DNA of 64,000 nt from positions 27,231 through 91,230 of IMG/VR virus record IMGVR_UViG_3300029813_000617. One strand, 5' to 3'. Each line of letters begins with the position of its first letter. The stretch's first letter is position 1. The stretch is from a virus. A program made the position numbers and the translations under genes. The notes beneath the pieces are model-generated. The model was not told the origin of the DNA and searched no databases. It saw only the letters and a program-made list of their open reading frames with translations. This document shows, one piece after another, positions 1 to 64,000 of the stretch.

Positions 1-317
1 TTGGGGCAGCGGTAGGTGCAACCCTTCTCGACTTTGCCGTAGTCTTTGCCGAAATACTGAGTCAGATTGTCCACAGTCTTCTTTGCGATGGCTTCAAGCT
101 TGGTTTTGCCTTTGACCTTCTCCAGAAAGACTTTGAGCTTCTCTAGAGCCTCAGCATTACGGCTAGCTTTGGCATCCTCTGTCGCGGTCTGGCCTGCAAG
201 GAGCTTCAGGCGCATGAAAGCGCCTTTGGCTGCCTTAGGGACCTCTTCGCCAGAGCCATCTACTGCTTTGACGAAAGCGGAGATCCACGCCTTCACCTTG
301 GATGTGAATCCAGCCAT
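1..317 (-). CDS. hypothetical protein, N-terminal part (runs off left edge)
   Basis: An open frame reads leftward from an ATG at 317 and continues past the window edge, showing about 105 residues. An AGGAGGT site lies about 8 bases before the ATG. The visible part begins MAGFTSKVKAW, is rich in Lys, Ala and Glu, and looks helical. Near the edge there is a Cys pair (CTYRC) that could start a zinc site. It follows the polyprotein and a small gene in the late leftward operon, after a terminator-like hairpin. No family recognised; a structural or scaffold-region role is only positional inference. Confidence 0.6.
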   Translation of the reverse strand, partial: MAGFTSKVKAWISAFVKAVDGSGEEVPKAAKGAFMRLKLLAGQTATEDAKASRNAEALEKLKVFLEKVKGKTKLEAIAKKTVDNLTQYFGKDYGKVEKGCTYRCP

Positions 318-338
318 TGTTATCTACCTCCTGTTGAG

Positions 339-372
339 AAAAGAGAAAAAGCAGCCACATGAGCAGCTGCTT
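339..372 (-). terminator. rho-independent terminator or attenuator
   Basis: On the minus strand a 7 bp stem (AAGCAGC/GCTGCTT, plus positions 349-355 and 366-372) with a 10-base loop is followed by a T-rich tract (complement of 339-350). It lies between the gene ending at 408 and the gene starting at 317, so it should limit readthrough from the upstream operon. Confidence 0.6.
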
Positions 373-407
373 CTTTCTACTCCACATTCGCTCCACCAAA
401 GTGAGCT

Positions 408-617
408 TTATTCAGCCTTCCGAAGCGCTATCTTTGGTTTCAGAACCGCCTTTCCATTAGAGGCTGAAAGAGTCACGTCAATCTTGTGGTGTTCATATTC
501 CCTGAGAATTGAGGCAAGCTCCCTGGACTCTAGAAGCTGCCCAATCCAGGCACGGACGATCGGGTGAGCCTCAGCCCTATTATGACAGATGTTTGAGAAG
601 TTGTCAAGTCCGCCCAC
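408..617 (-). CDS. small hypothetical protein, 69 aa
   Basis: Starts at a GTG two bases after the polyprotein stop (620-622), so it is probably translationally coupled; an AGGT stretch lies in the polyprotein tail. The product is charged and probably helical in the middle (positions 20-45) and ends KIALRKAE. No family recognised. A good sigma-70 promoter match lies inside its first codons, so part of this frame may double as a regulatory region. Confidence 0.5.
   Translation of the reverse strand: MGGLDNFSNICHNRAEAHPIVRAWIGQLLESRELASILREYEHHKIDVTLSASNGKAVLKPKIALRKAE
579..607 (-). promoter_or_regulatory. sigma-70-type promoter, leftward
   Basis: On the minus strand TTGACA (602-607) is followed after 17 bases by CATAAT (579-584). 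It lies within the 5' end of the 69-residue frame and could drive the gene starting at 317 through the intervening terminator. The spacing and boxes match the other promoters of this phage. Confidence 0.45.
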
Positions 618-619
618 TG

Positions 620-3600
620 TTATTCGACCTGAATCAGAAACTCTTCCTTGATCGCAGGAGCGCTGACCAGGGAAATCTTGTCAATCCTGATATCGTAGAG
701 GCCATCAGAACTATCCATACGGCCTTTCCCTAAGATGGAGAAACCCGTGAGTTCTCCCGTAAGGATGCGTTGTCGAACCTGTGGTGAGAGCACAGCAATC
801 TCGATAACGGCTGTGCCCTTCCTGAACAGTCGCTTCCCAACACGAAAGCTCGCAGGGGCTTGAAAAATCTGGGTGAGCTTAACAGAACCCTTGGGAACCT
901 TCTCACTATGCTCGATATCAATCTCATAGCCATCGATGGAGCGAAGGGCCTTGGTGATTTCCTCAGCAGTAACATGGTGCTCCTGGGCATCAGTTTTGCC
1001 AGGAATCAGAAGTGGCCCATAGAGGAACATACCCTTCTCGCTAGGAGGTGAGTGGAAGAGCCTAGAACTGAAGGAGAGAGACTTCGCTAAACGAAATTCC
1101 CCATCGCCAGCTGCAAACTCTTTCCATTTCTCTTCTAGCTTTTCATCAGTAATGGGGCCAAGCCATCTACGACCTAACGAGTCAGCCTTGAGGACTTTGA
1201 GCAAGTCAGCATTCCAGACGATGTGCTTGAGTCGCTCCTTCTGTGCCTGGCGTTCTTTGGACTCACGGGAATACTGGAGGATGTAGGGCCGAGGGTTTAC
1301 AGTAACTCTGTTTATCATCCACCAGTCACCCTCTGCACCGATTTTCGTATACTCAGGTCTGGCTGCCAGGATCTGAGCACCCCAGCGACCAGAGAGCTTT
1401 TTGGTTCGATCGAACCAGAAGAAGCCTTCGTGATAATCACTCTTGCGGACACCATAAGCGCATCTGCCAAAGTCTGCAAAAATGAAACGAGCTCCAGTTT
1501 TGACTGTAGCCCCAACAGCACCTGGCGGAGCCCAATAGATGAGCCGCTTCGGATTCACGATTGTGAGCCAAATGAGAGGTTGGACTGCTTCGTCGAGTCC
1601 CCTCTCAGCCTCAATAAGCACTCTGAGTGAAATAGGATCTGTGTCTAAAAGCTCAAATGCAAGTATCGTTCCCTCAGGTAGAACTGCATCCCCGATCTGT
1701 ACGATCTCGAATTGCTTGTATGCCTCTAGCAACTCGGAGCTATTCTCAACGAGATGGAGATACCGCTCCTCATCGCAGAGGGGGTTTGGGCATTTCCTAT
1801 GTGCTACGATCTTATCATCGGGCTGATTCTCGAGAAACTTGTCACGGATGGGGTAGATATACTTGTGCCCACTCGCAAACTGTAAGACGATGGATGGAGC
1901 ATCAACTGTATACCCGATGAGATGTTCTCCCTCAGGTGACCTCATACGCCAGTCGCCGTGAACGTTCCCAACGTTCAGGATTTGGTCAAGAGACGGAAGA
2001 GATTTAGGAACTTTCTCATCAAGGAATCCATGGACAGCAGCTGAGACGTCTCCTCGCTTGTCAGCAGCAGCCTGAGCACGGCGCTTGAGAGTATCTAGGG
2101 AGCCTGTCAGAATAACTGGTTTATACTTGCGCCAAATGTCAGGAATGAGGCTCGAGTCGCTCCTGGCCTTAGTAAACTCAGCTCGGAGACTCTTGAGTTC
2201 ATCTGGTGTCCAGATACCTCGTTCGTGGTGCATATAGACGAAGGGAAAGGTCTTATCAGGAGGCTGGTGAACGAGATAGGGATCACCAAACTTACGCTCA
2301 GCCTCAGCCCGTTGCTTCTTGTGAGCGGGCTCATCGCCCTCACCAGAAGGCATACTAGACTCAAAGGCATAAACTTGGATGCTAGTGTTTGCCAGATCGT
2401 AGTAACCCAACTGGAGTCCTTCACGAGGAGAGAGAAAGTCCTGGAACTCAATGGCTACCTTTTTAGTTGTGAAGCAAGCCAGATGGTTTTTGTCCCACCT
2501 GACACACCAAGCACTATGTGCTCCTGCTTCCTCGGGTCCATCCTGACGGAAGGATTTAGGGATAATCTGAGGAGGCTTCTGAGCTGCTTCGTTAAACTTT
2601 CGAATCTTAGTTTCAGCTTCTCTGACCCCTTCTTTGCCATAAGGCTTGATACCTGTCCCAGAAAGATCGCAGTAGCCAAATTGCCCTATCTCACTAGAGG
2701 GCTGCTTATCACGAAACTTCTCTGCATCATTTTTCTGTCGATAACATGCGATAGCTCTACCCTCTGCCCAAATCACGCACCAACCATGACCTGGCTCAGC
2801 GGTAAGAGGCCCCTCAGAAAGAAAGCGAGAAGGCTTGGTGGCCTCGCGAAGCTTTTGAGCTTCGGCGAAATCATAGTTCCCAATCAAGAGTTCCTTCCGT
2901 GTACCAGGAGCCTGGCCTGTCCGAGTTTTTCGAGAATAGGTCGCATAGCGCATTCCAAGACTGACACCTTTGATGCTGGAGCCCTTGAAGGCTGCTCTGG
3001 TCCGCTTGCTATCGTACATAGAGAGCAGCCACTTACCACGAAGCCCCTTGAGGAACTTGGCCAGCCTTTCTGGCTCGGGGGCTGTAGATCCATAAGGTTG
3101 GAGATCACCACTGCCAAAGTGAGGGGGGTCAATATAGTGAAAGGTGGAAACTGAGTCATACTGCCGCATAGTCTTGAAAGCATCCTGTAGGGTGACAGTG
3201 ACATCCCCCTTGAGCTTTTGGCTAGCAGCCTGAAGCTTAGCTACTACTCCAGCCCAGGAGCGAGTTTGACCAGTCGAAGCAAAGCCCTTGGCAGGAGAGT
3301 CAGCCCAGGAGTTGAAGTTAAGGTAGAGGAACCGATAGAATCGCTCCCGCTTGCGGACAGGTTTCTGGTCTTTGAGAAACTGCCAGCGACTCTTGGACGG
3401 ACGCCAGTTCTGTTTCTTGAGCCACTCAATGTCTGACGAGGAGATATTCCTGATGAACCTGAGAGCTGCTATGATCTCAGGGTCCATATCGCCTAGGACA
3501 GATTTGGATGCTTTGTCCTTGGCAAAGAAAATCGTAGCCGAGCCACAGTAAGGCTCCACGTAAGCCTGGTGCTTAGGGATAAGTGGCAGGATGTGCTTGA

Positions 3601-5143
3601 CCAGGAGTGTCTTGCCTCCTGGATGACCAAAGGGCCTGATAGATTTTTGGAGAGTCTTGGGTGACCGTTGTACGATCTTCTCAACGTCGGCCACAGTATC
3701 AGGCTTCTTTCGAGTTGGGTCATACTCGCGAACCCTAGGGAAGGTCCACGAATAGTGTTCCTTGCCCTCGTCATCCTTCCAGACTCGCATAAGGATCGGA
3801 GCGACAGTGATAATATCACCCAACTTGGGACCAGGATCGAGCTTGATCGCATAGGTATTCCCATAGGCCCAGTCACCACGCTCTCGATGCTCGAAGCCCT
3901 TAGCCATCTCCCAGATTTGGGGATCGTCAGTGCCCTTCCAGACTCCGCCCTCATGCTCGGCGTCGAACTTGAGAGTGAGATCTCCAGGGGCCAGTTTATG
4001 CTGAGAGTCAATAGGGATTAGCTTAGAGTCATCGCGAACTGCACACCTATAGTAGAAAGTTTGGGAGTCTTTCTGGAGCTTACGAAAAGCTTTGAGGGCC
4101 TCTTCGCCTTCGAGGTTACGCTTGGAGCGATCAGGCCAAGGGTTAGGTTTGCGAGTTCGACCTATAACTTGGACATGCAGTTCAGAGACCATCTTGAGCT
4201 TTCCCCAATCGGCAGTCTCTTCTCGAGTGCGACCCCGAAGAGGATAATCAGAGTCCAGAGTCTTGACCATTGCACCCTCGCTGCCAGGATAAGCGATGGC
4301 CTTGTCAAGGGCAGCCATAAAGTCAGCCTTGGATTTGGCAGTCCAAGTCACAGCTTTTCTAAGATGCTTCTTATCCTTGGGGAGCATCCTGGAAAGAGAT
4401 GCAAGGCGTTCAGAGTAGGACTTGGTATTGAGTGCCTGACCATCCAGATAGAGAACGTCGTGGATGTTGATCCGAATATCCTCTCCCTTGACAGGAGTTT
4501 TGCCTACGATGACCCTGACCATCTCTCTGCGAGGGATAGGCTGCTCTTTCTGCCAGAGCACTAGTTCGACATCTACAATCCCCGACTTGATCGGAAGGCC
4601 GCGAACCTCGGAGACGACATCAGGAAGAATTGAGGCACGGTCACGCTTCTTGTCTTCAGTATAGATGGCTACTCGCTCTCCTTCCCAGTGGATAAGTAGT
4701 CTCAGGCCATCATACTTGGGCTGAATAGCGATAGGGCGATTAGCCTCCAGGCGTTCCTTAGCCCAAAGCTCATACAGGTCACCCTTGTTATTGAATTCGA
4801 ACTGACCATAGCCAGTACGAGCTTTCAGGGGCGTGAAGGGCTTGAAGAGAGTCACCTGCTGCTCAGCGAGAACGAGAGTCTGTGCATCATCCTCGGGCAG
4901 ACTGGATACGAATAATGCGACTCGCTCCTCATGAGAGAGCTCAGCTAGGCTCTCCCCAGATAGCTCTAGGCAGTCAGTAGGATAGAGGTTTCCTTCATGA
5001 CCAAGGGTGGGTAGTGAAAATGAGGACAGACCCAGTTCTCGATATCGACTCAGGCTATCGGCGTAGTCACCCGAGACATCGTTACCATCTGCATCCAGGA
5101 CGAAGCAGATATTTTTGATTTTTCGAATCAGGAGTTCAGCCAT
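620..5143 (-). CDS. polyprotein: DNA-ligase-like, Dam-like methyltransferase, XkdF-type prohead protease
   Basis: A 1507-residue fusion. Residues 130-320 carry ATP-dependent DNA ligase motifs: QPKYDGLR (adenylated Lys would be K143), VDVELVLW, SEGAMVK (288-294) and WGKLK (313-317). Residues 500-760 look like a Dam/D12-class adenine methyltransferase: FGHPGGK (505-511), YVEPYCGSATIFF (528-540), catalytic IDPPH in place of DPPY (671-675), and KELLIGNY. Residues about 770-910 hold two tandem WCVxW-type repeats. Residues about 910-1350 are unassigned. Residues 1355-1507 match XkdF-type phage serine proteases (Peptidase_S78_2), with IDIEH (His about 1412) and GELTGFS (Ser about 1469). This is the only protease candidate in the packaging/head operon, so head maturation is likely; the N-terminal domains may be cleaved off and packaged, like phage polyvalent proteins (inference). 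It has its own promoter at 5163-5190. Confidence 0.85.
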   Translation of the reverse strand: MAELLIRKIKNICFVLDADGNDVSGDYADSLSRYRELGLSSFSLPTLGHEGNLYPTDCLELSGESLAELSHEERVALFVSSLPEDDAQTLVLAEQQVTLFKPFTPLKARTGYGQFEFNNKGDLYELWAKERLEANRPIAIQPKYDGLRLLIHWEGERVAIYTEDKKRDRASILPDVVSEVRGLPIKSGIVDVELVLWQKEQPIPRREMVRVIVGKTPVKGEDIRINIHDVLYLDGQALNTKSYSERLASLSRMLPKDKKHLRKAVTWTAKSKADFMAALDKAIAYPGSEGAMVKTLDSDYPLRGRTREETADWGKLKMVSELHVQVIGRTRKPNPWPDRSKRNLEGEEALKAFRKLQKDSQTFYYRCAVRDDSKLIPIDSQHKLAPGDLTLKFDAEHEGGVWKGTDDPQIWEMAKGFEHRERGDWAYGNTYAIKLDPGPKLGDIITVAPILMRVWKDDEGKEHYSWTFPRVREYDPTRKKPDTVADVEKIVQRSPKTLQKSIRPFGHPGGKTLLVKHILPLIPKHQAYVEPYCGSATIFFAKDKASKSVLGDMDPEIIAALRFIRNISSSDIEWLKKQNWRPSKSRWQFLKDQKPVRKRERFYRFLYLNFNSWADSPAKGFASTGQTRSWAGVVAKLQAASQKLKGDVTVTLQDAFKTMRQYDSVSTFHYIDPPHFGSGDLQPYGSTAPEPERLAKFLKGLRGKWLLSMYDSKRTRAAFKGSSIKGVSLGMRYATYSRKTRTGQAPGTRKELLIGNYDFAEAQKLREATKPSRFLSEGPLTAEPGHGWCVIWAEGRAIACYRQKNDAEKFRDKQPSSEIGQFGYCDLSGTGIKPYGKEGVREAETKIRKFNEAAQKPPQIIPKSFRQDGPEEAGAHSAWCVRWDKNHLACFTTKKVAIEFQDFLSPREGLQLGYYDLANTSIQVYAFESSMPSGEGDEPAHKKQRAEAERKFGDPYLVHQPPDKTFPFVYMHHERGIWTPDELKSLRAEFTKARSDSSLIPDIWRKYKPVILTGSLDTLKRRAQAAADKRGDVSAAVHGFLDEKVPKSLPSLDQILNVGNVHGDWRMRSPEGEHLIGYTVDAPSIVLQFASGHKYIYPIRDKFLENQPDDKIVAHRKCPNPLCDEERYLHLVENSSELLEAYKQFEIVQIGDAVLPEGTILAFELLDTDPISLRVLIEAERGLDEAVQPLIWLTIVNPKRLIYWAPPGAVGATVKTGARFIFADFGRCAYGVRKSDYHEGFFWFDRTKKLSGRWGAQILAARPEYTKIGAEGDWWMINRVTVNPRPYILQYSRESKERQAQKERLKHIVWNADLLKVLKADSLGRRWLGPITDEKLEEKWKEFAAGDGEFRLAKSLSFSSRLFHSPPSEKGMFLYGPLLIPGKTDAQEHHVTAEEITKALRSIDGYEIDIEHSEKVPKGSVKLTQIFQAPASFRVGKRLFRKGTAVIEIAVLSPQVRQRILTGELTGFSILGKGRMDSSDGLYDIRIDKISLVSAPAIKEEFLIQVE

Positions 5144-5162
5144 TACTGTTCACCTCAGGACC

Positions 5163-5190
5163 ATTCTACACCAAACTGGAAGTTAGTCAA
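5163..5190 (-). promoter_or_regulatory. sigma-70-type promoter for the polyprotein gene
   Basis: On the minus strand TTGACT (5185-5190) and TAGAAT (5163-5168) are 16 bases apart, about 20 bases before the polyprotein ATG at 5143. The rest of the gap 5144-5288 shows no gene. The promoter separates the polyprotein from the upstream glycan cassette. Confidence 0.65.
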
Positions 5191-5288
5191 GCCCGCTCCA
5201 GACAAACCTGAAAATGCCAGTGATCAGTGAAAGAATGTTGGTCTGCATCAGTTTTTATTCTCGCTCTCTAGATAAGGCCGATCACAAC

Positions 5289-5756
5289 CTATTTTTCAAG
5301 CCTTAAGATCCAAGTCGTGGATTCATCGCTAAGTCCAAACCCGCACTTCTCAAAGAGCTTTATCGATCGAGTATTATGACTGGAGATGGACGCCCGGAGC
5401 TCATGTAGCCCCAGCTCCCAAGCTTTTGCTATTGTCGCTCTCAACAACTTCTCTCCTAAACCCTTACCCTGCGAAATGGGAGAGATACAAACTCCTATCT
5501 CTGCTCCGCTCACTCCAGCAGACTGTCGTAGCTGGCTATAACCGAAGAACCAACCCGGACGGCAACCTATGTAGATGCGCCACTCGGACTGTTCTAAGTA
5601 CTTGCTAAACCAAGCCTTCTGCTCTTCCACGGTGATAGGTCTAGGATCTCGTAGCCACCTGTACACTTCAGGGTTGCTACGTGTCAATCGCACAAACTCG
5701 AGTGTTCCCTCGCTCAGGGGTTCTAAGATGATATCACCAGCCAGTATTGATAACAT
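5289..5756 (-). CDS. GNAT-family N-acetyltransferase (PseH/RimJ-like)
   Basis: About 155 residues. Features of the GNAT fold include EIGVCISPISQGKGLGEKLL (acetyl-CoA loop Q/RxxGxG/A as QGKGLG) and the C-terminal NTRSIKLFEKCGF signature. The ATG at 5756 follows AAGGTG and overlaps the end of the aminotransferase gene by about 23 bases. The pairing with a PLP sugar aminotransferase suggests acetylation of the new 4-amino group of a nucleotide sugar, as PseH does after PseC. Substrate is inferred, not shown. Confidence 0.85.
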   Translation of the reverse strand: MLSILAGDIILEPLSEGTLEFVRLTRSNPEVYRWLRDPRPITVEEQKAWFSKYLEQSEWRIYIGCRPGWFFGYSQLRQSAGVSGAEIGVCISPISQGKGLGEKLLRATIAKAWELGLHELRASISSHNTRSIKLFEKCGFGLSDESTTWILRLEK

Positions 5757-6843
5757 CAATCACCTTTTCGATATCCTCATCTGATAGACCCAGGTGCAAC
5801 GGAAGAGAAATCAACCTCTCAGAACAAAGTTGTGCCACGGGAGTCTCACTTATAAGACCACCATAGATAGAGTAGGAGTTGTTCGGTATATAATGGACTC
5901 CTGGCTCGATACCGTTCCCTTTCAGCTTTTTTATGAGGCCATTTCGGTTTCTTGCTTGGATCCAAAAAAGATGCTGAGCACAGGTTCTAGTAGGATCTGA
6001 TAGGGGCATCTTAATCACAATGTCTCTATGAATCAAACCCTCGCTGTACATCACTGCGATCTGCCTGCGTCGCTCGTTTCCTGCTTCCAGTACCTTGAGC
6101 TGGGCTAAGCCAATAGCAGCGATTACGTCATTCATATGATACTTGTAGCCTATCTCAGTAACATCATACTGCCACGCGTAGGCTCCAGTATCCTCCTCAG
6201 TACGTCTCCAAGTATCCTTGTCTATGCCTAGCCATCGTAGTCGCTTGGCCCTTTCTGCATATTTGCGACTCGAGGTAGTTAGCATTCCGCCATCAGCCGT
6301 AGGGAGATTTTTGACAGCGTGGAAGCTGAAACAGGTCAAGCCAGAACCCCCGATAAGGCGATTTATGTAGGTGCTCCCACAGGCATGAGCGGCGTCTTCG
6401 ATAACAGTAATACCCAAGTGTCTGGCAGGCTCTTGCAACATAGCAAGGTCACAAGGCCAGCCCCCAAAGTGGACACACATAATAGCCTTAGTCTTCGGAG
6501 TGATTAGCTTCACTACAGACGCCGGATCAATGTTACACGTCCTAGCCCTAACATCAGCCCAGATAGGGGTTGCCCCACAGTATCGAATCGCATGATTAGT
6601 AGACACAAAAGTAAGTGGGGTCGTTATTACCTCATCACCAGGTCCCACTCCAACTAGCAAGAGAGCTAGGTGCAAAGCAGCTGTACCTGAGTTGAGAGCA
6701 ACTGCATACTTCGCTCCTACGTATTCAGCAAATGCTTTCTCAAACCCGGCGGTCTTGGGTCCCAGGCCAATCCAGCCCGACCTGAGAACTTCCTCGACCG
6801 CTTTAATAGCCTCTTCTGTAATGTATGGCTTAAACAACTGCAC
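5734..6843 (-). CDS. DegT/DnrJ/EryC1-family sugar aminotransferase (PseC/ArnB-like)
   Basis: 369 residues, normal family length. Seen: YAVALNSGTAALHLAL (cofactor phosphate site), VIEDAAHACGS (Asp contacting the PLP ring) and FSFHAVKNLPTADGG with the PLP lysine. Such enzymes transaminate a 4-keto (or 3-keto) nucleotide sugar using glutamate. Start is GTG at 6843 with GGGAGG 8 bases upstream. It lies directly before the GNAT gene, a common PseC-PseH style pair. No dehydratase making the keto-sugar is present in the cassette. Confidence 0.9.
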   Translation of the reverse strand: MQLFKPYITEEAIKAVEEVLRSGWIGLGPKTAGFEKAFAEYVGAKYAVALNSGTAALHLALLLVGVGPGDEVITTPLTFVSTNHAIRYCGATPIWADVRARTCNIDPASVVKLITPKTKAIMCVHFGGWPCDLAMLQEPARHLGITVIEDAAHACGSTYINRLIGGSGLTCFSFHAVKNLPTADGGMLTTSSRKYAERAKRLRWLGIDKDTWRRTEEDTGAYAWQYDVTEIGYKYHMNDVIAAIGLAQLKVLEAGNERRRQIAVMYSEGLIHRDIVIKMPLSDPTRTCAQHLFWIQARNRNGLIKKLKGNGIEPGVHYIPNNSYSIYGGLISETPVAQLCSERLISLPLHLGLSDEDIEKVIDVINTGW

Positions 6844-6846
6844 CTC

Positions 6847-7542
6847 TCAGTCCTCCCACGGAGTAAAGTCTTTGTTCCAATAGTTGTCACTGGATTTATG
6901 GATCTTATCTGCCAGAGTGATTGGGACATGCTCTATCTTGAAATGTTGTGCAATTCTGAACCAATAGTCCCAATCTGCCGTCGCGGAATAGGAAGCACCT
7001 GGGTGAGAATATCTCCCGTGCTTATTTCTGAAATATCCCACTTTATCAATGACCTCTCTGCGATGCATTACTGCCAAGACTGCTATGAGATTTGTGCGTT
7101 TCATCATCTCCATATCAAAATCGCGAGATAGATCACGCCTGGCAATCTCTCCCTGCCCATATAGGTTTCTGTGCCAAACATAGTCACAAAAGGCTAGTCC
7201 GACGCCTGGATGTGCGTCTAAGTAAGCACTCATAATCTCTAAGAACTTGAGTTTGTAAGTGTCATCATGGTCAAGATAGCAAAAGTACTTCCCACGAGCA
7301 ATCCTCATACCGTCATTCCTAACACACTCGCCCTGCCTTAGATATGGCCCCGCCTTTTTGATATAGATGATTCTGGAATCATCAAACTGCTTGATTACTT
7401 GTTCAGTGTTGTCAGGAGAGACGTCATCAATGATAATAAGCTCGAAGTTGGGCATGGTTTGGAGTAACACGCTTCTAATAGATCTCTCGATGAAGCGTGC
7501 TCCTTTGTAGGTAGGCATTATGACAGATACTAAGGGGTTCAT
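6847..7542 (-). CDS. glycosyltransferase family 2
   Basis: 231 residues from an ATG at 7542 that overlaps the upstream stop. GT-A fold: PLVSVIMPTYKGARF at the start, ELIIIDDVSPDNTE, and CYLDHDDTY, a DxD-like metal/nucleotide-sugar motif. An alternative start 33 bases upstream adds residues unlike the family. It lies between two aminotransferase genes, so it may transfer the amino sugar they make. Acceptor unknown. Confidence 0.88.
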   Translation of the reverse strand: MNPLVSVIMPTYKGARFIERSIRSVLLQTMPNFELIIIDDVSPDNTEQVIKQFDDSRIIYIKKAGPYLRQGECVRNDGMRIARGKYFCYLDHDDTYKLKFLEIMSAYLDAHPGVGLAFCDYVWHRNLYGQGEIARRDLSRDFDMEMMKRTNLIAVLAVMHRREVIDKVGYFRNKHGRYSHPGASYSATADWDYWFRIAQHFKIEHVPITLADKIHKSSDNYWNKDFTPWED

Positions 7543-7544
7543 TA

Positions 7545-8657
7545 TTACTCTCTTGCTATTCTGATGATTTGGCAAACCCTACTGATCTCTCTCTGACTCA
7601 CAGAGGTGCCAGTAGGCAGACAGAGCACTTGCTGAGTTAGGAGATCAGTCTCTGGCAACAACAGGCCCTCGTAAAAAGGGGAAGAGTGATACGGCTCCAT
7701 GCGATGGCAGCCTGGATAGAAGTAACGTCGAGCAAGTACATTCTCGGCATGCAGAACCTCAACTAGGTGATCCCGACTGATACCAGAAATCGCCTCATTG
7801 ATCTCTAAAACGATGTACTGATAATTACACTTCTCGGTTTCGTCATAGGCTAGGAGCTGAATTCCAGGTATGCCCTCCAACTCCTCTCGATATCGCTTAT
7901 AGTTGCGGTAGTTGACAGCAACAAACTCACTAAAACTCTCCAGTCCCGTCAGCCCCATTGCTGCCGATATCTCACTCATCTTGCCATTAGTGCCAACGCT
8001 AACAACGTTATCATAGCCTGCAAAACCAAAGTTCTTCATCAAGCGAACCCTGGCAGCTAAGTCATCATCGTTGGTAGTTATCGCCCCACCCTCGAAAGTA
8101 TTGAGAATTTTTGTCGCATGGAAACTAAACATCTCAGCATTGCCAAAACTACCAACCATTTGCCCTTTGTGCGAACATCCAAAGGCATGGGCAGCATCAA
8201 ACAGGAGCTTTAGACCTTGTCGCTGTGCAAGCTTAGTTAACACTTCTATATTACAGGGCCGTCCCCATACATGAACGCCGATAATGCCAGTAGTACGTAA
8301 TGTGATCAGTCGCCTCACTTGATCTGGATCTATGTTACAAGTGTAAGGATCAATATCGCAGAAGACAGGCGTAATTCCCAGCCACTGCAAAGCATGAGCT
8401 GTAGCAATAAAGGTAAATGAAGGCACAATGACTTCGCCAGACAGCCCCAATGCTCGGATAGCGACCTCCAGCGCAACAGTACCATTACAAGCAGCAACAC
8501 AATGCTTGACTCCTAAAAGGTCAGCAACGCGCTGCTCGAATTCCTGCACATAGCGACCCCTGTTAGTCAACCAGTGTCTATCCAGGAGATCGTTGATACG
8601 CTCTAGTAGACATTCACGACTGCCGATATTAGGACGACCGACGTGTAGTGGACTCAT
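7545..8657 (-). CDS. second DegT/DnrJ/EryC1-family sugar aminotransferase
   Basis: About 370 residues. Motifs: HCVAACNGTVALEVAI, LLFDAAHAFGC and MFSFHATKILNTFEGG containing the PLP lysine. It is only partly similar to the aminotransferase ending at 5734, so the two probably act on different keto-sugars or positions. The ATG at 8657 is chosen; a TTG at 8666 would give a 4-base overlap with the upstream acetyltransferase stop and has a better-placed AAGG. The acetyltransferase next to it is the usual PglD/NeuD-type partner. Confidence 0.88.
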   Translation of the reverse strand: MSPLHVGRPNIGSRECLLERINDLLDRHWLTNRGRYVQEFEQRVADLLGVKHCVAACNGTVALEVAIRALGLSGEVIVPSFTFIATAHALQWLGITPVFCDIDPYTCNIDPDQVRRLITLRTTGIIGVHVWGRPCNIEVLTKLAQRQGLKLLFDAAHAFGCSHKGQMVGSFGNAEMFSFHATKILNTFEGGAITTNDDDLAARVRLMKNFGFAGYDNVVSVGTNGKMSEISAAMGLTGLESFSEFVAVNYRNYKRYREELEGIPGIQLLAYDETEKCNYQYIVLEINEAISGISRDHLVEVLHAENVLARRYFYPGCHRMEPYHSSPFYEGLLLPETDLLTQQVLCLPTGTSVSQREISRVCQIIRIARE

Positions 8658-8662
8658 AATAG

Positions 8663-9313
8663 TCAAACGGCATCAACCTTTCGTATAACCCTGGCAGGAA
8701 CCCCATAGGCCACCATATTATCGGGGACATATCTTAGCACAACAGCGCCAGCCCCCACCAGGGAACCCCTACCGATAGTTACATGCTCTATAACTATTGC
8801 TCCGATGCCAACCCACGCAGCTGAACATACCCTTACTCCGCCAGCCAGACAAACTCCTGGGCAAATGTGAACTCCATCACCTATGATGCAGTGGTGACCA
8901 ATACTAGTGCAAGAATTGATTATTGCGTTCTCTCCGATCGTTGCCCCAGGTTTTATCACTGCCCCAGCCCCAATCACAGTACCTGAGCCGACAGGCACGT
9001 CAGCTGCGATGACAGCACTGGGATGAATGGCGGTAGCCAATCTAAAGCCACTATCACGAACCAGTTTGGACAACCTTAGTCGTGCTCTGCAGTTCCCGAA
9101 CGCAAGAATACAGTACTCGACACCCATTTCCTTGAGATTGTCTAATTGTTCCTTTCCACCAAGAATAAAGGCTTCACAGAACTCTATACCACGACGCTCG
9201 GGATTCACATCGTCGAGAAATCCTACAATCTCGTACTCGCCCTGCAAGCGTACAATGTCGGCAACCACTAAAGCGTGTCCTGAAGCACCCCAGACCACCA
9301 ACTTGCGTTTCAC
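8663..9313 (-). CDS. NeuD/PglD-like sugar O/N-acetyltransferase, left-handed beta-helix
   Basis: 216 residues with GTG start. An N-terminal Rossmann-like part (KLVVWGASGHALVVADIV, residues 4-22) is followed by many hexapeptide repeats (VPVGSGTVIGAGAVIKPGA, ENAIINSCTSIGHHCIIGDG) with the catalytic His in the SIGHH segment. This layout is typical of PglD and NeuD. With the neighbouring aminotransferase it probably acetylates an amino sugar nucleotide. The reaction is inferred from family and context. Confidence 0.88.
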   Translation of the reverse strand: MKRKLVVWGASGHALVVADIVRLQGEYEIVGFLDDVNPERRGIEFCEAFILGGKEQLDNLKEMGVEYCILAFGNCRARLRLSKLVRDSGFRLATAIHPSAVIAADVPVGSGTVIGAGAVIKPGATIGENAIINSCTSIGHHCIIGDGVHICPGVCLAGGVRVCSAAWVGIGAIVIEHVTIGRGSLVGAGAVVLRYVPDNMVAYGVPARVIRKVDAV

Positions 9314-9319
9314 GAGGTA

Positions 9320-9448
9320 CTATCTCCTTTTCGATACGTCGCTATCAACCGAATACAGATGAACATCTTTGCACCAACGAAGCACTTTACAGATTTCGAG
9401 ACCGACTTCTGTGCCTCCTGGAAACACCAAAACTCTGTAGGGTCTCAC
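9320..9448 (-). pseudogene. truncated ATP-grasp enzyme (N-terminal remnant)
   Basis: A 42-residue frame from a GTG at 9448 that overlaps the preceding methyltransferase stop as GTGA, with GGCAGGAG upstream. It contains RVLVFPGGTEVGLEICKVLR, the typical N-terminal pre-ATP-grasp Rossmann strand of carboxylate-amine ligase-like enzymes in surface-glycan clusters. It then stops after SDVSKRR, and the acetyltransferase gene starts 7 bases later. The ATP-binding and catalytic part (usually about 300 residues) is absent, so this is read as a deletion remnant that is still translated. Confidence 0.6.
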
Positions 9449-10038
9449 ACTCCTGCCTCTGAAGGTAGGATGCGCTGGCAAATAAGCATATTGGGAACCT
9501 CCTGAACTCTCTCCCATTCAGGATTATTAGTTAGCACCTGGTTTACGGCCTTTGCAACGCTTTTCCACTCAATGTCATGGAAGGCAACATGACCACCCAC
9601 AACAACCCATTTTAGGAATCCGCAGTCACTAAGAACTGTTGCGGTGTCATGACCACCGTCTATGAAAAGTAAACCTACTGGCTCCCAATCTAACTTAACA
9701 GCATCCAGGGAGTTCATCTCGTGAACTTCAATCTTATGTCTCCAAGGCTTCACATTCCGCTCAAAAATGTCGCGAGTATCGGGTTTTTTTGAGGGTACAA
9801 TTCCCCGCCCTGTTTTATCTCTGGGAACTCTACCACCCCTCGGAGCTTTCACAAGAAAGTAATCAATGCAGATCACTTTTCTCGCCACAGGAGCCATTGC
9901 AACGGTTGATTTGCCGAAATAGCTACCAACCTCCAGCACAACTTGATCCCGCGCAAGGCGCTCTAACACCTCAGCCTGTGCCAAGGATAACCAGCCGAAA
10001 ACTTTAGCTATTCGCTGAGATAACGATATCTCCGCCAT
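9445..10038 (-). CDS. SAM-dependent methyltransferase (class I, Methyltransf_24-like)
   Basis: About 197 residues. VVLEVGSYFGKSTVAMA is the SAM-binding loop, followed by VICIDYF, LLFIDGGHD and VVVGGHVAFHDI, the order seen in CmcI/Methyltransf_24 proteins. The ATG at 10038 has GGGGAG 8 bases upstream; a GTG at 10047 is the alternative. Role in the cassette is probably O- or N-methylation of a sugar or its substituent. Confidence 0.75.
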   Translation of the reverse strand: MAEISLSQRIAKVFGWLSLAQAEVLERLARDQVVLEVGSYFGKSTVAMAPVARKVICIDYFLVKAPRGGRVPRDKTGRGIVPSKKPDTRDIFERNVKPWRHKIEVHEMNSLDAVKLDWEPVGLLFIDGGHDTATVLSDCGFLKWVVVGGHVAFHDIEWKSVAKAVNQVLTNNPEWERVQEVPNMLICQRILPSEAGV

Positions 10039-10043
10039 AGTAC

Positions 10044-10922
10044 TCACTCCCCAAAAATCTCTAGTTCCTTAATGACGTATTTGCACCACTTACCAAATGC
10101 TAGATCTTGATACCACACTACCTGAGCAAGTTCTCCCATTTGCAATAGCTTCTCCACCGAGGAGGAGAAAGAGTTCAAGATATCCTCAGCTTCCTCAGCC
10201 GAACTCGCATAGAAACTCATTTGATCCCAGTCCAGGAACGCTTTGAAAGGGCGAGTATCTATGTCACTGATAAGTAAAGGCACTATCCCTAACTGCATTG
10301 CCTCATAGAACCTAAAGGAAGTTGGCCCATAGCCTCGCGGGCTGAGGGCGATATAGGACTGGAGCATCTGGTTGACAAAGAAACCAAGACTTTTGACGCT
10401 GCCGCGTATGTCAGTATCATCTCTCTTGCCTAGAAGGCACTGCATCTCGAATCGGATCGTTGGGTATGTCCCCAACCTCCCAACAAAAGAGGCTAGCCAC
10501 TTTTTTCTCGGCTTAGGAGAAGGAGTCTTGTATGGATAAACCAACAAGGGCACATCGAAACTTTTTCCTCTGCGGGACGAGAAAAACTTGGTGATTCTAC
10601 CAAGATCAACTAGAGGGCCTGCAGAGTCCTGGCAGATTGTAAAGGTCCTATCCTCATTGAGAGTTCGTTCTAACACTTGCTGCTGAAGGAATTCCAGTCC
10701 CGTCTTTCCATGACTGTGATTCCAGTGATACCAGGTCCAGTATATGGGAAGATAATGCCAATCAGCAACACCAGGTCGATTCGTGACAAATCCTGGGTTC
10801 TGCTCGAGAAATCTAAGGAAATCTTGCTCAATGCCATAGCTTCCTTTGTTATGTGCAGGATAGGCAAATACGGTAGATTGTGGTTGGAGCTCAGGAGGTA
10901 CTGGCAGAACGAATATCTTCAC
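10044..10922 (-). CDS. exostosin-like glycosyltransferase (GT47-type)
   Basis: 292 residues, GTG start after GGAG. The C-terminal half has the exostosin signature SFRFYEAMQLGIVPLLISD and a preceding ASFVGRLGTYPTIR segment. Bacterial exostosin-family proteins transfer sugars onto glycan chains. About 90 bases without a gene separate it from the next gene upstream; no promoter is evident there. Confidence 0.75.
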   Translation of the reverse strand: MKIFVLPVPPELQPQSTVFAYPAHNKGSYGIEQDFLRFLEQNPGFVTNRPGVADWHYLPIYWTWYHWNHSHGKTGLEFLQQQVLERTLNEDRTFTICQDSAGPLVDLGRITKFFSSRRGKSFDVPLLVYPYKTPSPKPRKKWLASFVGRLGTYPTIRFEMQCLLGKRDDTDIRGSVKSLGFFVNQMLQSYIALSPRGYGPTSFRFYEAMQLGIVPLLISDIDTRPFKAFLDWDQMSFYASSAEEAEDILNSFSSSVEKLLQMGELAQVVWYQDLAFGKWCKYVIKELEIFGE

Positions 10923-11011
10923 TTCAACGACTCCATCCGCATCTTTTACACAGGGGTAAGAAGCGTTCTCCCCTGCTTAGTCTTTCGTATACCTCTTTGT
11001 ATGGCTAAACA

Positions 11012-11698
11012 TCAATTCCCCTTAATCAGGTCAGCACACCAGAGGCAGAACAGAGAGCCTTTTAGTCTGGTCAGTACCTGTTCCGTACCAGGATTTGGAT
11101 AAAAAAAAGCCTCTTCTACCACAGAGAATTCTGGTAGTGCAGCTAAGACTTGAGATTTGGTGAAAATCCTGTGAGCATTGAAGCAGAGCATGGATGTATG
11201 GCTTATAGGTACACTTATTATGAAGTGTCCTCCTGGCTCAACTACTCGGGAAACCTCTTTGAATGCTTTGATGCTGCCATACGGGTCTAACTTGTCGCCA
11301 TACCGACCTAACCCAACATGCTCTATTACGCACAAGCTACACAAGAGTTCCACGGAGCCATCGGCAACAGGAAGATTGGTGATTGAAGCTCGCCTGCAAG
11401 TCAAGTTAGGTAAAGAGACTGGAAGGGGCCTTATATCAAAACTAGTAGTTGGGAACAACCGAGAGATGATCCCTACGAGAAGTGCAGTTGAACCCACGTC
11501 AACTACACTCTTTGGATGAATCTCAACGATTCTCTTAAAAGCCCACGTATCCTGACGGAAGCAAAATCCATCCACATGAGTCACAGCGGTTTTCTGGCCG
11601 AGACACGGGTATCGAATTCCTCCCTTCTCTGCACCAGGAAGTTTCATGTAGGCTATGTACTCTCTGCGATACTCCTCCATCATCTCTTCCCGATTCAC
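11012..11698 (-). CDS. DUF268-like SAM methyltransferase
   Basis: 228 residues. SVVDVGSTALLVG replaces the classic SAM glycine loop; SFDIRPLP, and then LCVIEHVGLGRYGDKLDP and EVSRVVEPGGHFIIS, are typical of DUF268/type-11-like methyltransferases in O-antigen loci. GTG start at 11698 with GGAG 9 bases upstream, directly after the previous gene's stop. Confidence 0.75.
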   Translation of the reverse strand: MNREEMMEEYRREYIAYMKLPGAEKGGIRYPCLGQKTAVTHVDGFCFRQDTWAFKRIVEIHPKSVVDVGSTALLVGIISRLFPTTSFDIRPLPVSLPNLTCRRASITNLPVADGSVELLCSLCVIEHVGLGRYGDKLDPYGSIKAFKEVSRVVEPGGHFIISVPISHTSMLCFNAHRIFTKSQVLAALPEFSVVEEAFFYPNPGTEQVLTRLKGSLFCLWCADLIKGN

Positions 11699-12291
11699 TA
11701 TTCTGTCTCCACTTGATACGAAAACACCAGAACTCCTCGATGTATCTTCTGGAAAGATCCCTTTCCCGTGTAATCCAAACAGACAAAACTCGAACTAATT
11801 CTGTATACAGCAAAGTCCACCTCAGCTCTTGTAGGCCAGTTATAGCCACACACCTCGGGATCTCTCTTTCCAAAATCATCTACATCGTCGATTGCGATAA
11901 CAAGTGAAGAGCTAGGACAATATTGACGAATAGTTTCTAGCTCATCTAACAAAGGGCACGGAAAATCTGCACCGCCAGTGCCACTGCCACTAAAGTGCCC
12001 ATCTAGCCAGAAGAAGATTCGATCTTCGGAAGAACACAATGGAAAGGTCTGCTTACGAAAGATCTCGTAGCTTTTACCCAGGAAGACCTGCTGATTCGCC
12101 CCTGTTGGATACTGAGACACCGCTAACCTATAAAGCCCTAGTGCAACTTCAACAGTATAACAGCGCTCAAATATACCTGACTCAAGAGCCCTTCGGAAAG
12201 AGTACCCCAGATGTGTCCCTGACTCGATGAATACATTGCACTGAGCATCCCTAGCAATCTTCAAGATTTGAGATGTGATAGTGGACATCAT
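11698..12291 (-). CDS. SAM-methyltransferase-like protein of glycan clusters
   Basis: 197 residues. FIESGTHLGYSFRRAL resembles a SAM-binding loop, CYTVEVA the acidic strand, and RIFFWLDGHFSGSGTGG a catalytic-loop-like segment followed by CPLLDELETI. Similar proteins occur in polysaccharide loci, usually annotated as FkbM-like or O-methyltransferase-like. Enzymatic activity is not certain. Tightly packed with its neighbours. Confidence 0.6.
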   Translation of the reverse strand: MMSTITSQILKIARDAQCNVFIESGTHLGYSFRRALESGIFERCYTVEVALGLYRLAVSQYPTGANQQVFLGKSYEIFRKQTFPLCSSEDRIFFWLDGHFSGSGTGGADFPCPLLDELETIRQYCPSSSLVIAIDDVDDFGKRDPEVCGYNWPTRAEVDFAVYRISSSFVCLDYTGKGSFQKIHRGVLVFSYQVETE

Positions 12292-12295
12292 CTAC

Positions 12296-12943
12296 TTACT
12301 TAGGGTCTCGGCAGATCGCAACAACTGGCGATGCTTTTGTGTCAGTATCCAAGGAAGGACCGAGAGTGTGATTAGAGAGCCTAACGTCACCGAAATATGA
12401 GAGAAGGACATCTCGAAACTCTCCAGCAGTCCATTCTCGAACATGCCGTATGTTTCCTGGGGGGCCCTCGCTCTGTGCTCCTCCTCTAGAGTTTCTGTTC
12501 GGCGACGAGATGTAAAGAGTTCCTGGGTCTTTGAGAATGCGGCGTAGCTGACTCAGCACCTTCTGATAATCCTTGACATGCTCAATGATCTCAATGGCAG
12601 CGATGATATCAAAGCCAGCGTCGGGCAGAGAAGAATCCTTTATATCCCCACACAGAAAGCGAACGTTCTTCAAGGGGAAACACTTCCTAGCAAACTCATA
12701 GCCACGAGGGACTATTTCGACTCCAGTCACCGACCGAGCCTCTTGGGCCAGAATGGCTGTACCTAAACCTGAACCCGATCCGACATCACAAACTACCCTA
12801 TCTACAGACTCACGTGCAACAGCCTCGTAGATTTCTCGCTGGGGGTAAGAGAATAACACCCTACTTTTCCCCCAACGATCGAACATAGTCTCTACAGGAT
12901 TACATTCCATCTCGGGATTTTCTTTGTACATCATGGTCCTCAC
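12296..12943 (-). CDS. SAM-dependent methyltransferase (type 11)
   Basis: 215 residues. VVCDVGSGSGLGTAIL (SAM motif I), VTGVEIVPRGYEFA, GFDIIAAIEIIEHV and LKDPGTLYISSPN are classic class I motifs. GTG start overlaps the upstream stop by 4 bases; an ATG at 12934 preceded by GAGG is the alternative. Part of the glycan cassette; substrate unknown. Confidence 0.85.
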   Translation of the reverse strand: MRTMMYKENPEMECNPVETMFDRWGKSRVLFSYPQREIYEAVARESVDRVVCDVGSGSGLGTAILAQEARSVTGVEIVPRGYEFARKCFPLKNVRFLCGDIKDSSLPDAGFDIIAAIEIIEHVKDYQKVLSQLRRILKDPGTLYISSPNRNSRGGAQSEGPPGNIRHVREWTAGEFRDVLLSYFGDVRLSNHTLGPSLDTDTKASPVVAICRDPK

Positions 12944-13734
12944 TTTACAGGAGTATTTGGGAGACTGACTATCTCCCGCCAGTTCTTGTTGCGGTGTATC
13001 TCAAGACCACCAAACTGCATATTTACGAAACCTAGCTTTTTGGAGAGTTGCTGCTCACCCCAGTTATTTTCGTTCCTATAATACAGTTCTACCAGACCTA
13101 GGGCGATGTTGCTGCGAGCAAGCAGTTCTTCCAGGAACTTGGCACGATATACTGATAGCCAAAGAACAACTGGCCAGCACCTGCTCTTCAACACTCCATC
13201 TTGGAAGCGTGTCCACCATAACGTATAGTCCTGTTGTCGAGTAGGTGTAAGGTGTACTCCTCTGAAAGAAACCTGACCAGGGTCAACGCTTATATGGGTA
13301 AGGTTGCCTAGTTGGAAGTTGTGAGCTCTTCCGATTAGCGGATAGCCAACCAGGCGTATCTGCACTAACTCTTTGTCTCTTTCAAAAGCATCGCAACTAT
13401 GCTTAAGGAGTTGCTCCAACTCAGAAACATACACATTGTCATCTAAGTGAATGAAACTAAGATCGGAGCCTTGTTCATGAGCCTTGCGTACAGCAGAGAG
13501 AAGAGCCGCAGTGCCACCAAGACGCTTCAGACGCTGAATGTAGGTAATGTTCGGCTTGTTATAAATCTCCTTGCCTACTCCATACCAAGTGGATCCAGGC
13601 TTTGGTAAATCGTCAACAACAATGTGAGGATAAGTCTCGCCAACAACCTTCCTTAGTGAGGCTAGGGAGTACCGAGCAAACTGAGCACGCTGCTGACTGT
13701 GAATGTAGCTCGGCGTCACAATTGTAAGCTGCAC
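12940..13734 (-). CDS. glycosyltransferase family 2-like
   Basis: 264 residues from a GTG at 13734 with AGGGGAG 8 bases upstream. A longer ATG form would overlap the upstream gene by 38 bases and adds unlikely residues. VQLTIVTPSYIHSQQRA matches the GT-A N terminus and SFIHLDDNVYVSE supplies the DDN metal-binding motif. Divergent from standard GT2 in its C-terminal half. Confidence 0.75.
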   Translation of the reverse strand: MQLTIVTPSYIHSQQRAQFARYSLASLRKVVGETYPHIVVDDLPKPGSTWYGVGKEIYNKPNITYIQRLKRLGGTAALLSAVRKAHEQGSDLSFIHLDDNVYVSELEQLLKHSCDAFERDKELVQIRLVGYPLIGRAHNFQLGNLTHISVDPGQVSFRGVHLTPTRQQDYTLWWTRFQDGVLKSRCWPVVLWLSVYRAKFLEELLARSNIALGLVELYYRNENNWGEQQLSKKLGFVNMQFGGLEIHRNKNWREIVSLPNTPVK

Positions 13735-13738
13735 CTTG

Positions 13739-14239
13739 CTATTCTCCCCTTGAGGCTTCGCACAAAAGATCCCCATCTATAATGGATCCATTGCGCGAGG
13801 GAACTACTCTGCAGCTTATGATGCTGAATCCCGCCTGCTCTACAAAATGTCTTAGGCTCTCCACGTCAAATAGGTTGTGGTTTAGATACCCAGGTCCTCT
13901 ATTCTGCATACCCAGAATGCTGTGAAGTCCCGTGCTCGCTCGGAAAGCCAAGTCTCCTGCAAGCCAACGCCTCATATGTGTAGTGATGTTAGGGCATCGA
14001 ATTTTCAACCGCCCTCCAATCTTCAATACTCTGAGCCACTCTCTAAGCGTCGCAGGAAAATCTGAGGCAGGTATATGCTCAACCAAGTGCGATGAGTAAA
14101 CCTCGTCTACACTCTCGTCAGGATAATCCAGATGTCTTACATCCATTCTCTGATCAGCTTTAGAGTAATACTTATCTATGTTCACGTAGCCCTTGAGAAG
14201 AGCTCCGCCACAACCCAGGTTCAGTTTTAGAGTACACAC
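13739..14239 (-). CDS. small SAM methyltransferase-like protein
   Basis: 166 residues, GTG start with GGAGGG 7 bases upstream. KLNLGCGGALLKGYVNID, MDVRHLDYPDESVDEVY, SSHLVEHIP and VLKIGGRLKIRCPN are the usual type-11 motifs in the short glycan-locus version (often beside glycosyltransferases). May be a methyltransferase or a SAM-fold protein without activity. Confidence 0.8.
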   Translation of the reverse strand: MCTLKLNLGCGGALLKGYVNIDKYYSKADQRMDVRHLDYPDESVDEVYSSHLVEHIPASDFPATLREWLRVLKIGGRLKIRCPNITTHMRRWLAGDLAFRASTGLHSILGMQNRGPGYLNHNLFDVESLRHFVEQAGFSIISCRVVPSRNGSIIDGDLLCEASRGE

Positions 14240-15222
14240 TATGAAACCCTCCTAATCATCTGAGCTATACGCATGTCCCAAGTGTGACGAGCAAGTACTT
14301 CCCTTCGCCCTGCAGTAGCAATTTCCTCACGTTCCTCCTCGTGGGCAAGATAGTACTTGGCTAACTCTATAGCTTCAGGTACTGAGTTGAACCACACTAG
14401 GTGTTTCCTGTTCTCAAAGAATGTCTCTATGCCAGGTACATAGTGAGTTAAGTGAAAAGCCCCACTAGCCATCGAGTTCATGGCACGTCTCCACGATGCG
14501 TACATATGAATATCGTTCACACCATTGACACCCAGGGTAACTTTTGTGCGAGAGCAAACTTTAGAGAATGTGCCACCAAAGACAAATGGGTGCAGGTACA
14601 CATCTCCCCTCTCTCTCAGATACACCCAACTCCCGATAGTTCCAAAGATATGTAAACAGAATCCCTCACCAAGAATAGTTTCTAGCAACTGGCGGCGAAC
14701 CTTGTAGCCTGTATTCTGAGGAAGAGGGATATTAGATCCCATAAAGACTAGATCCCAGGTCTTCTCTTCCTTTTTTGGGTAGAATACTTCAGGATCGACA
14801 CCGCAACCCCACCAATCTCCAACATACTTCACACCCGCTGCTTCATATATGTTGCGACACCTCGCGTCATCATTGTTGAACAAGGTGCAATCTGCGTACT
14901 GACCTATATCAACTACCCATGGTTGCAAGTTCCACCGAAAGTCTCCATAGAAATGAATGACATAGGTATCCAAGCTCTCCTTGATTGCTTCGACAGTAGC
15001 TCCAGAAACGTTTCCGCACTTCCCAAGGTGAATCAGGCGAGGCTGAAACCGCAGAGCAGCCTCGACTAGCATCTCATTCATTCGAATGACACCGTGTTTG
15101 GCAGCGAGAGATCCATTATCGAAAGTTTCTAGGGTAGCGATTTTGCGATACGCCTTTATTATACCATTCACGTTGTCTGCTGAGTAGGCAGACGAGATAG
15201 TATCAACGTATAGAACTTTCAT
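14239..15222 (-). CDS. CgeB-like glycosyltransferase
   Basis: 327 residues from ATG 15222, which overlaps the upstream stop as ATGA. An upstream ATG at 15321 would give an N-terminal extension inside the neighbouring gene and is rejected. The GT-B C-terminal half has GCGVDPEVFYP, DLVFMGSNIP and a region ending ARHTWDMRIAQMI, typical of CgeB/Glyco_trans_1_2 proteins. Probably a paralogue of the next gene. Confidence 0.75.
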   Translation of the reverse strand: MKVLYVDTISSAYSADNVNGIIKAYRKIATLETFDNGSLAAKHGVIRMNEMLVEAALRFQPRLIHLGKCGNVSGATVEAIKESLDTYVIHFYGDFRWNLQPWVVDIGQYADCTLFNNDDARCRNIYEAAGVKYVGDWWGCGVDPEVFYPKKEEKTWDLVFMGSNIPLPQNTGYKVRRQLLETILGEGFCLHIFGTIGSWVYLRERGDVYLHPFVFGGTFSKVCSRTKVTLGVNGVNDIHMYASWRRAMNSMASGAFHLTHYVPGIETFFENRKHLVWFNSVPEAIELAKYYLAHEEEREEIATAGRREVLARHTWDMRIAQMIRRVS

Positions 15223-16118
15223 ACAGATGCCTTTCCCGCAACTACTGCGTCGATTATGCGCTCCCCTACTCGTTTCCAAGTATGTTCCTGGACTTTCTCC
15301 AGGCCAAGCTTGCAAAGGCACTCTCTTTCTACATCATGGGACAGATAGTAGTCAATAAGATCAAGTTCCTCTGTAGGACTCCTGAACTGAGGTACGGCAT
15401 CTCCGAACAAATCCTCTATTCCGGCGTTCCAGGCCGAGATACAGAATCCACCGCTCGCCAATATGTCGAATACTCGGACTGGAACAAAACCCTGGTCTGA
15501 CATTTCGTGATACTGGTCATTCAGACTTATCTTGACTGAGCCATACAAATCAGCCAAGTCGTCATAAGGGAAAAACGCACCCCCATAGTATTTCTCAGGT
15601 AGAAGACTTTTCCATTGGCCACTCCACGCCTTTATCCTGTAATCTCCAGATAGCAAGGGGGTCAGAGCTCGTCGCCCCCAAGTTCCCTTGGGTCCCTGTC
15701 CTGGCCTGGGATTAGCTACAAGAGCTATGTCGCAGCCGAAATCCTTACGCTCTATGGGGGGAGTCTTGGAGCTAGCCCCAACCATCGTCTCAACATTTTG
15801 GCAACCCATATCACGGAGGACTTGAGTGAATGGTGAAGAGAGACAGAACACTTTGCCAAAGCGTTGCAGATAACTAGGGTTCCTCCCAGCAGAATTTGGG
15901 TGATCATAGAGCCAGGCGATAGTATAGATGTCGGGTAACCTTTGAAAATCATAACCCAATTGAAAGAAGCAAGCATCTGGATCCTTGTCTGAGACTTCGA
16001 CTCCTAGTGACTGTAGAGCCCTAGTGATCTCCTGTCTTACCCAATAGTCACCCCATAACAGAGCGGTGGATGGTGGTTTGGCATACTGCATATCACTCGA
16101 GAGGACATATATCCTCAT
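15219..16118 (-). CDS. CgeB-like glycosyltransferase
   Basis: 299 residues. ISLNDQYHEMSDQGFVPVR then DILASGGFCISAWNAGIEDL and EHTWKRVGERIIDAV match the nucleotide-sugar-binding C-terminal domain of CgeB-type GT-B enzymes. It shares the DxxASG(A/G)F and HTWxxR pattern with the gene downstream, so the pair probably arose by duplication. Confidence 0.78.
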   Translation of the reverse strand: MRIYVLSSDMQYAKPPSTALLWGDYWVRQEITRALQSLGVEVSDKDPDACFFQLGYDFQRLPDIYTIAWLYDHPNSAGRNPSYLQRFGKVFCLSSPFTQVLRDMGCQNVETMVGASSKTPPIERKDFGCDIALVANPRPGQGPKGTWGRRALTPLLSGDYRIKAWSGQWKSLLPEKYYGGAFFPYDDLADLYGSVKISLNDQYHEMSDQGFVPVRVFDILASGGFCISAWNAGIEDLFGDAVPQFRSPTEELDLIDYYLSHDVERECLCKLGLEKVQEHTWKRVGERIIDAVVAGKASV

Positions 16119-16119
16119 C

Positions 16120-16980
16120 TTACACGCCCCCTGGCATCTTTCCGCTATCAGGGCACCAAGTGTACTGCCCTATATCTCGAACTGTCACCTTGGTTTCATA
16201 GTGGCCGGGGTTTCCTAGTTTACCTTGCTCAGTTAGTTCTCTAACTCTCAATACGGCAGCATTATGAGCAGACGTTTTGAAGTCTCTATACATTGCCCCA
16301 TCTTGCATCTCAAAGTTTTCGTCAGGCAACTCTCTGCAGTTAGCATTTCTCACATAGGCACTTCTGAGTCCATGATGCTGCTGCCTCGTATGGAGCTCGC
16401 TATCCTCTAGGCCATATATACTGTGTTCACAGAAATACCCCAGCCTCACGAGTGTGGCAGCACTCATAACATAGAGTCCCCCAGGATTAGGGCAATTATC
16501 CAGGAAAACTCCCTCAACCTCTTTCCAAAGAGTCGGGGTAAACCACGTGTGTCCCCAGGGCTGACCAAACCCCTGCACGTTGTTGCCAACTATCCCGAGA
16601 CCAGGGAGCTCCGAAGCATAGCAAAGATAACTAAGCCAGTACGGGCTAACCTCTATGTCATTATCTATACAACAGTACCAAGCAGCTTCGCCTTCCGAGA
16701 CCTTTAGCCCAAAGTTCTTCCCTACTGCGATTCCTCTATTCTCGGGCAACAAAATCAATCTATCGATCAAGTCTGCTCGCCTGAGCTTCTTCAAGTTCGC
16801 AACGGTTTCATCCCAACTACCATTATCAACAACTGTTAAGACGTGAGGTAGGAAAGTATTCGCGAAGACCGAGATCAGGCTCTGGCCAGTACATTTCCAT
16901 CTGTTAAAAGTGACCATCGTAACGGAAGCCCTCTGTTCAGACTTCTTAGCATCCGCTACGAACTGTTCAGGGCTAAACAC
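16120..16980 (-). CDS. glycosyltransferase family 2
   Basis: 286 residues, GTG start after GAAGGA. SVTMVTFNRWKCTGQSL, LTVVDNGSWDETV and WYCCIDNDIEVSPYW (DND metal motif) mark a GT2 rhamnosyltransferase-like domain. Conserved GLEDSELHTR is the acceptor-side ED motif. It lies between the two-domain glycosyltransferase and the CgeB pair. Confidence 0.88.
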   Translation of the reverse strand: MFSPEQFVADAKKSEQRASVTMVTFNRWKCTGQSLISVFANTFLPHVLTVVDNGSWDETVANLKKLRRADLIDRLILLPENRGIAVGKNFGLKVSEGEAAWYCCIDNDIEVSPYWLSYLCYASELPGLGIVGNNVQGFGQPWGHTWFTPTLWKEVEGVFLDNCPNPGGLYVMSAATLVRLGYFCEHSIYGLEDSELHTRQQHHGLRSAYVRNANCRELPDENFEMQDGAMYRDFKTSAHNAAVLRVRELTEQGKLGNPGHYETKVTVRDIGQYTWCPDSGKMPGGV

Positions 16981-16985
16981 CTAGT

Positions 16986-18815
16986 TTATCCTTCTTCCTT
17001 GGATTGTGCGAGTATCCCTGTCCACCCAGAAGCCGCTTCTTTTTTCCTCATTTTTGATATGTGACTACCAGGCCCAGACGTCCTGACATCTCGCGCTGCA
17101 TCAGGCCACCTGAAATCCATATCAACCTTCTTGCTCAGAGCAGGAAGTTTCTCGGTCCACAGCTGTCTATACCGAGCAAGACTTTCAGGCGGAATCCACT
17201 TGCCAGTCTTCCGTTGAGTATAAGCCCACAAATGAGTCAACACAGCTGTCGGGCAGTAAATGTTTTTCAGGCCCGCCTCGAGACACCTTAAGCCGTAGTC
17301 TACATCTCCATAGCCAAGCTTGTACCCTTCATCTATTAGACCTACTAGTTCTATAGCAGATTTCTTGATAAGCAGACATGCACCTGTGTTAAAGGGAACC
17401 TCTCTCACTTCTAGTGATTCTGGGGTATCTGCAGAAGCTCCGTCAAAGGGATGGAAAGGATTCGTGCGATGAATGCTCCCTCCTATGTGCTGAATTCTCC
17501 CATCAGCATACAATAACTTGGCCCCAACTGTTGCCACGTCATCAGGTTGAGCTAATCGAATCATTTCCCTGAGCCAACCTCTAGTTCTCACAATGGTGTC
17601 ACTGTTCAGAAGTAGACAGTATTCTCCTCTAGAGTGCCAGATCCCCTGGTTGTTTGCAGCAGCCCATCCGAGGTTTTCCTCATTGGCTATCAGTGTCAGA
17701 CAGTTCTGTTTTTCAAGCCATTCCACACTTCCATCCTTACTTCCATTGTCAACCACGATCAATTCGAAGGAGCGGATAGTTTTATCCAGAACACTTCTGA
17801 CGCAATCGGCTGTAATCTCGAGAGTATTGTAAGTGACAACTATTACGGAAGTTAGTCTCGATACTATCTTGGGAGGCCACCGCTCCAGACCCTCCCGTAT
17901 CAGAAGCTGACTCCGAGGCAACCGAAGATGTTTAGATGTCCCGAGATCTTTGGGTATTTCGAATGTACTAGAAGAAAGCCCTTCGGAACTTTTGGGACTC
18001 TTTGGAGCTGAGTTCTTCCCCTGGAACAGATCCTCGTCACTACGCAACTCTGGCCACTGGGATACCAATCTTTGAAGGTTATAATCTCCCCGACCTGCTG
18101 ACTCTGGTCCTAAACCATTCTCGAAGTGACACAATATGGCTTTGGGTTGATACACAACCTTCCAGCCTGCTTTGCGAGCACGCCAACAAAAATCAGTATC
18201 CTCGAATTGGCCACCCTCGAAGCCCTCATCGAAGCCTTTAAGGTCTTCCCACACTTTACGACGGATCAGAATACATGCTCCTGTCACAGCGTTTAACTCA
18301 CGTCGCACGTTAGCTTCTTCACAAGAGAGGCTCTTTCCTCGAAAGGGATGATAGGGATGTTTTTGACTGGTACGAGCTACTCCTGCATGTTGAATTGTGC
18401 CTCCCAGTGGCTTCCCTTTTGTCTCGGGATAGACTAGTAAGGCACCTACAAGACCAATCCTGGGATCAGCCTGTAATTCCTGCTGCATGTGAGTAAGCCA
18501 CTGCTGCATTGGCTCCGTATCAGCATCCAGCAAACAGATATCACCAGGAACTTGCTTGACCGCCCAGTTAATGATGTCAGGGAAGTTCCTGCGAACCTTG
18601 GATCTGAGGATTACAGCTTGTCCTGAACGCTTGAGTTCACTCAAGTACTTTCGAAGCTCAGTACTAGGGGAGCAGTCATCGGCGATATAAAGCCGATAGG
18701 TTGCCTTGGTATGCTCGCGAAGAGCGTGGATGCAGCGACGCAAATACTCTACCCCATTGTACGTTGGGATCACAATGGAGATTACATCAGTAGTAGCATC
18801 GGAAGAGGGGCTCAT
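16986..18815 (-). CDS. bifunctional (tandem) family 2 glycosyltransferase
   Basis: 609 residues with two GT2 domains. Domain 1 (about 10-265) has ISIVIPTYNGVEYL, CLLDADTEPMQQW and FEDTDFCWRA. Domain 2 (about 325-580) has SVIVVTYNTLEITADC, ELIVVDNGSKDGS, CLLLNSDTIV and YGDVDYGLRC. Such tandem enzymes add two sugars in turn. Its ATG, with GGTGGAG upstream, lies inside the end of the nucleotidyltransferase gene (29 base overlap), so this is the promoter-proximal gene and the right border of the cassette. Confidence 0.9.
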   Translation of the reverse strand: MSPSSDATTDVISIVIPTYNGVEYLRRCIHALREHTKATYRLYIADDCSPSTELRKYLSELKRSGQAVILRSKVRRNFPDIINWAVKQVPGDICLLDADTEPMQQWLTHMQQELQADPRIGLVGALLVYPETKGKPLGGTIQHAGVARTSQKHPYHPFRGKSLSCEEANVRRELNAVTGACILIRRKVWEDLKGFDEGFEGGQFEDTDFCWRARKAGWKVVYQPKAILCHFENGLGPESAGRGDYNLQRLVSQWPELRSDEDLFQGKNSAPKSPKSSEGLSSSTFEIPKDLGTSKHLRLPRSQLLIREGLERWPPKIVSRLTSVIVVTYNTLEITADCVRSVLDKTIRSFELIVVDNGSKDGSVEWLEKQNCLTLIANEENLGWAAANNQGIWHSRGEYCLLLNSDTIVRTRGWLREMIRLAQPDDVATVGAKLLYADGRIQHIGGSIHRTNPFHPFDGASADTPESLEVREVPFNTGACLLIKKSAIELVGLIDEGYKLGYGDVDYGLRCLEAGLKNIYCPTAVLTHLWAYTQRKTGKWIPPESLARYRQLWTEKLPALSKKVDMDFRWPDAARDVRTSGPGSHISKMRKKEAASGWTGILAQSKEEG

Positions 18816-20280
18816 TGATCTCCACCTTTGTGAGTGGGATGTGGGGGACTAGATAGGACTTGAAGATAGGCTTGCCTTGCATGGCCTTCTTGGGTCCACA
18901 CCAGTTGAAAGTTAGGGTTACAGCGTCAGGCAGAAGACGTCTCAGTTTGAGTTCGATACCCGAGTTACGCTCAGCCTCTCTAACTGAGATGATATCATCA
19001 GCCAAGGTAGCATAGGGATCTTCCACAAGTGCAGCTGGAGGGAGACCTCGATAGAGTTCCCAAGAACGCTCTGATATCCCCTCATGTCGAGTCTCTCGTT
19101 GAGACCAAGGACCTCTCCAGTTCACAGGTACAGCTACCAAGTCAAGCAGAGGCACATAGTCGAAGGCAGGGCCACGCTTATCATAGACTCGGTGGATCTT
19201 GTCAGAAGGGAGCTTGATGACGCGCAGGAGAGCCTGAGTGACCTTTGGATTCTCCTCATCGTCTCGGATAACCAGGTCACAATCGTGAGGTTTGCGAAGC
19301 TCGTAGACTGCGGATCCTGTGTGGCTAATATAGGAATCAACGATGACGAAGGGGACAAGGCGAAGTTTGGCCTTGCGCAGTTCTCGGTCCAAGTCATCAA
19401 CCATCTCATGTGGCAGGCCGCGCCGCTTCATTTCCTGCAAGGCGAAAAAGTGCGCATTCACGACATCTTCCCTGCTGGCCCCTTCGCCTTTAGCATAGAG
19501 CTGGTGAAGAGAGTCATGATAAGTTACTAGTGCCTCGTCATCCTTGATCTCTCGAGCCCTGGCATAGAGGCTCTTCTTAATCGGAATCTCAATGCCCTCG
19601 CCCTCCAGGGATCGCCTAGCTCTATCAAAGAGTTCCCTCGCATGCCGCTTGTAGCCGCTAGGGTGAAACCTTGCAGCCTCGCGCTCTATGAGTTCTTTGA
19701 GGATTGCACGATACTTCTGCTCAATGAGCTCGAGGGAATAGGCAGGCCCTTTGCCTTGCTGCTTAGTAGACCACCAGGCCAGCAAGATTCGCATGTCATC
19801 ACGTAGAATGGCATTGCCCCGCTTGGTCTTGGGAACTTTCGTGGGATCGTAAGAGGTTAGATCTCTGATCTTCTCCAAATGGAGTTCTTTGGGTGCTGGG
19901 TCAAGCCACTTCCAAGACCTGAGCCAAGTCTGAACTTTGGTATCAGGGGGAACTTGAGTTCGCTTAGGAGGATCATAGGTTTCCAGAACCTGGACTTCAT
20001 AGGCATAAAAGTTCAGGCTGCCTGGCCACCATTCATCCCTTTCCCTCTCAGTGATGCGATGCTTGCTACGGAGACCCCTGAATTCGCCCAGAGTTATCGT
20101 CTTAGGGCTGCCCAGAACGATCTTGCCATAACACTTTAGCTCCTGGTCTTGCTGGTCAGCGAATAGATAGATAGGGATACGGACATATTTGTAAAACCGC
20201 TTCGCCCTGATGATCATGGTCTTGTTGACGGTCATAATCATCTCGGCGTGATGCTTAGGACTTAGATTGAGACCTATTTG
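18787..20280 (-). CDS. nucleotidyltransferase-fold (Pol beta superfamily) phage protein, ~500 aa
   Basis: About 497 residues. The C-terminal half has the minimal nucleotidyltransferase pattern SHTGSAVYELRKPHDCDLVI (GS near 327, Asp near 338 and 340) and LLDLVAVPV as the third acidic strand (near 385). Residues about 40-110 form another domain (KIVLGSPKTITLGEF, ITERERDEWWPG); 140-310 is helical. It lies between portal and polyprotein genes. With the ligase-like domain it may form a DNA gap-repair or end-joining pair delivered with the genome (inference); an RNA or nucleotide substrate is equally possible. The ATG at 20280, preceded by GAGGAAG, is preferred over 20295. Confidence 0.65.
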   Translation of the reverse strand, partial: QIGLNLSPKHHAEMIMTVNKTMIIRAKRFYKYVRIPIYLFADQQDQELKCYGKIVLGSPKTITLGEFRGLRSKHRITERERDEWWPGSLNFYAYEVQVLETYDPPKRTQVPPDTKVQTWLRSWKWLDPAPKELHLEKIRDLTSYDPTKVPKTKRGNAILRDDMRILLAWWSTKQQGKGPAYSLELIEQKYRAILKELIEREAARFHPSGYKRHARELFDRARRSLEGEGIEIPIKKSLYARAREIKDDEALVTYHDSLHQLYAKGEGASREDVVNAHFFALQEMKRRGLPHEMVDDLDRELRKAKLRLVPFVIVDSYISHTGSAVYELRKPHDCDLVIRDDEENPKVTQALLRVIKLPSDKIHRVYDKRGPAFDYVPLLDLVAVPVNWRGPWSQRETRHEGISERSWELYRGLPPAALVEDPYATLADDIISVREAERNSGIELKLRRLLPDAVTLTFNWCGPKKAMQGKPIFKSYLVPHIPLTKVEINEPLFRCYY

Positions 20281-20470
20281 CATGAACTTCCTCAACTTGT
20301 GTTATAAAAGAATCGAGTTCAGCATTGGTCAAATAGATGCTACATATTCCCTTAGGGCTTATGCAGCGAATCATGTACTCACCACAGTCAAAACCAGGCC
20401 CCTGGTTCTGAAAAAGTTGCAAGGTCGTCCTATCCTGGAAACCTTCGTAAAACGCCATCTTCAGCCTCAT
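20255..20470 (-). CDS. small hypothetical protein, 71 aa
   Basis: ATG with AGGAGAGGGG upstream; ends inside the start of the nucleotidyltransferase gene. The sequence (GEYMIRCISPKGICSIYLTN, then a helix ITQVEEVHA) suggests a small alpha/beta protein. No family recognised. Placed between portal and the nucleotidyltransferase. Confidence 0.65.
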   Translation of the reverse strand: MRLKMAFYEGFQDRTTLQLFQNQGPGFDCGEYMIRCISPKGICSIYLTNAELDSFITQVEEVHANRSQSKS

Positions 20471-20482
20471 TTTGCCCCTCTC

Positions 20483-21808
20483 CTATCCTCGCTTCAAACT
20501 GACTCCGAGACCTAGCTGCTCGAGTAGAGCTCCAAAGACACGTTTGCCCAAGTCTGCGTCTATCCATTCGTTCTTTTGAGCAGTATCCAGGGCCTGAGTA
20601 ATGCGACTCATCGCGCCACCAGTTCGCTGGAGATCCCTGAGAGAAATCTTGGGCATGATGATGTCAAGTGCTGTGTCTACATCCTTATCAATTATCCCGT
20701 GGATGATCTTCTGGTCAATCACAAAGTTCAGAATCTCCCGTAAAAATCCTTCGATTTCAGACTGGCGTGCACTGAGAGATTGATAAGCTGGTGCAGCCAT
20801 AGACTCAGCAATTGCTCTGCCTGCAGTGGCGGGTTCGCTGAAGAAGTGGACGGGGATACCCATGCCTCCTAGCGCATAGTTGCGGATGAGCATAGCTTCA
20901 TCAGTGATGTTCTCAGCCTTTAGACCTATCTCCATAGGCTCCCATTTGACCCACTCATTATGGACGAGGAAGGCCCCTGGTTTGGGTGGATTGGCTTCCA
21001 GCTGAGCGACTTGCCTCTTAATTTTGGCATCATCAGCACCCCTCATCTCGACATCCCATATCCAGCCAGCCTCATGAGTCATTCGCTCTAGAGAGTTGAA
21101 GATAAGCTGGTCTAGACAGTCGATGAAGTCAGCTGCGGCAAGAAGGTCGCTAAGGCCCCGGCTTGCATCCCCTACACGGTTGACCGAAAAGTAGAAACAA
21201 TCACCGACTCGCCTTTGGTAGACGGAGGGTGAGTCGAGATCTTCGGATCTTAGTCTCGCCTCTACACCTCGCTCTACATGGATGACTTTGAGTTCCTTGT
21301 TCACACCGGGCTGATCCGTCGATCTGAGCACGACCCTATCATGACGCAACAAGTTCGTGATATCTAGATGGACATCCTCGACTTGGAAGGGGGAGATATA
21401 GGCAAGCTCCACATCCCCGTTGTGCCTGTTCACAGTTGCTGGAACGGTCACTTCGCCATAGAGACTGAGTTCGAAGGCTAACAGAGGCAGGAACCTATCC
21501 AGGTTATGAGTAGGGTTTCCCCAGAACTTCTCGATGCAGGACTGAACAACTGGAGATTTGGCCTTTACACGAACCCCACCGCCAACTACATAGTCTCGCA
21601 TGAGTTCAACGCTTCTATGTGCCAGGGGGTTAAAGCGATAGAGATAGAGGGAAACCTGGAGCATCCGCTCGTGGTCATAGTCGGGCAGATTGCGAGGAGC
21701 TGTATCTGTGAGACGACGCCACTTCCAGGCATCTGTGTCCACTTCTGGTAGTGATGTGTCTACTGCCTCTAAGAGCCGTTTTCTCTGAACTTTTCCCAAA
21801 ACTGGCAT
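20483..21808 (-). CDS. portal protein
   Basis: 441 residues, typical portal length, with GGG-type ribosome site before the ATG. Portal-like features: LYLYRFNPLAHRSVELMRDY near the N terminus, an acidic/aromatic wing region, GRAIAESMAAPAYQSLSARQ before the C-terminal helical stem, and VIDQKIIHGII. It would form the dodecameric ring at the capsid vertex through which DNA is pumped by the terminase encoded just upstream. Order terminase-portal-protease fits head modules of tailed phages. Confidence 0.85.
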   Translation of the reverse strand: MPVLGKVQRKRLLEAVDTSLPEVDTDAWKWRRLTDTAPRNLPDYDHERMLQVSLYLYRFNPLAHRSVELMRDYVVGGGVRVKAKSPVVQSCIEKFWGNPTHNLDRFLPLLAFELSLYGEVTVPATVNRHNGDVELAYISPFQVEDVHLDITNLLRHDRVVLRSTDQPGVNKELKVIHVERGVEARLRSEDLDSPSVYQRRVGDCFYFSVNRVGDASRGLSDLLAAADFIDCLDQLIFNSLERMTHEAGWIWDVEMRGADDAKIKRQVAQLEANPPKPGAFLVHNEWVKWEPMEIGLKAENITDEAMLIRNYALGGMGIPVHFFSEPATAGRAIAESMAAPAYQSLSARQSEIEGFLREILNFVIDQKIIHGIIDKDVDTALDIIMPKISLRDLQRTGGAMSRITQALDTAQKNEWIDADLGKRVFGALLEQLGLGVSLKRG

Positions 21809-21822
21809 TTCTATACCCTTTC

Positions 21823-22440
21823 TTATCTTGCACTCAGGAACCTTCCACTTGAGTCTCGTTCTCTAATCTCAGGCCTTTGGGTAAGCACAGTTAAGACTTT
21901 CTTATCCGCCCATCCTGCAGCAACACGCTTGTAAAGTGTCCAGACATTCAAATCCAACTCTTCAGCCCATTCAGCTACACACTTCGTTTGACCTCTTACC
22001 GTCAGAAGAACGTTGTTCAGCTTGTTCCGATTTTGCTCCGAACGCGGAACCCAGCGGCAGTTCTCTTTCGAATAACCTTTAGCGGAGTCAATTCTGTCGA
22101 GAGTCATCCCCTCAATATAGCTAGGCCCCATATCTTCCCAAAACCCCATAAAGGAAACCCATCTTTCCGCATACTTGATTCCGCACCCACCATACCACCT
22201 ATAACTCTTGTTCCTCGGATTTGAACATCTGTCTTTCATAGACTGCCAAGAGATATACGGCGGCGTATGACTCATCCCGTGCTCTTCGCCACGGCCTCGG
22301 ATAGGGATTCTACACTCATTCAGATTCCGCCTAACTATCTCACAGGAAGTATGCAAGATGTGAGCTACTTCCTTTTGTGTTCTCCGCTCAACGACGTAGA
22401 GTCGGAGCAAGTCCTCTCTGCGTAGTACTATCTTTCTCAT
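21823..22440 (-). CDS. HNH-type homing endonuclease with N-terminal helix-turn-helix
   Basis: 205 residues. Residues 8-45 look like a helix-turn-helix (TQKEVAHILHTSCEIVRRNL). Residues 65-140 carry the phage HNH signature: WQSMKDRCSNPRNKSYRWYG, GMTLDRIDSAKGYSKENCRW and EQNRNK. The C-terminal WAEELDLNVWTLYKRV is a second DNA-binding helix pair as in modular homing nucleases. It has its own promoter (22474-22502) and interrupts the structural operon, consistent with a mobile free-standing endonuclease. Confidence 0.85.
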   Translation of the reverse strand: MRKIVLRREDLLRLYVVERRTQKEVAHILHTSCEIVRRNLNECRIPIRGRGEEHGMSHTPPYISWQSMKDRCSNPRNKSYRWYGGCGIKYAERWVSFMGFWEDMGPSYIEGMTLDRIDSAKGYSKENCRWVPRSEQNRNKLNNVLLTVRGQTKCVAEWAEELDLNVWTLYKRVAAGWADKKVLTVLTQRPEIRERDSSGRFLSAR

Positions 22441-22473
22441 ATCTAACTTTTCCCTTCCATAATTGCTATGCTA

Positions 22474-22502
22474 ATTGTATATGGGAAGGGAGAATTTGTC
22501 AA
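22474..22502 (-). promoter_or_regulatory. sigma-70-type promoter for the HNH endonuclease gene
   Basis: On the minus strand TTGACA (22497-22502) and TACAAT (22474-22479) are 17 bases apart, about 35 bases before the endonuclease ATG. The sequence between also contains a GGAAGGG/CCCTTCC inverted repeat (22453-22459 region and 22483-22490) overlapping the promoter that could act as an operator. Confidence 0.65.
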
Positions 22503-22507
22503 CTTCC

Positions 22508-23071
22508 TCACCACCGGTAGAAACAATACGTGAGAGATCGTGAGTGACCCTGAAGTGCTCTAAAGATGAGTTTGGCTCCACTAGTGACAACGAGTGGCTC
22601 AAGTACGAAGTAAGGATCATCTAGGGGGCCACGCAAGGTCTGCCCAAAGAGCTTGGCTGAGTTACCCTTATGGTCTGTGCAGACGAGGGCGATATCCACC
22701 ACATCTCCTGATGCCAAGTTGACCAGGTTCATATTGCCACCTAGCATGATGGGTGAGCCATCTTTCGAGTTGAGCTCCAGCAGTGTATAGGAGGTACCGA
22801 TTTCGGGCAAGAGCTCGTCCTGAATGATGATATCAGGAGTACGAATCTGCTTCTCGAGCCAGTAGCGGAGCTGGGCGCGTAGGCGCTTCTGGATACGGGA
22901 CTCGCCTTCCTTTAGAGACCTTTGGGTTCGAGACTCTACAGCCTGGAGATCTGAGACGAGTTTAGCTATACGACTCTCTGTATGAGCCTCCAGGATGTTC
23001 AGTGCTGCCTTCAGGGCAGCCAAGTCCGCTTCCACAGCATCAACCCTTGTGGCCAGTTTCCTTCGTTTCAT
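22508..23071 (-). CDS. coiled-coil protein with C-terminal beta domain (structural?)
   Basis: 187 residues from an ATG overlapping the terminase nuclease stop. Residues about 5-75 form a predicted coiled coil (repeating Leu/Ala heptads, AVEADLAALKAALNILEAH). Residues 85-187 are beta-rich and end in SLTYCFYRW. The layout, helical stalk plus beta head, resembles minor virion or decoration proteins. No family recognised. Confidence 0.65.
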   Translation of the reverse strand: MKRRKLATRVDAVEADLAALKAALNILEAHTESRIAKLVSDLQAVESRTQRSLKEGESRIQKRLRAQLRYWLEKQIRTPDIIIQDELLPEIGTSYTLLELNSKDGSPIMLGGNMNLVNLASGDVVDIALVCTDHKGNSAKLFGQTLRGPLDDPYFVLEPLVVTSGAKLIFRALQGHSRSLTYCFYRW

Positions 23072-23949
23072 CACCGCCTCAGCCTCCTGCTATGACTAGT
23101 ACGAGATCCCCGTCTACCAAAAGGTGAGCGAGAGCCTCGAAGAAGTCTGCCACCACTGTGCAAAGCGGGACCAACCATGCGATTCCCAGGAACGTTGTCA
23201 GGATGTGCAGATATGAAGATAGGGTCGCCACTGGCGAGTCTTGCGCCCTCAATCGCTTTCTGGACTGCGTCCAAAGTATCATTCCGTGAAGTCTTTCCAG
23301 TGAAGCTGACCCACTCATCAACAAAGTCTGATACAGAGTCAGCAGGCTCTATTTGCGTGAGACCTGCCTCGTCAGTAACAAGCTGGCCTCGAACCTTGAT
23401 CTTGCCACTTTCGAATAGAGGAGCCATAGCAACATAGCGAAGCTCAGGAGGAAAGCGGGTTGTGCTCTCGACTATGGGTAAACGCTGTTCAGGGTTGGGA
23501 AGTATGTATCGAGTAAAGAGAGCTTGGGCTGCTACAGCTTCGACGGTAATTTGGGCTGGTCGCCAGACACTCGCCTCAAGATGAATGCGTTGGGCCTGCT
23601 CCAGTGGATCTATTTGTAGATGGTAGGCTGAATTAAGATAGCCATTATGTTGAGAGTCTATACCCAGAACTGCTAGGGCGAAATAGTCCGTGCCTGCCCT
23701 GCCCGATGGAGAGGGGTCAACTCCGATATAGTAGACGAGTGGTGGCAAGTCCTTGTCCAGGTAGAATTGCAACCACTCCTTCTTCAGGAAGGCGGATCCA
23801 AGGTCAATTGGATCGAGCATGTATTGGGAGCTGAAGGGGATAGAAGTGATCTCCATCTTTTTTGCCTGGAGACGCTCGATAGACCAGCGCTCAGGCCAGT
23901 TTGATCGACCATCTTCAGTGATAGCAGGAACTACTAAGATTCCAGCCAT
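23071..23949 (-). CDS. terminase large subunit, nuclease domain (split gene, C-terminal part)
   Basis: 292 residues. WPERWSIERLQAKKMEI and PFSSQYMLDPI mark the linker that normally joins ATPase and nuclease domains of TerL; the RNase H-like nuclease follows with YYIGVDPSPSGRAGTDYFAL (catalytic Asp near 78), ITVEAV (Glu near 137) and NDTLDAVQKAI (Asp near 224/227). It cuts concatemeric DNA at packaging. The ATPase domain is a separate gene 760 bases upstream. The last 40 residues (Arg/Ser/Gly-rich) look like an extension into non-homologous sequence. Confidence 0.9.
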   Translation of the reverse strand: MAGILVVPAITEDGRSNWPERWSIERLQAKKMEITSIPFSSQYMLDPIDLGSAFLKKEWLQFYLDKDLPPLVYYIGVDPSPSGRAGTDYFALAVLGIDSQHNGYLNSAYHLQIDPLEQAQRIHLEASVWRPAQITVEAVAAQALFTRYILPNPEQRLPIVESTTRFPPELRYVAMAPLFESGKIKVRGQLVTDEAGLTQIEPADSVSDFVDEWVSFTGKTSRNDTLDAVQKAIEGARLASGDPIFISAHPDNVPGNRMVGPALHSGGRLLRGSRSPFGRRGSRTSHSRRLRR

Positions 23950-24269
23950 CGACCTTGTCCCAATGCGTTCTCAATCAGATAAATCACCCCATGAGGAACA
24001 TACCTGCTATATCGAATTGTCAGTTTTCCAAAGACACCTTCTGAAGCCCAGGGTCCAAATGGGACCCCTACTTGCTTCGCCACCAGATGCCAATCTATCA
24101 AGAGCAGATATTCCCTCTCGGGATCAATCTCGGTGTCAGGGAACAAACATTCCAGGAATCGGCAGGCATCTTTCTGAGCTGCCTCTACAGCAAGATCATG
24201 TACTCTTGAAAGATCCTCAAGTGTTAGAGGTGTCATTCTCTCATTGTTGGTAGCAGTACATGTTTGCAT
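23934..24269 (-). CDS. hypothetical protein between the two terminase halves, 111 aa
   Basis: ATG with GAGGAG upstream; overlaps the nuclease start by 16 bases. An N-terminal helical part (LEDLSRVHDLAVEAAQKDACRFL) is followed by YLLLIDWHLVAKQVGVPFGP. No family recognised and no intein or homing motif seen. Confidence 0.65.
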   Translation of the reverse strand: MQTCTATNNERMTPLTLEDLSRVHDLAVEAAQKDACRFLECLFPDTEIDPEREYLLLIDWHLVAKQVGVPFGPWASEGVFGKLTIRYSRYVPHGVIYLIENALGQGRWLES

Positions 24270-24273
24270 CAGT

Positions 24274-24696
24274 CTATCTCCTCAGCCACTCTTGCTCCCA
24301 TTGATGCCAAGAACCAACAGTGCCCAACTGGATCCTCCCTCTCCGATAGCCAAAGAACTCTCTCAGGAAATTCTTTAGCCGCTCCCAGACATAATCAACG
24401 CGACTGGTGGTGACAATCATGGTAAGCCTCACGTACCGCCAGGGGCCTGGTCCCTCTCCCCACGCAGGCAGGGGTGGCTCTGGGCAACAGGCCTCAATAG
24501 CCTCATCACAAGTGACTGGATGCCAGTTCTTAACATCCCTGCCCTCCATTTCCTTCGTGTCGCTAATCTCCCAAGCAGTACAGAGAGGAAACTGACCTCG
24601 ATGACCTCGACCGTGGAAGTCCTTTAGGATCCACTCAATCCTGCGTTTTTCCCGACTTGGCCGTGTGGAAAGAACTCCATATCTAAGCCTTGTCAC
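24274..24696 (-). CDS. hypothetical protein between the two terminase halves, 140 aa
   Basis: GTG start with GGAGG 8 bases upstream. Two cysteines (ACCPEPPLP) and a C-terminal basic/aromatic region (VWERLKNFLREFFGYRRGR). No family recognised; not LAGLIDADG, HNH or intein-like. Its position suggests a packaging-related or cargo gene. Confidence 0.65.
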   Translation of the reverse strand: MTRLRYGVLSTRPSREKRRIEWILKDFHGRGHRGQFPLCTAWEISDTKEMEGRDVKNWHPVTCDEAIEACCPEPPLPAWGEGPGPWRYVRLTMIVTTSRVDYVWERLKNFLREFFGYRRGRIQLGTVGSWHQWEQEWLRR

Positions 24697-24709
24697 CTTC
24701 CAATCCTCC

Positions 24710-25636
24710 TTAATCTGTTCTCCTAGCCTCGGCTATTGCCTGCTCATGAAGCTCTTGTCCAGCTAAGGGATCTAGCCCACCTTCCCGCTCCATCTTGTAG
24801 AGCTCACTATCGCGAGGATACTTCCCTGGCAAGACAAAAGCACCTTTCTGCCAGACTGCCATCTCACTAGGAAGATTCTTCCAACGCTCCATTATCTCCG
24901 CATAGATGTCATCCTGACTCCAACGTGAGCCGCTAACTACGACTTGTCCGTCGGGTTCCAGGGTATTGAGGAGAGTCGTCCAGAGCCAATCAGAGGCATG
25001 CTTACGCAGAGCAGGAGAGACAGCCTCCTTTTCCCCTACGATGTCGTCCACGATGATGATGTCTGCTCTAGCTCCTAGGAGAGCAGAACCAATCCCCGTT
25101 GCCAGGAGGGATGAGTGCATAGCGTAGTGGGAGCGGCCTACGACCCGCTTCTCAACGTCAGTCCAGCGGAGCGTCCTTGGTCTGGGGACCAGGAAGCCAA
25201 AGACCTCCTGATATTTCTCGTTTCTGTACATGACATTTTCGATCTCAGACAACCACCACTTGGCCTGAGTTATAGTATTCGATGCTACTATGATTCTGAG
25301 ATCCCTGTTTACCCCTAGTCTCCAGCAAGGATAGGCCACTGAGCCCAAAACGCTTTTTCCCCACGATCGTGGCAGCAGGGTGAGAACCCGCTTCTCAAAC
25401 AGGAGATTCTTGATCATTTCCTTGTGGAACCACTGGAGCTTCAGGGGCACGCCCTTTTGGTCAACAAAGACATACTCGATGAAGAAGGCAAGGTCTGCGC
25501 GAGCTCTTCGAGGGGCTGTATCGCGGACCGCGAATCCCTCAATTAGTGAGTCAGCGAAGGCAGAACGGGGGTTCGTGGTCTTCCAGATAGGTTCCCCCTC
25601 AGGTGGTTTTGCTATGTCGATCGCTGGCTTTGGCAT
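24710..25636 (-). CDS. terminase large subunit, ATPase domain (split gene, N-terminal part)
   Basis: 308 residues. Walker A variant LLPRSWGKS (87-95), Walker B IIIVDDIV (193-200) and coupling motif VVVSGSRWSQDD (232-243). It powers DNA translocation through the portal. It ends after the ATPase domain (PLAGQELHEQAIAEARRTD), while the nuclease domain is encoded separately at 23071-23949. It is the first gene of the leftward operon, with GAGG before the ATG and a near-consensus promoter at 25652-25680. Confidence 0.92.
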   Translation of the reverse strand: MPKPAIDIAKPPEGEPIWKTTNPRSAFADSLIEGFAVRDTAPRRARADLAFFIEYVFVDQKGVPLKLQWFHKEMIKNLLFEKRVLTLLPRSWGKSVLGSVAYPCWRLGVNRDLRIIVASNTITQAKWWLSEIENVMYRNEKYQEVFGFLVPRPRTLRWTDVEKRVVGRSHYAMHSSLLATGIGSALLGARADIIIVDDIVGEKEAVSPALRKHASDWLWTTLLNTLEPDGQVVVSGSRWSQDDIYAEIMERWKNLPSEMAVWQKGAFVLPGKYPRDSELYKMEREGGLDPLAGQELHEQAIAEARRTD

Positions 25637-25651
25637 AGTAACCTCTGATCT

Positions 25652-25680
25652 ATTCTAGCAGGAATAGGAGCACATGTCAA
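25652..25680 (-). promoter_or_regulatory. strong sigma-70 promoter, leftward late operon
   Basis: On the minus strand TTGACA (25675-25680), 17 bases, TAGAAT (25652-25657), about 16 bases before the terminase ATPase ATG. Near consensus. It faces away from the rightward promoter at 25739-25767. Confidence 0.75.
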
Positions 25681-25738
25681 GCCCAGTAGCAGACTACTAT
25701 CGAGAAATAAGCTCCCAATTGTAGACTGTTGCTAAGAC

Positions 25739-25767
25739 TTGACCTGGGAGCATAGATAGTATAGAAT
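25739..25767 (+). promoter_or_regulatory. sigma-70 promoter, rightward
   Basis: TTGACC (25739-25744), 17 bases, TAGAAT (25762-25767). Transcription would start near 25774, which excludes the GTG at 25773 and supports ATG 25803 as the start of the TerS-like gene. Confidence 0.7.
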
Positions 25768-25802
25768 GGACTGTGAGGGTTGTATTCATCAGGAGAGGTC
25801 CA

Positions 25803-26405
25803 ATGGCTGGAACAATCACTGACGAAATGCGACGCAAGTCCATCGAGGCTAGGAATGACCCTAGTAGGATATGTGGTGCGCCCGCACCGAAAAGTCGGAC
25901 TGGGATCTGTCGTAACTGGGCTGGGCAGAGGACCAACCACAAGGGTACGGGATATTGCTGGCTCCATGATACGAAACTACCTGGGACAGAGGTAGTAGAC
26001 TTGGTGGTTTTGTCCGATCAGGAAGCTCAAGATCCCGAGATACTGGAACTTCGTCGAGAGATCCAGATGGCGAGAAACAAGCTCCGCCTCTATGCTGAGG
26101 ATAGTGAGGATGATAGTGAGCCTGCTGGGGACCTGAAGACTATGGCCCTACTTCTAGACACCATTCGCAAGCTGGTCATGACCAAGAACAAGATCGAGCA
26201 GGATCGTCGCTACCTGATTCCTGTTAGTGTAGCTGTCAATATGGCGAAGCGTTTGACAGAGCTCATCAGTGAATACTTGCCTGAGGAGCAACGATTCGCC
26301 CTGAGAGATGAGGTCATCGAGTTACTCAGGACTGAGTTGGCCCTGGATAACAAGGGGGCTTGGGTGGATCCAGCAGCTAGGTGGTCAGGGCAAAGAAGAG
26401 GCTAG
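25803..26405 (+). CDS. terminase small subunit-like protein with Cys/His N-terminal motif
   Basis: 200 residues from ATG 25803 (CAGGAGAGG upstream). Residues 20-55 have ICGAPAPKSRTGICRNWAG then GTGYCWLHDTK, the Cys/His block (often ending HGG) seen at the N terminus of many phage proteins beside terminase. The middle has ILELRREIQMARNKLRLY and a long helical region as in TerS proteins. It would recognise packaging sites and stimulate TerL, its divergent neighbour. TerS identity is inferred from motif and position. Confidence 0.65.
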   Translation: MAGTITDEMRRKSIEARNDPSRICGAPAPKSRTGICRNWAGQRTNHKGTGYCWLHDTKLPGTEVVDLVVLSDQEAQDPEILELRREIQMARNKLRLYAEDSEDDSEPAGDLKTMALLLDTIRKLVMTKNKIEQDRRYLIPVSVAVNMAKRLTELISEYLPEEQRFALRDEVIELLRTELALDNKGAWVDPAARWSGQRRG

Positions 26406-26425
26406 GCCATAAGGGAGGAGAAGGC

Positions 26426-26620
26426 ATGAGTGCTTGGCAACAGTTCTTTGTGGATCATCTTATTCTGGAAGACAAGAAGATTATGGAGTTCCTCTCCTGG
26501 CTGCTCATAGCTGGAGACATGATTGGACTCAACCGACACAAGCTCACATATGAACAGCTCCAAGCATTGTATGAGGAAGAACCATGGCAGATACTATACC
26601 AATGCAGGGAAGGGGCATGA
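26426..26620 (+). CDS. small hypothetical protein, 64 aa
   Basis: ATG 26426 with GGAGGAG upstream. Helical, MSAWQQFFVDHLILEDKK, one hydrophobic stretch (FLSWLLIAGDMIGL) too short and polar-flanked to be a sure membrane segment. Overlaps the next gene as ATGA. Confidence 0.6.
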   Translation: MSAWQQFFVDHLILEDKKIMEFLSWLLIAGDMIGLNRHKLTYEQLQALYEEEPWQILYQCREGA

Positions 26621-26787
26621 CCAAAATCTATTGCAGTGGATGTGGTGCGTTCATAGGAGAAGTTGATCTGGAATATGAAGATGACGATGCTGTGAGTGGG
26701 ATATGCACAATTTGTGCTGGTGTGTCATCGACTGCTGAGGCAGATCCTGGCGATAATGGGCATGGGCCACAAGGAGAGATCAGATGA
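26617..26787 (+). CDS. small zinc-ribbon protein, 56 aa
   Basis: ATG 26617 overlaps the previous stop. Two CxxC knuckles, YCSGCGAF and GICTICAG, give a four-Cys zinc ribbon. Function unknown. Coupled to the next gene by another ATGA overlap. Confidence 0.65.
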   Translation: MTKIYCSGCGAFIGEVDLEYEDDDAVSGICTICAGVSSTAEADPGDNGHGPQGEIR

Positions 26788-27173
26788 GGAAATGCTCGCG
26801 CTGCTACTTAAGGGGTACGTCGCGACTAGGGCTGTTCAACACTATCATCGGTTGTCTGTTCAACCGCGTTCTGGTGAAGCGGGTAGACAGTGATACCAAG
26901 AAGACTGTTGGCTGGTTTTGGGATAAAGCAACGAATTGGCCCAAGGTAAAGAGGGAGAGAAAGAGAAAGTGTCTTTTGTTCCATCACTTCAAAACTATCC
27001 GCGATACTGGAGCCACCCTCTACCAGGAGTGTCTGAGATGCGGTATGCGCATCGCACGACAGAACGCTTGTGGAGGATATCAGCCGGTAGACCAGCAGTG
27101 GGTTGACACTGGAGAGTGGACAAAGATTGGGAAGCCTCCAAATGTCGATTCCAGCGTCTCGAGATATAGTTAA
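26784..27173 (+). CDS. basic Cys-containing hypothetical protein, 129 aa
   Basis: Starts in an ATGA overlap. Very basic middle (PKVKRERKRKCLLFHHF), CSRC near the N terminus and ECLRCGMRI near residue 85, so a possible split zinc site. Last gene of this rightward group; a hairpin follows. No family recognised. Confidence 0.65.
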   Translation: MRKCSRCYLRGTSRLGLFNTIIGCLFNRVLVKRVDSDTKKTVGWFWDKATNWPKVKRERKRKCLLFHHFKTIRDTGATLYQECLRCGMRIARQNACGGYQPVDQQWVDTGEWTKIGKPPNVDSSVSRYS

Positions 27174-27232
27174 CAGCACTTTTAGACCTGGCCTTTCTGC
27201 GACCAAGTCTAATTGATAACTCTTGGGGGTTT

Positions 27233-27250
27233 AGGGGCTAGGAAGCCCCT
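27233..27250. terminator. hairpin between converging operons
   Basis: AGGGGCT (27233-27239) and AGCCCCT (27244-27250) form a 7 bp stem with a 4-base loop, followed on the plus strand by TTTATG. It lies between a rightward and a leftward operon that converge, so it may end transcription from either side; the U-tract is weak. Confidence 0.5.
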
Positions 27251-27260
27251 TTATGTGAAG

Positions 27261-28094
27261 CTACGCCATCACAGCGTAGCTCGAGGTGACCAACATCGGG
27301 TCACATCCCCTGGCTGGAGTAAGTCTAGGGCTATAAGAGAGCCAATCTATTAGGTCTAGATTTACTCTAACCTTCACCATCCAGGAGGCGACAATTCTGC
27401 CTCCAAGCTCAGCAAGCTCTTCCTCAAAGAATCCTATTAGCTCAGATGTCATCGCCTCGAGTTCCTCAGCAGTCTTCCTAATAGGAATAAGGCTAAGGGT
27501 CCTTGACATAGCTAACCTTTGAGCTTCTACCTGGACTCCAGGGAGAGCCTTCACTTGGACTTGCTTCTGCCAGATGGTCACATACCCTTTTTTGTCCTCT
27601 TTGGAAGCCTGTACAGTGCGCAGGGGACCTCGGAAGCTCGAACCCTCAGGCATCCTATCCATGATGGTATTCCAGTCAATATCCTGGACTTTGATTTGCT
27701 GGAGACCTGGGATGCCTGGATGGGGACTCTCTACTAGCATAAAGCGGGTCCCGTCACTCTGATGACACCATCGATAGCGGATACCATGTCTGCGCATCCA
27801 CATGCGGTCTGCCTTCCACTTCAGAGAGTCAGGTGAGTAAGAATAGTAGGCCCAGTAGAGCCAACTACCAGCTTCAGAGGCATTGGCAGTCTCACGAATG
27901 ACTGCGGCTTGCCTGCACTCTGGGCAGGCATTAGGACCTTGATAGAGACCACAGTAGATCTGGAAGTTGATGAAGCCCTTAAAGTATGCGGCTACTTTAG
28001 TGAACCAGCCCCCGCATTTTGCCTTTCGAGCTTCCCGCTTAGTAATAGCTGGCTTTCCGAAGTCAAACACTAGCATCCTCCTTAACTTTCTCAT
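27261..28094 (-). CDS. hypothetical protein, 277 aa, CxxC motif
   Basis: Last gene of the leftward five-gene group. An N-terminal basic part, ACPECRQAAV near residue 57 (possible half zinc site with C27/C48), a Trp-rich segment (WLYWAYYSYSPDSLKWKADR), then a mixed C-terminal part with helix TAEELEAMTSELIGFFEEEL. Overlaps the upstream gene by 32 bases. No family recognised. Confidence 0.65.
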   Translation of the reverse strand: MRKLRRMLVFDFGKPAITKREARKAKCGGWFTKVAAYFKGFINFQIYCGLYQGPNACPECRQAAVIRETANASEAGSWLYWAYYSYSPDSLKWKADRMWMRRHGIRYRWCHQSDGTRFMLVESPHPGIPGLQQIKVQDIDWNTIMDRMPEGSSFRGPLRTVQASKEDKKGYVTIWQKQVQVKALPGVQVEAQRLAMSRTLSLIPIRKTAEELEAMTSELIGFFEEELAELGGRIVASWMVKVRVNLDLIDWLSYSPRLTPARGCDPMLVTSSYAVMA

Positions 28095-28308
28095 TGTGGG
28101 GCTTCCAGTCTACAAGATAGTCGCGTAACTCTCCGCTCCTCTTGATTTTGACTATAAGCGCCTCCCTGGAGTTTGCCTCAAGGAATTTCCCTGTGTAGGG
28201 ATCAACTGTGACATATCTAGTACGCCTGCCAGGGCTGTCTATCGCGAAAAAAGTGGGCACTAAAACAGTCGCTTCCTCTCCGCTCTGCATCCTTACTGGT
28301 ACTCTCAT
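28063..28308 (-). CDS. small hypothetical protein, 81 aa
   Basis: Compact beta-type sequence (VPVRMQSGEEATVLVPTFF, RYVTVDPYTGKFLEANSRE). It overlaps both neighbours, showing an operon. No family recognised. Confidence 0.6.
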   Translation of the reverse strand: MRVPVRMQSGEEATVLVPTFFAIDSPGRRTRYVTVDPYTGKFLEANSREALIVKIKRSGELRDYLVDWKPHNEKVKEDASV

Positions 28309-28634
28309 TATTCACTCTCCTCTGGTCTAAAAGCGTTATAGACTACAAGCCCAAGTTCAGCCTGGGAAACTATATGTACTGGACAGGAATACGGCTCCCC
28401 AGGTTTAGGACGCCAGATCATGCCCCAGTTTGGCTCAAAGAATATGCCACCTGGAAGACCTATGGGATCCCATTCAGTCACTGTTCCACCTAGCATGACA
28501 TGTCCCCCTTCTCGATAGAAGGTATCATGCACGGTCCTAGCCCAAAGCTCATCTCGCTCGGATACTGCCTGCTGAACTGCATTCTGGATCTCTTTCCCAA
28601 AAAGCCATATTGCCAGTCGTTGCCTCAATGCCAT
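28308..28634 (-). CDS. hypothetical protein, 108 aa
   Basis: ATG 28634 is chosen because GAGAAAGGAC precedes it; a longer frame to 28745 would overlap the upstream gene. It begins MALRQRLAIWLFGKEI, an amphipathic/hydrophobic start seen in several phage proteins, and is followed by a soluble beta-rich part (GGTVTEWDPIGLPGGIFFE). A hairpin lies just upstream at 28643-28676. Confidence 0.6.
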   Translation of the reverse strand: MALRQRLAIWLFGKEIQNAVQQAVSERDELWARTVHDTFYREGGHVMLGGTVTEWDPIGLPGGIFFEPNWGMIWRPKPGEPYSCPVHIVSQAELGLVVYNAFRPEESE

Positions 28635-28642
28635 GTCCTTTC

Positions 28643-28676
28643 TCCCTGACAAAGCTACGTGTTTGTCAGTCAGGGA
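28643..28676 (-). promoter_or_regulatory. intergenic RNA hairpin before a ribosome site
   Basis: Minus-strand TCCCTGAC-TGACAAA and TTTGTCA-GGGA arms pair around an 8-base loop, with one TGAC unit bulged. The hairpin ends next to the GAGAAAGGAC site of the gene starting at 28634. It may insulate or tune translation or protect the mRNA end; no U-tract follows. Confidence 0.45.
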
Positions 28677-28677
28677 T

Positions 28678-28872
28678 TCATACAAGTTTTGGATGTGGCT
28701 GACCTCTGTCCCCAATCTGTTTGACTTGCCAGCCTGCTGGCGCATTCTCGTTTAGCCTGTGGCATTGTGCCTCAGCTACTCCCACGAATGGAGTGTGGAA
28801 AACCACCCTGTTGGTTAGCCACCACTCCGAACTCTTTCCCGAATACTTCCAGATACCATACACTCTAGTCAT
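28678..28872 (-). CDS. small hypothetical protein, 64 aa
   Basis: ATG 28872 with GGAGAGGA upstream overlaps the end of the deoxyribosyltransferase-like gene by 8 bases; upstream Met codons are rejected. Begins MTRVYGIWKYSGKSSEWW, a WxW-like beta strand typical of small SH3/DUF-type phage proteins. Function unknown. Confidence 0.6.
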   Translation of the reverse strand: MTRVYGIWKYSGKSSEWWLTNRVVFHTPFVGVAEAQCHRLNENAPAGWQVKQIGDRGQPHPKLV

Positions 28873-29275
28873 CTCGATTCCTCTCCTCTGCATCATTGAG
28901 ATACTTGGCACATTCCTCTAGCGTACTAAGTGCCTGCCCGCCATTGGCCTCAACCAGCCTCGCCACTGCGTCAAAAGACCGCAGCTGACCAGGGGTAAAC
29001 CTCAAACCTCCGTCCTCTGCCAGCACACAAAAAACCGTTGCCTTTGGGCGTTTGTTGCTATCATCGACTACCTCAGCGATAGCATATACACCTGTCATCA
29101 ACGGTGTGACGGTGTAGAGACAAAAATCGCATATTTCGCGCTGCCGTATCTCTTCTGCCTGGCAGGCTGGTGTCCAGTCTGCTACTACAGGATTATAGTA
29201 CTCGATCTGCAGCATAGGAATCAGCTTGTCTCTCCAGGTCGATTCGTTGCGCGTTCCACCTAGAAATACCTTCAC
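28865..29275 (-). CDS. nucleoside 2-deoxyribosyltransferase-like protein
   Basis: 136 residues from GTG 29275 (GGAGG 4 bases upstream). KVFLGGTRNESTWRDKLIPM, YNPVVADWTPACQAEEIRQ, CDFCLYTVTP and VYAIAEVVDDSNKRPK match the Nuc_deoxyri_tr2 family (PF15891). Family members exchange bases on deoxynucleosides or cleave N-glycosidic bonds, so it may act on the nucleotide pool or on phage base modification. First gene of the leftward group, behind a structured leader (29276-29461). Other members of this superfamily occur at 59567 and 62335. Confidence 0.8.
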   Translation of the reverse strand: MKVFLGGTRNESTWRDKLIPMLQIEYYNPVVADWTPACQAEEIRQREICDFCLYTVTPLMTGVYAIAEVVDDSNKRPKATVFCVLAEDGGLRFTPGQLRSFDAVARLVEANGGQALSTLEECAKYLNDAEERNRDD

Positions 29276-29461
29276 ATGCCCTCCAAACAAAAAAGTCTCC
29301 CGCGCTTCTCTCAGGCGGCCAGTTCGGTGGTGAGAGACACTTCATCCCTGAGTGAGACAAATGAAGCTTCTCTCGCTGACCACCTGAGAGAAAAACGGGA
29401 GGTTCGCATGGACATGAAAAAACCTCATTCGTTTCACCCTAATCGGCCTCTCACCACCAGC
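29276..29461 (-). ncRNA. structured 5' leader, candidate attenuator or riboswitch
   Basis: From the predicted transcription start near 29461 the minus-strand RNA holds, in order: A, GGTGGTGAGAG (29458-29448); B/B', GAGGTT and AACCTC; C, CTCCCG plus TTCTCTCAGG side (29401-29383); D/D', a hairpin with ATGAAG/CTTCAT and GAGAG/CTCTC; A', CTCTCACCACC (29336-29326), fully complementary to A; C', CCTGAGAGAA plus CGGGAG (29315-29297); then T6 and the GGAGG site. C:C' makes a terminator-like stem of 10 plus 6 bp. A:A' (11 bp) crosses it and disrupts D', so the two folds exclude each other. This is the design of an attenuator. No known riboswitch class recognised. Confidence 0.6.
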
Positions 29462-29467
29462 ACGCCT

Positions 29468-29496
29468 ATCGTACCACATTCGGCCTTCGTTGTCAA
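29468..29496 (-). promoter_or_regulatory. sigma-70 promoter for the leftward five-gene group
   Basis: On the minus strand TTGACA (29491-29496), 17 bases, TACGAT (29468-29473). Transcription would begin about 29461, three bases before leader element A, which supports the leader as a transcribed regulatory RNA. Confidence 0.65.
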
Positions 29497-29645
29497 GTCC
29501 CAATATCTTGCTGCGTAGGGCTTTGTCAAATCCCCGAATCGCCTAACTACCTATTATGTAAAGACGAAGCCCCCCGCCTTGGGAAAAATGGGCTGAGGGG
29601 CTATCCAACCTGGCCCCCCTCCCTCCTCCCAGGGTTCCCCTTATA

Positions 29646-29684
29646 GTCAAGCCGTCTTTACGCAGAATTTACGTATGGCTTGAC
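29646..29684. promoter_or_regulatory. inverted repeat, possible operator
   Basis: GTCAAGCC (29646-29653) and GGCTTGAC (29677-29684) are perfect reverse complements 23 bases apart, with smaller ACG/CGT symmetry inside. It lies about 20 bases upstream of the rightward promoter. A dimeric repressor or replication protein could bind here. Confidence 0.4.
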
Positions 29685-29703
29685 CATAACATCGTTGGGA
29701 CGC

Positions 29704-29744
29704 TTGACCAGACTGTTGTCCACATGGTAAAATGCCGATACTAT
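29704..29744 (+). promoter_or_regulatory. candidate sigma-70 promoter(s), rightward
   Basis: Two overlapping options: TTGACC (29704-29709), 18 bases, TAAAAT (29728-29733); or TTGTCC (29716-29721), 17 bases, TACTAT (29739-29744). Either would start the long rightward arm that begins with the gene at 29789. Confidence 0.55.
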
Positions 29745-29788
29745 AGTGTAGGTTACACAAGCGAAAGCGGAAGGGAGAAAGGTGGACA

Positions 29789-29959
29789 ATGGCAGGGCAA
29801 GCGAGAGTCCGATTAAGTAGAGATACGTGGGCAATGATTCGCCTTTACATGGCGATCAACCCAATGGGCAGTGTACGGGTGTTGGCCAACATTATCCACG
29901 TGGGCAGCCGGTTTGACGTGGCGCAGGCGCGAGTACTATTAGCCAGGCTCGCATCATAG
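29789..29959 (+). CDS. small basic protein, 56 aa
   Basis: ATG 29789, 6-8 bases after AAAGGTGG. Sequence MAGQARVRLSRDTWAMIRLY..., with VRVLANIIHVGSRFDVAQAR, looks like a small helical DNA-binding-like fold and is basic. First gene after the rightward promoter, so a regulator is plausible but unproven. Confidence 0.6.
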   Translation: MAGQARVRLSRDTWAMIRLYMAINPMGSVRVLANIIHVGSRFDVAQARVLLARLAS

Positions 29960-30081
29960 GCCACTACCGCTAGCACCTTAACATATACGGAAGGCCATAG
30001 GCGCGGGCCAAAGCCGACCGTCATAGAATCTCCAGACCCCGACCGGTGGCCGGTGCTATCCCGATAGGGGGAGTGAACATA

Positions 30082-30579
30082 ATGGCGAAAGCCACAGCAT
30101 CACCGGCAACCCAAACCGACAACCCGCCGGAAGAGGAAGCCCCGGCGGAAGCCCCGATGTCCGCAGTTGCGACCCTGACTGCCAAGCGCGCCATCTATGC
30201 CGACCACGCCGACCTGTTCGCCAATGAGCTCGCCGCCATCGACGCCGCCATCAACGCCGAGGTGTTCAACGCCAGTGTAGGCGTGGAGCTCGACAAGCTC
30301 GACATAACGGCAATCACCGGCTCCAAGAGTGACGGCGAATGGTCATTCAGTAGAATGCGCCGAGTATCGGCCTCCACCACAACCGACACTGACAAGGCCG
30401 ACAACCCGACGACCACGAAAGTGGACCGGCGCGCCCGGCTCCACAATGGCACGATCTACAGATCGGCCAAGGCGCTTTGCGTCGCACTCGGCCACCCGAC
30501 GAACGGCGATTCCGCCGTCCGAGTGTTGGCAAAGCACAGCATCACCTGGTACGATCTGCCTGTCCAGGTGACCGCGTAG
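30082..30579 (+). CDS. hypothetical protein, 165 aa, GC-rich gene
   Basis: ATG 30082 with GGGGGAGTG upstream (a GTG at 30046 lacks such a site). The N terminus is Pro/Glu/Ala-rich and probably disordered; the C terminus (SAKALCVALGHPTNGDSAVR, WYDLPVQV) looks like a compact domain. Codons are strongly GCC/GAC-rich, unlike the rest of the window, suggesting recent transfer. No family recognised. Confidence 0.6.
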   Translation: MAKATASPATQTDNPPEEEAPAEAPMSAVATLTAKRAIYADHADLFANELAAIDAAINAEVFNASVGVELDKLDITAITGSKSDGEWSFSRMRRVSASTTTDTDKADNPTTTKVDRRARLHNGTIYRSAKALCVALGHPTNGDSAVRVLAKHSITWYDLPVQVTA

Positions 30580-30582
30580 ACT

Positions 30583-30610
30583 CGATAGTGTGACGACCCG
30601 ATAGTGTGAT
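30583..30610. repeat. direct repeat CGATAGTGTGA, two copies
   Basis: CGATAGTGTGA occurs at 30583-30593 and 30600-30610, 17 bases apart, just after the stop of the GC-rich gene. Possible protein-binding iterons. Confidence 0.5.
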
Positions 30611-30710
30611 CCGCCGCACCGGCCACCGGTCGAGGTTTGGAGAAGCCCACAGGCAGGTATCGGGCCAGTGACATCGCGGCATCACCACAGTAGGCATCCG
30701 CAGTATACCC

Positions 30711-30790
30711 AGGAACTGAACTGCTAGCAACCCAAGGAACTGGCAACCCCAGGAACTGACGACCCAAGGAACTGACCCGAGAACTGGAGG
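30711..30790. repeat. AGGAACTG repeats with three 16 bp tandem units
   Basis: Core AGGAACTG at 30711, 30735, 30751 and 30767. Units at 30729-30744, 30745-30760 and 30761-30776 are 16 bp tandem copies (consensus ACCCAAGGAACTGAC). They end at the ribosome site of the gene at 30796. A related cluster precedes the gene at 31196. Confidence 0.7.
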
Positions 30791-30795
30791 ACATT

Positions 30796-30981
30796 GTGAG
30801 GAAACCCTGGACCGACGAGAAAAAGATCGAGATGCTCCATCACGTTTTGACCACACCCACGAAGCGAGTAAGGGTGACCATCGAGGTGAGTATCCTCGCT
30901 AACCTAGACCCGACAGGTGTGGAAGGCGAGAAGGCCATCCGAGATCTGATCGCAAACGAGTTTTACACACTGATCTTCTGA
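30796..30981 (+). CDS. small hypothetical protein, 61 aa
   Basis: GTG start with CTGGAGGACATT upstream. Charged, MRKPWTDEKKIEMLHHVL, then a beta strand VRVTIEVSILANL and a helix EGEKAIRDLIANEFY; winged-helix-like pattern, no firm family. It lies between the two AGGAACTG repeat clusters. Confidence 0.55.
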   Translation: MRKPWTDEKKIEMLHHVLTTPTKRVRVTIEVSILANLDPTGVEGEKAIRDLIANEFYTLIF

Positions 30982-31080
30982 TTCTGACCCGATACCCCGC
31001 CACGGCATACTAGACCGCACGCCACCCAGGGGCAGCTAGTGTATGCACCCACAGTGTACCCAGGCGCATCCAGTGGGTTA

Positions 31081-31190
31081 CCCAAGGAACTGAAGGAACT
31101 GGACACTGTCTGGGAACTGGCCAGCCCAAGGATTGGGCTAGGAACTGGACTGGGTAGGAACTGGGTAGATTAACCCGAGGAACTGGAGAC
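31081..31190. repeat. second AGGAACTG repeat cluster
   Basis: The core GGAACTG recurs at about 31085, 31095, 31113, 31141, 31157 and 31179, partly in CCCAAGGAACTG context. The sequence before it (CACAGTGTACCC, GCGCATCCAGT) resembles that before the first cluster, so the whole leader seems to be duplicated around the 61-residue gene. Confidence 0.65.
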
Positions 31191-31195
31191 AGAGA

Positions 31196-31390
31196 ATGGA
31201 CAAGCTAGTATCCCACTCAGAGTGGTATCGCCTATGGGCTATGGCGCGAGGATGCTATGGGATACGGCAGCAGCGCAAGGCGAGGCGCAGGCTGACAGTT
31301 ATGATGTTGGACTTGCGTCAGGCGAGTTACCATAACCTGGCTGACCAGATCGCCACAGTCATTCAGGAGTCATTTAGAAGAGAGCATTGA
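31196..31390 (+). CDS. small basic protein, 64 aa
   Basis: ATG after CTGGAGACAGAGA. Very basic centre (RQQRKARRRLTVMMLDLRQ) and helical C terminus. No family recognised. Confidence 0.6.
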   Translation: MDKLVSHSEWYRLWAMARGCYGIRQQRKARRRLTVMMLDLRQASYHNLADQIATVIQESFRREH

Positions 31391-31412
31391 GTCAATGCTA
31401 GGAGAGGGGAGA

Positions 31413-31733
31413 ATGAACGTCAAGGGAATACCAGTGGCACCAGAGGCAAGGTATCCATCTTGCCCCAGACCTGATCAGGCAAAGGTAGAGCCTGGTCACA
31501 CTCCGCAGGGAGATGTCGCAGACTATATCTCCCTCACCATACTGATCGAGAAGTCGAAGGCCGACAATCTTGACCGCACTTTCTGGGCTACCCCAATCGG
31601 TACTCTCGTCCGCATGGAGTACGCTCGTTTCGAAGCTCTCAATAGGCTCATGCAGACCACGCTTGGGGAGAAGCTCATTGACAGGATGAAAGAGATGGGT
31701 CTCAGCTACAACCTACCAGACTCGGCTCGCTGA
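31413..31733 (+). CDS. hypothetical protein, 106 aa
   Basis: ATG 31413 directly after GGAGAGGGGAGA; an earlier Met at 31395 is inside the ribosome site. An unstructured N terminus, then helices (ARFEALNRLMQTTLGEKLIDR). No family recognised. Confidence 0.65.
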   Translation: MNVKGIPVAPEARYPSCPRPDQAKVEPGHTPQGDVADYISLTILIEKSKADNLDRTFWATPIGTLVRMEYARFEALNRLMQTTLGEKLIDRMKEMGLSYNLPDSAR

Positions 31734-31744
31734 AACGATAACCG

Positions 31745-31812
31745 AATAGGGGGGGGTTAGCCCTCTCCCCCTACTCTCCTTACTGAAGGGGAGTAGGTGG
31801 AGCGGACAAGCC
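31745..31812. repeat. dispersed hairpin repeat, copy 1
   Basis: About 68 bp with a G-run, TTAGCCCTCTCCCC, then ACTCTCCTTACTGAAGGGGAGT that can fold on itself, and a tail GCGGACAAGCC. Copies 2 and 3 at 33331-33404 and 36884-36952 share the same order of elements. Each ends shortly before a ribosome site. Confidence 0.7.
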
Positions 31813-31841
31813 AGGTCAACAGACCGAAGGGAAGAGGGAGG

Positions 31842-32090
31842 ATGGACGTACAAGAGAAGGCACTGGACATCATCGAGAAAGCCGTAGAAAAGCGGAGTGC
31901 CGAAGCTACACTGGCGATCATGGCGGGAGTGACAGACAAGGGAATGGCCACAGCCTTGGTAGTCGTGAAGCAAGGGGTCACTGACGCCGTAGCCGAGGGC
32001 TACGATGAGCGAGAGCTATGGCAGATGATCTACGATCTCACCACCAGTGCCTGCAAGGCCTTTGAGAGCTTACCCAGTTACATGGGATAG
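31842..32090 (+). CDS. hypothetical helical protein, 82 aa
   Basis: ATG 31842 right after AGGGAGG; earlier Met falls in the repeat. Sequence is Ala/Glu-rich and helical (EKALDIIEKAVEKRSAEA) with several Met. No family recognised. Confidence 0.6.
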   Translation: MDVQEKALDIIEKAVEKRSAEATLAIMAGVTDKGMATALVVVKQGVTDAVAEGYDERELWQMIYDLTTSACKAFESLPSYMG

Positions 32091-32118
32091 CGCAAGGAAT
32101 AGGAAGGGAGACAGAGGG

Positions 32119-32463
32119 ATGGAAGTAAAGATACACCAGGCATTCTTGGTGGTGAAGAGTCGAGAGACCCGACTGACCAAGGACAAGGCGCGGCAGTTTC
32201 CGATTCGGCACTGGAGAGACTACAACTGCGATCTCCGACCCGAGCGGATGCTGATCGGCCAACCAGTACCAAAGCCGATCTGCAAGGTGAGGGCACGGAC
32301 ACTTGACCGAGACCTGTCTGGCTGGATGATCCTCGTGCCAGATAAAGAGGCAGGGCTGATCTGGGTACGCCCAGTGTTGGTCCCTCTCCGCAACCAGGAG
32401 AAGATCCGGGAAGAGGGCGGTCGCTGGGATGTACTGTCGGCGATCCCGACGGTGATCCTCTAG
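32119..32463 (+). CDS. hypothetical protein, 114 aa
   Basis: ATG 32119 with AGGGAGACAGAGG upstream. Begins MEVKIHQAFLVVKSRETRL; mixed alpha/beta, basic. Overlapping upstream frame rejected because of the ribosome site. No family recognised. Confidence 0.65.
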   Translation: MEVKIHQAFLVVKSRETRLTKDKARQFPIRHWRDYNCDLRPERMLIGQPVPKPICKVRARTLDRDLSGWMILVPDKEAGLIWVRPVLVPLRNQEKIREEGGRWDVLSAIPTVIL

Positions 32464-32484
32464 GGCAAGTGAAAGGAGAGAGAG

Positions 32485-32715
32485 ATGGAGAAGAGAGCAG
32501 AAGGGATGGCACATGCCATCACCACAGTGGGGAGCTATCTGGCAGAGAAGGTTAAGCATCTGAGAGGTGTGCAGGCTGATTGCTGCCCTTCTGTGCTATC
32601 AGAGGAGGACCGTCGCCGCGACGCCCAGTTACAGATTGACGCCCTGAAGGATGTGCAAGTCCGGCTGGTGGGTGTCTTAACTGCATACCACCTGGATGAC
32701 CTGGCAATCCTCTAG
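32485..32715 (+). CDS. hypothetical helical protein, 76 aa
   Basis: ATG after AAAGGAGAGAGAG. Helical, with ADCCPSVLSEEDRRRDAQLQ in the middle. Overlap-free spacing of about 25 bases to neighbours. No family recognised. Confidence 0.65.
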   Translation: MEKRAEGMAHAITTVGSYLAEKVKHLRGVQADCCPSVLSEEDRRRDAQLQIDALKDVQVRLVGVLTAYHLDDLAIL

Positions 32716-32740
32716 GACAAGCGAAAGGAGAAGCGGCAGT

Positions 32741-33247
32741 ATGTTCTGGGTATGCTACGGGGAGTTCAAGGGCAGTAGGAGATTCCGTCGGACTTGGATC
32801 GTTGAGGCAGACTCCTCACCCGACGAGCCAGACGAGAACGGCGAGCGCGCCTATCCCTTCAATGGGATGGGAGGCTACGTCTGGCACGGTTACGGTACTC
32901 GTGAGCACGGTTACAATACTCGCGAGGAAGCTCTCCAAGCTGAGTCTGATCTCGTGGGTGGGGGTATGATGCCAAAGTCCCAGGTGGAGTCTGAGGCTGA
33001 GATGGTGGGTAGCAGTGTAGTGGGTGGTCAGGTAAAGGTCTTGTTCCCCGACGGCACAGAGCGGATGTGCCGAGTGGGACCGACCAACGCGGCTGGCAAC
33101 ACCCTCGTCTGGGTTCCAGTCTATGGCACCTGGCTCAAGATGTGGAAGAGCCAGGAGCTACTCAAGGAGATTGTGCCAAAGGGCGAGGTACTCCTGGCAG
33201 AATCCTCCTTTGATCCCAGGTTGCACAGGAGGTGCAAGGTGGACTGA
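32741..33247 (+). CDS. hypothetical protein, 168 aa
   Basis: ATG 32741 after AAGGAGAAGCGGCAGT. Aromatic N terminus (MFWVCYGEFKGSRRFRR), a Gly/Tyr-rich stretch (GMGGYVWHGYGTREHGYNT) and a C-terminal SH3-like beta part (GQVKVLFPDGTERMCRVG). No family recognised. Confidence 0.65.
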   Translation: MFWVCYGEFKGSRRFRRTWIVEADSSPDEPDENGERAYPFNGMGGYVWHGYGTREHGYNTREEALQAESDLVGGGMMPKSQVESEAEMVGSSVVGGQVKVLFPDGTERMCRVGPTNAAGNTLVWVPVYGTWLKMWKSQELLKEIVPKGEVLLAESSFDPRLHRRCKVD

Positions 33248-33330
33248 GGGCAGCGAAGGCTGTACTACCGATTTGTATGATGAGTGACAACCAGGAGGGC
33301 GGGATGATCTAGTACAGCAGAATGACAGCC

Positions 33331-33404
33331 AAATAGGGAGAGGGGCTGCTAACCCTCTCCCCTGACTCTCCTTACTAAAGGGGAGTGAGGGAAGTGGATT
33401 AGCT
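33331..33404. repeat. dispersed hairpin repeat, copy 2
   Basis: AATAGGGAGAGGGGCTGCTAA then CCCTCTCCCC (pairs with GGGGAGAGGG-like start), ACTCTCCTTACTAAAGGGGAGT and tail GTGGATTAGC. Two stems are visible. Lies in the 165-base gap before the gene at 33419. Confidence 0.7.
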
Positions 33405-33418
33405 GAAAGGAGATGAGA

Positions 33419-33712
33419 GTGAGTGAAGTAAAGCCGAGAAGTGGGATGGTAGTATCCATCTTCTGTAACGCTCCCGAAGGGGCTATGCTACCTGAGTGGA
33501 GTGACATCTCCGCAGAACTCCGAGAGGAGATTGACCGAATAGGTGGTTTGCCCTGTTGTGAGTTTACTCCAGAGAACGTCGGGGTCATGGGTGTGTACTG
33601 CATCCGTTGCGAGTACTGCCTCTGGCAGGAGACTGCGATGGTGACGACGAAGGGAGATAGGAGTTATGCCAAAGGGCACAATTTACCTGATCCACTTCAG
33701 TCGCCCCTATAA
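33419..33712 (+). CDS. hypothetical protein with Cys pairs, 97 aa
   Basis: GTG 33419 lies 6 bases after GGAG; the ATG at 33413 touches the ribosome site and is less likely. PCCEFTPENVGVMGVYCIRC and ECYLW-like CEYC give four or more cysteines, a likely zinc site. Its end overlaps the GIY-YIG gene by 47 bases. Confidence 0.6.
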   Translation: MSEVKPRSGMVVSIFCNAPEGAMLPEWSDISAELREEIDRIGGLPCCEFTPENVGVMGVYCIRCEYCLWQETAMVTTKGDRSYAKGHNLPDPLQSPL

Positions 33713-34157
33713 GCATGCTCGCCACTACCTGGGCTACACTACCAATCTTGAGGAGCGCCTTAAGTGCCACCGATCTGGTGACAACCACAGTGCTCGCCTC
33801 ATGCAGGTGATTACGGAAGCAGGCATTCCCTGGGAGCTAGTGCGTACCTGGCAGGGAAGTCGCAAGGATGAGAGGCGGCTGAAGAAGCAGAAGAATAGCC
33901 CAAGACTCTGCCCAATATGTAGAAGGGAGAGAGGGATGACAAAGCCAGCTAGGATTATCAAGGCGCGAGTAGGAAAGCATACCCATTACCTGGAGCTCCG
34001 AGGTGGAGCCAAGGGCAAAGGCAGAAGGCTGACTAGGGTACGCTATGATGCCAACAGTCCTATCGCCTTCTGGAGAGCAGTGGACAGCCTAATCCAGAAA
34101 GCACAAGAGCTTGGGTACGCAGTGGACGAGGAGCAATTGCCCCTCAGTCCAGTGTAA
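33666..34157 (+). CDS. GIY-YIG nuclease-like protein
   Basis: 163 residues, ATG after GGGAGATAGGAG. GTIYLIHFSRP and HYLGYTTNLEERLKCHRSG give the GIY-YIG core (here IYL...YLG) with the conserved Arg; RTWQGSRKDERRLKKQKN and CPIC follow, as in a phage/actinobacterial GIY-YIG family. The N-terminal 80 residues form the nuclease fold; the C-terminal half is extra. Could be a homing or repair/host-takeover nuclease. Confidence 0.75.
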   Translation: MPKGTIYLIHFSRPYKHARHYLGYTTNLEERLKCHRSGDNHSARLMQVITEAGIPWELVRTWQGSRKDERRLKKQKNSPRLCPICRRERGMTKPARIIKARVGKHTHYLELRGGAKGKGRRLTRVRYDANSPIAFWRAVDSLIQKAQELGYAVDEEQLPLSPV

Positions 34158-34190
34158 GGATAGGCGGGTAAGCCAAGCAAGGAGACACTT

Positions 34191-34397
34191 ATGTGCCAGC
34201 AGGAGAATGAGGGCCATACGATCTGCATCTGTACCATGTGTGGAGCACAGAAGACCGAGGAACTGGCTGATGGCAACACCGAATGTCTGTCTTGCGGATT
34301 CATCTTCAATCCAAAGAATCCTGGGGTGACGCGCGTGGGTGTTGCCTGGGAGATTGAGTGGATGTTGCCTTGGAGGCTGGGCGGTTCGTGGGCCTGA
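34191..34397 (+). CDS. zinc-ribbon protein, 68 aa
   Basis: ATG after CAAGGAGACACTT. CICTMCGAQ and ECLSCGFIF form a four-Cys zinc ribbon. The C-terminal 20 residues overlap a possible short frame starting at 34358. Confidence 0.65.
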   Translation: MCQQENEGHTICICTMCGAQKTEELADGNTECLSCGFIFNPKNPGVTRVGVAWEIEWMLPWRLGGSWA

Positions 34398-34474
34398 TCT
34401 CTGAGGCCTGGGATAAGCAGATCGAGGATATAGAGCAAGTCCTGCAGCAGCAGATGGCGGTAGTCTCAGCATAG
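34358..34474 (+). CDS. possible 38-residue peptide
   Basis: GTG 34358 with GGGAG 5 bases before, overlapping the preceding gene by 40 bases. Product VDVALEAGRFVGLISEAW... is helical and acidic and ends ...QMAVVSA. The 24 bases to the next ribosome site are otherwise empty. Plausible but unproven. Confidence 0.4.
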   Translation: MDVALEAGRFVGLISEAWDKQIEDIEQVLQQQMAVVSA

Positions 34475-34497
34475 GCTACCATCGTACAGAAGGGAGA

Positions 34498-34698
34498 ATG
34501 GAGGGAATTGGTATGGGTGCGGAGCGGGAGGAACTGGTCGCCGAGCTCGAAACTTTGAGGAAGAGTGAGATCGTCCGAGTTCTCGCTCGCAAGCACGTTG
34601 CGAAGGTGGCGGTACTCAAGCAGAGATCGAAGGCTGAGTTAGTCCAGACCCTGGCAGACGCGATCGATGAGGGTACAGTCAAGTTTTCCGATCTCTAG
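34498..34698 (+). CDS. small helical protein, 66 aa
   Basis: ATG after AGAAGGGAGA (a second in-frame ATG at 34513 also has GGAGGG). Charged and helical (AEREELVAELETLRKSEIVR, RSKAELVQTLADAID), SAP/Rho-N-like helix pattern, so nucleic-acid binding is possible. Confidence 0.6.
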   Translation: MEGIGMGAEREELVAELETLRKSEIVRVLARKHVAKVAVLKQRSKAELVQTLADAIDEGTVKFSDL

Positions 34699-34741
34699 TA
34701 CCCACCTGCTTTTATCAAGAACGGAGAGAGGCAAAATACCA

Positions 34742-35113
34742 ATGCGACTAGAGAGCACAGTCAAGATCAGCATCCCAGACATCCGAGAGGAACTCAAGAA
34801 GATTCCCCTCTGGGCAAACGGAAAGGATCAGTGCCGTAACCAGTTCCTCGGCTGCTACTATGGGGAACTGAGTCGGTGCATTAGCGAGGCGATGCGTGCA
34901 GCCCAGGGCGAGGTATTCTTCTCGGACCTAGAGACCCCCAAGGACCGCAGTGGCGAGGATGATCCTAAGAGACAGTACATCATGGAGTTCGAGGTGTTCG
35001 ACCGAGCCAAACCACGCGGCAACTCCTGCAACTGGCACGGGCAGAATACCTCACAGTGGGTGTATGCCGGTGCTATAGTCTACCAGGACGGTCGGGTATC
35101 GACGCACCACTGA
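34742..35113 (+). CDS. hypothetical protein, 123 aa
   Basis: ATG 34742 after GGAGAGAGGCAAAATACCA. Begins MRLESTVKISIPDIREELKK; a Cys-containing middle (QFLGCYYGELSRCISEAM) and a beta-rich end. No family recognised. Confidence 0.65.
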   Translation: MRLESTVKISIPDIREELKKIPLWANGKDQCRNQFLGCYYGELSRCISEAMRAAQGEVFFSDLETPKDRSGEDDPKRQYIMEFEVFDRAKPRGNSCNWHGQNTSQWVYAGAIVYQDGRVSTHH

Positions 35114-35154
35114 CAATCGCCTTTGAGTCAAACACACAAAAGGAGAGAGGGGCT

Positions 35155-35358
35155 ATGAATAGGGGTGTCAGAGTTAGGCCACCATATAGCCTCGCTGGCG
35201 AACTGGGGATGGTTGCCGAGATAACCCCCAGACCTGGATCTGGTGTCTGGGTGCGAATCGACAACGATGGTGGCGCGTGGCTCCTCTACGAAGAAGAGAT
35301 AGAGGTCCTGGAAGAGGGATGCAATGGAACAGGCAGAACGGGAGAAGCTCTTTGCTGA
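35155..35358 (+). CDS. small SH3/KOW-like protein, 67 aa
   Basis: ATG 35155 after GGAGAGAGGGGCT. Pattern GVRVRPP..., GELGMVAEITPRPG, VWVRIDNDGGAWLLYEEEIEVLE is that of small barrel (SH3/KOW-like) proteins and is shared with the genes at 37944, 38781 and 38985. Function unknown. Confidence 0.65.
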   Translation: MNRGVRVRPPYSLAGELGMVAEITPRPGSGVWVRIDNDGGAWLLYEEEIEVLEEGCNGTGRTGEALC

Positions 35359-35515
35359 GTTTGGTGCTATGGAGAGGACGGAGCTAGCTGAACTTCTCTC
35401 TGGCTGCTTCGAGGGAGAGAAGTCTAGGGCAGTACTTGAGGGAATGACAAAGGCTGCACTGATCTGGCTTCTAGTAGGTGCAGCAATGCCAATGGTGCGA
35501 AAGGAGAGAGACTGA
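35324..35515 (+). CDS. small helical protein, 63 aa
   Basis: ATG after GAAGAGGGATGCA, overlapping the previous gene by 35 bases. Amphipathic helices (ERTELAELLSGCFEGEKSR) and a hydrophobic end ALIWLLVGAAMPMV. Coupled to the next gene by TGATG. Confidence 0.6.
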   Translation: MEQAEREKLFAEFGAMERTELAELLSGCFEGEKSRAVLEGMTKAALIWLLVGAAMPMVRKERD

Positions 35516-35733
35516 TGGGCAAGACAGAGAAAGCAGCTTTCATGTTTCTAGTGGCACTTACTGTCTGTGTATTAGTCGCCGTCGCCTCCTGGATAGCAAG
35601 TGAGCGCTACATCCTCGGTGGCCTGCTCAAAGATGGGTACAGTGTGACCTTCGATGAGTCAGTCTCTCCTGGTGAGGGCTTCTATATTGTGCGGATCTGG
35701 CGCGATGGCTCCTGGGTAGCAGTGGAGAGATAA
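35515..35733 (+). CDS. small membrane protein, 72 aa
   Basis: One N-terminal transmembrane segment, residues 8-29 (AAFMFLVALTVCVLVAVASW), followed by a short soluble part ending IVRIWRDGSWVAVER. The same tail pattern (L..GY.V......GRG) occurs in the protein at 58166. Function unknown. Confidence 0.65.
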   Translation: MGKTEKAAFMFLVALTVCVLVAVASWIASERYILGGLLKDGYSVTFDESVSPGEGFYIVRIWRDGSWVAVER

Positions 35734-35759
35734 GTCAACAAGAGGAGACAAGGGGCAAC

Positions 35760-36218
35760 ATGAGTGACAAAGAAGCAAGCACTGAGAAACAAGCTCTGGA
35801 TTACGCCCTGAAGTTGACGGACTTCCTTTATGACTCTCACTATCTTGCGCACCTTCCTACCAGGATGACGGCGAGCAGAAGCACCTATCACCAGGGCGGA
35901 AGGGGAGGCTACCCGCACAGGATTACCTACGGTGTGCAGACTCTGCTCAACTTCTATCAGCAAGGCTACTGGTGCACCCAGAGAGAGCTACGGTATGTCT
36001 GGGTAGAGGAGACACAAAGGGAGGCAAAGGGTTTTGAGGCAGTATGGCGGCTCGTGCTTCACGAATTTGCTCATGTAATACAGGTGAATAGGAAGCAGAG
36101 GTTCAAAGGAGGTCTCCATAACTGGTACTATATGGGGATACTACGAGACCTTGTTCGGGGCTTTCCTTTCTGGCAGTATGGACCCGAGAGATTCACCGAA
36201 CAGAAAGGAGATGCATGA
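35760..36218 (+). CDS. HExxH zinc metallopeptidase-like protein
   Basis: 152 residues. VWRLVLHEFAHVIQVNRKQR (about residues 98-117) has the HExxH zinc motif in a helix, as in SprT/WLM-type or other small gluzincins. Upstream TYHQGGRGGYPHRITYG is a beta-hairpin region. Phage SprT-like proteases may cut host or protein-DNA crosslinks; the exact family is not certain. The gene overlaps the next as ATGA. Confidence 0.75.
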   Translation: MSDKEASTEKQALDYALKLTDFLYDSHYLAHLPTRMTASRSTYHQGGRGGYPHRITYGVQTLLNFYQQGYWCTQRELRYVWVEETQREAKGFEAVWRLVLHEFAHVIQVNRKQRFKGGLHNWYYMGILRDLVRGFPFWQYGPERFTEQKGDA

Positions 36219-36406
36219 CACTGACTATCGGCGAGATCCTCAAAGCAAAGGGGGTCATTCTTTCCCAGGCAGCATTGAGGAGAGTCCCGCTTGGCAAAGA
36301 ATGTCCTAAGTGTGGTGAGGACAGGCGGCAGTATATCCACAACAAGAGGCAGGCACGAGCCTGTCTGACGTGTGGGTATGAGTGGAGAGAAGGGGAAGTA
36401 AGATGA
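36215..36406 (+). CDS. zinc-ribbon protein, 63 aa
   Basis: ATGA start overlap. ECPKCGEDRRQYIHNKRQAR then CLTCGYEW is a complete zinc ribbon. N terminus MTLTIGEILKAKGVILSQ is helical. Possibly nucleic-acid binding. Confidence 0.7.
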   Translation: MTLTIGEILKAKGVILSQAALRRVPLGKECPKCGEDRRQYIHNKRQARACLTCGYEWREGEVR

Positions 36407-36669
36407 AGCTTTGCCCCAGTTGTGAGCGGCAACTATTCGACGAGATAGCCAAGGCGATAGAGGGCTGCAGTGATCTCTGGCCAGAGGAGCTCCTTGCTCC
36501 CCTGGTGGACTATGGCCCAGAAATTGACGAGGATGTATTTCTGACTGCCATGGCTGAGCGTGGCTGGCTAAACTGCAAGGGATGCCAGCTATGGGTACAC
36601 AGCACAGATGAAGAGGGCTTATGTGTGGACTGTGAGGAAGGAGAGATGCCATGCCATGCTGGAGAGTAA
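36403..36669 (+). CDS. Cys-rich protein, 88 aa
   Basis: ATG 36403 overlaps the previous stop. Three CxxC pairs (LCPSCERQ, NCKGCQLW, LCVDCEEG) point to one or two zinc sites. Ends inside the next gene. Confidence 0.65.
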   Translation: MKLCPSCERQLFDEIAKAIEGCSDLWPEELLAPLVDYGPEIDEDVFLTAMAERGWLNCKGCQLWVHSTDEEGLCVDCEEGEMPCHAGE

Positions 36670-36860
36670 CCCTAATCGACTTGCGGACAGACGAGACCTT
36701 CCACCAGGACGTGGAGGCTGAGACTCGCGCCAAGGCTATGCGCCAGGCAGAAAGCCACATGCGGAGAGCAGAACGTCCTGGAAAGGCGATCAACGCCCAA
36801 GTCCTGGCTACGCACTATGACTCCGAGGGGAGACCCTATTCGGCTCCACATTTACGATAG
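36651..36860 (+). CDS. small basic protein, 69 aa
   Basis: ATG after GGAGAGATGCC. Begins MPCWRVTLIDLRTDE and continues as helix ETRAKAMRQAESHMRRAERP; a ferredoxin-like or beta-alpha fold is possible. No family recognised. Confidence 0.6.
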   Translation: MPCWRVTLIDLRTDETFHQDVEAETRAKAMRQAESHMRRAERPGKAINAQVLATHYDSEGRPYSAPHLR

Positions 36861-36883
36861 GCGTCAGGGGGTGTAGCCAGGGC

Positions 36884-36952
36884 AGAATTGGGGAAGCTAA
36901 CCCCTTCCCCTTACTCCTCTAAGTGTAGAGGGGTGAGGTGAGTGGATAAGCC
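36884..36952. repeat. dispersed hairpin repeat, copy 3
   Basis: GAATTGGGGAAGCTAA then CCCCTTCCCC, TTACTCCTCTAAGTGTAGAGGGGTGAG (stem) and tail GTGGATAAGCC. Order of elements matches copies 1 and 2, and compensating changes keep the stems (ACTCCTCT/AGAGGGGT against ACTCTCCTT/AAGGGGAGT). Confidence 0.7.
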
Positions 36953-36969
36953 AGAAGGGAGAGGGTAGG

Positions 36970-37182
36970 ATGGCACGCTGTGTGCACCAGTGGGACATAG
37001 TGGACAAGACGGTTCTACCATCAGGGTATGAGCAGATGACTGCTGGAAACAGGGTTCTGGACGAGGTGAAGGGTATGACCACAGACTTGACACAGGCCTT
37101 GTTTCAGAAGGTCGTGGTGCTGACATTGACCTGCCCCAAGTGTGGACGCCTGCGAGTTGAGAGGACGAGGCTATTCGGGTAG
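36970..37182 (+). CDS. zinc-knuckle protein, 70 aa
   Basis: ATG after GGGAGAGGGTAGG. CVHQWDI near the start and TCPKCGRLRVER near the end provide a C-H plus CxxC zinc site. No family recognised. Confidence 0.65.
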   Translation: MARCVHQWDIVDKTVLPSGYEQMTAGNRVLDEVKGMTTDLTQALFQKVVVLTLTCPKCGRLRVERTRLFG

Positions 37183-37193
37183 AGGAGGAAGAG

Positions 37194-37721
37194 ATGCAAG
37201 TTGAGATTGACGAGAGGGAGTTAGGCACTGTCTTGGCAGCCCTCCGCCACTGGCAAGACAGCCCAGAGGTTTGGGGCCTTGTTGCGGCGGGAGAGATGTT
37301 GACACATGAAGAGGGCGGACTGTTCGACATTGCAACGGACAGTGGGAGATTTGATGCCCTCAGTCCCGAAGAGGTCGATGCTCTCTGTGAGCGGATCAAT
37401 ACTGACCAGGTCCTGAGATGTCCTGAGTGCGGAACAGAGCTCCGTATCTTCTGCTCCTATACGGGGTTCGAGTACTATGTTGCCCAGGTCAATACCGAGG
37501 GTACAGTAGTGGGACCTCTACTCAGCAGAGACAATGACGAGTGGAAGGCTCGATCCTTCCAGTGCCCCAAGTGCGAGTGGGAAGAGAGATTCCAAGCACA
37601 TCTGAGGGCAATAGCCCAAGGAGGTCTAGGTGAACAGCAAAGAGAAGCTGGAGAGAATGGTCCAGCAGGCCCACGTCGAGTACAAGGAGCGGGCCGAGTA
37701 CGAACAGAAGGAACGGGCTGA
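37194..37721 (+). CDS. hypothetical protein with zinc ribbon, 175 aa
   Basis: Begins VEIDERELGTVLAALRHWQD and DALSPEEVDALCERIN, a common phage helical unit, then CPECGTELRIFCS and CPKCEW zinc pairs. The last 30 residues (Gly/Arg-rich) overlap the next gene by 92 bases and are probably not conserved; a lost upstream stop is possible. Confidence 0.65.
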   Translation: MQVEIDERELGTVLAALRHWQDSPEVWGLVAAGEMLTHEEGGLFDIATDSGRFDALSPEEVDALCERINTDQVLRCPECGTELRIFCSYTGFEYYVAQVNTEGTVVGPLLSRDNDEWKARSFQCPKCEWEERFQAHLRAIAQGGLGEQQREAGENGPAGPRRVQGAGRVRTEGTG

Positions 37722-37932
37722 GCATGAGCACCGAGCTTCCTGGAGTCCCTATCTCCTAGCCCTGGATGTTGCTAGGGATGTCGGGCCTCGCAGATGGGGC
37801 GAGGCACTGCGGATGTGTGCCGATATTCCTGTACTGGGCCATATGGCAGACAAGGAGCCAGGCTCGCTTGCGATAGGCGAGAGGGCTGTCAACACTGTGC
37901 GGAAGTACATTGCCAATCAGATAGTACTATAG
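37630..37932 (+). CDS. hypothetical helical protein, 100 aa
   Basis: GTG start after AGGAGGTCTAG. Long charged helix (EYKERAEYEQKERAEHEHR) then YLLALDVARDVGPRRWGEAL. No family recognised. Confidence 0.65.
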   Translation: MNSKEKLERMVQQAHVEYKERAEYEQKERAEHEHRASWSPYLLALDVARDVGPRRWGEALRMCADIPVLGHMADKEPGSLAIGERAVNTVRKYIANQIVL

Positions 37933-37943
37933 GAGAAACACAC

Positions 37944-38357
37944 ATGAAGGTTGTTGGTGATCGAGTGAGGATCACTGTGGGTGACGGGGATTGCCTACTG
38001 CTACCAGACTACATGATCGGCAAAGTGGGGACGATCACCCGCATAGACTCAAATACAGACAGACCTGAACTTGATGAGCTCTTCTGGGTACATCTCGATG
38101 CAGGGGGCGTATGGAGCCTCCGTGAGAATGAGCTGGAGTTGGCGAAGAAGCCACCAGTTGAACCACTGCGACGGTGCGTGCCAGTACGCTGGCTTGTAGG
38201 GCACTGGGTCATGGCTATTGGGACTTGCCTCCTGGGACTTATAATCTTGTGGCTGACACTGGATCTCGTTATCGCGCTGGGTGCTTGCCTCTTCATATGG
38301 GCACTCTATGGCTGCTACCAACTCTATCAGGGCAGGAGAGGTAGACATGGAAATTGA
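37944..38357 (+). CDS. SH3/KOW-like domain fused to two membrane segments
   Basis: 137 residues from ATG 37944 (AGGAGAAACACAC). Residues 1-65 are a small barrel (GDRVRITVGDGD, GKVGTITRIDSN, ENELELAKK) like the genes at 38781 and 38985. Residues about 85-128 are two hydrophobic helices (VMAIGTCLLGLIILWLTL and VIALGACLFIWALYGCY). A membrane-anchored version of the family. Confidence 0.65.
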   Translation: MKVVGDRVRITVGDGDCLLLPDYMIGKVGTITRIDSNTDRPELDELFWVHLDAGGVWSLRENELELAKKPPVEPLRRCVPVRWLVGHWVMAIGTCLLGLIILWLTLDLVIALGACLFIWALYGCYQLYQGRRGRHGN

Positions 38358-38616
38358 ACGGATACTGAGAGCCACAGCAACGATTACATCTACAATCCCA
38401 GAGGAGGAATACGAGCAAGCGAAGGCAAACGGCACACTGAGGTCTGTCGCCATCAGTCAGCTACACTTCTATCTCTGGGATTATGATCAAGCACTTTTGG
38501 ATGAGATTATCCAGGATTCCAAGACATCCTATACAGTGCTCTGCACGAAGTACAACCGAGATGATCAACAACTACTGAGTACCATTGTAGCAGAGAGGCC
38601 AATCCTAGAATCCTGA
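38347..38616 (+). CDS. hypothetical protein, 89 aa
   Basis: ATG 38347 after GGCAGGAGAGGTAGAC. MEIERILRATATITSTIPEE, then helices ending LSTIVAERPILES; alpha/beta. No family recognised. Confidence 0.6.
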   Translation: MEIERILRATATITSTIPEEEYEQAKANGTLRSVAISQLHFYLWDYDQALLDEIIQDSKTSYTVLCTKYNRDDQQLLSTIVAERPILES

Positions 38617-38629
38617 AGGAGGGATCACC

Positions 38630-38776
38630 ATGCAGCAGGAATGGGGACAGGCCTGGCTGAAGCCACAGAGAAAGCGCCGTGACCTGAGCGGCCTGTGGCT
38701 GTTTCTGGGCATCATCGCATTCCAGGTAGGGCTGTGGGTGGTGGACTATCTGGAATATCACGACTGGGGAGGATAG
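38630..38776 (+). CDS. small membrane protein, 48 aa
   Basis: ATG 38630 after GAAGGAGGGATCACC. A basic N terminus (KPQRKRRDLSG) precedes one transmembrane helix (LWLFLGIIAFQVGLWVVDYL), and the C terminus is acidic. Orientation would be N-inside. Function unknown. Confidence 0.6.
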   Translation: MQQEWGQAWLKPQRKRRDLSGLWLFLGIIAFQVGLWVVDYLEYHDWGG

Positions 38777-38780
38777 GCAG

Positions 38781-38984
38781 ATGGAGAGTCACACAAGAAC
38801 TGTTGGAGACCGAATCAGGGCTAAGAAAGGGAGTAACCCTCCTGGATCACTCACACGCCTCATTGGTCAAGAGGGAGTGATCGCCCGTGTCTCTCCTTGC
38901 TTCGCTCCCCGTTTGGCAGTGGTGCGCTTCGACGATGGCACTGAACTTGCCCTCTACGCAGATGAGATGGAGGATATCGAGTAG
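38781..38984 (+). CDS. small SH3/KOW-like protein, 67 aa
   Basis: MESHTRTVGDRIRAKKGSN..., GQEGVIARVSPCFAP, VVRFDDGTELALYADEMEDIE. Clear tandem paralogue of the next gene. Confidence 0.7.
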   Translation: MESHTRTVGDRIRAKKGSNPPGSLTRLIGQEGVIARVSPCFAPRLAVVRFDDGTELALYADEMEDIE

Positions 38985-39269
38985 ATGAAGAGAGATGGTC
39001 ACACAAGGGCAGTCGGAGACCGAATCAGAGTCAAGAAGGATGCTCATGTCTATGGGCAACACCTCCGCTTCGTCGGCAAGAAAGGAACTGTTGTGCGTCT
39101 CGCTCCTGGCTACTCCCGCTCCCCTCTCATCGTAGTGCGCTTTGCGAGACAGGGCTGGCCGCGCTGGCTACGGCTGACGAGGAAGTCTGGTAGTATTGAG
39201 CTTGCATTCTTTGAGGACGAGGTGGAGCTAGTTAGCAGTGACGACTCCACTAGCGAGCAAGGAGGGTAG
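38985..39269 (+). CDS. small SH3/KOW-like protein, 94 aa
   Basis: GHTRAVGDRIRVKKDAHVYG, GKKGTVVRLAPGYS, LIVVRFARQG, ELAFFEDEVELV: same repeat order as the preceding gene with an insertion (GWPRWLRLTRKSG) before the last strand. Starts the base after the previous stop. Confidence 0.7.
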   Translation: MKRDGHTRAVGDRIRVKKDAHVYGQHLRFVGKKGTVVRLAPGYSRSPLIVVRFARQGWPRWLRLTRKSGSIELAFFEDEVELVSSDDSTSEQGG

Positions 39270-39273
39270 ACAG

Positions 39274-39552
39274 ATGGAGAAACTACTCAAGGGACAGGCC
39301 GCCTACAATCTGATGGGCTGGCCGTGCATCGTCATGCAGAGCGGTCGGAGAAAGCACAATGCGGACTCTGAACCTATCCTGTGTGAAGTCTGGGGGCTGT
39401 TCCACGAGTGTGGCTCGGTCTTCAGGGGAGAGTTGTCCGTGGCCACTGACGAGGCAGCCTGGGAGCAGGCCGTCCGCCAGTACAATGGTGATCCAGACGA
39501 TCGCTACTTCAAGGGTGCTGTCCTCTTTGATGCCCCGCCAGTAGCCCCGTAA
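39274..39552 (+). CDS. hypothetical protein, 92 aa
   Basis: ATG 39274 after GGAGGGTAGACAG. Aromatic/Cys-containing (LMGWPCIVMQSGRRKH, CEVWGLFHECGSVFRG), alpha/beta. Its last codons are part of leader repeat copy 1. No family recognised. Confidence 0.6.
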   Translation: MEKLLKGQAAYNLMGWPCIVMQSGRRKHNADSEPILCEVWGLFHECGSVFRGELSVATDEAAWEQAVRQYNGDPDDRYFKGAVLFDAPPVAP

Positions 39553-39562
39553 CTGGCAGGAG
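39531..39562 (+). repeat. 33 bp leader repeat, copy 1
   Basis: TGCCCCGCCAGTAGCCCCG then TAACTGGCAGGAG, overlapping the 3' end of the gene at 39274 and ending in the ribosome site of 39570. Confidence 0.55.
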
Positions 39563-39569
39563 AAACAAC

Positions 39570-39809
39570 GTGGTGAAGCATGACAGAATAGCACGGGTCT
39601 ACCAAGCACTAACTGCCCTGGTCGAGTTTACTGTCGAGTGCCGCCCTGATTTTTCGACGAAGGAGGGATATGAGCCAGGCGATGAGAAAGCACCGTTTTT
39701 CTCGGAGACGTTCCTTTATCTACTTCTTGGCAAGATGGATGCGCGAACATTGCTGGCTCGGCTTCGGCGGGTATGTGAAGCAGTAGACATGGACACATCG
39801 AGATTTTGA
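39570..39809 (+). CDS. small hypothetical protein, 79 aa
   Basis: GTG start (a second GTG follows directly) after GGCAGGAG. Helical (IARVYQALTALVEFTVECR, ARTLLARLRRVCEAVD). No family recognised. Confidence 0.6.
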   Translation: MVKHDRIARVYQALTALVEFTVECRPDFSTKEGYEPGDEKAPFFSETFLYLLLGKMDARTLLARLRRVCEAVDMDTSRF

Positions 39810-39828
39810 TGCCAAGAGGCAAGCACAC

Positions 39829-39863
39829 TGCCCCACTGGTGACATTGTAACAGCCAGAAAGGA
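39829..39863 (+). repeat. 33 bp leader repeat, copy 2
   Basis: TGCCCCACTGGTGACATTG then TAACAGCCAGAAAGGA before the gene at 39872. Differs by a few substitutions from copies 1, 3 and 4. Confidence 0.6.
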
Positions 39864-39871
39864 CCCTCCTG

Positions 39872-40291
39872 ATGAGCGCCTACATCGTCGATGACAAGAC
39901 CATCAACCGCATTGTTTCAGCCGCTATACTCCACACTCTAGGTTCTCTCGCACCAGCACCCAGGCTCCTCGTGCCTGACAACCCAGAACTTGATGACTGG
40001 CATTCGCTCGGCTCGGCTATGCGAGATATGAACGTAGCCGCTGTGATCGCTCGCTATGGCCCCTCTGACTCCCTGCCTGGGCCATCACCCCTCCTGCCCT
40101 ACCAGTTTCAGCCCGTGACTGCTCCAGGTCTTGTCCAAACCATCAAGAGCCTGGCGTGCTACCTGTACCAATGTTCAGAGGGCGATATCCCTAACTGGCG
40201 ACTGTATCAGCAGCTCGACAAGTGGCAAACCGAGCTTTGCCAACACTATGTCACAGAATCTGACGCATACGAGCAAGCCGAGTGGGCCTAG
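39872..40291 (+). CDS. conserved phage hypothetical protein, 139 aa
   Basis: Begins MSAYIVDDKTINRIVSA and continues MRDMNVAAVIARYG, then SLACYLYQCSEGDIPNW. This N-terminal pattern is a widespread phage/plasmid family of unknown role in which the middle YQ-SCE segment is conserved. Confidence 0.75.
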   Translation: MSAYIVDDKTINRIVSAAILHTLGSLAPAPRLLVPDNPELDDWHSLGSAMRDMNVAAVIARYGPSDSLPGPSPLLPYQFQPVTAPGLVQTIKSLACYLYQCSEGDIPNWRLYQQLDKWQTELCQHYVTESDAYEQAEWA

Positions 40292-40298
40292 TCTACTA

Positions 40299-40331
40299 TG
40301 CCCCACTAGCGGCATTGTAACTGGCAAGGAG
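40299..40331 (+). repeat. 33 bp leader repeat, copy 3
   Basis: TGCCCCACTAGCGGCATTG then TAACTGGCAAGGAG, ending in the ribosome site of the gene at 40339. Confidence 0.65.
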
Positions 40332-40338
40332 AGATAGA

Positions 40339-40641
40339 ATGAAGACCCAAGACCTGGCCTTCAACCTGGCTGACCTCACAAGCATCATGCGAACTGAGCC
40401 GATCCTATTCTCGTGCATGATCCAACCAGTCCTGACCGAGACCACCAAAGGCTTCAACAGCAAGAGCGTAGACGGTATCTATGTCCTCTGTTGCCCATTG
40501 AGTGCCGAGCGTCAGAATGCCATCGTCGAGGTCATCCGACGACCTCCTGGCAATCACCGTCCTGGTATCCCACGCCATCAGCTTCGCATGAAACAGCGAA
40601 AGTATGATCGGAGTAAGAGGGGCCGCTGGGTCACAGTCTAG
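40339..40641 (+). CDS. hypothetical protein, 100 aa
   Basis: ATG after CAAGGAGAGATAGA. Alpha/beta N terminus (ADLTSIMRTEPILFSCMI) and a very basic tail (LRMKQRKYDRSKRGRW). No family recognised. Confidence 0.6.
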   Translation: MKTQDLAFNLADLTSIMRTEPILFSCMIQPVLTETTKGFNSKSVDGIYVLCCPLSAERQNAIVEVIRRPPGNHRPGIPRHQLRMKQRKYDRSKRGRWVTV

Positions 40642-40650
40642 CCAACCTGC

Positions 40651-40684
40651 TGCCCTACCAGCGGCCCCGTAACTGGAGAAAGGA
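40651..40684 (+). repeat. 33 bp leader repeat, copy 4
   Basis: TGCCCTACCAGCGGCCCCG then TAACTGGAGAAAGGA before the gene at 40693. Confidence 0.65.
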
Positions 40685-40692
40685 AGGACAGA

Positions 40693-41001
40693 ATGCCCCT
40701 GACTGAGAAGCTACATCCCAGTAGGTTTACCGCCATGAGTGGCAAGATGTCTGCCATTCTGAGTTTCGTCCTGAATCAGTCCTGGACCGATCCTGGGATA
40801 CAGGAATTGCATGTCACCAGCGACGGCTGCCTGATGGCTCGTGTCGATGGAGACATTGGCTGCAATGACTTTATCGGGGCCGTGAGTGACTGGGACTCCA
40901 ATCTGCAGCGACTGTTCGAGGTGGCGGAGCTGACACCCGAAGAGCGGCAGGAGTTTGCAGGACTATGGCAGACCCGGGTAAAGGACTGGCGAGTTTCCTA
41001 G
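40693..41001 (+). CDS. hypothetical protein, 102 aa
   Basis: ATG after AAAGGAAGGACAGA. Sequence ELHVTSDGCLMARVDGDIGC looks beta-rich, then a helix ELTPEERQEFAGLWQ. The stop is just before the tRNA-like sequence. No family recognised. Confidence 0.65.
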   Translation: MPLTEKLHPSRFTAMSGKMSAILSFVLNQSWTDPGIQELHVTSDGCLMARVDGDIGCNDFIGAVSDWDSNLQRLFEVAELTPEERQEFAGLWQTRVKDWRVS

Positions 41002-41011
41002 GTGGAAGGGG

Positions 41012-41047
41012 GAAGCAGGTGGGTTCGAGTCCCACCGCCGCCTCTGG
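41012..41047 (+). other. tRNA 3'-half-like sequence (T arm and acceptor strand)
   Basis: GGTGGGTTCGAGTCCCACC contains a perfect 5 bp T-stem (GTGGG/CCCAC) and a canonical 7-base loop TTCGAGT, followed by CGCCGCC, the length of an acceptor strand. No matching 5' half (GGCGGCG), D arm or anticodon arm is found in the 90 bases upstream, which are coding. Phage attachment sites often copy the 3' end of a host tRNA gene, so this may be an attP core, or a decayed tRNA. No integrase gene is seen in the window. Confidence 0.5.
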
Positions 41048-41075
41048 TCCAATTCTAGCAAGAAAGGAGCACCCG

Positions 41076-41372
41076 ATGTCCAGCAATGAGGTCGCAGTCA
41101 ATACCATCAATCCTGTTCGCGGGGCTGTCGAGGCTGCGCTGCGACCTGAGAACCTACAGGGTGTCCTCATCGAGGGCACTGCCACCCGTGTGCGAGCCAT
41201 CCCCCCCCTTGCCCTGGTGGATGAGGACGTGGGCTGGCTGACACGCCACCTGACGGAGCGCCTAGTAAACGGCACGCTCAAGCCTGGCGAGATCGTGTTC
41301 AATCGATACACCGCCTGGTCTGTCTCTGGTGACCTATCTGTTTCGGCCACTGGCACTGTTCTCGAGCGGTGA
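41076..41372 (+). CDS. hypothetical protein, 98 aa
   Basis: ATG 41076 after AAAGGAGCACCCG. Soluble alpha/beta protein (RGAVEAALRPENLQGVLIEG, VRAIPPLALVDEDVGWLTRH). No family recognised. Confidence 0.65.
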   Translation: MSSNEVAVNTINPVRGAVEAALRPENLQGVLIEGTATRVRAIPPLALVDEDVGWLTRHLTERLVNGTLKPGEIVFNRYTAWSVSGDLSVSATGTVLER

Positions 41373-41412
41373 ACCCATTGCTGTTGCTCATTAGCATACA
41401 ACAGGAGGAAAT

Positions 41413-41868
41413 GTGGCAGAACTAATTATCGACCCAGAGCGAGTCAACAAGGCTTTCCTGGAGGTCCTCTACACCGAGTCTGAAGTGGAAGCCTACGCTG
41501 ATTCTGAGCTAGGGGCTGAGGGTCAACCCAAGGGGGCTATCATCGTAGAGGGAATCATGAACAGGTTTGGATTCCATCCTGAACGCCTGGAGCAGAAGCG
41601 TGAACAGGTGGGGCGCTGGCTGAGAGCTCTCCCTCACCAGTTCCACGCAGATGGTGGTGAGGATAGTGGCGGCTGGTCATTCCTGAATGCGTGCAACCAG
41701 GAGAACGGTATGCAGTGGACTGGCCTACATCAGCGTATGGAGCAACTGTTCTGTCTCGGGATGGGGTTGGGACTCGTCAGGTGCCAGTTCCCCCGCGAGA
41801 TGTGGAGTATCCTGCATGGGGGAATGCCTTACTACGTCATTGACCTTGACGCACAGATCCGGGACTAG
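41413..41868 (+). CDS. conserved phage hypothetical protein, 151 aa
   Basis: GTG start after GGAGGAAAT. FHPERLEQKREQVGRWLRAL then GGWSFLNACNQENGMQWTGL and MEQLFCLGMGLGLV, a pattern (NA-C-d--G-qWtg-h--mEqL--LG---gl) common in phage genomes. Function unknown. Confidence 0.75.
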   Translation: MAELIIDPERVNKAFLEVLYTESEVEAYADSELGAEGQPKGAIIVEGIMNRFGFHPERLEQKREQVGRWLRALPHQFHADGGEDSGGWSFLNACNQENGMQWTGLHQRMEQLFCLGMGLGLVRCQFPREMWSILHGGMPYYVIDLDAQIRD

Positions 41869-41908
41869 CGACCAACTCTGCCAGCGCATAATGGAATGGG
41901 AGGATACC

Positions 41909-42331
41909 ATGATCGACCTATGGCCAGAGGACATCCGGGCAGTGAGTGTAAAAGCTCCAGTGACCATTCTCAGAGAGCAGGCTGCATTCCTGGGCCAGAG
42001 GACCAAGAACATCGTTACCGCTGAGGTAGTCCGCTGTGTAAGCATCGACACAGTCAAGTTCGCCTTCTACATTGTAGGGCCAGCTATCAGCAACTACCGA
42101 TGGCGAGTCTTTACGATGTCCTATGGTGCGGAGTACTACCCACTGACCCTCGAACTCGCCCCAGGTGTCCTACAAGGATTCTGTGATGATGCAGCTCCAC
42201 ATGGTGTGACTGCTACCATCAGCTCTCGCGACGAGTTCCTGGTAGAGCTACGCAAAGTGTTCGCTGCTGACAAGACGCTACGAGTCATTCGAGCAATCCT
42301 GGCTCTGTCAGGCGTTGAGCCTGACGACTAG
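41909..42331 (+). CDS. hypothetical protein, 140 aa
   Basis: ATG 41909 after GGGAGGATACC. Begins MIDLWPEDIRAVSVKAPVT; a soluble alpha/beta domain (FYIVGPAISNYRWRVFTMSY, LAPGVLQGFCDDA). Recurs as a pattern in phage hypothetical families with no function. Confidence 0.65.
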   Translation: MIDLWPEDIRAVSVKAPVTILREQAAFLGQRTKNIVTAEVVRCVSIDTVKFAFYIVGPAISNYRWRVFTMSYGAEYYPLTLELAPGVLQGFCDDAAPHGVTATISSRDEFLVELRKVFAADKTLRVIRAILALSGVEPDD

Positions 42332-42346
42332 CTAGAGGAGGGATAT

Positions 42347-42664
42347 ATGGACAAGGAGAAATTCCGCAGGGCAGTCCTGGACTCAGCGGAAAACCTTGTA
42401 AGGAGAGTCCTGAGTCACAGAGTCAAAGGTCATACCCAGATTCCAGCACTTGTCTATGACCTGCGACTGGTCGGCATAAAGCCTCTTCTATCAGTCAAGA
42501 GTGGTGGTGGCTTTGTAGAAGGTGTCCAGACTACTACCTTCGGCGACACACTCAGTGAACTGATTGGTGGTGAATGGCGACTTGATGAACAGTACCAAAG
42601 AACGGAGGTCAGTGGTAACCCATCAGAAGGAGAGTGGCATGGACAAGGTGAAGTTCCGAAGTGA
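42347..42664 (+). CDS. hypothetical protein, 105 aa (tandem paralogue 1)
   Basis: MDKEKFRRAVLDSAENLVRR..., QIPALVYDLRLVGIKPL, TTTFGDTLSELIGGEWRLDE. Clearly related to the next gene, which repeats MDK-KFR, the D-QL/LRL strand and TTFGEEL...LRLD. Confidence 0.65.
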   Translation: MDKEKFRRAVLDSAENLVRRVLSHRVKGHTQIPALVYDLRLVGIKPLLSVKSGGGFVEGVQTTTFGDTLSELIGGEWRLDEQYQRTEVSGNPSEGEWHGQGEVPK

Positions 42665-42938
42665 CATGCACGAGGCACTAGATCGCCTAGTGACCCGAGC
42701 CCTAGAGGGCAAACTGGATGATGTGGACATCTGGGACCTGCAGTTGATTGCGACTACATCCAGGCGAGACTCTGGTGGTGCTGTCTGGATTGCGGATTGG
42801 AACACGAGCACCACATTCGGAGAAGAGCTCGTCATGCTGGTTGATGGCAGACTGAGGCTCGACAGTATCTATCACAGGGAGTCGCCGGCAAAGGACACTT
42901 ACACAGGAGTGACATCAGACAGCAACCTATACAGTTAG
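42639..42938 (+). CDS. hypothetical protein, 99 aa (tandem paralogue 2)
   Basis: ATG 42639 after GAAGGAGAGTGGC, overlapping paralogue 1 by 26 bases. MDKVKFRSDMHEALDRLVTR, DVDIWDLQLIATTSRRDSGG, STTFGEELVMLVDGRLRLD. Product of tandem duplication. Confidence 0.65.
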   Translation: MDKVKFRSDMHEALDRLVTRALEGKLDDVDIWDLQLIATTSRRDSGGAVWIADWNTSTTFGEELVMLVDGRLRLDSIYHRESPAKDTYTGVTSDSNLYS

Positions 42939-42947
42939 CATATAACA

Positions 42948-42959
42948 GGGGAAAACCCC
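42948..42959 (+). promoter_or_regulatory. GGGGAAAACCCC hairpin touching a GTG start
   Basis: A 4 bp GC stem with AAAA loop sits immediately before GTG 42960 and includes the G-rich ribosome site, so its folding should limit initiation. The sequence TTAGCATATAACAGG in front also occurs (TTAGCATACAACAGG) before the gene at 41413. Confidence 0.45.
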
Positions 42960-43160
42960 GTGAAGATTGATGGCCTACATATCAGGCCCCATCTCTCAGT
43001 AGACATGGAAGAGAACTCTCTTGTCATCCTGGGAGTATGCGCAAGGGCACTGCGCCAACTCGACATAGCGGAGACGGAGATTCGCCGCTTCAGGCGAGAG
43101 GCAATGTCCGATGACCGTGAGCACCTGATCGCAGTTGTCCAGAGTGTCTTCGAATGCTAA
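42960..43160 (+). CDS. small hypothetical protein, 66 aa
   Basis: GTG start. KIDGLHIRPHLSVDMEENSL then helical ALRQLDIAETEIRRFRREAM. No family recognised. Confidence 0.6.
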   Translation: MKIDGLHIRPHLSVDMEENSLVILGVCARALRQLDIAETEIRRFRREAMSDDREHLIAVVQSVFEC

Positions 43161-43191
43161 GAGGAGCCATAGTTGGCGGAAGAAGGGAAGA

Positions 43192-43722
43192 ATGAGTCCT
43201 ATCGAGAAACTTCGCCTCTGCCCCCGTTGTGAGGGCAACATTTTGGCGGACAAACAGAAGATTTGTCCTCTATGTTCTCTAGACGCAGCCATTGGAGGCA
43301 TCCGAGGATGGAGAGTGGGATGGAGGGGGCTTTATTGGGAGAACGCGGCAGTGCGGAAAATCCGAATTACAGACTGGCACCCAACTCGACAGATAGGCAG
43401 AGCCCTGACCATGTTAGTCTGGCTGAATAACGAGTGTGAGTCTGGTATAGATTTCGAGTTACTCAAAGAAGGTGAAAAGAGAGTCTGTCTGATTCACTAC
43501 AATGGCGAAGTAGCTACCTCTGCGGAGGTGACTGACGATTATGCCTTGCCCATCTGCAAGGCTCTTGTGGCATCGGGTGTAGCTGCAGAAACCGATTACT
43601 TCCAGATACAGGCAGAGAAAGATAAGAGAGAAAGGCGGGCGAGAAGCGCATTCGATATACAAGGTCCTGAGCCACACTGGGGGGCCGAGGAAGAAGCACG
43701 TGCTGCTGCATTTCCTGGCTAG
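43192..43722 (+). CDS. zinc-ribbon protein, 176 aa
   Basis: ATG 43192 after GAAGGGAAGA. RLCPRCEGNILADKQKICPLC is a compact zinc ribbon at residues 8-28. The rest is alpha/beta (EGEKRVCLIHYNGEVATSAE). No family recognised. Confidence 0.65.
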   Translation: MSPIEKLRLCPRCEGNILADKQKICPLCSLDAAIGGIRGWRVGWRGLYWENAAVRKIRITDWHPTRQIGRALTMLVWLNNECESGIDFELLKEGEKRVCLIHYNGEVATSAEVTDDYALPICKALVASGVAAETDYFQIQAEKDKRERRARSAFDIQGPEPHWGAEEEARAAAFPG

Positions 43723-43822
43723 GAGAGCAACATGAGGGATTTTCAGCCAGGGAGGCAGTCCCAGAATGGCAGGTCGATCTCTCACCGGTGATACTCAGAA
43801 TGCTCAACCAAGGAGGAGAGAG

Positions 43823-44173
43823 GTGAACTACTGGGAAGGCATAATGAACTGGCCAATCGACTCAGATTGGAAGTGCGAGATCTGCGGAATGACTTCGCCA
43901 GGGTCGTCGGTGGGTCCTCTGTTGGGCGAGCCCTTCCTAACCTGGGGTTTCCGCAATGGTACATGCCGCTGTGATATCTGCCATACCCAGTACACGATGA
44001 GGGACTGGGGGGCCGAGAAGTTTACACCAGTAACCAGACCCATCTGTCTCCTGAAGCCAGAGTACAAGGCAGCCTTTGTCAAGCTCTGGGCAGAACACCA
44101 CCGCCCAGTTGACCAGATCACAGACGAGGAATGGGAGGCAGCAGGGATCGTTCTCGAAGTTCCAGTCGAGTAG
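43823..44173 (+). CDS. Cys-rich hypothetical protein, 116 aa
   Basis: GTG 43823 after AAGGAGGAGAGAG. WKCEICGMTSPG and TCRCDICHTQYTMRDWG provide two CxxC pairs; the C terminus is acidic (DQITDEEWEAAGIV). The 100 bases before it hold only a 19-codon frame. Confidence 0.65.
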   Translation: MNYWEGIMNWPIDSDWKCEICGMTSPGSSVGPLLGEPFLTWGFRNGTCRCDICHTQYTMRDWGAEKFTPVTRPICLLKPEYKAAFVKLWAEHHRPVDQITDEEWEAAGIVLEVPVE

Positions 44174-44198
44174 CACAGCACGGAGAAAGGAGTCAACT

Positions 44199-44546
44199 AT
44201 GTCTTGGGATGTAACCCTGATGAAGGATGACCTCCCTGTAACTGTAGAATTACATACTGAGGGGGGGACCCAGGCCATTGGTGGCACAACTGATGCCTGG
44301 CTGAATGTCACCTACAACTACTCACCATACTACTATAAGTACCTGGACAACGACAAGAGTCTGAATTGGCTCAATGGACGAAAGGCCAGTGATTGCATTG
44401 AGCAGCTTCAGGCAGCTGTGATGAACCTGGGCACCGTGCGAGATCCAGACTACTGGAAAGCAACGCCAGGCAACGGAGGGCACGCCCTGGGCATTTTGCT
44501 AAGGTGGGCTCGGCAGCATCCCGACGCGACCTTCGAGGTCACATAG
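44199..44546 (+). CDS. conserved phage hypothetical protein, 115 aa
   Basis: ATG 44199 after GAAAGGAGTCAACT. MSWDVTLMKDDLPVTVELHT..., AIGGTTDAWLNVTYNYSPYY, LNGRKASDCIEQL, then GGHALGILLRWARQHPDATF. This pattern (A.lN.TYN...i, L-gk--------L, G-a-----LL-WA---P-g-feV) is a widespread phage family of unknown function. Confidence 0.8.
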   Translation: MSWDVTLMKDDLPVTVELHTEGGTQAIGGTTDAWLNVTYNYSPYYYKYLDNDKSLNWLNGRKASDCIEQLQAAVMNLGTVRDPDYWKATPGNGGHALGILLRWARQHPDATFEVT

Positions 44547-44565
44547 GAAAGGAGCGAGTCGCAGC

Positions 44566-44727
44566 TATGAGGGAGTGTTCAGAAGGCGCGGGACCAGCCT
44601 TCAGGGACACACGAGTGGGCAGAAGCATCTCTCGACACAGAGGCTATACCAGACCCTAGTTGACTCGTGGCCAGCGCCATCGCATCCGCAAGAGGCAGCA
44701 CCAGGCCAAGAAGCGAGGCAGACGCAA
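44566..44727 (+). CDS. possible basic peptide frame interrupted by one TAG
   Basis: From ATG 44566 (AAAGGAGCGAGTCGCAGCT) 30 codons lead to a TAG at 44656-44658; the same frame then continues with 23 highly basic codons (LTRGQRHRIRKRQHQAKKRG...) to another TAG. Either two small peptides, a decayed gene, or a readthrough product. An overlapping 67-codon frame at 44575 looks less natural. Confidence 0.3.
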
Positions 44728-44746
44728 GTAGAAAGGAGGACTGAAA

Positions 44747-45298
44747 GTGCATGCAAGATTGATTGTGCTTCTGGATAGGAAAGAGGGTGAGACCTCCTCT
44801 GATGCCAGGGAGAGAGCTAACTCACGCCTTATGAGTGAGAGCTTCACTGGAGAGGGGGGTCTGTTTGCCTCCCCTCCATCAGATTGGTTCGTTATCGGTG
44901 GCAGATGGTCAGGGCAACTGACCGAACTCAAGCTAGACCAGGACCAGTGGAAGGCCTTCCGAGTAGAGTATGAAGACCGAAGACTAGGCTGGATTAGCAA
45001 AAAGAATCCAGAGGAGAAGCAGAAGGCAAGAGCACAGAAGCTCTTCCGACAGTTCTTCCCTGAGTTCAAGGGGGAGCTACCGGTCAACCGAGATCCCTAT
45101 GAGACCCTCGGTTTCGAAGACGACGCCCAGGTCCTGGACGAGGTGCTCTACGAGTTCCTGGAGGGACTTGAAGACTACGCTCAGGATGGTAGTCTCTACG
45201 AGGGCGGTTGCTTTGTCGATCTGGATGACCCTCGTGCTGGGCTAGACTTAGCTATCATTGGCAAGAAGTGGTGCGTGGTCATAGACTTTCACAGCTAG
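44747..45298 (+). CDS. phage hypothetical protein with GGRW motif, 183 aa
   Basis: GTG start after AAAGGAGGACTGAAA. Contains DWFVIGGRWSGQLTELKLDQ and later EKQKARAQKLFRQFFPEF and IGKKWCVVIDFHS. The GGRW segment and overall plan are shared with the longer protein at 54810 (DWYSVGGRWTGYLQL). Function unknown. Confidence 0.7.
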   Translation: MHARLIVLLDRKEGETSSDARERANSRLMSESFTGEGGLFASPPSDWFVIGGRWSGQLTELKLDQDQWKAFRVEYEDRRLGWISKKNPEEKQKARAQKLFRQFFPEFKGELPVNRDPYETLGFEDDAQVLDEVLYEFLEGLEDYAQDGSLYEGGCFVDLDDPRAGLDLAIIGKKWCVVIDFHS

Positions 45299-45339
45299 CT
45301 CCAAGAGGAGGTGATGCCAGGGCAAACGAAGCACCGTAG

Positions 45340-45485
45340 GTAGCTGTAGGCAGGGGGGTGACCTCAGGTGACCTTTAGCCAGAGGTGATTTGAGCTGACC
45401 TTTAGTCAGAGCTGACCGCTGACCGAGGGCAGCGAGAATAGTCAGAGCTGACCGTGGGCAGTAGCTGACCGTAGACAGTGAGAAA
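45340..45485. repeat. degenerate GCTGACC tandem repeats
   Basis: At least seven copies of G(C/G)TGACC(T/G) in about 145 bp, several inside longer units such as AGAGCTGACCGTGGGCAGT and GAGCTGACCTTTAGTCAG, 17-25 bp apart. No gene fits here. They end at the GAAAGGAGAAG ribosome site of the gene at 45497. May bind a protein or be a replication-slippage product. Confidence 0.65.
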
Positions 45486-45496
45486 GGAGAAGAGTT

Positions 45497-45871
45497 ATGG
45501 GTGGGCATGACACAGTAGTAGTAGCCAGTATCCCGAAGTGCAGTTTCTGCGATAAGCCTGGAGTCTATGATGCCAAAACTACCCTGGAACCCTGGGCCGA
45601 TCTCTGTGAGGCGCATTTCCAGCAACTGGGCTGCGGCCTAGGTCTCGGGCGAGGTCAGAAGCGCATCCTGAGTTCGGAGTTGTCCAAGAACCCCGAGATC
45701 AGCTTCGAGGATTGGATGCACCAGGTTGACGTTGCACTGGAGTCGGAGATTGGCATGGACTCCAGTATCTTGCCAGACCGAGACTACTACACCTATTATG
45801 AGTCAGGCATGAAGCCGAAGGAGGTGGCGCAGGAGGTTCTTGAAGAAGAGATGGGTGGCTTACTCGGATAG
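45497..45871 (+). CDS. Cys-containing hypothetical protein, 124 aa
   Basis: PKCSFCDKPGVYDAKTTLEPWADLCEAHF is a C-x2-C...C-x2-H zinc site (residues 14-40). The rest is acidic and helical. A 7 bp hairpin overlaps the stop. Confidence 0.7.
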   Translation: MGGHDTVVVASIPKCSFCDKPGVYDAKTTLEPWADLCEAHFQQLGCGLGLGRGQKRILSSELSKNPEISFEDWMHQVDVALESEIGMDSSILPDRDYYTYYESGMKPKEVAQEVLEEEMGGLLG

Positions 45872-45887
45872 GGGAGCCTAGCTCCCC
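45871..45887 (+). other. perfect hairpin GGGGAGC/GCTCCCC
   Basis: 7 bp stem with CTA loop, beginning at the last base of a stop codon and followed by a ribosome site. No U-tract; an mRNA-stability or operon-insulator structure is likely. Confidence 0.5.
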
Positions 45888-45911
45888 ACATTCTCCTAAG
45901 GAGAGAGAGAG

Positions 45912-46523
45912 ATGCCAGAGGAATTGTTCTACCAGATCACCAAGCCCAGGGACTACTGTTATATTGGAGTCTGGTTCGACTCACCAGAGAAGTCCTACTC
46001 GAACGAAGTCGGGGTGACCTTCAAGGCTGACCCTGATGCGGGGTCCCGTGCCTCATGGTCCATTCAGGCAAAGTCCTACCGCGAGATGGTCCGGCTACTG
46101 GCAGTGGCGCACAAGTTCGCTGTGGATTCGAATGTACCAGGGGAGCAAGACAGAGTTGATGTCGGTAAGCTTCTTGCATACCTTGAGGAGACAGGGTGCC
46201 AAGCCGTAAAGGATGACCGCCTCGACAAGTGGGTTCGGGTCAGCGAGCTTGAGCCAGGAGAGCTCTGGGAGATCGACAGAGAGACTATGAGACACGCATA
46301 TCCTGCTCAACGCTTCTACCAGTTCCAGGCCTTGGCCTTGGACGAGGGCGAGGCACAGAGGCGTATTGCAAGTGCCATTTGCGAGGCTGGCAGATGGGAC
46401 TTCCTGAGAGAGTGGCTAGACGAATGTCTGCCAGTTGTCAAGGATACCAGTAAGAAGGCTCCAGAAGTCATCACACTTGACATGGCGAGGCAGTTCCTGG
46501 AGACGAGGCCACAGGCGGAGTAG
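45912..46523 (+). CDS. hypothetical protein, 203 aa
   Basis: ATG after AAGGAGAGAGAG. N-terminal beta-rich half (YCYIGVWFDSPEKSYSNEVG), central GELWEIDRETMRHAYPAQRF and a helical C terminus. No family recognised. Confidence 0.65.
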   Translation: MPEELFYQITKPRDYCYIGVWFDSPEKSYSNEVGVTFKADPDAGSRASWSIQAKSYREMVRLLAVAHKFAVDSNVPGEQDRVDVGKLLAYLEETGCQAVKDDRLDKWVRVSELEPGELWEIDRETMRHAYPAQRFYQFQALALDEGEAQRRIASAICEAGRWDFLREWLDECLPVVKDTSKKAPEVITLDMARQFLETRPQAE

Positions 46524-46537
46524 CAACATAGCAACTT

Positions 46538-46562
46538 GGGGCTGCTTACTATTAGCAGCCCC
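46538..46562 (+). other. perfect 9 bp hairpin between genes
   Basis: GGGGCTGCT and AGCAGCCCC with a 7-base loop, followed by GGAAAGGA. No U-tract. Like the structure at 45871 it lies between two genes of the same operon. Confidence 0.55.
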
Positions 46563-46576
46563 GGAAAGGATAGGAG

Positions 46577-47233
46577 ATGAGCTGGGAGAATATCTTCCGA
46601 CTATACGAAAAGGTGATTGAGGAGGCATCTGAGAGGGACTTGGGGGAACCCCTAGCAGACTTTCTGTCACGCCATCATCCTAGGGAGATACCAGATGAGC
46701 TTGACGAGCTGACCGTGCAGGCCCTTCTAGCTATGGCCCAGTACGATGCGGGTGTTGTATTTGGTGGGGTCTCCGGTATGGGTATGCGCTTTGCAGCGAG
46801 AAGCACCATTTTGGTAACCTCCCTTCTGCACTCAGCCTACCTCGTTGGCAAGCAGGGCAAGTCCCAGGAATGCAGTGAGGAGCCTAGTGGCAGTAGCGAA
46901 GAGCCCAGCTGGGAACAGGCTTTCGAGGATCTCTCGCAACTACACAAGTTTCAGGCTGAGTTCAAGGAGGAGTTCCCAGACGTAGACCCCGAGATGGGCG
47001 AATCCATTTGCAGGTTGAGGCTCTTCCTGGAAAGCAACTACAACAAGCAGGTCTGTACGGAGCATCGCAGGACTGTCGCAAAGGCTTCCGATGCCATATT
47101 CGACTACCTGGTACAGGGGTTGTCACATTCAGATCCTTCAGACCTTGCCGAGGACACCTGGCTGCAAGTGACCTGGCATCTGGCTGGGGCTATCTTCAGC
47201 TCAGGCTATACGAAAGGGAGGGCAGAGAAGTGA
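46577..47233 (+). CDS. hypothetical protein, 218 aa (internal repeat)
   Basis: Helical. Two halves look related: each ends with a hydrophobic segment and a small-residue turn before basic residues (TSLLHSAYLVGKQGK and TWHLAGAIFSSGYTKGRAEK), the same pattern found at the C terminus of the proteins at 48641 and 49960. May be a duplicated helical unit. Confidence 0.6.
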   Translation: MSWENIFRLYEKVIEEASERDLGEPLADFLSRHHPREIPDELDELTVQALLAMAQYDAGVVFGGVSGMGMRFAARSTILVTSLLHSAYLVGKQGKSQECSEEPSGSSEEPSWEQAFEDLSQLHKFQAEFKEEFPDVDPEMGESICRLRLFLESNYNKQVCTEHRRTVAKASDAIFDYLVQGLSHSDPSDLAEDTWLQVTWHLAGAIFSSGYTKGRAEK

Positions 47234-47499
47234 CTAAGAAACTCTTCTGTGTGGAGACTCGCGAGGTGTGGATTCAGCCAGTCTACATACTGGCTGGGTC
47301 CCACGAGGATGCTAGGAAGCGAGTGCAGGATGGCGAGGGAGCGCAGCACGCAAATGGCTTTGAGTACTCTCACACAATGGGACCCGAGTACTCGGGCTGG
47401 CCTACCAATGAGGTCCAGGATGAGAAAGACATCAAGTTCTTCACGGAGCTTCTCCAGCGGGAGGAGGACGTGGACGCACTTGATGAACATGAGGCTTGA
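47230..47499 (+). CDS. hypothetical protein, 89 aa
   Basis: GTG start overlapping the previous stop (GTGA). TKKLFCVETREVWIQPVYIL, AGSHEDARKRVQDGEG: beta-alpha pattern of small phage proteins. No family recognised. Confidence 0.65.
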   Translation: MTKKLFCVETREVWIQPVYILAGSHEDARKRVQDGEGAQHANGFEYSHTMGPEYSGWPTNEVQDEKDIKFFTELLQREEDVDALDEHEA

Positions 47500-47513
47500 C
47501 AGGAGACAAAGCT

Positions 47514-47969
47514 ATGAAGAAGAAGGTGTGGGTCACTCCCGACCGAATGTTGATGCAGACAGGGCATGCAACATTCGACAGACAGACTAACGTCATCAGC
47601 ACGGGCAACATTATAGCCAACACACAGAATGCCTTCTACGTGCGTGGCGAACTGTGTGTCAAGTGCTGGGGTCCAAAGGCCTATCAGCCAGGTGAGCTGC
47701 GTGACTTCGACCTGGGCAATTGGCCGAAGATGCCCCTTTCAGTGCGGAGAGCAATCGTCCGAATGACTACAGGACGACAGGATTCTATTTGGGCTTCAGA
47801 GTTTTTCCACTATAACAGCCACAGGTGCATCATACATGGCTATATTGTCACCACATCTGATCACCAGTTATTGGACACATTCGTGACTGGCCCAACTTAC
47901 AAGAGTGCGGCTGTTATCAAGGGAGTCCTCCCATATGTTGCAGAGCTGGTGGCCGAGGGAGAGAAGTGA
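47514..47969 (+). CDS. hypothetical protein, 151 aa
   Basis: ATG 47514 after AGGAGACAAAGCT. LCVKCWGPKAYQPGELRDFD and later TSDHQLLDTFVTGPTYKSAA; alpha/beta. No family recognised. Confidence 0.65.
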   Translation: MKKKVWVTPDRMLMQTGHATFDRQTNVISTGNIIANTQNAFYVRGELCVKCWGPKAYQPGELRDFDLGNWPKMPLSVRRAIVRMTTGRQDSIWASEFFHYNSHRCIIHGYIVTTSDHQLLDTFVTGPTYKSAAVIKGVLPYVAELVAEGEK

Positions 47970-47999
47970 GGTCTCGTGTTCAATTAGGAGGGCAGAACA

Positions 48000-48386
48000 A
48001 TGGCTAACACCTATACCCAGTTCAGTGAGATGATCCCCTGCGAGACAAAGGAGCAACAGGAATGGCTCATGCAGGAGATCGCAGTGGCAGTCTACGATGA
48101 TGATGGCGCGAGACACCCAGCATGTGATCTTAGGGCAGACAGAGAGAATGTCTGGGTCTATTCGGAGGACTCGGCTGACATCGGTGCATTAGCAGATATA
48201 GTCGCCGACTTCCAGTTACGGTTCGAGGTAGACGAGCCCTGGACCCTTACCTGGGCCGAGACTTGCTCTAAGCCTCGGGTAGGCCAGTTTGGTGGCGGAG
48301 GAGTGGTCGTCTACAGAGGTAAAGTCAGCTGGCTGAATACCTGGAGTTGGTGTGAAGCTGAGAAGGGAAGGATGGAAGTCTCATGA
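48000..48386 (+). CDS. conserved phage hypothetical protein, 128 aa
   Basis: ATG after AGGAGGGCAGAACA. TKEQQEWLMQEIAVAVYDDD, NVWVYSEDSADIGALADIVA, WTLTWAETCSKPRVGQFGGG: a widespread phage/plasmid family in which the SKPR-x-FGGG segment is strongly conserved. Function unknown. Confidence 0.75.
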   Translation: MANTYTQFSEMIPCETKEQQEWLMQEIAVAVYDDDGARHPACDLRADRENVWVYSEDSADIGALADIVADFQLRFEVDEPWTLTWAETCSKPRVGQFGGGGVVVYRGKVSWLNTWSWCEAEKGRMEVS

Positions 48387-48640
48387 GTCTCTACCCACAG
48401 CAGACAACGAATCCCAATGTTCCCGAGGACGTCTTCCTGGTAGCTGAGGTTGAGACCTATGAGAGGGTCACCTACTTCATCGACCTCGAAGGCAATTGCT
48501 GGCGGGTCAGTGGCTGGGCATCAAGCGGGACCCGGCCTGTTTACCCATTCCAGCTCTGTAGACTCACAGGCGACACCTGGAAGACGATTGAGGCACGCTA
48601 CGATTCGTGGAAGCGTCAGCGGGAAGAGGAGGGAATATAG
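48383..48640 (+). CDS. hypothetical protein, 85 aa
   Basis: ATGA overlap with the previous gene. Beta-rich (ETYERVTYFIDLEGNCWRVS) and acidic/basic C-terminal helix. No family recognised. Confidence 0.65.
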   Translation: MSLYPQQTTNPNVPEDVFLVAEVETYERVTYFIDLEGNCWRVSGWASSGTRPVYPFQLCRLTGDTWKTIEARYDSWKRQREEEGI

Positions 48641-48973
48641 ATGGCAGAGGATCCAAAAGCCACAGCTCAGAAGATCGTGGGCCTGGCGAAAGGGCCTGTT
48701 GTGAGATTTGTCAAAAAGTATCAGCCAGCTGAGGCAGCAGCAGCAGTCGAGGCGGTAGCCAAGCATTCAGCTACCATCGTAGAGATATCTGAGGCTCTTC
48801 ACGGGTATGCTGCTATGATCCATCTATCAGTAACCTATCTTGCAGAAGGCCCTGAGCCTCCTGAGCCATTCCAGAAGGCTTCGGTCGCCTTTGTACTCTC
48901 CCTCTTCATGGCAGGGTACAACGCGGGGGTAGCAGACACACAAAAGGAGGAGCACGATGCTCAAGTTCCCTGA
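48641..48973 (+). CDS. helical hypothetical protein, 110 aa (paralogous family)
   Basis: Starts the base after the previous stop. Helical; ends with a hydrophobic helix FQKASVAFVLSLFMAGYNAG, the same layout as in 49960 (IFAVTLYLVGYRAG) and the second half of 46577. Confidence 0.6.
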   Translation: MAEDPKATAQKIVGLAKGPVVRFVKKYQPAEAAAAVEAVAKHSATIVEISEALHGYAAMIHLSVTYLAEGPEPPEPFQKASVAFVLSLFMAGYNAGVADTQKEEHDAQVP

Positions 48974-49337
48974 GAAGATGACGATGGGGGAGTGCTATAA
49001 GCCAGCGATGGAGATCACCGACCAAGAGCAGGCTGACGAGTACTTCGAGGCACTGGTAACTCGCTCTATGACGTTCTTCGGGCAGTCAAGAGAGGAAGCG
49101 GAGAGCATCCAGCGACAGAACCTGGGCTACTGGGCAGGATACTATGACCGCGAGACCAGGGTCAGGGTTGAGCGGCTCTTCCGCTGTGCTCATCCCATCT
49201 TTGGCAAGGCAGAGGTAAGCGTACCCACTGCCGAGGAGGCATACCAGGCAGGTGTAGACCTTGCAAGTGGTACTTGCCCCAAATGTGGACAGTGGTTCGC
49301 TACTCACAACGATGATGGCTCCTGTGTAGGGGACTAG
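48957..49337 (+). CDS. conserved phage hypothetical protein with CxxC, 126 aa
   Basis: MGECYKPAMEITDQEQADEY, LGYWAGYYDRETRVRVERLF, CAHPIFGK and TCPKCGQWF. The GY-AGYYd-etR-RVE-LF-CaHPiFG block is a well-conserved phage family of unknown function. Confidence 0.75.
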   Translation: MLKFPEKMTMGECYKPAMEITDQEQADEYFEALVTRSMTFFGQSREEAESIQRQNLGYWAGYYDRETRVRVERLFRCAHPIFGKAEVSVPTAEEAYQAGVDLASGTCPKCGQWFATHNDDGSCVGD

Positions 49338-49352
49338 CAGAGGAGGAAGCCA

Positions 49353-49913
49353 GTGAAACCGAGACTAAGGAAACGGCGAACAAGGAAGCAGAAGACAGCC
49401 GTTTGTGATACTTGCGGAGAGAACTTCCACCCTTTCAAGGTGGCGGGTGAGGAGGAGGATACAACCTGCGTTCGCTGCCGGCACCTGAAATTGGAGCTAC
49501 CTGACGATCGCTTTGTCGAGTTCCTCAAGCGAGCGGTGGTTCGACTACGCGAGGGCTTGGAGCTTCAGTACTTCGACTGTACAGAGATCGGAGCCAAGGA
49601 GACTCATTGTTCATGGGGCACATGCAGCCATGATGTAGAGGCGTGGCCTGATGCAGAGGATCACTTGTGGCCTGATCAATTCGTTGGACCTGGTTACCAG
49701 CGAGTAGCTCCGAAATATCACAAGTTGAGGCACTTCTGTCCGTTTGACAGGCGAGTCGGCAGTCGCTTCAGTGGTAAACCTAAAATTGCCAGCTTCCCAG
49801 ATGGATGCTTCTATCGCTGTATGATCTTCAACCCAAAGGGCTCTCGACCAACTCGGGAAGAGGCTATCCTACTGTACGAAGCACAGATTGTGAGAGCTTG
49901 CAAGGGGGGTTAA
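49353..49913 (+). CDS. Cys-rich hypothetical protein, 186 aa
   Basis: GTG start after AGAGGAGGAAGC. Basic N terminus (KPRLRKRRTRKQK), CDTCGENFHPF and CVRCRHLKL (zinc ribbon), then many Cys/His (CSWGTCSHD, HFCPFDRR). No family recognised. Confidence 0.65.
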   Translation: MKPRLRKRRTRKQKTAVCDTCGENFHPFKVAGEEEDTTCVRCRHLKLELPDDRFVEFLKRAVVRLREGLELQYFDCTEIGAKETHCSWGTCSHDVEAWPDAEDHLWPDQFVGPGYQRVAPKYHKLRHFCPFDRRVGSRFSGKPKIASFPDGCFYRCMIFNPKGSRPTREEAILLYEAQIVRACKGG

Positions 49914-49959
49914 GGATAACTCTGTCTCGCGTAGTGGATTGACAGAAGAGGAGGGAGTA

Positions 49960-50232
49960 ATGTCAACGTCGGTGGACGAGCTTCAGGTATTCATGGAGAA
50001 GCATCAGGCGAAAGACATCGAGGAGGCGACGCGGCTTTACAACACTATCCCTGTACTTAGAGAGGTGGCCCTGGCGATCGGCAACCTGACGCAAGTGATA
50101 ATGGTCCTAGCGTTGCCCCCCCAGTCAGAGCAGGACGCGAAGGAAGTTGCGAACCTGGTAAGGATCTTCGCAGTGACTCTGTACCTGGTAGGATACAGGG
50201 CAGGGAAGGCGGAGGGCAATGGCTCGGTGTGA
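49960..50232 (+). CDS. helical hypothetical protein, 90 aa (paralogous family)
   Basis: ATG 49960 after GAGGAGGGAGTA. Helices VDELQVFMEKHQAKDIEEAT and IFAVTLYLVGYRAGKAEG; related in layout to 48641 and 53274. Confidence 0.6.
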   Translation: MSTSVDELQVFMEKHQAKDIEEATRLYNTIPVLREVALAIGNLTQVIMVLALPPQSEQDAKEVANLVRIFAVTLYLVGYRAGKAEGNGSV

Positions 50233-50695
50233 CAATTGGAGAAAAGCCTACAGCGAAGGTCAGCCGATAGTGGTGCCAGCCTGTGACCGAGGTTTTGCCA
50301 TACTAGAGCTGACCATCACCTACAGAGAGGGAGATAATGATACCCTGCTACTCTGTAGGGTAGGGCCTGCGCAAACAGGATTGCCAGAGATGCTAGGAAG
50401 CATGGGTACACAGTGCGAAGGAGAAAGCTGTAGGGGGCTATTGATGCAAGTTAACTGGATTCCCTGCGAGGAACGGCTGCCAGCAGAAATGGACTTCTAC
50501 TGGGTAGGCTGGTATGGCTCTCTACGGAAGAGGAAGCCGATAATCGGCGAGTGGCTTCCCAGAGTAAGGGCTTGGTATCTGGAAGGCCACCATTATCGGC
50601 CAGGAGAGGTGCTGGCTCCCACGCACTGGGCTGAGGTAGATTGGCCTGAGCCGCCACAAATAGGAGAGGGGAGAGAGACAGTATGCAAACTCTAG
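50219..50695 (+). CDS. DUF551-domain protein, 158 aa
   Basis: C-terminal part WIPCEERLPAEMDFYWVGWY..., PTHWAEVDWPEPP is the DUF551 pattern (W-i-v-eRLP ... thW--lPepP) frequent in phages. The N-terminal 75 residues may be separate: an internal ATG at about 50444, after TAGGGGGC, starts exactly at the DUF551 domain. Confidence 0.7.
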   Translation: MARCDNWRKAYSEGQPIVVPACDRGFAILELTITYREGDNDTLLLCRVGPAQTGLPEMLGSMGTQCEGESCRGLLMQVNWIPCEERLPAEMDFYWVGWYGSLRKRKPIIGEWLPRVRAWYLEGHHYRPGEVLAPTHWAEVDWPEPPQIGEGRETVCKL

Positions 50696-51348
50696 ACTTT
50701 GGCGAGGTCATGGAGAGGGACGACTGCTGGTTTGACCACTATGATCTGGCTTGTCCCTACTGTAGCGGAGAAGGTGAGCACAAGTGTCAGACCTGCGGTG
50801 GTGAGGGATTTGTGGAGTGTCTGGCATGTGAGTCCTCTGGTCGGGTGGATGACAAAGACTGCCCAAAGTGCGATGGCGTAGGTTGGTGGACCTGCGAAGA
50901 TTGTGGTGGCTCTGAGACGATTTCCTGTGAGCACTGCGACAATGGCCACTTCGAGGTCTTGTGGAACACTGCCTTTGAGGTCAAGGTCTGGGATGACTGG
51001 CTAGACGTTGATCGCAACAGTGACAAGTGGAAGGAAGCCCATAAGCTGGCCTGGGACATGGGCTTCTGCCTAATTGAGCATGGGCAGAAGCGGTACCTCC
51101 TCATGGGTATGTGCGGGCAGGACTGCACCTGGTTGATTCACTACACCAGGTGGAAGCTACAGAACTTCCTGGACATCGAGGACTGCTACCAGTGTCTTGG
51201 GTCTGGTGGCTATGTCTTCCTGCTTGAACCAAAGCGTCAGGAGTTATGCCGATATATCAAAGGTCACCTTACTACGCCTGAGAACTATGCCAGGAGCTAT
51301 GCATGTGACATCGTCAGGCTTGATACTATCATGGGAGGGCAGCTATGA
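50683..51348 (+). CDS. DnaJ-like Cys-rich zinc protein, 221 aa
   Basis: Residues 24-95 hold a series of CxxCxGxG-like repeats (CPYCSGEGEHKCQTCGGEG, CLACESSGR, CPKCDGVG, CEDCGGS, CEHCDNG) as in the DnaJ zinc domain. A CYQCLGSGGY copy returns near residue 170. The J domain is missing. Possibly a chaperone-like or nucleic-acid-binding adaptor. Confidence 0.75.
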   Translation: MQTLDFGEVMERDDCWFDHYDLACPYCSGEGEHKCQTCGGEGFVECLACESSGRVDDKDCPKCDGVGWWTCEDCGGSETISCEHCDNGHFEVLWNTAFEVKVWDDWLDVDRNSDKWKEAHKLAWDMGFCLIEHGQKRYLLMGMCGQDCTWLIHYTRWKLQNFLDIEDCYQCLGSGGYVFLLEPKRQELCRYIKGHLTTPENYARSYACDIVRLDTIMGGQL

Positions 51349-51560
51349 TTCTCTATTCGACCACTTTCAATTTCGGCGAGGTGCTCCAGATGCAACCTGG
51401 AGGAGACAACATGGTGCGCCACGAACTGGTAGACCAAGCCTGGCTCCGTTGGGCATACGAAGATCCAGCAGGCCATGCGAAGTATGACGAGGTCGCACAG
51501 GGTACAATCGAGATAGGCGCCACGGGGTACACCGTTGCGATTGAGATGGAGAAAACATGA
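51345..51560 (+). CDS. small hypothetical protein, 71 aa
   Basis: ATGA overlap. Beta/alpha, VDQAWLRWAYEDPAG, GTIEIGATGYTVAIEM. No family recognised. Confidence 0.6.
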   Translation: MILYSTTFNFGEVLQMQPGGDNMVRHELVDQAWLRWAYEDPAGHAKYDEVAQGTIEIGATGYTVAIEMEKT

Positions 51561-51784
51561 GACTCAAGGTAGAGATGCCTGCGAAGATCATGAGGAAGAG
51601 TAATGAGCCTCGATCAAAATGGGATGTATCAGATGGGCTTTGGGAAGACACAATCACCGTAGCCTTAGAGTGTGTAGGAGAGAATGAGGTGTCTGTATCT
51701 CTACGACATCCCGACATAGGCTATATCACCTTCGCTTGCCAGGCTGCGGAACTTCTGCGGGCGGTGAGGATGCTAGTAGAGTAA
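51557..51784 (+). CDS. small hypothetical protein, 75 aa
   Basis: ATGA overlap. Beta-rich (TITVALECVGENEVSVSLRH, IGYITF) then helix AAELLRAVRMLVE. No family recognised. Confidence 0.6.
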   Translation: MRLKVEMPAKIMRKSNEPRSKWDVSDGLWEDTITVALECVGENEVSVSLRHPDIGYITFACQAAELLRAVRMLVE

Positions 51785-51798
51785 AAAGGAAGGAGGGG

Positions 51799-51996
51799 AT
51801 GGAAAAGGTGTCTGAAAAAGCCTGGAGACTTGATGCCCAGCATGACACTTGGCCTGACCGCTATAGCTTTGGTGCTGCACTCACCCTCGATCGGAGGCTG
51901 GCTCCACCCATCAAGCTACGGCTCCATATTCACTTCGGCATTCACACCTGGTACATTGAGCTGTACCGACAAAGGCCAATGATTCGAAAGGAGTAA
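51799..51996 (+). CDS. small hypothetical protein, 65 aa
   Basis: ATG 51799 after AAGGAAGGAGGGG. SFGAALTLDRRLAPPIKLRL, IHTWYIELYRQRP: beta-rich. No family recognised. Confidence 0.6.
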   Translation: MEKVSEKAWRLDAQHDTWPDRYSFGAALTLDRRLAPPIKLRLHIHFGIHTWYIELYRQRPMIRKE

Positions 51997-52001
51997 ACAC
52001 T

Positions 52002-52241
52002 GTGACCCTAACCTCACGTCAATACGTTGCTGGGTCGGGCCACTTATGCCCTGTCTGTCGGTCACTTGATATCGGAGGTGGGCCTGCTGTCACTCAGTCT
52101 GCCATAGTCTTCCATCGTTCCATGCACTGTAACTGCTGTGGCTCCACTTGGCTCGACATACACCAGCGCGTCTATCGACTTGTGGGCTATGAGCAACTGA
52201 AAATAAGGAGAGAACACTATGCCAATGACCGCCAGGGCTAG
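52002..52241 (+). CDS. zinc-ribbon phage protein, 79 aa
   Basis: GTG start after AAAGGAGTAAACACT. LTSRQYVAGSGHLCPVCRSL then CNCCGSTWLDIHQRVYRLVG. This is a common phage zinc-ribbon family; a paralogue is at 54586. Confidence 0.75.
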   Translation: MTLTSRQYVAGSGHLCPVCRSLDIGGGPAVTQSAIVFHRSMHCNCCGSTWLDIHQRVYRLVGYEQLKIRREHYANDRQG

Positions 52242-52665
52242 AACACTGCTCTTGAATCAGTGGAAGGCCTTCTTGAAGTCGGGGCTGGCCAGGGAGAAGT
52301 TTGGTAAGCGGCTCTATCGCTGTCTCACATTGTACTGCTCTTTCATCGCACACTATGACCTGGATGGGTTCTATACCTATTACTTCTGCTCAGGTGGAAG
52401 GAAGATATGCGAGTTCCTCTCTCAGTTCGATGCGAGGGGAGACTGTGCATCTGCTGAGCTAGGTATGTCCTACTGGTTGGACAACGAAGAAGGAATCGGC
52501 CACGCAATGGTTGAGATAGCAGAACCCTACGTAGCAGCATTGATGGAGCAGGCGATGAAGGACCAGGAGCTAGTTGACATGAAGGAGGCTCGGGCTCTCA
52601 TGCAGAGAGCTAATCCTACACTACTCCGCGAAATCGAGGAGATGTTTGGACCTCTCGCCTACTGA
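52219..52665 (+). CDS. conserved phage hypothetical protein, 148 aa
   Basis: FIAHYDLDGFYTYYFCSGGR, ICEFLSQFDARGDCASAELG: the HyD-hGFY ... FL-qFd pattern of a widespread phage family. Function unknown. Starts within the end of the zinc-ribbon gene. Confidence 0.75.
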   Translation: MPMTARARTLLLNQWKAFLKSGLAREKFGKRLYRCLTLYCSFIAHYDLDGFYTYYFCSGGRKICEFLSQFDARGDCASAELGMSYWLDNEEGIGHAMVEIAEPYVAALMEQAMKDQELVDMKEARALMQRANPTLLREIEEMFGPLAY

Positions 52666-52688
52666 GTTAAGTAGAAAGGAGGAGGAAG

Positions 52689-52811
52689 ATGACTGACTGG
52701 CAGGTTTTCCTTGCTACCCTTAGGGTTGGCCTGAGGTTCGCTGTAGGATTTGCTGCACTAGCGCTAGTTGTGGCATTAGCCAACTGGGTGCGACAGAGGA
52801 AGGGACACTAA
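52689..52811 (+). CDS. small membrane protein, 40 aa
   Basis: ATG 52689 after AAAGGAGGAGGAAG. MTDWQVFLATLRVGLRF then a transmembrane helix AVGFAALALVVALANWV and a basic end RQRKGH. Coupled to the next gene by TAATG. Could be a holin-like or regulatory peptide. Confidence 0.6.
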   Translation: MTDWQVFLATLRVGLRFAVGFAALALVVALANWVRQRKGH

Positions 52812-53011
52812 TGGAGTACCTAGGCGAGGTTCCAGACCGAGAGAGGCATACAGTCGTCAGGATGACTGGACGTGAGTACCAGGCACTATGTGCACTGGTA
52901 GATTGCATATGGCGTCGTCAAGGAGTCGGGGGACTTCCAGCGAGCCGACAGGATATGACTGAATTCCTAGAGTTTGCGCGTAGGATAATTGAGGAAAGGG
53001 GAGAGACATGA
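52811..53011 (+). CDS. small hypothetical protein, 66 aa
   Basis: TAATG start. GREYQALCALVDCIWRRQGV, then a helix DMTEFLEFARRIIEE. No family recognised. Confidence 0.6.
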   Translation: MEYLGEVPDRERHTVVRMTGREYQALCALVDCIWRRQGVGGLPASRQDMTEFLEFARRIIEERGET

Positions 53012-53259
53012 GAGCTCCAGTACTACACACTCACATCGAGGACGTCCTGCCTGATGACCACCCACTTGCTTTCGACACGGTCTACTGCGAGGGACCCGAG
53101 TGCAATCGTATGTTGCATGCCTTCAATAACGAGTGCATGCAAACCTGGGTGGAGACAGGAAAGGGCAACTACTGTATCTGGTGCTTCATGAGAGTGACAA
53201 AAGGCCCAGAGGTACTAGAGGAAGAGTGGGGATTGCCCGATGGCAAAGCACCACGGTGA
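53008..53259 (+). CDS. Cys-containing hypothetical protein, 83 aa
   Basis: ATGA overlap. VYCEGPECNRMLHAFNNECM and YCIWCFMRVTK give five cysteines, likely a treble-clef or zinc-ribbon site. Confidence 0.65.
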   Translation: MRAPVLHTHIEDVLPDDHPLAFDTVYCEGPECNRMLHAFNNECMQTWVETGKGNYCIWCFMRVTKGPEVLEEEWGLPDGKAPR

Positions 53260-53273
53260 CAGGAGGAGAGAGC

Positions 53274-53603
53274 ATGAGCGAACCAGAACCTCTTACAGGT
53301 TCAGCAGCCAACCTACGAGCATTTGTTCAGAAGTACTGGCCAGAACAGGAAGGTGAGGGGAGTCGCCTCTACGCATCCCAGCTAGTTATCCGAGAGATAG
53401 GACTCGTGCTCTGCGACTATGCGATCATAGCAAGTCGAGCAGATAAAGCAAGCCGAGCAGATGAGATAGATGCTGCGGATACCGTAGAGCGGCTAGAGAA
53501 GCTATTCAAGATCCTCTCAGTGAGCATATTTGCAGCAGTGCGGAAGTCACTAGCTGACTCAGGAGTGATTTTTCCAGTCATCAAAGAAGAGGGAGGAGAG
53601 TAA
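53274..53603 (+). CDS. helical hypothetical protein, 109 aa (paralogous family)
   Basis: ATG 53274 after GGAGGAGAGAGC. Helices LRAFVQKYWPEQEGEGSRLY and KLFKILSVSIFAAVRK; contains a short repeated RADKASRADE. Related in layout to 48641 and 49960. Confidence 0.6.
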   Translation: MSEPEPLTGSAANLRAFVQKYWPEQEGEGSRLYASQLVIREIGLVLCDYAIIASRADKASRADEIDAADTVERLEKLFKILSVSIFAAVRKSLADSGVIFPVIKEEGGE

Positions 53604-53604
53604 G

Positions 53605-54141
53605 ATGGGACAATACTTCGTCGCGGTATCGCTGGATTCTCGGGAATGGGTCAATGCTCACAGCTTTGGCAACCCAGTCAAGCTGAGGGAGATGGCCAAC
53701 AACCCAGCAGGCGTAGGGGTAGCCCTGATGATCCTACTCGCCTGTTCTAGTGGGCGGGGAGGGGGGGACTTCCCTGACAACCCAGTGGTGGGCAGGTGGG
53801 CAGGCGACAGAATTGCCCTCATAGGTGACTATGCGGAGGATGATGATCTGCCGGCAGACTACCTGGGTTACGGGGCCTCGAAGATCTATGGTCTCTGTAC
53901 CCGTAAAGGGGATCCACTTGAGGACCTGGAGGGTGAACCCTACACAGACATCTCCGACTTGGTGAAGCCAGTGATCGAAGCTGTCTGTAGAATAAGGTTC
54001 GAGCAGGATGAGAGTGGCCTCCTCTTCAAGCGGGACCTCGCCACAGGCAAGCGTATCAGGCCAACGATATGCCCTGACTTCGTTGTTGGGAGTGGAGGGA
54101 TTCGCCGAGAGCCGCTCCTCAAAGGAGGCCTTGAGGAATGA
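53605..54141 (+). CDS. conserved phage hypothetical protein, 178 aa
   Basis: MGQYFVAVSLDSREWVNAHS, NPVKLREMANN, VVGRWAGDRIALIGDYAEDD: a phage/bacterial family of unknown role. Starts right after the previous stop. Confidence 0.75.
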   Translation: MGQYFVAVSLDSREWVNAHSFGNPVKLREMANNPAGVGVALMILLACSSGRGGGDFPDNPVVGRWAGDRIALIGDYAEDDDLPADYLGYGASKIYGLCTRKGDPLEDLEGEPYTDISDLVKPVIEAVCRIRFEQDESGLLFKRDLATGKRIRPTICPDFVVGSGGIRREPLLKGGLEE

Positions 54142-54344
54142 AAGCAAGAATTCAGGTAGAGGCAGTTCTAGGAAAGGACTTACTGCCTGGAGATCTCTTT
54201 TCCTCAGGAGGCCCTGGGTATTGGGACACTGCTATGGACAAGGGCAGTGTCGGTGAGAAGGTCTACATCAGAACAAATGCTCCTTGCCCAGAAAGCCAGG
54301 AGAATGAGCCTATCTTCAGGATCACCATTGAGTTGAGTGACTGA
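54138..54344 (+). CDS. small hypothetical protein, 68 aa
   Basis: ATGA overlap. VLGKDLLPGDLFSSGGPGYW, GEKVYIRTNAPCPESQENEP, IFRITIEL: small beta protein of a common phage type (LkPGDLFS...). Function unknown. Confidence 0.65.
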   Translation: MKARIQVEAVLGKDLLPGDLFSSGGPGYWDTAMDKGSVGEKVYIRTNAPCPESQENEPIFRITIELSD

Positions 54345-54355
54345 GGAGAAAAGGG

Positions 54356-54571
54356 ATGAGTGCACAAAGTGGGGACGAGTGGGTCTCTGTCGAGGGATTC
54401 TCTATGCTCTGGAGGCTTACATGTGCTCTGGCTATGGAGCTTGATATAGACCCCGAGAGGCTGGTTGAAGCGTTCACCAGCGAGGCGGCTATGGACTATT
54501 GCCGACAATTAAAGGATATAGTCGCAGCTTGGCCCAAAATTCGTCCGAATGGGGAGAGCGGAGAAGACTAA
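54356..54571 (+). CDS. small hypothetical protein, 71 aa
   Basis: ATG after TGAGGAGAAAAGGG. Helical, MLWRLTCALAMELDIDPERL, acidic. No family recognised. Confidence 0.6.
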   Translation: MSAQSGDEWVSVEGFSMLWRLTCALAMELDIDPERLVEAFTSEAAMDYCRQLKDIVAAWPKIRPNGESGED

Positions 54572-54585
54572 GGAGGAATGAGACT

Positions 54586-54813
54586 ATGGTTATGTCACCA
54601 GAGGAGTACGCAGAGAAGGGAGGTGTCCTCTGTCCAGCCTGCGGGCCAGAGACAGGGGAATACACAGTTGAAGGGAGACAGGTGCACATCAGTTTTGGCC
54701 GTGCTACCCAGCAGTGTACGTGTCTCGCTTGCCATGCTGAGTGGACTGACGAGTACGAACTGACTGGTTACAGCAACCTGGAGCAGAACCTAGAACAGGA
54801 GGAAACCCAATGA
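54586..54813 (+). CDS. zinc-ribbon phage protein, 75 aa
   Basis: ATG 54586 after AAGGAGGAATGAGACT (a second ATG at 54592). MSPEEYAEKGGVLCPACGPE, CTCLACHAEWTDEYELTGYS: paralogue of 52002. Confidence 0.75.
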   Translation: MVMSPEEYAEKGGVLCPACGPETGEYTVEGRQVHISFGRATQQCTCLACHAEWTDEYELTGYSNLEQNLEQEETQ

Positions 54814-55775
54814 GCCACTTTACTGTACTTGTGCCTGCGGACGACGTGAACGATCTCGAGGACAGGCTCCTGCCCTTCATGGAGAACTGCTGCGGAACCC
54901 CGCCTTACGATTATATGACCTTCTTCGACGAGGAGGACAGACTTCAGGATAAGGGCAAGGAGATCATCGTAGCAGACTCCTACGCGGGCGAGAAGAACCC
55001 CGAGTCTGTCGGCAAGACCCATCTCCAGTTCTTCGGCCAAGGAGACTTTGACAAGTTCTGCGAAGAGTGGGCAGGCCTCAGCCGAGATCCCCTCGAAGGT
55101 CGCATCGGGTATTGGCAAAATGAAGACGCCAAGTGGGATTGGTATTCAGTTGGAGGTCGCTGGACAGGCTACCTGCAACTGAAGCAGCAGGTCACTCCAG
55201 CGGATGTCGCGAGAGACATAGTGGGCTATGGCAGACCTGGCGTCTTTGGCAAACCTCAAAGAGGCCCACTTTGTTGCGATTGGGCACCCGTATCCTGGAT
55301 AGACTGGAAAGGAATGCGAGACAAAGATTTCGAGGAAGCCCTAGAACACTTCCGCACCTTCAAGAAGTGCCAGGCTGAGGCCGAAGCAATGGACGTCCAG
55401 GCTCACCTTGACGAGTTCAGGGTTGACTTCCTAAAGCTCCTTGAGGAGAGGGAAGATTGGCAGGGCACACTCCATGAGTACACCGAGCAGAGGCTCCTAG
55501 GAGACATCCTACGGAGAGAGAAGATCTTCCTCTGGGGCCAAGATGACCTCCTGGCACTGTCCGAGGAGGAGTTCATCCTGAAGCAGAAGGCCAAGGCACT
55601 GACTTTCGCCTTCGTGGATATGGAAGGCCGCTGGGTGCAGCGGGGCCAGATGGGATGGTGGGCCCTGGTGAGTGACAAGAACGAAGGCTACGATGCAACC
55701 TTCTGGTTATTTGTGAAGAGGCTTGAGGAATCAAGTCCCAACCAGAGGTGCTACCTCGTGGATTGCCATATCTAA
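54810..55775 (+). CDS. large conserved phage hypothetical protein (MSHFTVLV family), 321 aa
   Basis: ATGA overlap. Begins MSHFTVLVPADDVNDLEDRL, LPFMENC, and contains KWDWYSVGGRWTGYLQL and ALTFAFVDMEGRWVQRGQMG, WALVSDKN. This is a very widespread phage family of unknown function, found in many tailed phages. The GGRW part is shared with 44747. Probably cytoplasmic. Confidence 0.8.
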   Translation: MSHFTVLVPADDVNDLEDRLLPFMENCCGTPPYDYMTFFDEEDRLQDKGKEIIVADSYAGEKNPESVGKTHLQFFGQGDFDKFCEEWAGLSRDPLEGRIGYWQNEDAKWDWYSVGGRWTGYLQLKQQVTPADVARDIVGYGRPGVFGKPQRGPLCCDWAPVSWIDWKGMRDKDFEEALEHFRTFKKCQAEAEAMDVQAHLDEFRVDFLKLLEEREDWQGTLHEYTEQRLLGDILRREKIFLWGQDDLLALSEEEFILKQKAKALTFAFVDMEGRWVQRGQMGWWALVSDKNEGYDATFWLFVKRLEESSPNQRCYLVDCHI

Positions 55776-55787
55776 GGAGAGATCACA

Positions 55788-56342
55788 ATGACTACAGACG
55801 AATTAGCTATCCCGGAACCCGACGAGGACGAGTTAGCCAAACTGGAAACCGACGGACTGGAAGCTAGCCTCATCGTCAAGACCTGGCAAGAGAAGGAGGT
55901 CTGCTTCCACCTCCTGAAGACACCCAGGGCATACTCCTTTGGGGGCCACTACTGTGGCTACTGTGTCTTCCCCAAGAGGCCAGTGATCGAGCAGGGATAC
56001 TATGGACTGCTAACCTATGTGCCCATCCACGGCGGTATCACCTACGCCAGGGAGACCAAGGAAGGCAGGATGGTCTATGGCTTCGACTGTGCCCACGCAG
56101 GAGACGAGGATGACCTAAGGTGCAGGGACGAACTATGGCTGACTCACGAGGTGGAGACAATGGCCCTGGCTATCCTCATAGCTGCGAAGCATGAGGAAGC
56201 CTACCTTCTGGCAAAGGATAACGAGGCGAAGGCTGCTGTCATCCAGGCATTCATTGACAAGACAACCGATATACTTGAGCGAGATCTGACGGTGGCAGAT
56301 AACTTTGGCGTGATGATAAACCTGCTGTGTGGAAGACTGTAA
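55788..56342 (+). CDS. conserved phage hypothetical protein, 184 aa
   Basis: GYCVFPKRPVIEQGYYGLLT, YVPIHGGITYARETKEGR, VYGFDCAHAGDEDDL. The pattern GY-----hP--------HGGiTya----wfGFDcaHagD is a common phage family. The acidic N terminus is variable. Coupled to the next gene by TAATG. Confidence 0.8.
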   Translation: MTTDELAIPEPDEDELAKLETDGLEASLIVKTWQEKEVCFHLLKTPRAYSFGGHYCGYCVFPKRPVIEQGYYGLLTYVPIHGGITYARETKEGRMVYGFDCAHAGDEDDLRCRDELWLTHEVETMALAILIAAKHEEAYLLAKDNEAKAAVIQAFIDKTTDILERDLTVADNFGVMINLLCGRL

Positions 56343-56686
56343 TGCCACTCAGGAGGGGAGGAAAGCGACGGCAACAGAATGTATTCATCTGGACAACCAA
56401 AGATGGCACCCAGTTAAAAGTAACCCAGATGACAGATAGTCACCTGGCGAATACCGAACGCTTTCTTGAGAGAAGGCTCCTCAGCTTGAAGGCACAGAAG
56501 GCAGTTGGGACTGAGATGTTGGGCCTTCTGAAGGGGACGCCCTTGACTGAAATGTGGCAACTACTCTGGTCATCTTTGGCTAGACTCTATGTCCTTGGTC
56601 AACAGATTCGACAATGTGAGGAGGCGAGAGGACATATTCGGGCAGAGATAGACTCTAGGAACCTGCCCCGAATCAGAGAAAGCTGA
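56342..56686 (+). CDS. hypothetical protein, 114 aa
   Basis: ATG 56342 in TAATG. Basic start (MPLRRGGKRRQQNVF), then TKDGTQLKVTQMTDSHLANT and a helical C terminus. Related small families (dG----i-dM---HL-N) are frequent in phages. Confidence 0.7.
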   Translation: MPLRRGGKRRQQNVFIWTTKDGTQLKVTQMTDSHLANTERFLERRLLSLKAQKAVGTEMLGLLKGTPLTEMWQLLWSSLARLYVLGQQIRQCEEARGHIRAEIDSRNLPRIRES

Positions 56687-56690
56687 TTCG

Positions 56691-57545
56691 ATGCTTGATT
56701 CCCACCTGCGACCACGGGACTGGGGGGACTTCATCGGACAGAGCTTCGTCAAGGGAATACTACAACAGGCTCTGAGGGCAAGCCAGGACCGAGGAGAGCC
56801 GCTGGACCACGTTCTGCTCTATGGTCCAAGTGGGCTCGGGAAGACCAGTCTAGCTCGGCTGGTGGGAGGAAAAGCCTTGGTAGAGATGCATGGTCAAGAC
56901 CTGTCTCTGCTAGGGCGAGTTCTAGCACGAGGTGAGGGGGCAGGATGTATCTTCATAGATGAGTTTCACACCCTGGATAGTAGCTTCCAGGAACTGATGA
57001 TTCGACTCATAAATGAAGGGAGGTTGGGGACGGTCATTGCGGCCACAACACGACCTACCGAGATCATCACCCCTCTCAGGAACAGGTTTGGGATCTCACT
57101 CAGATTGGACTTCTACTCAGAAGACGCCCTAGCTCAGATAGCTAGGAATTCGGCAGAAGTTCTTGCGTTGACACTGACTGAGGACGCTGATAGTGTGCTT
57201 GCCAAGAGGTCTAGGGGCACTCCGCGAGTTGTGAATCAGCTCCTAAGGCGTATCAGGGATATGGGAGCCAGCTTTACGGGGGTCACCATCGGGGAGGCCC
57301 TGAGCGGGCTAGGTACTGATACTTGGGGTGTACGCCGTGACGAGCGAGAGTATCTGAGAATCCTAGCTTTCAGGTTTGGGGGTGGACCGACTGGCTTAGC
57401 AACCTTAGCAGGCTCGATGGCTGAGACGCCCGAGACTCTCAGAGAGCTCTACGAGGTCTACCCTCTGAGACGCGGCCTTATCGAGATCACCTCCAGGGGA
57501 CGCAAGCTCACTCTGGAAGGAAAGATCTATGTCAGCAAGATATGA
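56691..57545 (+). CDS. ruvB-like: RuvB-like Holliday junction branch-migration ATPase
   Basis: 284 residues, a little shorter than bacterial RuvB (about 330). HLRPRDWGDFIGQSFVKGIL, Walker A LLYGPSGLGKTSLARLVG, Walker B GCIFIDEFHTLD, sensor 1 VIAATTRPTEIITPLRNRFG, sensor 2 RSRGTPRVVNQLLRRIRD and a C-terminal winged helix (MAETPETLRELYEVYPLRRG). RuvB uses ATP to drive branch migration with RuvA; no RuvA or RuvC is visible here, so it may use host RuvA or act in phage replication/recombination. Confidence 0.88.
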   Translation: MLDSHLRPRDWGDFIGQSFVKGILQQALRASQDRGEPLDHVLLYGPSGLGKTSLARLVGGKALVEMHGQDLSLLGRVLARGEGAGCIFIDEFHTLDSSFQELMIRLINEGRLGTVIAATTRPTEIITPLRNRFGISLRLDFYSEDALAQIARNSAEVLALTLTEDADSVLAKRSRGTPRVVNQLLRRIRDMGASFTGVTIGEALSGLGTDTWGVRRDEREYLRILAFRFGGGPTGLATLAGSMAETPETLRELYEVYPLRRGLIEITSRGRKLTLEGKIYVSKI

Positions 57546-57760
57546 CTAGGCGAGCAAGGATTCTTTGGCGTATAGCTGAATACGGAGCTTGCCTTCTTGG
57601 CCTTGTCCTGGTGATCACTGGGATAGCTATAATCGGCTTTGGGGAACTCGGCTATCTGCCAAGAAGGTCAAAGCTCTGGGGGGAACTCTTAGCATTAGCT
57701 CTCTCGCTAGTGGGATTAGCGCTCTGTGTACTCGCTGGGCTAATAAGGTACAGATTATGA
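57542..57760 (+). CDS. two-span membrane protein, holin candidate, 72 aa
   Basis: ATGA overlap. Basic N terminus, then two transmembrane segments (ACLLGLVLVITGIAIIGFG and LLALALSLVGLALCVLAGLI) and a basic C terminus. Size, two spans and nearness to the endolysin at 58459 suggest a class II holin; not proven. Confidence 0.6.
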   Translation: MTRRARILWRIAEYGACLLGLVLVITGIAIIGFGELGYLPRRSKLWGELLALALSLVGLALCVLAGLIRYRL

Positions 57761-57785
57761 AGTCGATGGGGGGAGGCACAAAGCT

Positions 57786-58169
57786 ATGAAACCAGCGCCT
57801 GATTTTCTCAGTCAGTACCAGGAATGTCATGACTGCGGAGCGAAAGAGGGAGATCTGCACACACTAGGTTGTGACATGGAACGCTGCCCAGTGTGCGGTA
57901 GGCAGGCTATAACCTGTTGGGAGCATTGTTTCTACCCTGATGGGAGTCCACGGGAGAGTTTCGTTCAGGGAGACCGATACCCTTATATCATCATACCGGT
58001 GTACTGTTGCAGATGCCTGGAACCCTATCCTAGCTTCTTCAACGCTGACGATTGGGACGAGGTCGTGTCGCCTGATCTGCGAGGCAAGGTTCTGTGTGAG
58101 GAATGCTTCAAATTCGTGAAGGCGGCGTGGACGAAGGCACAGACATCGGCCAGGGAGGAAGCGGAATGA
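57786..58169 (+). CDS. Cys-rich phage protein, 127 aa
   Basis: ECHDCGAKEGDLHTLGCDME then RCPVCGRQAITC and CCRCLEPYP, CEECFKFV. The CHDCG-keG-lH--GCD-E-CP-CG-Q--sC block is a common phage family that binds zinc. Function unknown. Confidence 0.75.
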   Translation: MKPAPDFLSQYQECHDCGAKEGDLHTLGCDMERCPVCGRQAITCWEHCFYPDGSPRESFVQGDRYPYIIIPVYCCRCLEPYPSFFNADDWDEVVSPDLRGKVLCEECFKFVKAAWTKAQTSAREEAE

Positions 58170-58462
58170 ACAGAAAACTACTATCACTGACCCTACTTGC
58201 CATGTTTGTGACTTTAGTGACAGCAGGTGTAGCGCTTGACCAGGAGGTGGTGCAGCTAGAGAGTGAGCGAGAAGTACTCCGCTTACAGCAGGAAATTGAT
58301 CATCTTGACGAAGCGACATTTGCATCACTGGTAAGGACTGGTCGGATTCTGCAGGAAACGTACATCCTCGATGAACTCTTCGCTGATGGCTACTATGTCA
58401 AGATCGACCGCACAATACCTGTCGGCAGAGGTCGATGCACCATCAAGGCCTTCACGAAATGA
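58166..58462 (+). CDS. small membrane/secreted protein, spanin-like candidate, 98 aa
   Basis: ATGA overlap. N-terminal signal or anchor (LLSLTLLAMFVTLVTAGVAL, residues 4-24), then a coiled coil (LESEREVLRLQQEIDHLDEA) and a small end domain ELFADGYYVKIDRTIPVGRG. A membrane anchor plus coiled coil just before the endolysin fits an i-spanin-like role (inference). Confidence 0.55.
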   Translation: MNRKLLSLTLLAMFVTLVTAGVALDQEVVQLESEREVLRLQQEIDHLDEATFASLVRTGRILQETYILDELFADGYYVKIDRTIPVGRGRCTIKAFTK

Positions 58463-58851
58463 GTCCACGAGTGATCGCAGCATTTCTCATCCTAGCCATC
58501 AATGCTGCACCAAAGAACCCAACACCTATCTACATGAAAGCTGTGGTTGGAGTCTGTGCTAGCATCTACGATGTGGACATCGAGTTGTGCTACTGCATTA
58601 TAGAGGGTGAGTCAGAGTGGAATCCAAATGCAAAGGGGGACAATAGAAAGTCTGTAGGTCTCTGGCAGTGGAGGGAAGAGTCAATCAGATACGCCTTCGA
58701 TGACATGGGGATATGCTGGGACTGGATAGAGGACGGCGATCCGCGCCTGAATATATGGGCAAGCACGCTTGCTGCTTGCTATGCACTAAATCAGGGCTGG
58801 GGCTGGTGGTCAGTACAGGAACAATGTGAAAGAGAGTTAATCGGAGGATAA
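58459..58851 (+). CDS. lytic-transglycosylase-like endolysin with signal peptide
   Basis: 130 residues, ATG 58459 in an ATGA overlap. Signal-like N terminus (VIAAFLILAINAAP). SLT/lysozyme-type core CIIEGESEWNPNAKGDNRKS, VGLWQWREESIRYAF with the catalytic Glu in IEGES, then LNIWASTLAACYALNQGWGW. It would cleave the glycan strands of peptidoglycan; export could be by a signal/SAR sequence. Confidence 0.8.
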   Translation: MSPRVIAAFLILAINAAPKNPTPIYMKAVVGVCASIYDVDIELCYCIIEGESEWNPNAKGDNRKSVGLWQWREESIRYAFDDMGICWDWIEDGDPRLNIWASTLAACYALNQGWGWWSVQEQCERELIGG

Positions 58852-58852
58852 C

Positions 58853-59233
58853 ATGCTTCACGTTAGCAGACCATTCGTAGCAAAGCCAGGAGAGGTCTTT
58901 GTCGTGTCAGGGATACAGGAAGAGAGCTGGCAACTCTGTCCTGAGTCTGAAGCTGAGGGAAAGCGGGTCATTGTGTGTACCCACTGTGACAAGCCAGCTA
59001 TCCAGCTAGACCACTTCTGGCCCTACTACTCAGACCACAATCTTTGTGCCTTTCACGCTGCTCCGACAGGTTGGGCTAAGACACAGTGGGGCAAAAAGTG
59101 GCACTGGATAGAGAAAGGGTTGTTCACCTGCTGTTGGGGCCTCCGCTACAGTGGTCGAGTCAGACTAGCTGTGGACAAACCAGAGGAGGGGACTATTTGC
59201 AAGCGGTGTCACGCTCAAATATCAAGGAGGTGA
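58853..59233 (+). CDS. Cys/His-rich hypothetical protein, 126 aa
   Basis: IVCTHCDKPAIQLDHFWPYY, LCAFHAAPTG and TICKRCHAQISRR form zinc sites. No family recognised. Confidence 0.65.
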   Translation: MLHVSRPFVAKPGEVFVVSGIQEESWQLCPESEAEGKRVIVCTHCDKPAIQLDHFWPYYSDHNLCAFHAAPTGWAKTQWGKKWHWIEKGLFTCCWGLRYSGRVRLAVDKPEEGTICKRCHAQISRR

Positions 59234-59234
59234 G

Positions 59235-59570
59235 ATGGCTGACTGGGCCTCGGCATATCCTGACAGTCCAGATTCAGTAGCAAGCGTGAAGCTGCTAAGG
59301 GATAATTCTACAAAGTCTCAGTGGGCCGAGAAACTACTCACGGCAGCACAGGTGCCCTTTGAGTCGGTTTCCACGACTGACCGAGCTAAATTGCCTATCC
59401 TGGTGTTTAGTAGCAAACAGGGTATCGTGGAACTAGTGGGCTTGCCTCTCATCAAAGCCTGTGCACAGTGGTTTGCGCGAGCAGTAGTGGTGTCCATGCT
59501 GTACAAAACTGCTGCAAGGAACCTGTCAGCAAGCGCGAGTGATGACAAAGAAGGGGGAGACACGAAGTGA
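59235..59570 (+). CDS. hypothetical protein, 111 aa
   Basis: ATG after GGAGGTGAG. DNSTKSQWAEKLLTAAQVPF, SKQGIVELVGLPLIKACAQW: thioredoxin-like or alpha/beta, uncertain. Ends in GTGA overlap. Confidence 0.6.
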   Translation: MADWASAYPDSPDSVASVKLLRDNSTKSQWAEKLLTAAQVPFESVSTTDRAKLPILVFSSKQGIVELVGLPLIKACAQWFARAVVVSMLYKTAARNLSASASDDKEGGDTK

Positions 59571-60013
59571 TCTACGTTGAGAGTCCAACCTGGCTGTCGC
59601 GGTTCAGCCTTCAGAAGAAGGTTCTGTTCCTGGCTGGCGGCATAACGAACTGCCCTGACTGGCAGCAAGAGATGAGACAGATGTTAGCAGATACCGATTG
59701 GCTCTTGCTCAACCCACGTCGGAAGCACTTCCCAATTCATGACCCCTCTGCTGCACCAGCACAGATCACCTGGGAATACATGCATCTACGCAGAGCAACT
59801 GCAATCCTGTTCTGGTTTCCCTGTGAGACGATCTGCCCGATCGTCCTGTACGAGCTCGGGGCATGGTCTGTAATGGACAAGCCTCTATTCATAGGTGTCC
59901 ATCCTGACTATAGCCGACGGCAGGATGTTGAGATACAGACCAGCCTTGTCAGGCCTGACTTGAGTATCGTGTACTCACTCGAGGAACTGGCAGAGGTTGT
60001 TCGCAATGCCTGA
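59567..60013 (+). CDS. nucleoside 2-deoxyribosyltransferase-like protein
   Basis: 148 residues, GTG start after GGGGGAGACACGAA. KVLFLAGGITNCPDWQQEM, LLLNPRRKHFPIHDPSAAPA, QITWEYMHLRRATAILFWFP, CPIVLYELG and IGVHPDYSRRQDVEIQ match PF15891-type proteins; the Glu of YELG would be catalytic. Probably remodels or hydrolyses nucleosides/nucleotides. Sits beside the RlaP-like nucleotidyltransferase and DNA methyltransferase. Confidence 0.85.
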   Translation: MIYVESPTWLSRFSLQKKVLFLAGGITNCPDWQQEMRQMLADTDWLLLNPRRKHFPIHDPSAAPAQITWEYMHLRRATAILFWFPCETICPIVLYELGAWSVMDKPLFIGVHPDYSRRQDVEIQTSLVRPDLSIVYSLEELAEVVRNA

Positions 60014-60797
60014 CTTACTCCCCTTCGAGGTCATAGCTGCTTCCAGGCAACTTCTCTCAGAGGCTGAGGCAGAGTCTGGCGTACTCTCAGTCGAGTTCGC
60101 TGCAGTGACTGGCTCCCATTCCTGGGCGCTCGCTACCGAGGAAAGTGACATTGATGTGCGAGGAGTATTCGGCAGACCTCTCCATCAAATTCTGGCTCTC
60201 CAGCAGATTTTATACCCTGATACTTGGCAAGGTTCTTGTGATCTGCTCGACTGGCAGCTATACGAGGTGGCCAAGACTCTGAGAATGCTTTGTGCAGCGA
60301 ACGGGAACGTGGTTCAGATGTTCTACAATCCTCTCAAAGTCCGCTGCACTGAGTGGGGGGAGAGGCTAAGGGAACTTGCCAAACTCTGTCTGACAAAGCG
60401 GTTGGCGAGATATTTCCTGGGCTACGCGACGAGTCAGCGGAAAAGGGCTATGCGAAATCGCGGTGGGAAGGCCCTGATCTACACCTTCCGAGAAATATAT
60501 GCAGGCATCTACCTTATAGCCGAGGGAGAGATCATCTTCGACTTTGGCAGCCTCTGCGAGGCCATAGAGTCTCGATGGTTCAAGTCGAACGTACTCCCCT
60601 GGGCCATGGCACATAGACACATACCAACACCAGTTGCGATTGAAACTGAATTCGAGAAAGAATGGCTATCACTACAGGAGATCATGTTGCGAGAGGTAGT
60701 CCATAGTTCTCTGCCCGCACGAGAGCCTGAGGACTTTGAGACTCGATGCAATGACCTTTTGATTGACTATCGCCTGCAGGGGATGAACCGTGGCTGA
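60006..60797 (+). CDS. RlaP-type nucleotidyltransferase (PF10127-like)
   Basis: 263 residues from ATG 60006. VTGSHSWALATEESDIDVRG carries the Pol beta superfamily GS...DxD catalytic motif and RGVFG; later YFLGYATSQRKRAMRNRGGK and ALIYTFREIYAGIYL are typical of the family. Members often associate with RNA ligases and nucleic-acid repair, or modify nucleic acids by nucleotidyl transfer. Overlaps both neighbours. Confidence 0.8.
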   Translation: MPDLLPFEVIAASRQLLSEAEAESGVLSVEFAAVTGSHSWALATEESDIDVRGVFGRPLHQILALQQILYPDTWQGSCDLLDWQLYEVAKTLRMLCAANGNVVQMFYNPLKVRCTEWGERLRELAKLCLTKRLARYFLGYATSQRKRAMRNRGGKALIYTFREIYAGIYLIAEGEIIFDFGSLCEAIESRWFKSNVLPWAMAHRHIPTPVAIETEFEKEWLSLQEIMLREVVHSSLPAREPEDFETRCNDLLIDYRLQGMNRG

Positions 60798-61575
60798 TCC
60801 ACTCTCGGGCAAGCAGTGGATGGTTGTCTTAGGAGACTGTCGCAAGGTCATGGCAGAAATGCCCAATGGGTGTGCTGATATGGTGCTAGTTGATCCGCCT
60901 TGGAATGTCTCACAGAATGTCACGATTCACAGATCAATGAATCCTGAGAAGTATGGCAAGTATGCAGATAAAGACATCTCTCTCGATTTCGGAGATTGGG
61001 ACCACTTCGAGAGTGAAGCTCACTACCTTAAGTTTACCGCAGAATGGATGGAGCAAGCAGTCAGGGTAGTGAAAGAGGCGGGACATCTAGTAGTCTTCTT
61101 TGATACGAACAAGGTTTCCTATTTGATCGAAATTGGTAAAAGATTCGGTTGCAGGATGCGCCAAAATCTTTATTGGGTTAAGAGCAACCCAGTTCCAAGA
61201 GCTCGTAAGGTGAACTTTATGAGTGCAGTTGAGCACGCAGTTTGGCTTACCAAGGAGCCAAGAAAGGGTGCTACCTTCAACTATCAGCTCGGTCAACAGA
61301 GCAACGTCGTCAGAGCACCAATCGTCCATCACACTAGGCGTATACACACGACACAGAAACCAGTCGCAGTCCTATCCACCTGGATCAGATATCTGAGTAA
61401 CGAGGGCGATCTTATCCTCGACCCCTTCTGTGGATCAGGGGCTACTATCGTAGCTGCATTACGTCTAGACCGCAGGACAATTGGTATTGAGCAGGACGAA
61501 GGGTACGCGGCAGCTGCCCAGAAATGGATAGTCAATGACTGCCCAATGTTCAACATACCAGGAGAGGTGACATGA
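60790..61575 (+). CDS. DNA N4-cytosine/N6-adenine methyltransferase
   Basis: 261 residues, GTG start after AGGGGATGAACC. Catalytic VLVDPPWNV (DPPW), then LYWVKSNPVPRARKVNFMSA, HTTQKPVAVLSTWIRYLSNE and SAM motif ILDPFCGSGATIVAALRL: the order (IV before I) is the beta class. DPPW is frequent in N6A enzymes. No cognate nuclease adjoins it, so it is an orphan modification enzyme, possibly protecting phage DNA. Confidence 0.88.
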   Translation: MADPLSGKQWMVVLGDCRKVMAEMPNGCADMVLVDPPWNVSQNVTIHRSMNPEKYGKYADKDISLDFGDWDHFESEAHYLKFTAEWMEQAVRVVKEAGHLVVFFDTNKVSYLIEIGKRFGCRMRQNLYWVKSNPVPRARKVNFMSAVEHAVWLTKEPRKGATFNYQLGQQSNVVRAPIVHHTRRIHTTQKPVAVLSTWIRYLSNEGDLILDPFCGSGATIVAALRLDRRTIGIEQDEGYAAAAQKWIVNDCPMFNIPGEVT

Positions 61576-61820
61576 CCAAAGTCCGTGCTGAAGCACAACG
61601 GCTGGTGGACGAGGGGGCCGTCATCGCTCTCGTTCGTACAAGCTCTAGCACCTATGCCATAGTCTTAGAGGGCAACAAGCATTATGCCACCAAAGTCTAT
61701 GTCAACGGTCACTTCACTTGCGGCTGTGATTGGGGCAAAGCCCACTCACGCACCGACAACCTCTGCGTCCACGCACTGGCGGTGAGGTTGGCTGCAGAGG
61801 AGGCAAGGGAGACAAGATGA
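61572..61820 (+). CDS. SWIM zinc-finger protein, 82 aa
   Basis: ATGA overlap. FTCGCDWGKAHSRTDNLCVH has the CxC...CxH SWIM motif. The preceding part (YAIVLEGNKHYATKVYVNGH) is the usual beta-hairpin. SWIM domains bind DNA or proteins. Confidence 0.8.
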   Translation: MTKVRAEAQRLVDEGAVIALVRTSSSTYAIVLEGNKHYATKVYVNGHFTCGCDWGKAHSRTDNLCVHALAVRLAAEEARETR

Positions 61821-62104
61821 GCCTAGGAAGACAGAAACCAAGTGAGTACTTTCTAGGAGCTATCCTACGTGGCTATGACAAAGAGAAGGCTACAGGAAGC
61901 GAGGTGACATGTTCTGCCATATGGAATCATGTATGCCGTGAGTGTATACAGAGGCCTGGTGCGTTTCTCACAATGTTCGAGTGGGATACACGCAAAGGCA
62001 AGCAGAACCGAATTAGCACGATAGCAGACTGCATCCGTGCAGGGCTAGTGCCAGGACTCAAGCTAGAGGTTAATGAGAAGGGTTATGAGAGGGTAGTGGA
62101 ATGA
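61817..62104 (+). CDS. hypothetical protein, 95 aa
   Basis: ATG 61817 overlaps the previous stop. Basic, EVTCSAIWNHVCRECIQRPG with possible Cys site. No family recognised. Confidence 0.6.
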   Translation: MSLGRQKPSEYFLGAILRGYDKEKATGSEVTCSAIWNHVCRECIQRPGAFLTMFEWDTRKGKQNRISTIADCIRAGLVPGLKLEVNEKGYERVVE

Positions 62105-62143
62105 TGTATGCTGTCCGATGCTGAACATACCAGGGGAGGCAGG

Positions 62144-62338
62144 ATGAGAAAACGACGGATTGCAATAGTAGTTTGTCCTGATTGCGGCTTCATTGACAAC
62201 GATGTTTGCTTTGAGCCAAAGTGGGGATTTACAGAGTGGCACTGTCCAGAATGTGGTCACATTGTAGACCTAGTAAAGGAGCTCGGAATCACTTATGGAG
62301 AACAGTTGCCATTGAATATGTCAGGGGAGGCCACATGA
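62144..62338 (+). CDS. zinc-ribbon protein, 64 aa
   Basis: ATG 62144 after CAGGGGAGGCAGG. VVCPDCGFIDNDVCFE then WHCPECGHIVD, a full four-Cys zinc ribbon. The 40 bases before it include a short copy of the methyltransferase-gene tail. Confidence 0.7.
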   Translation: MRKRRIAIVVCPDCGFIDNDVCFEPKWGFTEWHCPECGHIVDLVKELGITYGEQLPLNMSGEAT

Positions 62339-62655
62339 AGAGGATCTACGTAGCTGGCCCCTACACCGAAGGCGATGTGGCACAGAATGTCCGCATCGCT
62401 ATTCTAGCAGCACACAGGCTGTCACAAGCAGGATATGTGCCTCATGTTCCACACCTATGTCACCTTTGGCATCTGCTCTGCCCGCATGACATAGACTTCT
62501 GGTATGAGCAGGGTCTCTGCTGGGTTGAAGTATGCGATTGTCTTCTGCGCTTGCCTGGCGAGAGTGCTGGTGCTGACCTCGAGGTAAAACGTGCCCAGGA
62601 ACTGGGTATCCCTGTGTACTGGTCAGTTGAGGGGGCATTAAGGGCAACATGTTAG
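62335..62655 (+). CDS. DUF4406 / nucleoside 2-deoxyribosyltransferase-like protein, 106 aa
   Basis: ATG 62335 in ATGA overlap. KRIYVAGPYTEGDVAQNVRI, GYVPHVPHLCHLWHLL, LPGESAGADLEVKRAQELGI: the VAGPYt ... GeSaGAd-Ev-A---GipV frame of the DUF4406 branch. Third member of the superfamily in the window. Probably nucleotide metabolism or base modification. Confidence 0.82.
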   Translation: MKRIYVAGPYTEGDVAQNVRIAILAAHRLSQAGYVPHVPHLCHLWHLLCPHDIDFWYEQGLCWVEVCDCLLRLPGESAGADLEVKRAQELGIPVYWSVEGALRATC

Positions 62656-63287
62656 GGCTAGGGCAGATGAGGCTGATAGCCAAAACTGGAGCCAAACTCC
62701 CTCAGCGCATTGAGGTTGCCAGAATCGAGAACTCTGCTGCAGACAAAATAGTCATCCGTCACCACTACCTCCACAGAAGGAGAACTGGTGGACTTCAGCT
62801 CTCTCATGGTGTGTTCTTCGATGGGGTAATGTCAGGAGTCCTAGTTTGGGCAAGCCCTACTTTTCATCATTTCAAAGGTTTGATCCCACCCCTCCACCAA
62901 AAAGAGGTAGTGGAACTAGCTCGCTTCTGGCTGAGTGACACCATGCCCTATAACTCTGAGACAGCTACACTAAAGCAAGGGATGAAGGCGCTGAAGAGAG
63001 ATTGGCTTACCCATACAGGCTACCGCCCTGCAGTCGTTGTCTCATATAGTGATGCCGAGGTAGGCCACGAGGGCACCATTTACAAGGCAGCCAACTTTCG
63101 GTGCTGGGGGTTTGCCAAATCAGCGCGACTTGCAGACATTGACAAGGGATACAGTCGCAACCGAGAGAAGTGGAAGACTGACAGATACACAGGAGATCCT
63201 GTGGGAGAGGATGCCCCTAGGAGCTCAGGCACAAAGCGCATGTGGGTGTACTTCTTAAGGAAAGTGCCAGGAGTGGAACCGAGATGA
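62649..63287 (+). CDS. mom-like: Mom-like GNAT protein (DNA adenine modification candidate)
   Basis: 212 residues (in-frame ATG at 62667 is an alternative). HHYLHRRRTGGLQLSHGVFF, ELARFWLSDTMPYNSETATL, VVSYSDAEVGHEGTIYKAAN, FRCWG: pattern of Mu Mom (Y/SaDp-qGH-G-iYqAaN). Mom attaches a carbamoylmethyl/glycinamide-type group to adenine N6 in DNA, blocking restriction. Flanked by two amino-methyltransferases that could give or compete for the same base. Confidence 0.78.
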   Translation: MLGLGQMRLIAKTGAKLPQRIEVARIENSAADKIVIRHHYLHRRRTGGLQLSHGVFFDGVMSGVLVWASPTFHHFKGLIPPLHQKEVVELARFWLSDTMPYNSETATLKQGMKALKRDWLTHTGYRPAVVVSYSDAEVGHEGTIYKAANFRCWGFAKSARLADIDKGYSRNREKWKTDRYTGDPVGEDAPRSSGTKRMWVYFLRKVPGVEPR

Positions 63288-64000
63288 GTGAGATGCTGGG
63301 TCCTTATATTTTAGGTCCAGCAGGCCCTAACTTTGGAGTATTCACAGGTGATGCTCGTATTTTGTCTGAGGCTATCCCTGATGAGTCAGTAGATCTAGTT
63401 CTCACAGATCCAGTTTACCGAAACTTTGACGACTACCGCTGGCTGGCGGAGACAGCAGTGAGAGTATTGAAACCAGATTCTGCTTGCTTGGCCTTCTGTG
63501 GGATCGGCTATTTGCCCGAAACCCTTGCAGCGATGCAGGTAGATGGACTTTCCTACAGATGGCGGCTCATAATCCGAACAGTCTATGCCAAGGAGTTTCA
63601 TGGACGACTTTGCGTTATGACCCAGGAATGCCTGTGGTATGAGAAGGGCCATTCCCGCTTGCGACAGTCCCTCTTCGAGTGGAATAACTCGACCCACAAA
63701 GGTTTTTACGACGTGGACGGAGCAAACTGGGGAAAGGGTTTCGATATACTACTCCGGTACGTGGAGACCTTCACAGAACCAGGTGCTACAGTGTTCGATC
63801 CTTTCACAGGGGGTGGCACTGTCCCAAGTTGTTGTGTTGCATTGGGTAGAAAGTATTTAGCCTTCGAGATAGTCCCTAGCAAAGCAGAGATAGCCCGCGA
63901 GCGGATACGCACGATGCAGATGCCACTATTTGTCTTGGGGTCTGAGCAACAAGAGATGTTTTCACTGCGAACGCCGAGAAAAGCACAAAGTCCGCAATAA
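63284..64000 (+). CDS. DNA methyltransferase with DPVY catalytic motif
   Basis: 238 residues, ATG 63284 in ATGA overlap; stop at the window end. LVLTDPVYRNFDDYRWLAET is motif IV with DPVY where DPPY is usual; YEKGHSRLRQ and VFDPFTGGGTVPSCCVALGR (SAM motif I) follow, so beta-class order. Val for the second Pro is unusual but the Asp and Tyr remain. Together with 60790 and Mom-like 62649 it forms a DNA modification cluster. Confidence 0.85.
   Translation: MSEMLGPYILGPAGPNFGVFTGDARILSEAIPDESVDLVLTDPVYRNFDDYRWLAETAVRVLKPDSACLAFCGIGYLPETLAAMQVDGLSYRWRLIIRTVYAKEFHGRLCVMTQECLWYEKGHSRLRQSLFEWNNSTHKGFYDVDGANWGKGFDILLRYVETFTEPGATVFDPFTGGGTVPSCCVALGRKYLAFEIVPSKAEIARERIRTMQMPLFVLGSEQQEMFSLRTPRKAQSPQ

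Follow-up and report, generated by a model that had tools for sequence, protein, structure and literature searches.

The window analysed here is a stretch of 64,000 nucleotides (positions 27,231 to 91,230) of a 91,230-base virus record, IMGVR_UViG_3300029813_000617. Its minus strand carries a head module in which the order runs from the terminase (two ORFs), the portal gene, a 502-aa gene and a block of about 13 genes to a large polyprotein gene, a capsid fusion and tail genes, including one for a Phage_tube_2 protein. An earlier note had described the polyprotein as one gene of 1507 residues; the coordinates are correct and the frame is uninterrupted, and we add the strand, which had been left unstated. 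The features of the locus are as follows, in window coordinates.

23071-25636, minus strand: terminase large subunit in two ORFs, nuclease (23071-23949) and ATPase (24710-25636), phrog_38
20483-21808, minus strand: portal protein (phrog_10963, E 3e-29)
18787-20295, minus strand: 502-aa gene, ASCH-like N-terminal part and Pol-beta-like nucleotidyltransferase (NTase) motif (GSx9DxD)
620-5143, minus strand: polyprotein P0001, a single 1507-aa ORF read as ligase, D12 methylase, linker repeats, LigD-phosphoesterase-like region and XkdF protease
3668-4828, minus strand: ATP-dependent DNA ligase nucleotidyltransferase and C-terminal (probable OB) region, residues 106-492 (Pfam, PDB ligases, motifs)
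4700-4717, minus strand: ligase motif KYDGLR with the catalytic lysine, residues 143-148
4262-4282, minus strand: ligase motif SEGAMVK, residues 288-294
4193-4207, minus strand: ligase motif WGKLK, residues 313-317
2867-3640, minus strand: D12/Dam-type N6-adenine methylase domain, residues 502-759 (Pfam, PDB, motif comparison)
near 3536-3559, minus strand: methylase motif I, YCGSA (atypical)
3119-3130, minus strand: methylase motif IV, DPPH (atypical)
2324-2866, minus strand: linker with two WCVxW...GYxDL repeats (L013 alignment, sequence inspection)
1244-2245, minus strand: LigD 3'-phosphoesterase (PE)-like domain, with the barrel up to residue 1300 (several individually weak, jointly consistent matches)
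2216-2245, minus strand: first PE-like strand, PFVYMHHERG
1940-1963, minus strand: PE-like VHGDWRMR, after an insertion of about 85 aa
722-1036, minus strand: XkdF/S78_2 serine protease domain, residues 1370-1474 of 1507 (Pfam, phrog_3017, alignment)
905-916, minus strand: protease histidine in IEHS
734-745, minus strand: protease serine in GFSI
653-679, minus strand: strand KISLVSAPA, after the protease
3-317, minus strand: the part within the window of the next gene, a 913-aa protease-scaffold-major capsid fusion that starts at window position 317 (L003:9807-12548)

Whether the long frame could be an artefact of gene calling, or three genes joined by an assembly error as the earlier note had allowed, was considered, and both were rejected. 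On another contig, the relative L013 keeps the ligase, D12 domain, PE-like region and XkdF domain in the same order within one ORF of 1343 aa, and its ligase is 74% identical to that of P0001. The 164 residues by which P0001 is longer are mostly the two linker repeats, and the WCVxW...GYxDL linker is nearly all missing from L013. Fusions of ligase and XkdF occur in 18 distinct clusters in total. No point in favour of an artefact was found, and we treat its probability as negligible.

When the whole protein was scanned against Pfam, the ligase, methylase and protease proposed by the earlier note all scored above the gathering scores, so that the three assignments hold at the level of domains. 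DNA_ligase_A_M covers residues 135-317 (E 6.1e-22, 78.7 bits against a cut-off of 26.2), and the ligase part also matches PDB ligases, including 3gde and 2cfm; the NHEJ ligase model TIGR02779 of NCBIfam matches at E 4e-18, under that model's cut-off. The three motifs that had been read by eye (KYDGLR, EGAMVK and WGKLK) are all present, and motifs I, III, IV and V are intact in P0001 and in nearly all relatives. For the methylase, MethyltransfD12 covers residues 508-725 (E 9.6e-16, 58.7 bits, cut-off 22), with further matches to PDB 7m6b and Dam, while NCBIfam Dam models match below cut-off. The fold family is thus matched by profile, although motif IV of P0001, DPPH, departs from the D12 consensus [DNS]PP[YFW]. 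L013 has DPPY and the other D12-bearing relatives DPPY/W, and motif I is mostly GSG in these relatives, versus YCGSA here. With DPPH in place of DPPY/W and YCGSA in place of YxGSG, methylase activity of P0001 is doubtful; the domain is real, and the modifying role that the earlier note gave it is questionable for this copy.

Between the linker and the protease lies a region, residues ~967-1300, that the earlier note overlooked. Alignment of this region from 14 relatives shows Q-x-H-x-R-G and H-x-D-x-R to be invariant. Searched against all PDB sequences, the family profile gave two matches up to E 1, both of them LigD-type phosphoesterases (3p4h/3ta5/3ta7 at E 0.086 and 3p43 at E 0.68). An AlphaFold model of residues 1046-1290 (pLDDT 61.6) had 3p43 as its best PDB match in Foldseek, with a TM-score of 0.51 by target length at a weak E of 0.69. 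Pfam LigD_N matches relatives weakly, under its cut-off, and the whole-protein Pfam scan gave no match to the LigD 3'-phosphoesterase family PF13298 in P0001 itself. Each of these items is weak; together, they make a PE-like domain the best reading of the region, which would make the core of the polyprotein resemble LigD. The usual QxHxRG does not immediately precede VHGDWRMR, which at first pointed to P0001 having lost the first PE histidine; this reading was set aside. P0001, L013 and L015 seem to share an insertion of about 85 residues between the first and second strands. In L015, RFVAQLHYRG lies about 110 residues upstream and scores 14.5 bits, and the homologous PFVYMHHERG of P0001 and L013 scores 6.3 bits, compared with shuffles of P0001 that average -0.4 (SD 3.3, maximum 9.5). 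These strands suggest that the first strand was more likely displaced by the insertion than lost, with a significance that is modest in P0001 taken alone. Many relatives seemingly have a second PE-like copy after the first (L020 residues ~1517-1604, L009, L026), which P0001 lacks; the copy in L020 matches LigD_N positions 24-107 at E 6e-5.

For the C-terminal serine protease, Peptidase_S78_2/XkdF matches at E 1.1e-10 (42.1 bits, cut-off 24), the head maturation protease profile phrog_3017 matches at E 8e-12, and the catalytic serine and histidine are present. XkdF is placed in the assemblin-like peptidase group. P0001 has LTQ in place of LES in this domain, and no autocleavage site was identified.

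Such departures could mean that most of the polyprotein consists of relic domains, retained to bind DNA or to fill out the head structure, with the protease alone active. The DPPH and YCGSA motifs, the insertion that splits the PE strands and the LTQ for LES would all suit such decay. Set against it are the intact ligase motifs and a comparison of P0001 with L013 in which pS (0.67-0.86) is far above pN (0.17-0.33) in each alignable domain; dS is saturated in several parts of this comparison. The difference argues for constraint on every alignable domain, the methylase included, and we consider decay of this extent improbable.

The gene that follows the polyprotein is itself a fusion. Its product matches NF045541 of NCBIfam (E 3e-45) and Phage_capsid_4 of Pfam (E 1e-35), and it has its own GFSISG protease, also overlooked in the earlier note. 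Several zinc ribbons lie in its N-terminal part, and it also has a long (EP)n stretch. Capsid fusions with their own protease occur in the window, L013 and L014, so that the window genome has two head proteases, which makes self-release of the polyprotein less secure for this virus than for other family members. Where relatives have XkdF fused, a scaffold-like gene follows, opening with an xSLVDRAANKRxFL motif, to which the KISLVSAPA strand of P0001 looks equivalent. The profile phrog_3017 is split between two genes in these relatives, with positions 4-43 aligning to the beginning of the scaffold gene and about 36-156 to the end of the polyprotein. No other protease match was found in their scaffold genes, and in many relatives the fused XkdF is the only head protease found. 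In the relatives tested, the middle of the usual head-protease gene is missing and the fused protease is that part; the repair ORF therefore seems to bear the head protease.

In Pseudomonas and Rhizobium phages, several short XkdF proteases bear the label "DNA methyltransferase" (L067:2919-3335, L068:4031-4477 and L066:3480-4112). We rejected these labels as evidence of fusion, given proteins of about 138-210 aa; the name was probably inherited from fusion proteins.

As a single query, P0001 had no match among the viral contigs. Relatives were found by scanning these contigs with ligase-region alignments, for which a five-member alignment was needed, and 52 loci were recovered. After exclusion of L061-L063, which have a short ligase ORF only, there were 46 non-identical ORFs, including P0001 and that of ANMV-1, in 39 clusters at 90% identity. 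The ligase is present in 38 of the 39 clusters (a count that follows from how the sequences were found), the Pol-beta-like NTase in 34, PE in 32, XkdF in 18 and D12 in 7, and ligase, PE, NTase and XkdF occur all together in 14. The cluster domain HMMs were trained on the same sequences, and their E-values are therefore not independent; in the tested ORFs, Pfam independently confirms ligase, D12, XkdF, UDG, NUDIX and C5 methylase domains. Fusion to the protease is not required, as about half of the family is without it (e.g., ANMV-1 and L009). Many of the contigs are fragments. No cultured member of the family was found. With its dozens of relatives, the family points to a class of tailed viruses that is little known.

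Individual relatives vary widely in architecture. The 2838-aa ORF of L015 (L015:2199-10712) has five tandem C5-cytosine methylase stretches followed by NTase, ligase, PE and XkdF, and L024 has two D12 domains. NUDIX and a family-4-like uracil-DNA glycosylase occur in L017:7176-12994 and L018:7278-12583, with XkdF in the following ORF. Two unrelated ORFs interrupt the ligase ORF of L006:6110-11502 inside the ligase domain, which is uninterrupted in the near relatives L009 and L012. By eye only, the 1604-aa relative L011:3977-8788 has a long insertion like a C25/caspase-type peptidase (HGD...GHCG), and L019:2-2914 has an intein-like insertion (CFDQLTEILTKDGWK...) within the NTase domain. A search of cellular genomes with narrow patterns gave matches on one Myxococcales MAG contig alone, at both ends (L064 and L065 of the 105.8-kb Myxococcales-binned contig JACPVI010000063.1). 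The ORF at one end, of 2052 aa, combines ligase and XkdF with three D12 stretches, and the contig is possibly a whole phage genome.

The additional domains of some relatives (D12 or C5 methylases, UDG at E 6e-20, and NUDIX) bear on what the set of enzymes acts on. Phages carry RNA repair ligases, and both Pol-beta-like NTases and ligases can work on RNA; the ligase, NTase and PE might thus mend RNA, such as tRNA cut by a host defence. The profiles matched are those of DNA_ligase_A_M and an NHEJ DNA ligase, the companions are DNA methylases and UDG, and LigD PE works on DNA 3' ends, all of which makes a role in RNA repair highly improbable. As repair enzymes for DNA, the domains of the family appear to form a coherent set.

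The earlier note supposed that the protein travels with the capsid, and the location of its gene agrees, within the head module with terminase and portal upstream and the capsid fusion downstream. Among the relatives tested, a portal gene lies upstream in L032, L035, L039, L049, L053, L008, L009, L012 and ANMV-1, and a capsid-type gene lies downstream in L013, L015, L017, L022 and L009. The ANMV-1 protein AJP62005 (L004:1913-3193), named "MutT-like phage hydrolase", matches the portal profile phrog_146 at E 2e-30, and its label is likely a misannotation. The Pol-beta-like NTase, fused to the ligase in most relatives, is here a separate gene of 502 aa. Its assignment is based on a G-[GS]-x9/10-D-x-D motif and on a relative's single weak match to NTP_transf_2; a fold search gave it no support. 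Between this gene and the polyprotein, inside the head module, about 13 minus-strand genes (5289-18815) read, from their translations only, as glycosyltransferases, sugar aminotransferases, acetyltransferases and small methyltransferases.

On balance, we think it probable that P0001 is a polyvalent head protein of a tailed virus, in which a LigD-like end-repair core, a Dam-like methylase domain and a head-maturation protease domain are packaged and delivered together. Delivery in the virion, which we infer from the genes, is the best reading, and co-packaging is the simplest one, given that the repair domains are either joined to a protein with an obligatory place in the prohead or encoded next to it. 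The C-terminal protease would join prohead assembly and thereby bring in the polyprotein. Inside the prohead, either the polyprotein's XkdF domain or the second protease, encoded in the capsid gene, would release it. The freed enzymes would stay in the head and enter the cell with the DNA. On entry, 3' ends would be cleaned, gaps filled (with the Pol-beta-like NTase encoded nearby, provided that it is a polymerase) and nicks sealed before host nucleases or replication meet the damage; in some members, uracil and oxidised nucleotides would be removed too. The methylase could mark the incoming DNA against restriction, which is doubtful in this virus.

The same enzymes might instead act in the producing cell, mending nicks, gaps and blocked ends at packaging, with only the protease piece entering the prohead. 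Position in a late head operon fits this equally well, ligation and end cleaning would be useful for packaging intact DNA, and many members have no protease fusion. However, portal and scaffold genes adjoin the ORF rather than replication genes, and D12 and C5 methylases fit entry into a restricting host better, although marking before packaging is possible. Consequently, we hold action at packaging to be unlikely, if far from negligible, and prefer delivery with the virion.

For the family at large, we put it at about an even chance that a widespread and so far undescribed class of bacterial and archaeal tailed viruses builds an injected DNA-repair kit into the head so that the genome is mended on arrival. 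The kit would comprise a Pol-beta-like gap filler, a LigD-type 3'-end cleaner and an ATP ligase, in some members with UDG and NUDIX, fused to or encoded beside the head protease. Genome repair at entry has been proposed for the base excision repair of giant viruses; we know of no such proposal for tailed phages. Should the particle contain the kit, tailed viruses would mend their genomes at the moment of entry, and cargo that rides on the head protease would explain how multi-enzyme proteins enter heads. Many homologues are available for testing, and chains that already combine ligases, methylases and end-processing enzymes may have practical use.

The closest known systems are the polyvalent proteins, described in the main text of Iyer 2017 (PMC5512222) as large multidomain proteins of phages and conjugative elements, found in a portal/head context and proposed to be packaged and injected. 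There, an assemblin-like peptidase is always C-terminal, and DNA methylases and Pol-beta NTases are among the enzymes. P0001 likewise joins disparate enzymes (ligase, D12 methylase and S78_2 protease) in one chain, in a head/portal context and with the peptidase at the C-terminus (XkdF at 1370-1474 of 1507). The family therefore fits the polyvalent proteins, and by analogy with them its members would be packaged and injected. A term search of that main text found no DNA ligase or glycosylase, with ligase occurring in the context of RNA ligase. The same text reports a paucity of polyvalent proteins in archaea, whereas ANMV-1, a member here, is an archaeal virus. Its "ATP-dependent DNA ligase" (KP703175, AJP62006) has NTase, ligase and PE in one ORF right after the portal gene, but neither methylase nor protease is fused to it. 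Fusions of methylase and protease are already in databases, as phrog_13242 (450 positions, unknown function) carries D12 at about 20-286 and XkdF at about 316-429 and matches neither ligase nor PE. The usual XkdF gene (phrog_3017) differs from the family in having leader, protease and scaffold together.

Like bacterial LigD, P0001 has an ATP ligase and, putatively, a 3'-phosphoesterase-like domain in one polypeptide. Unlike LigD, it is without a primase-type POL domain in Pfam and NCBIfam scans, with a Pol-beta-like NTase instead in relatives, and the family is tied to head genes and has extra methylase and protease domains. The DarA/DarB/Hdf antirestriction system of phage P1 (PMC5512222, PMC12810830) also guards incoming DNA with head-associated proteins, including a methylase, but these are separate genes with no ligase or PE. 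A search of open-access papers found no earlier report that links polyvalent proteins to a DNA-repair ligase or UDG in the virion. What appears to be new, relative to these systems, is a LigD/BER-like repair set in a polyvalent head setting, its spread to include an archaeal virus, and a repair ORF that carries the head protease.
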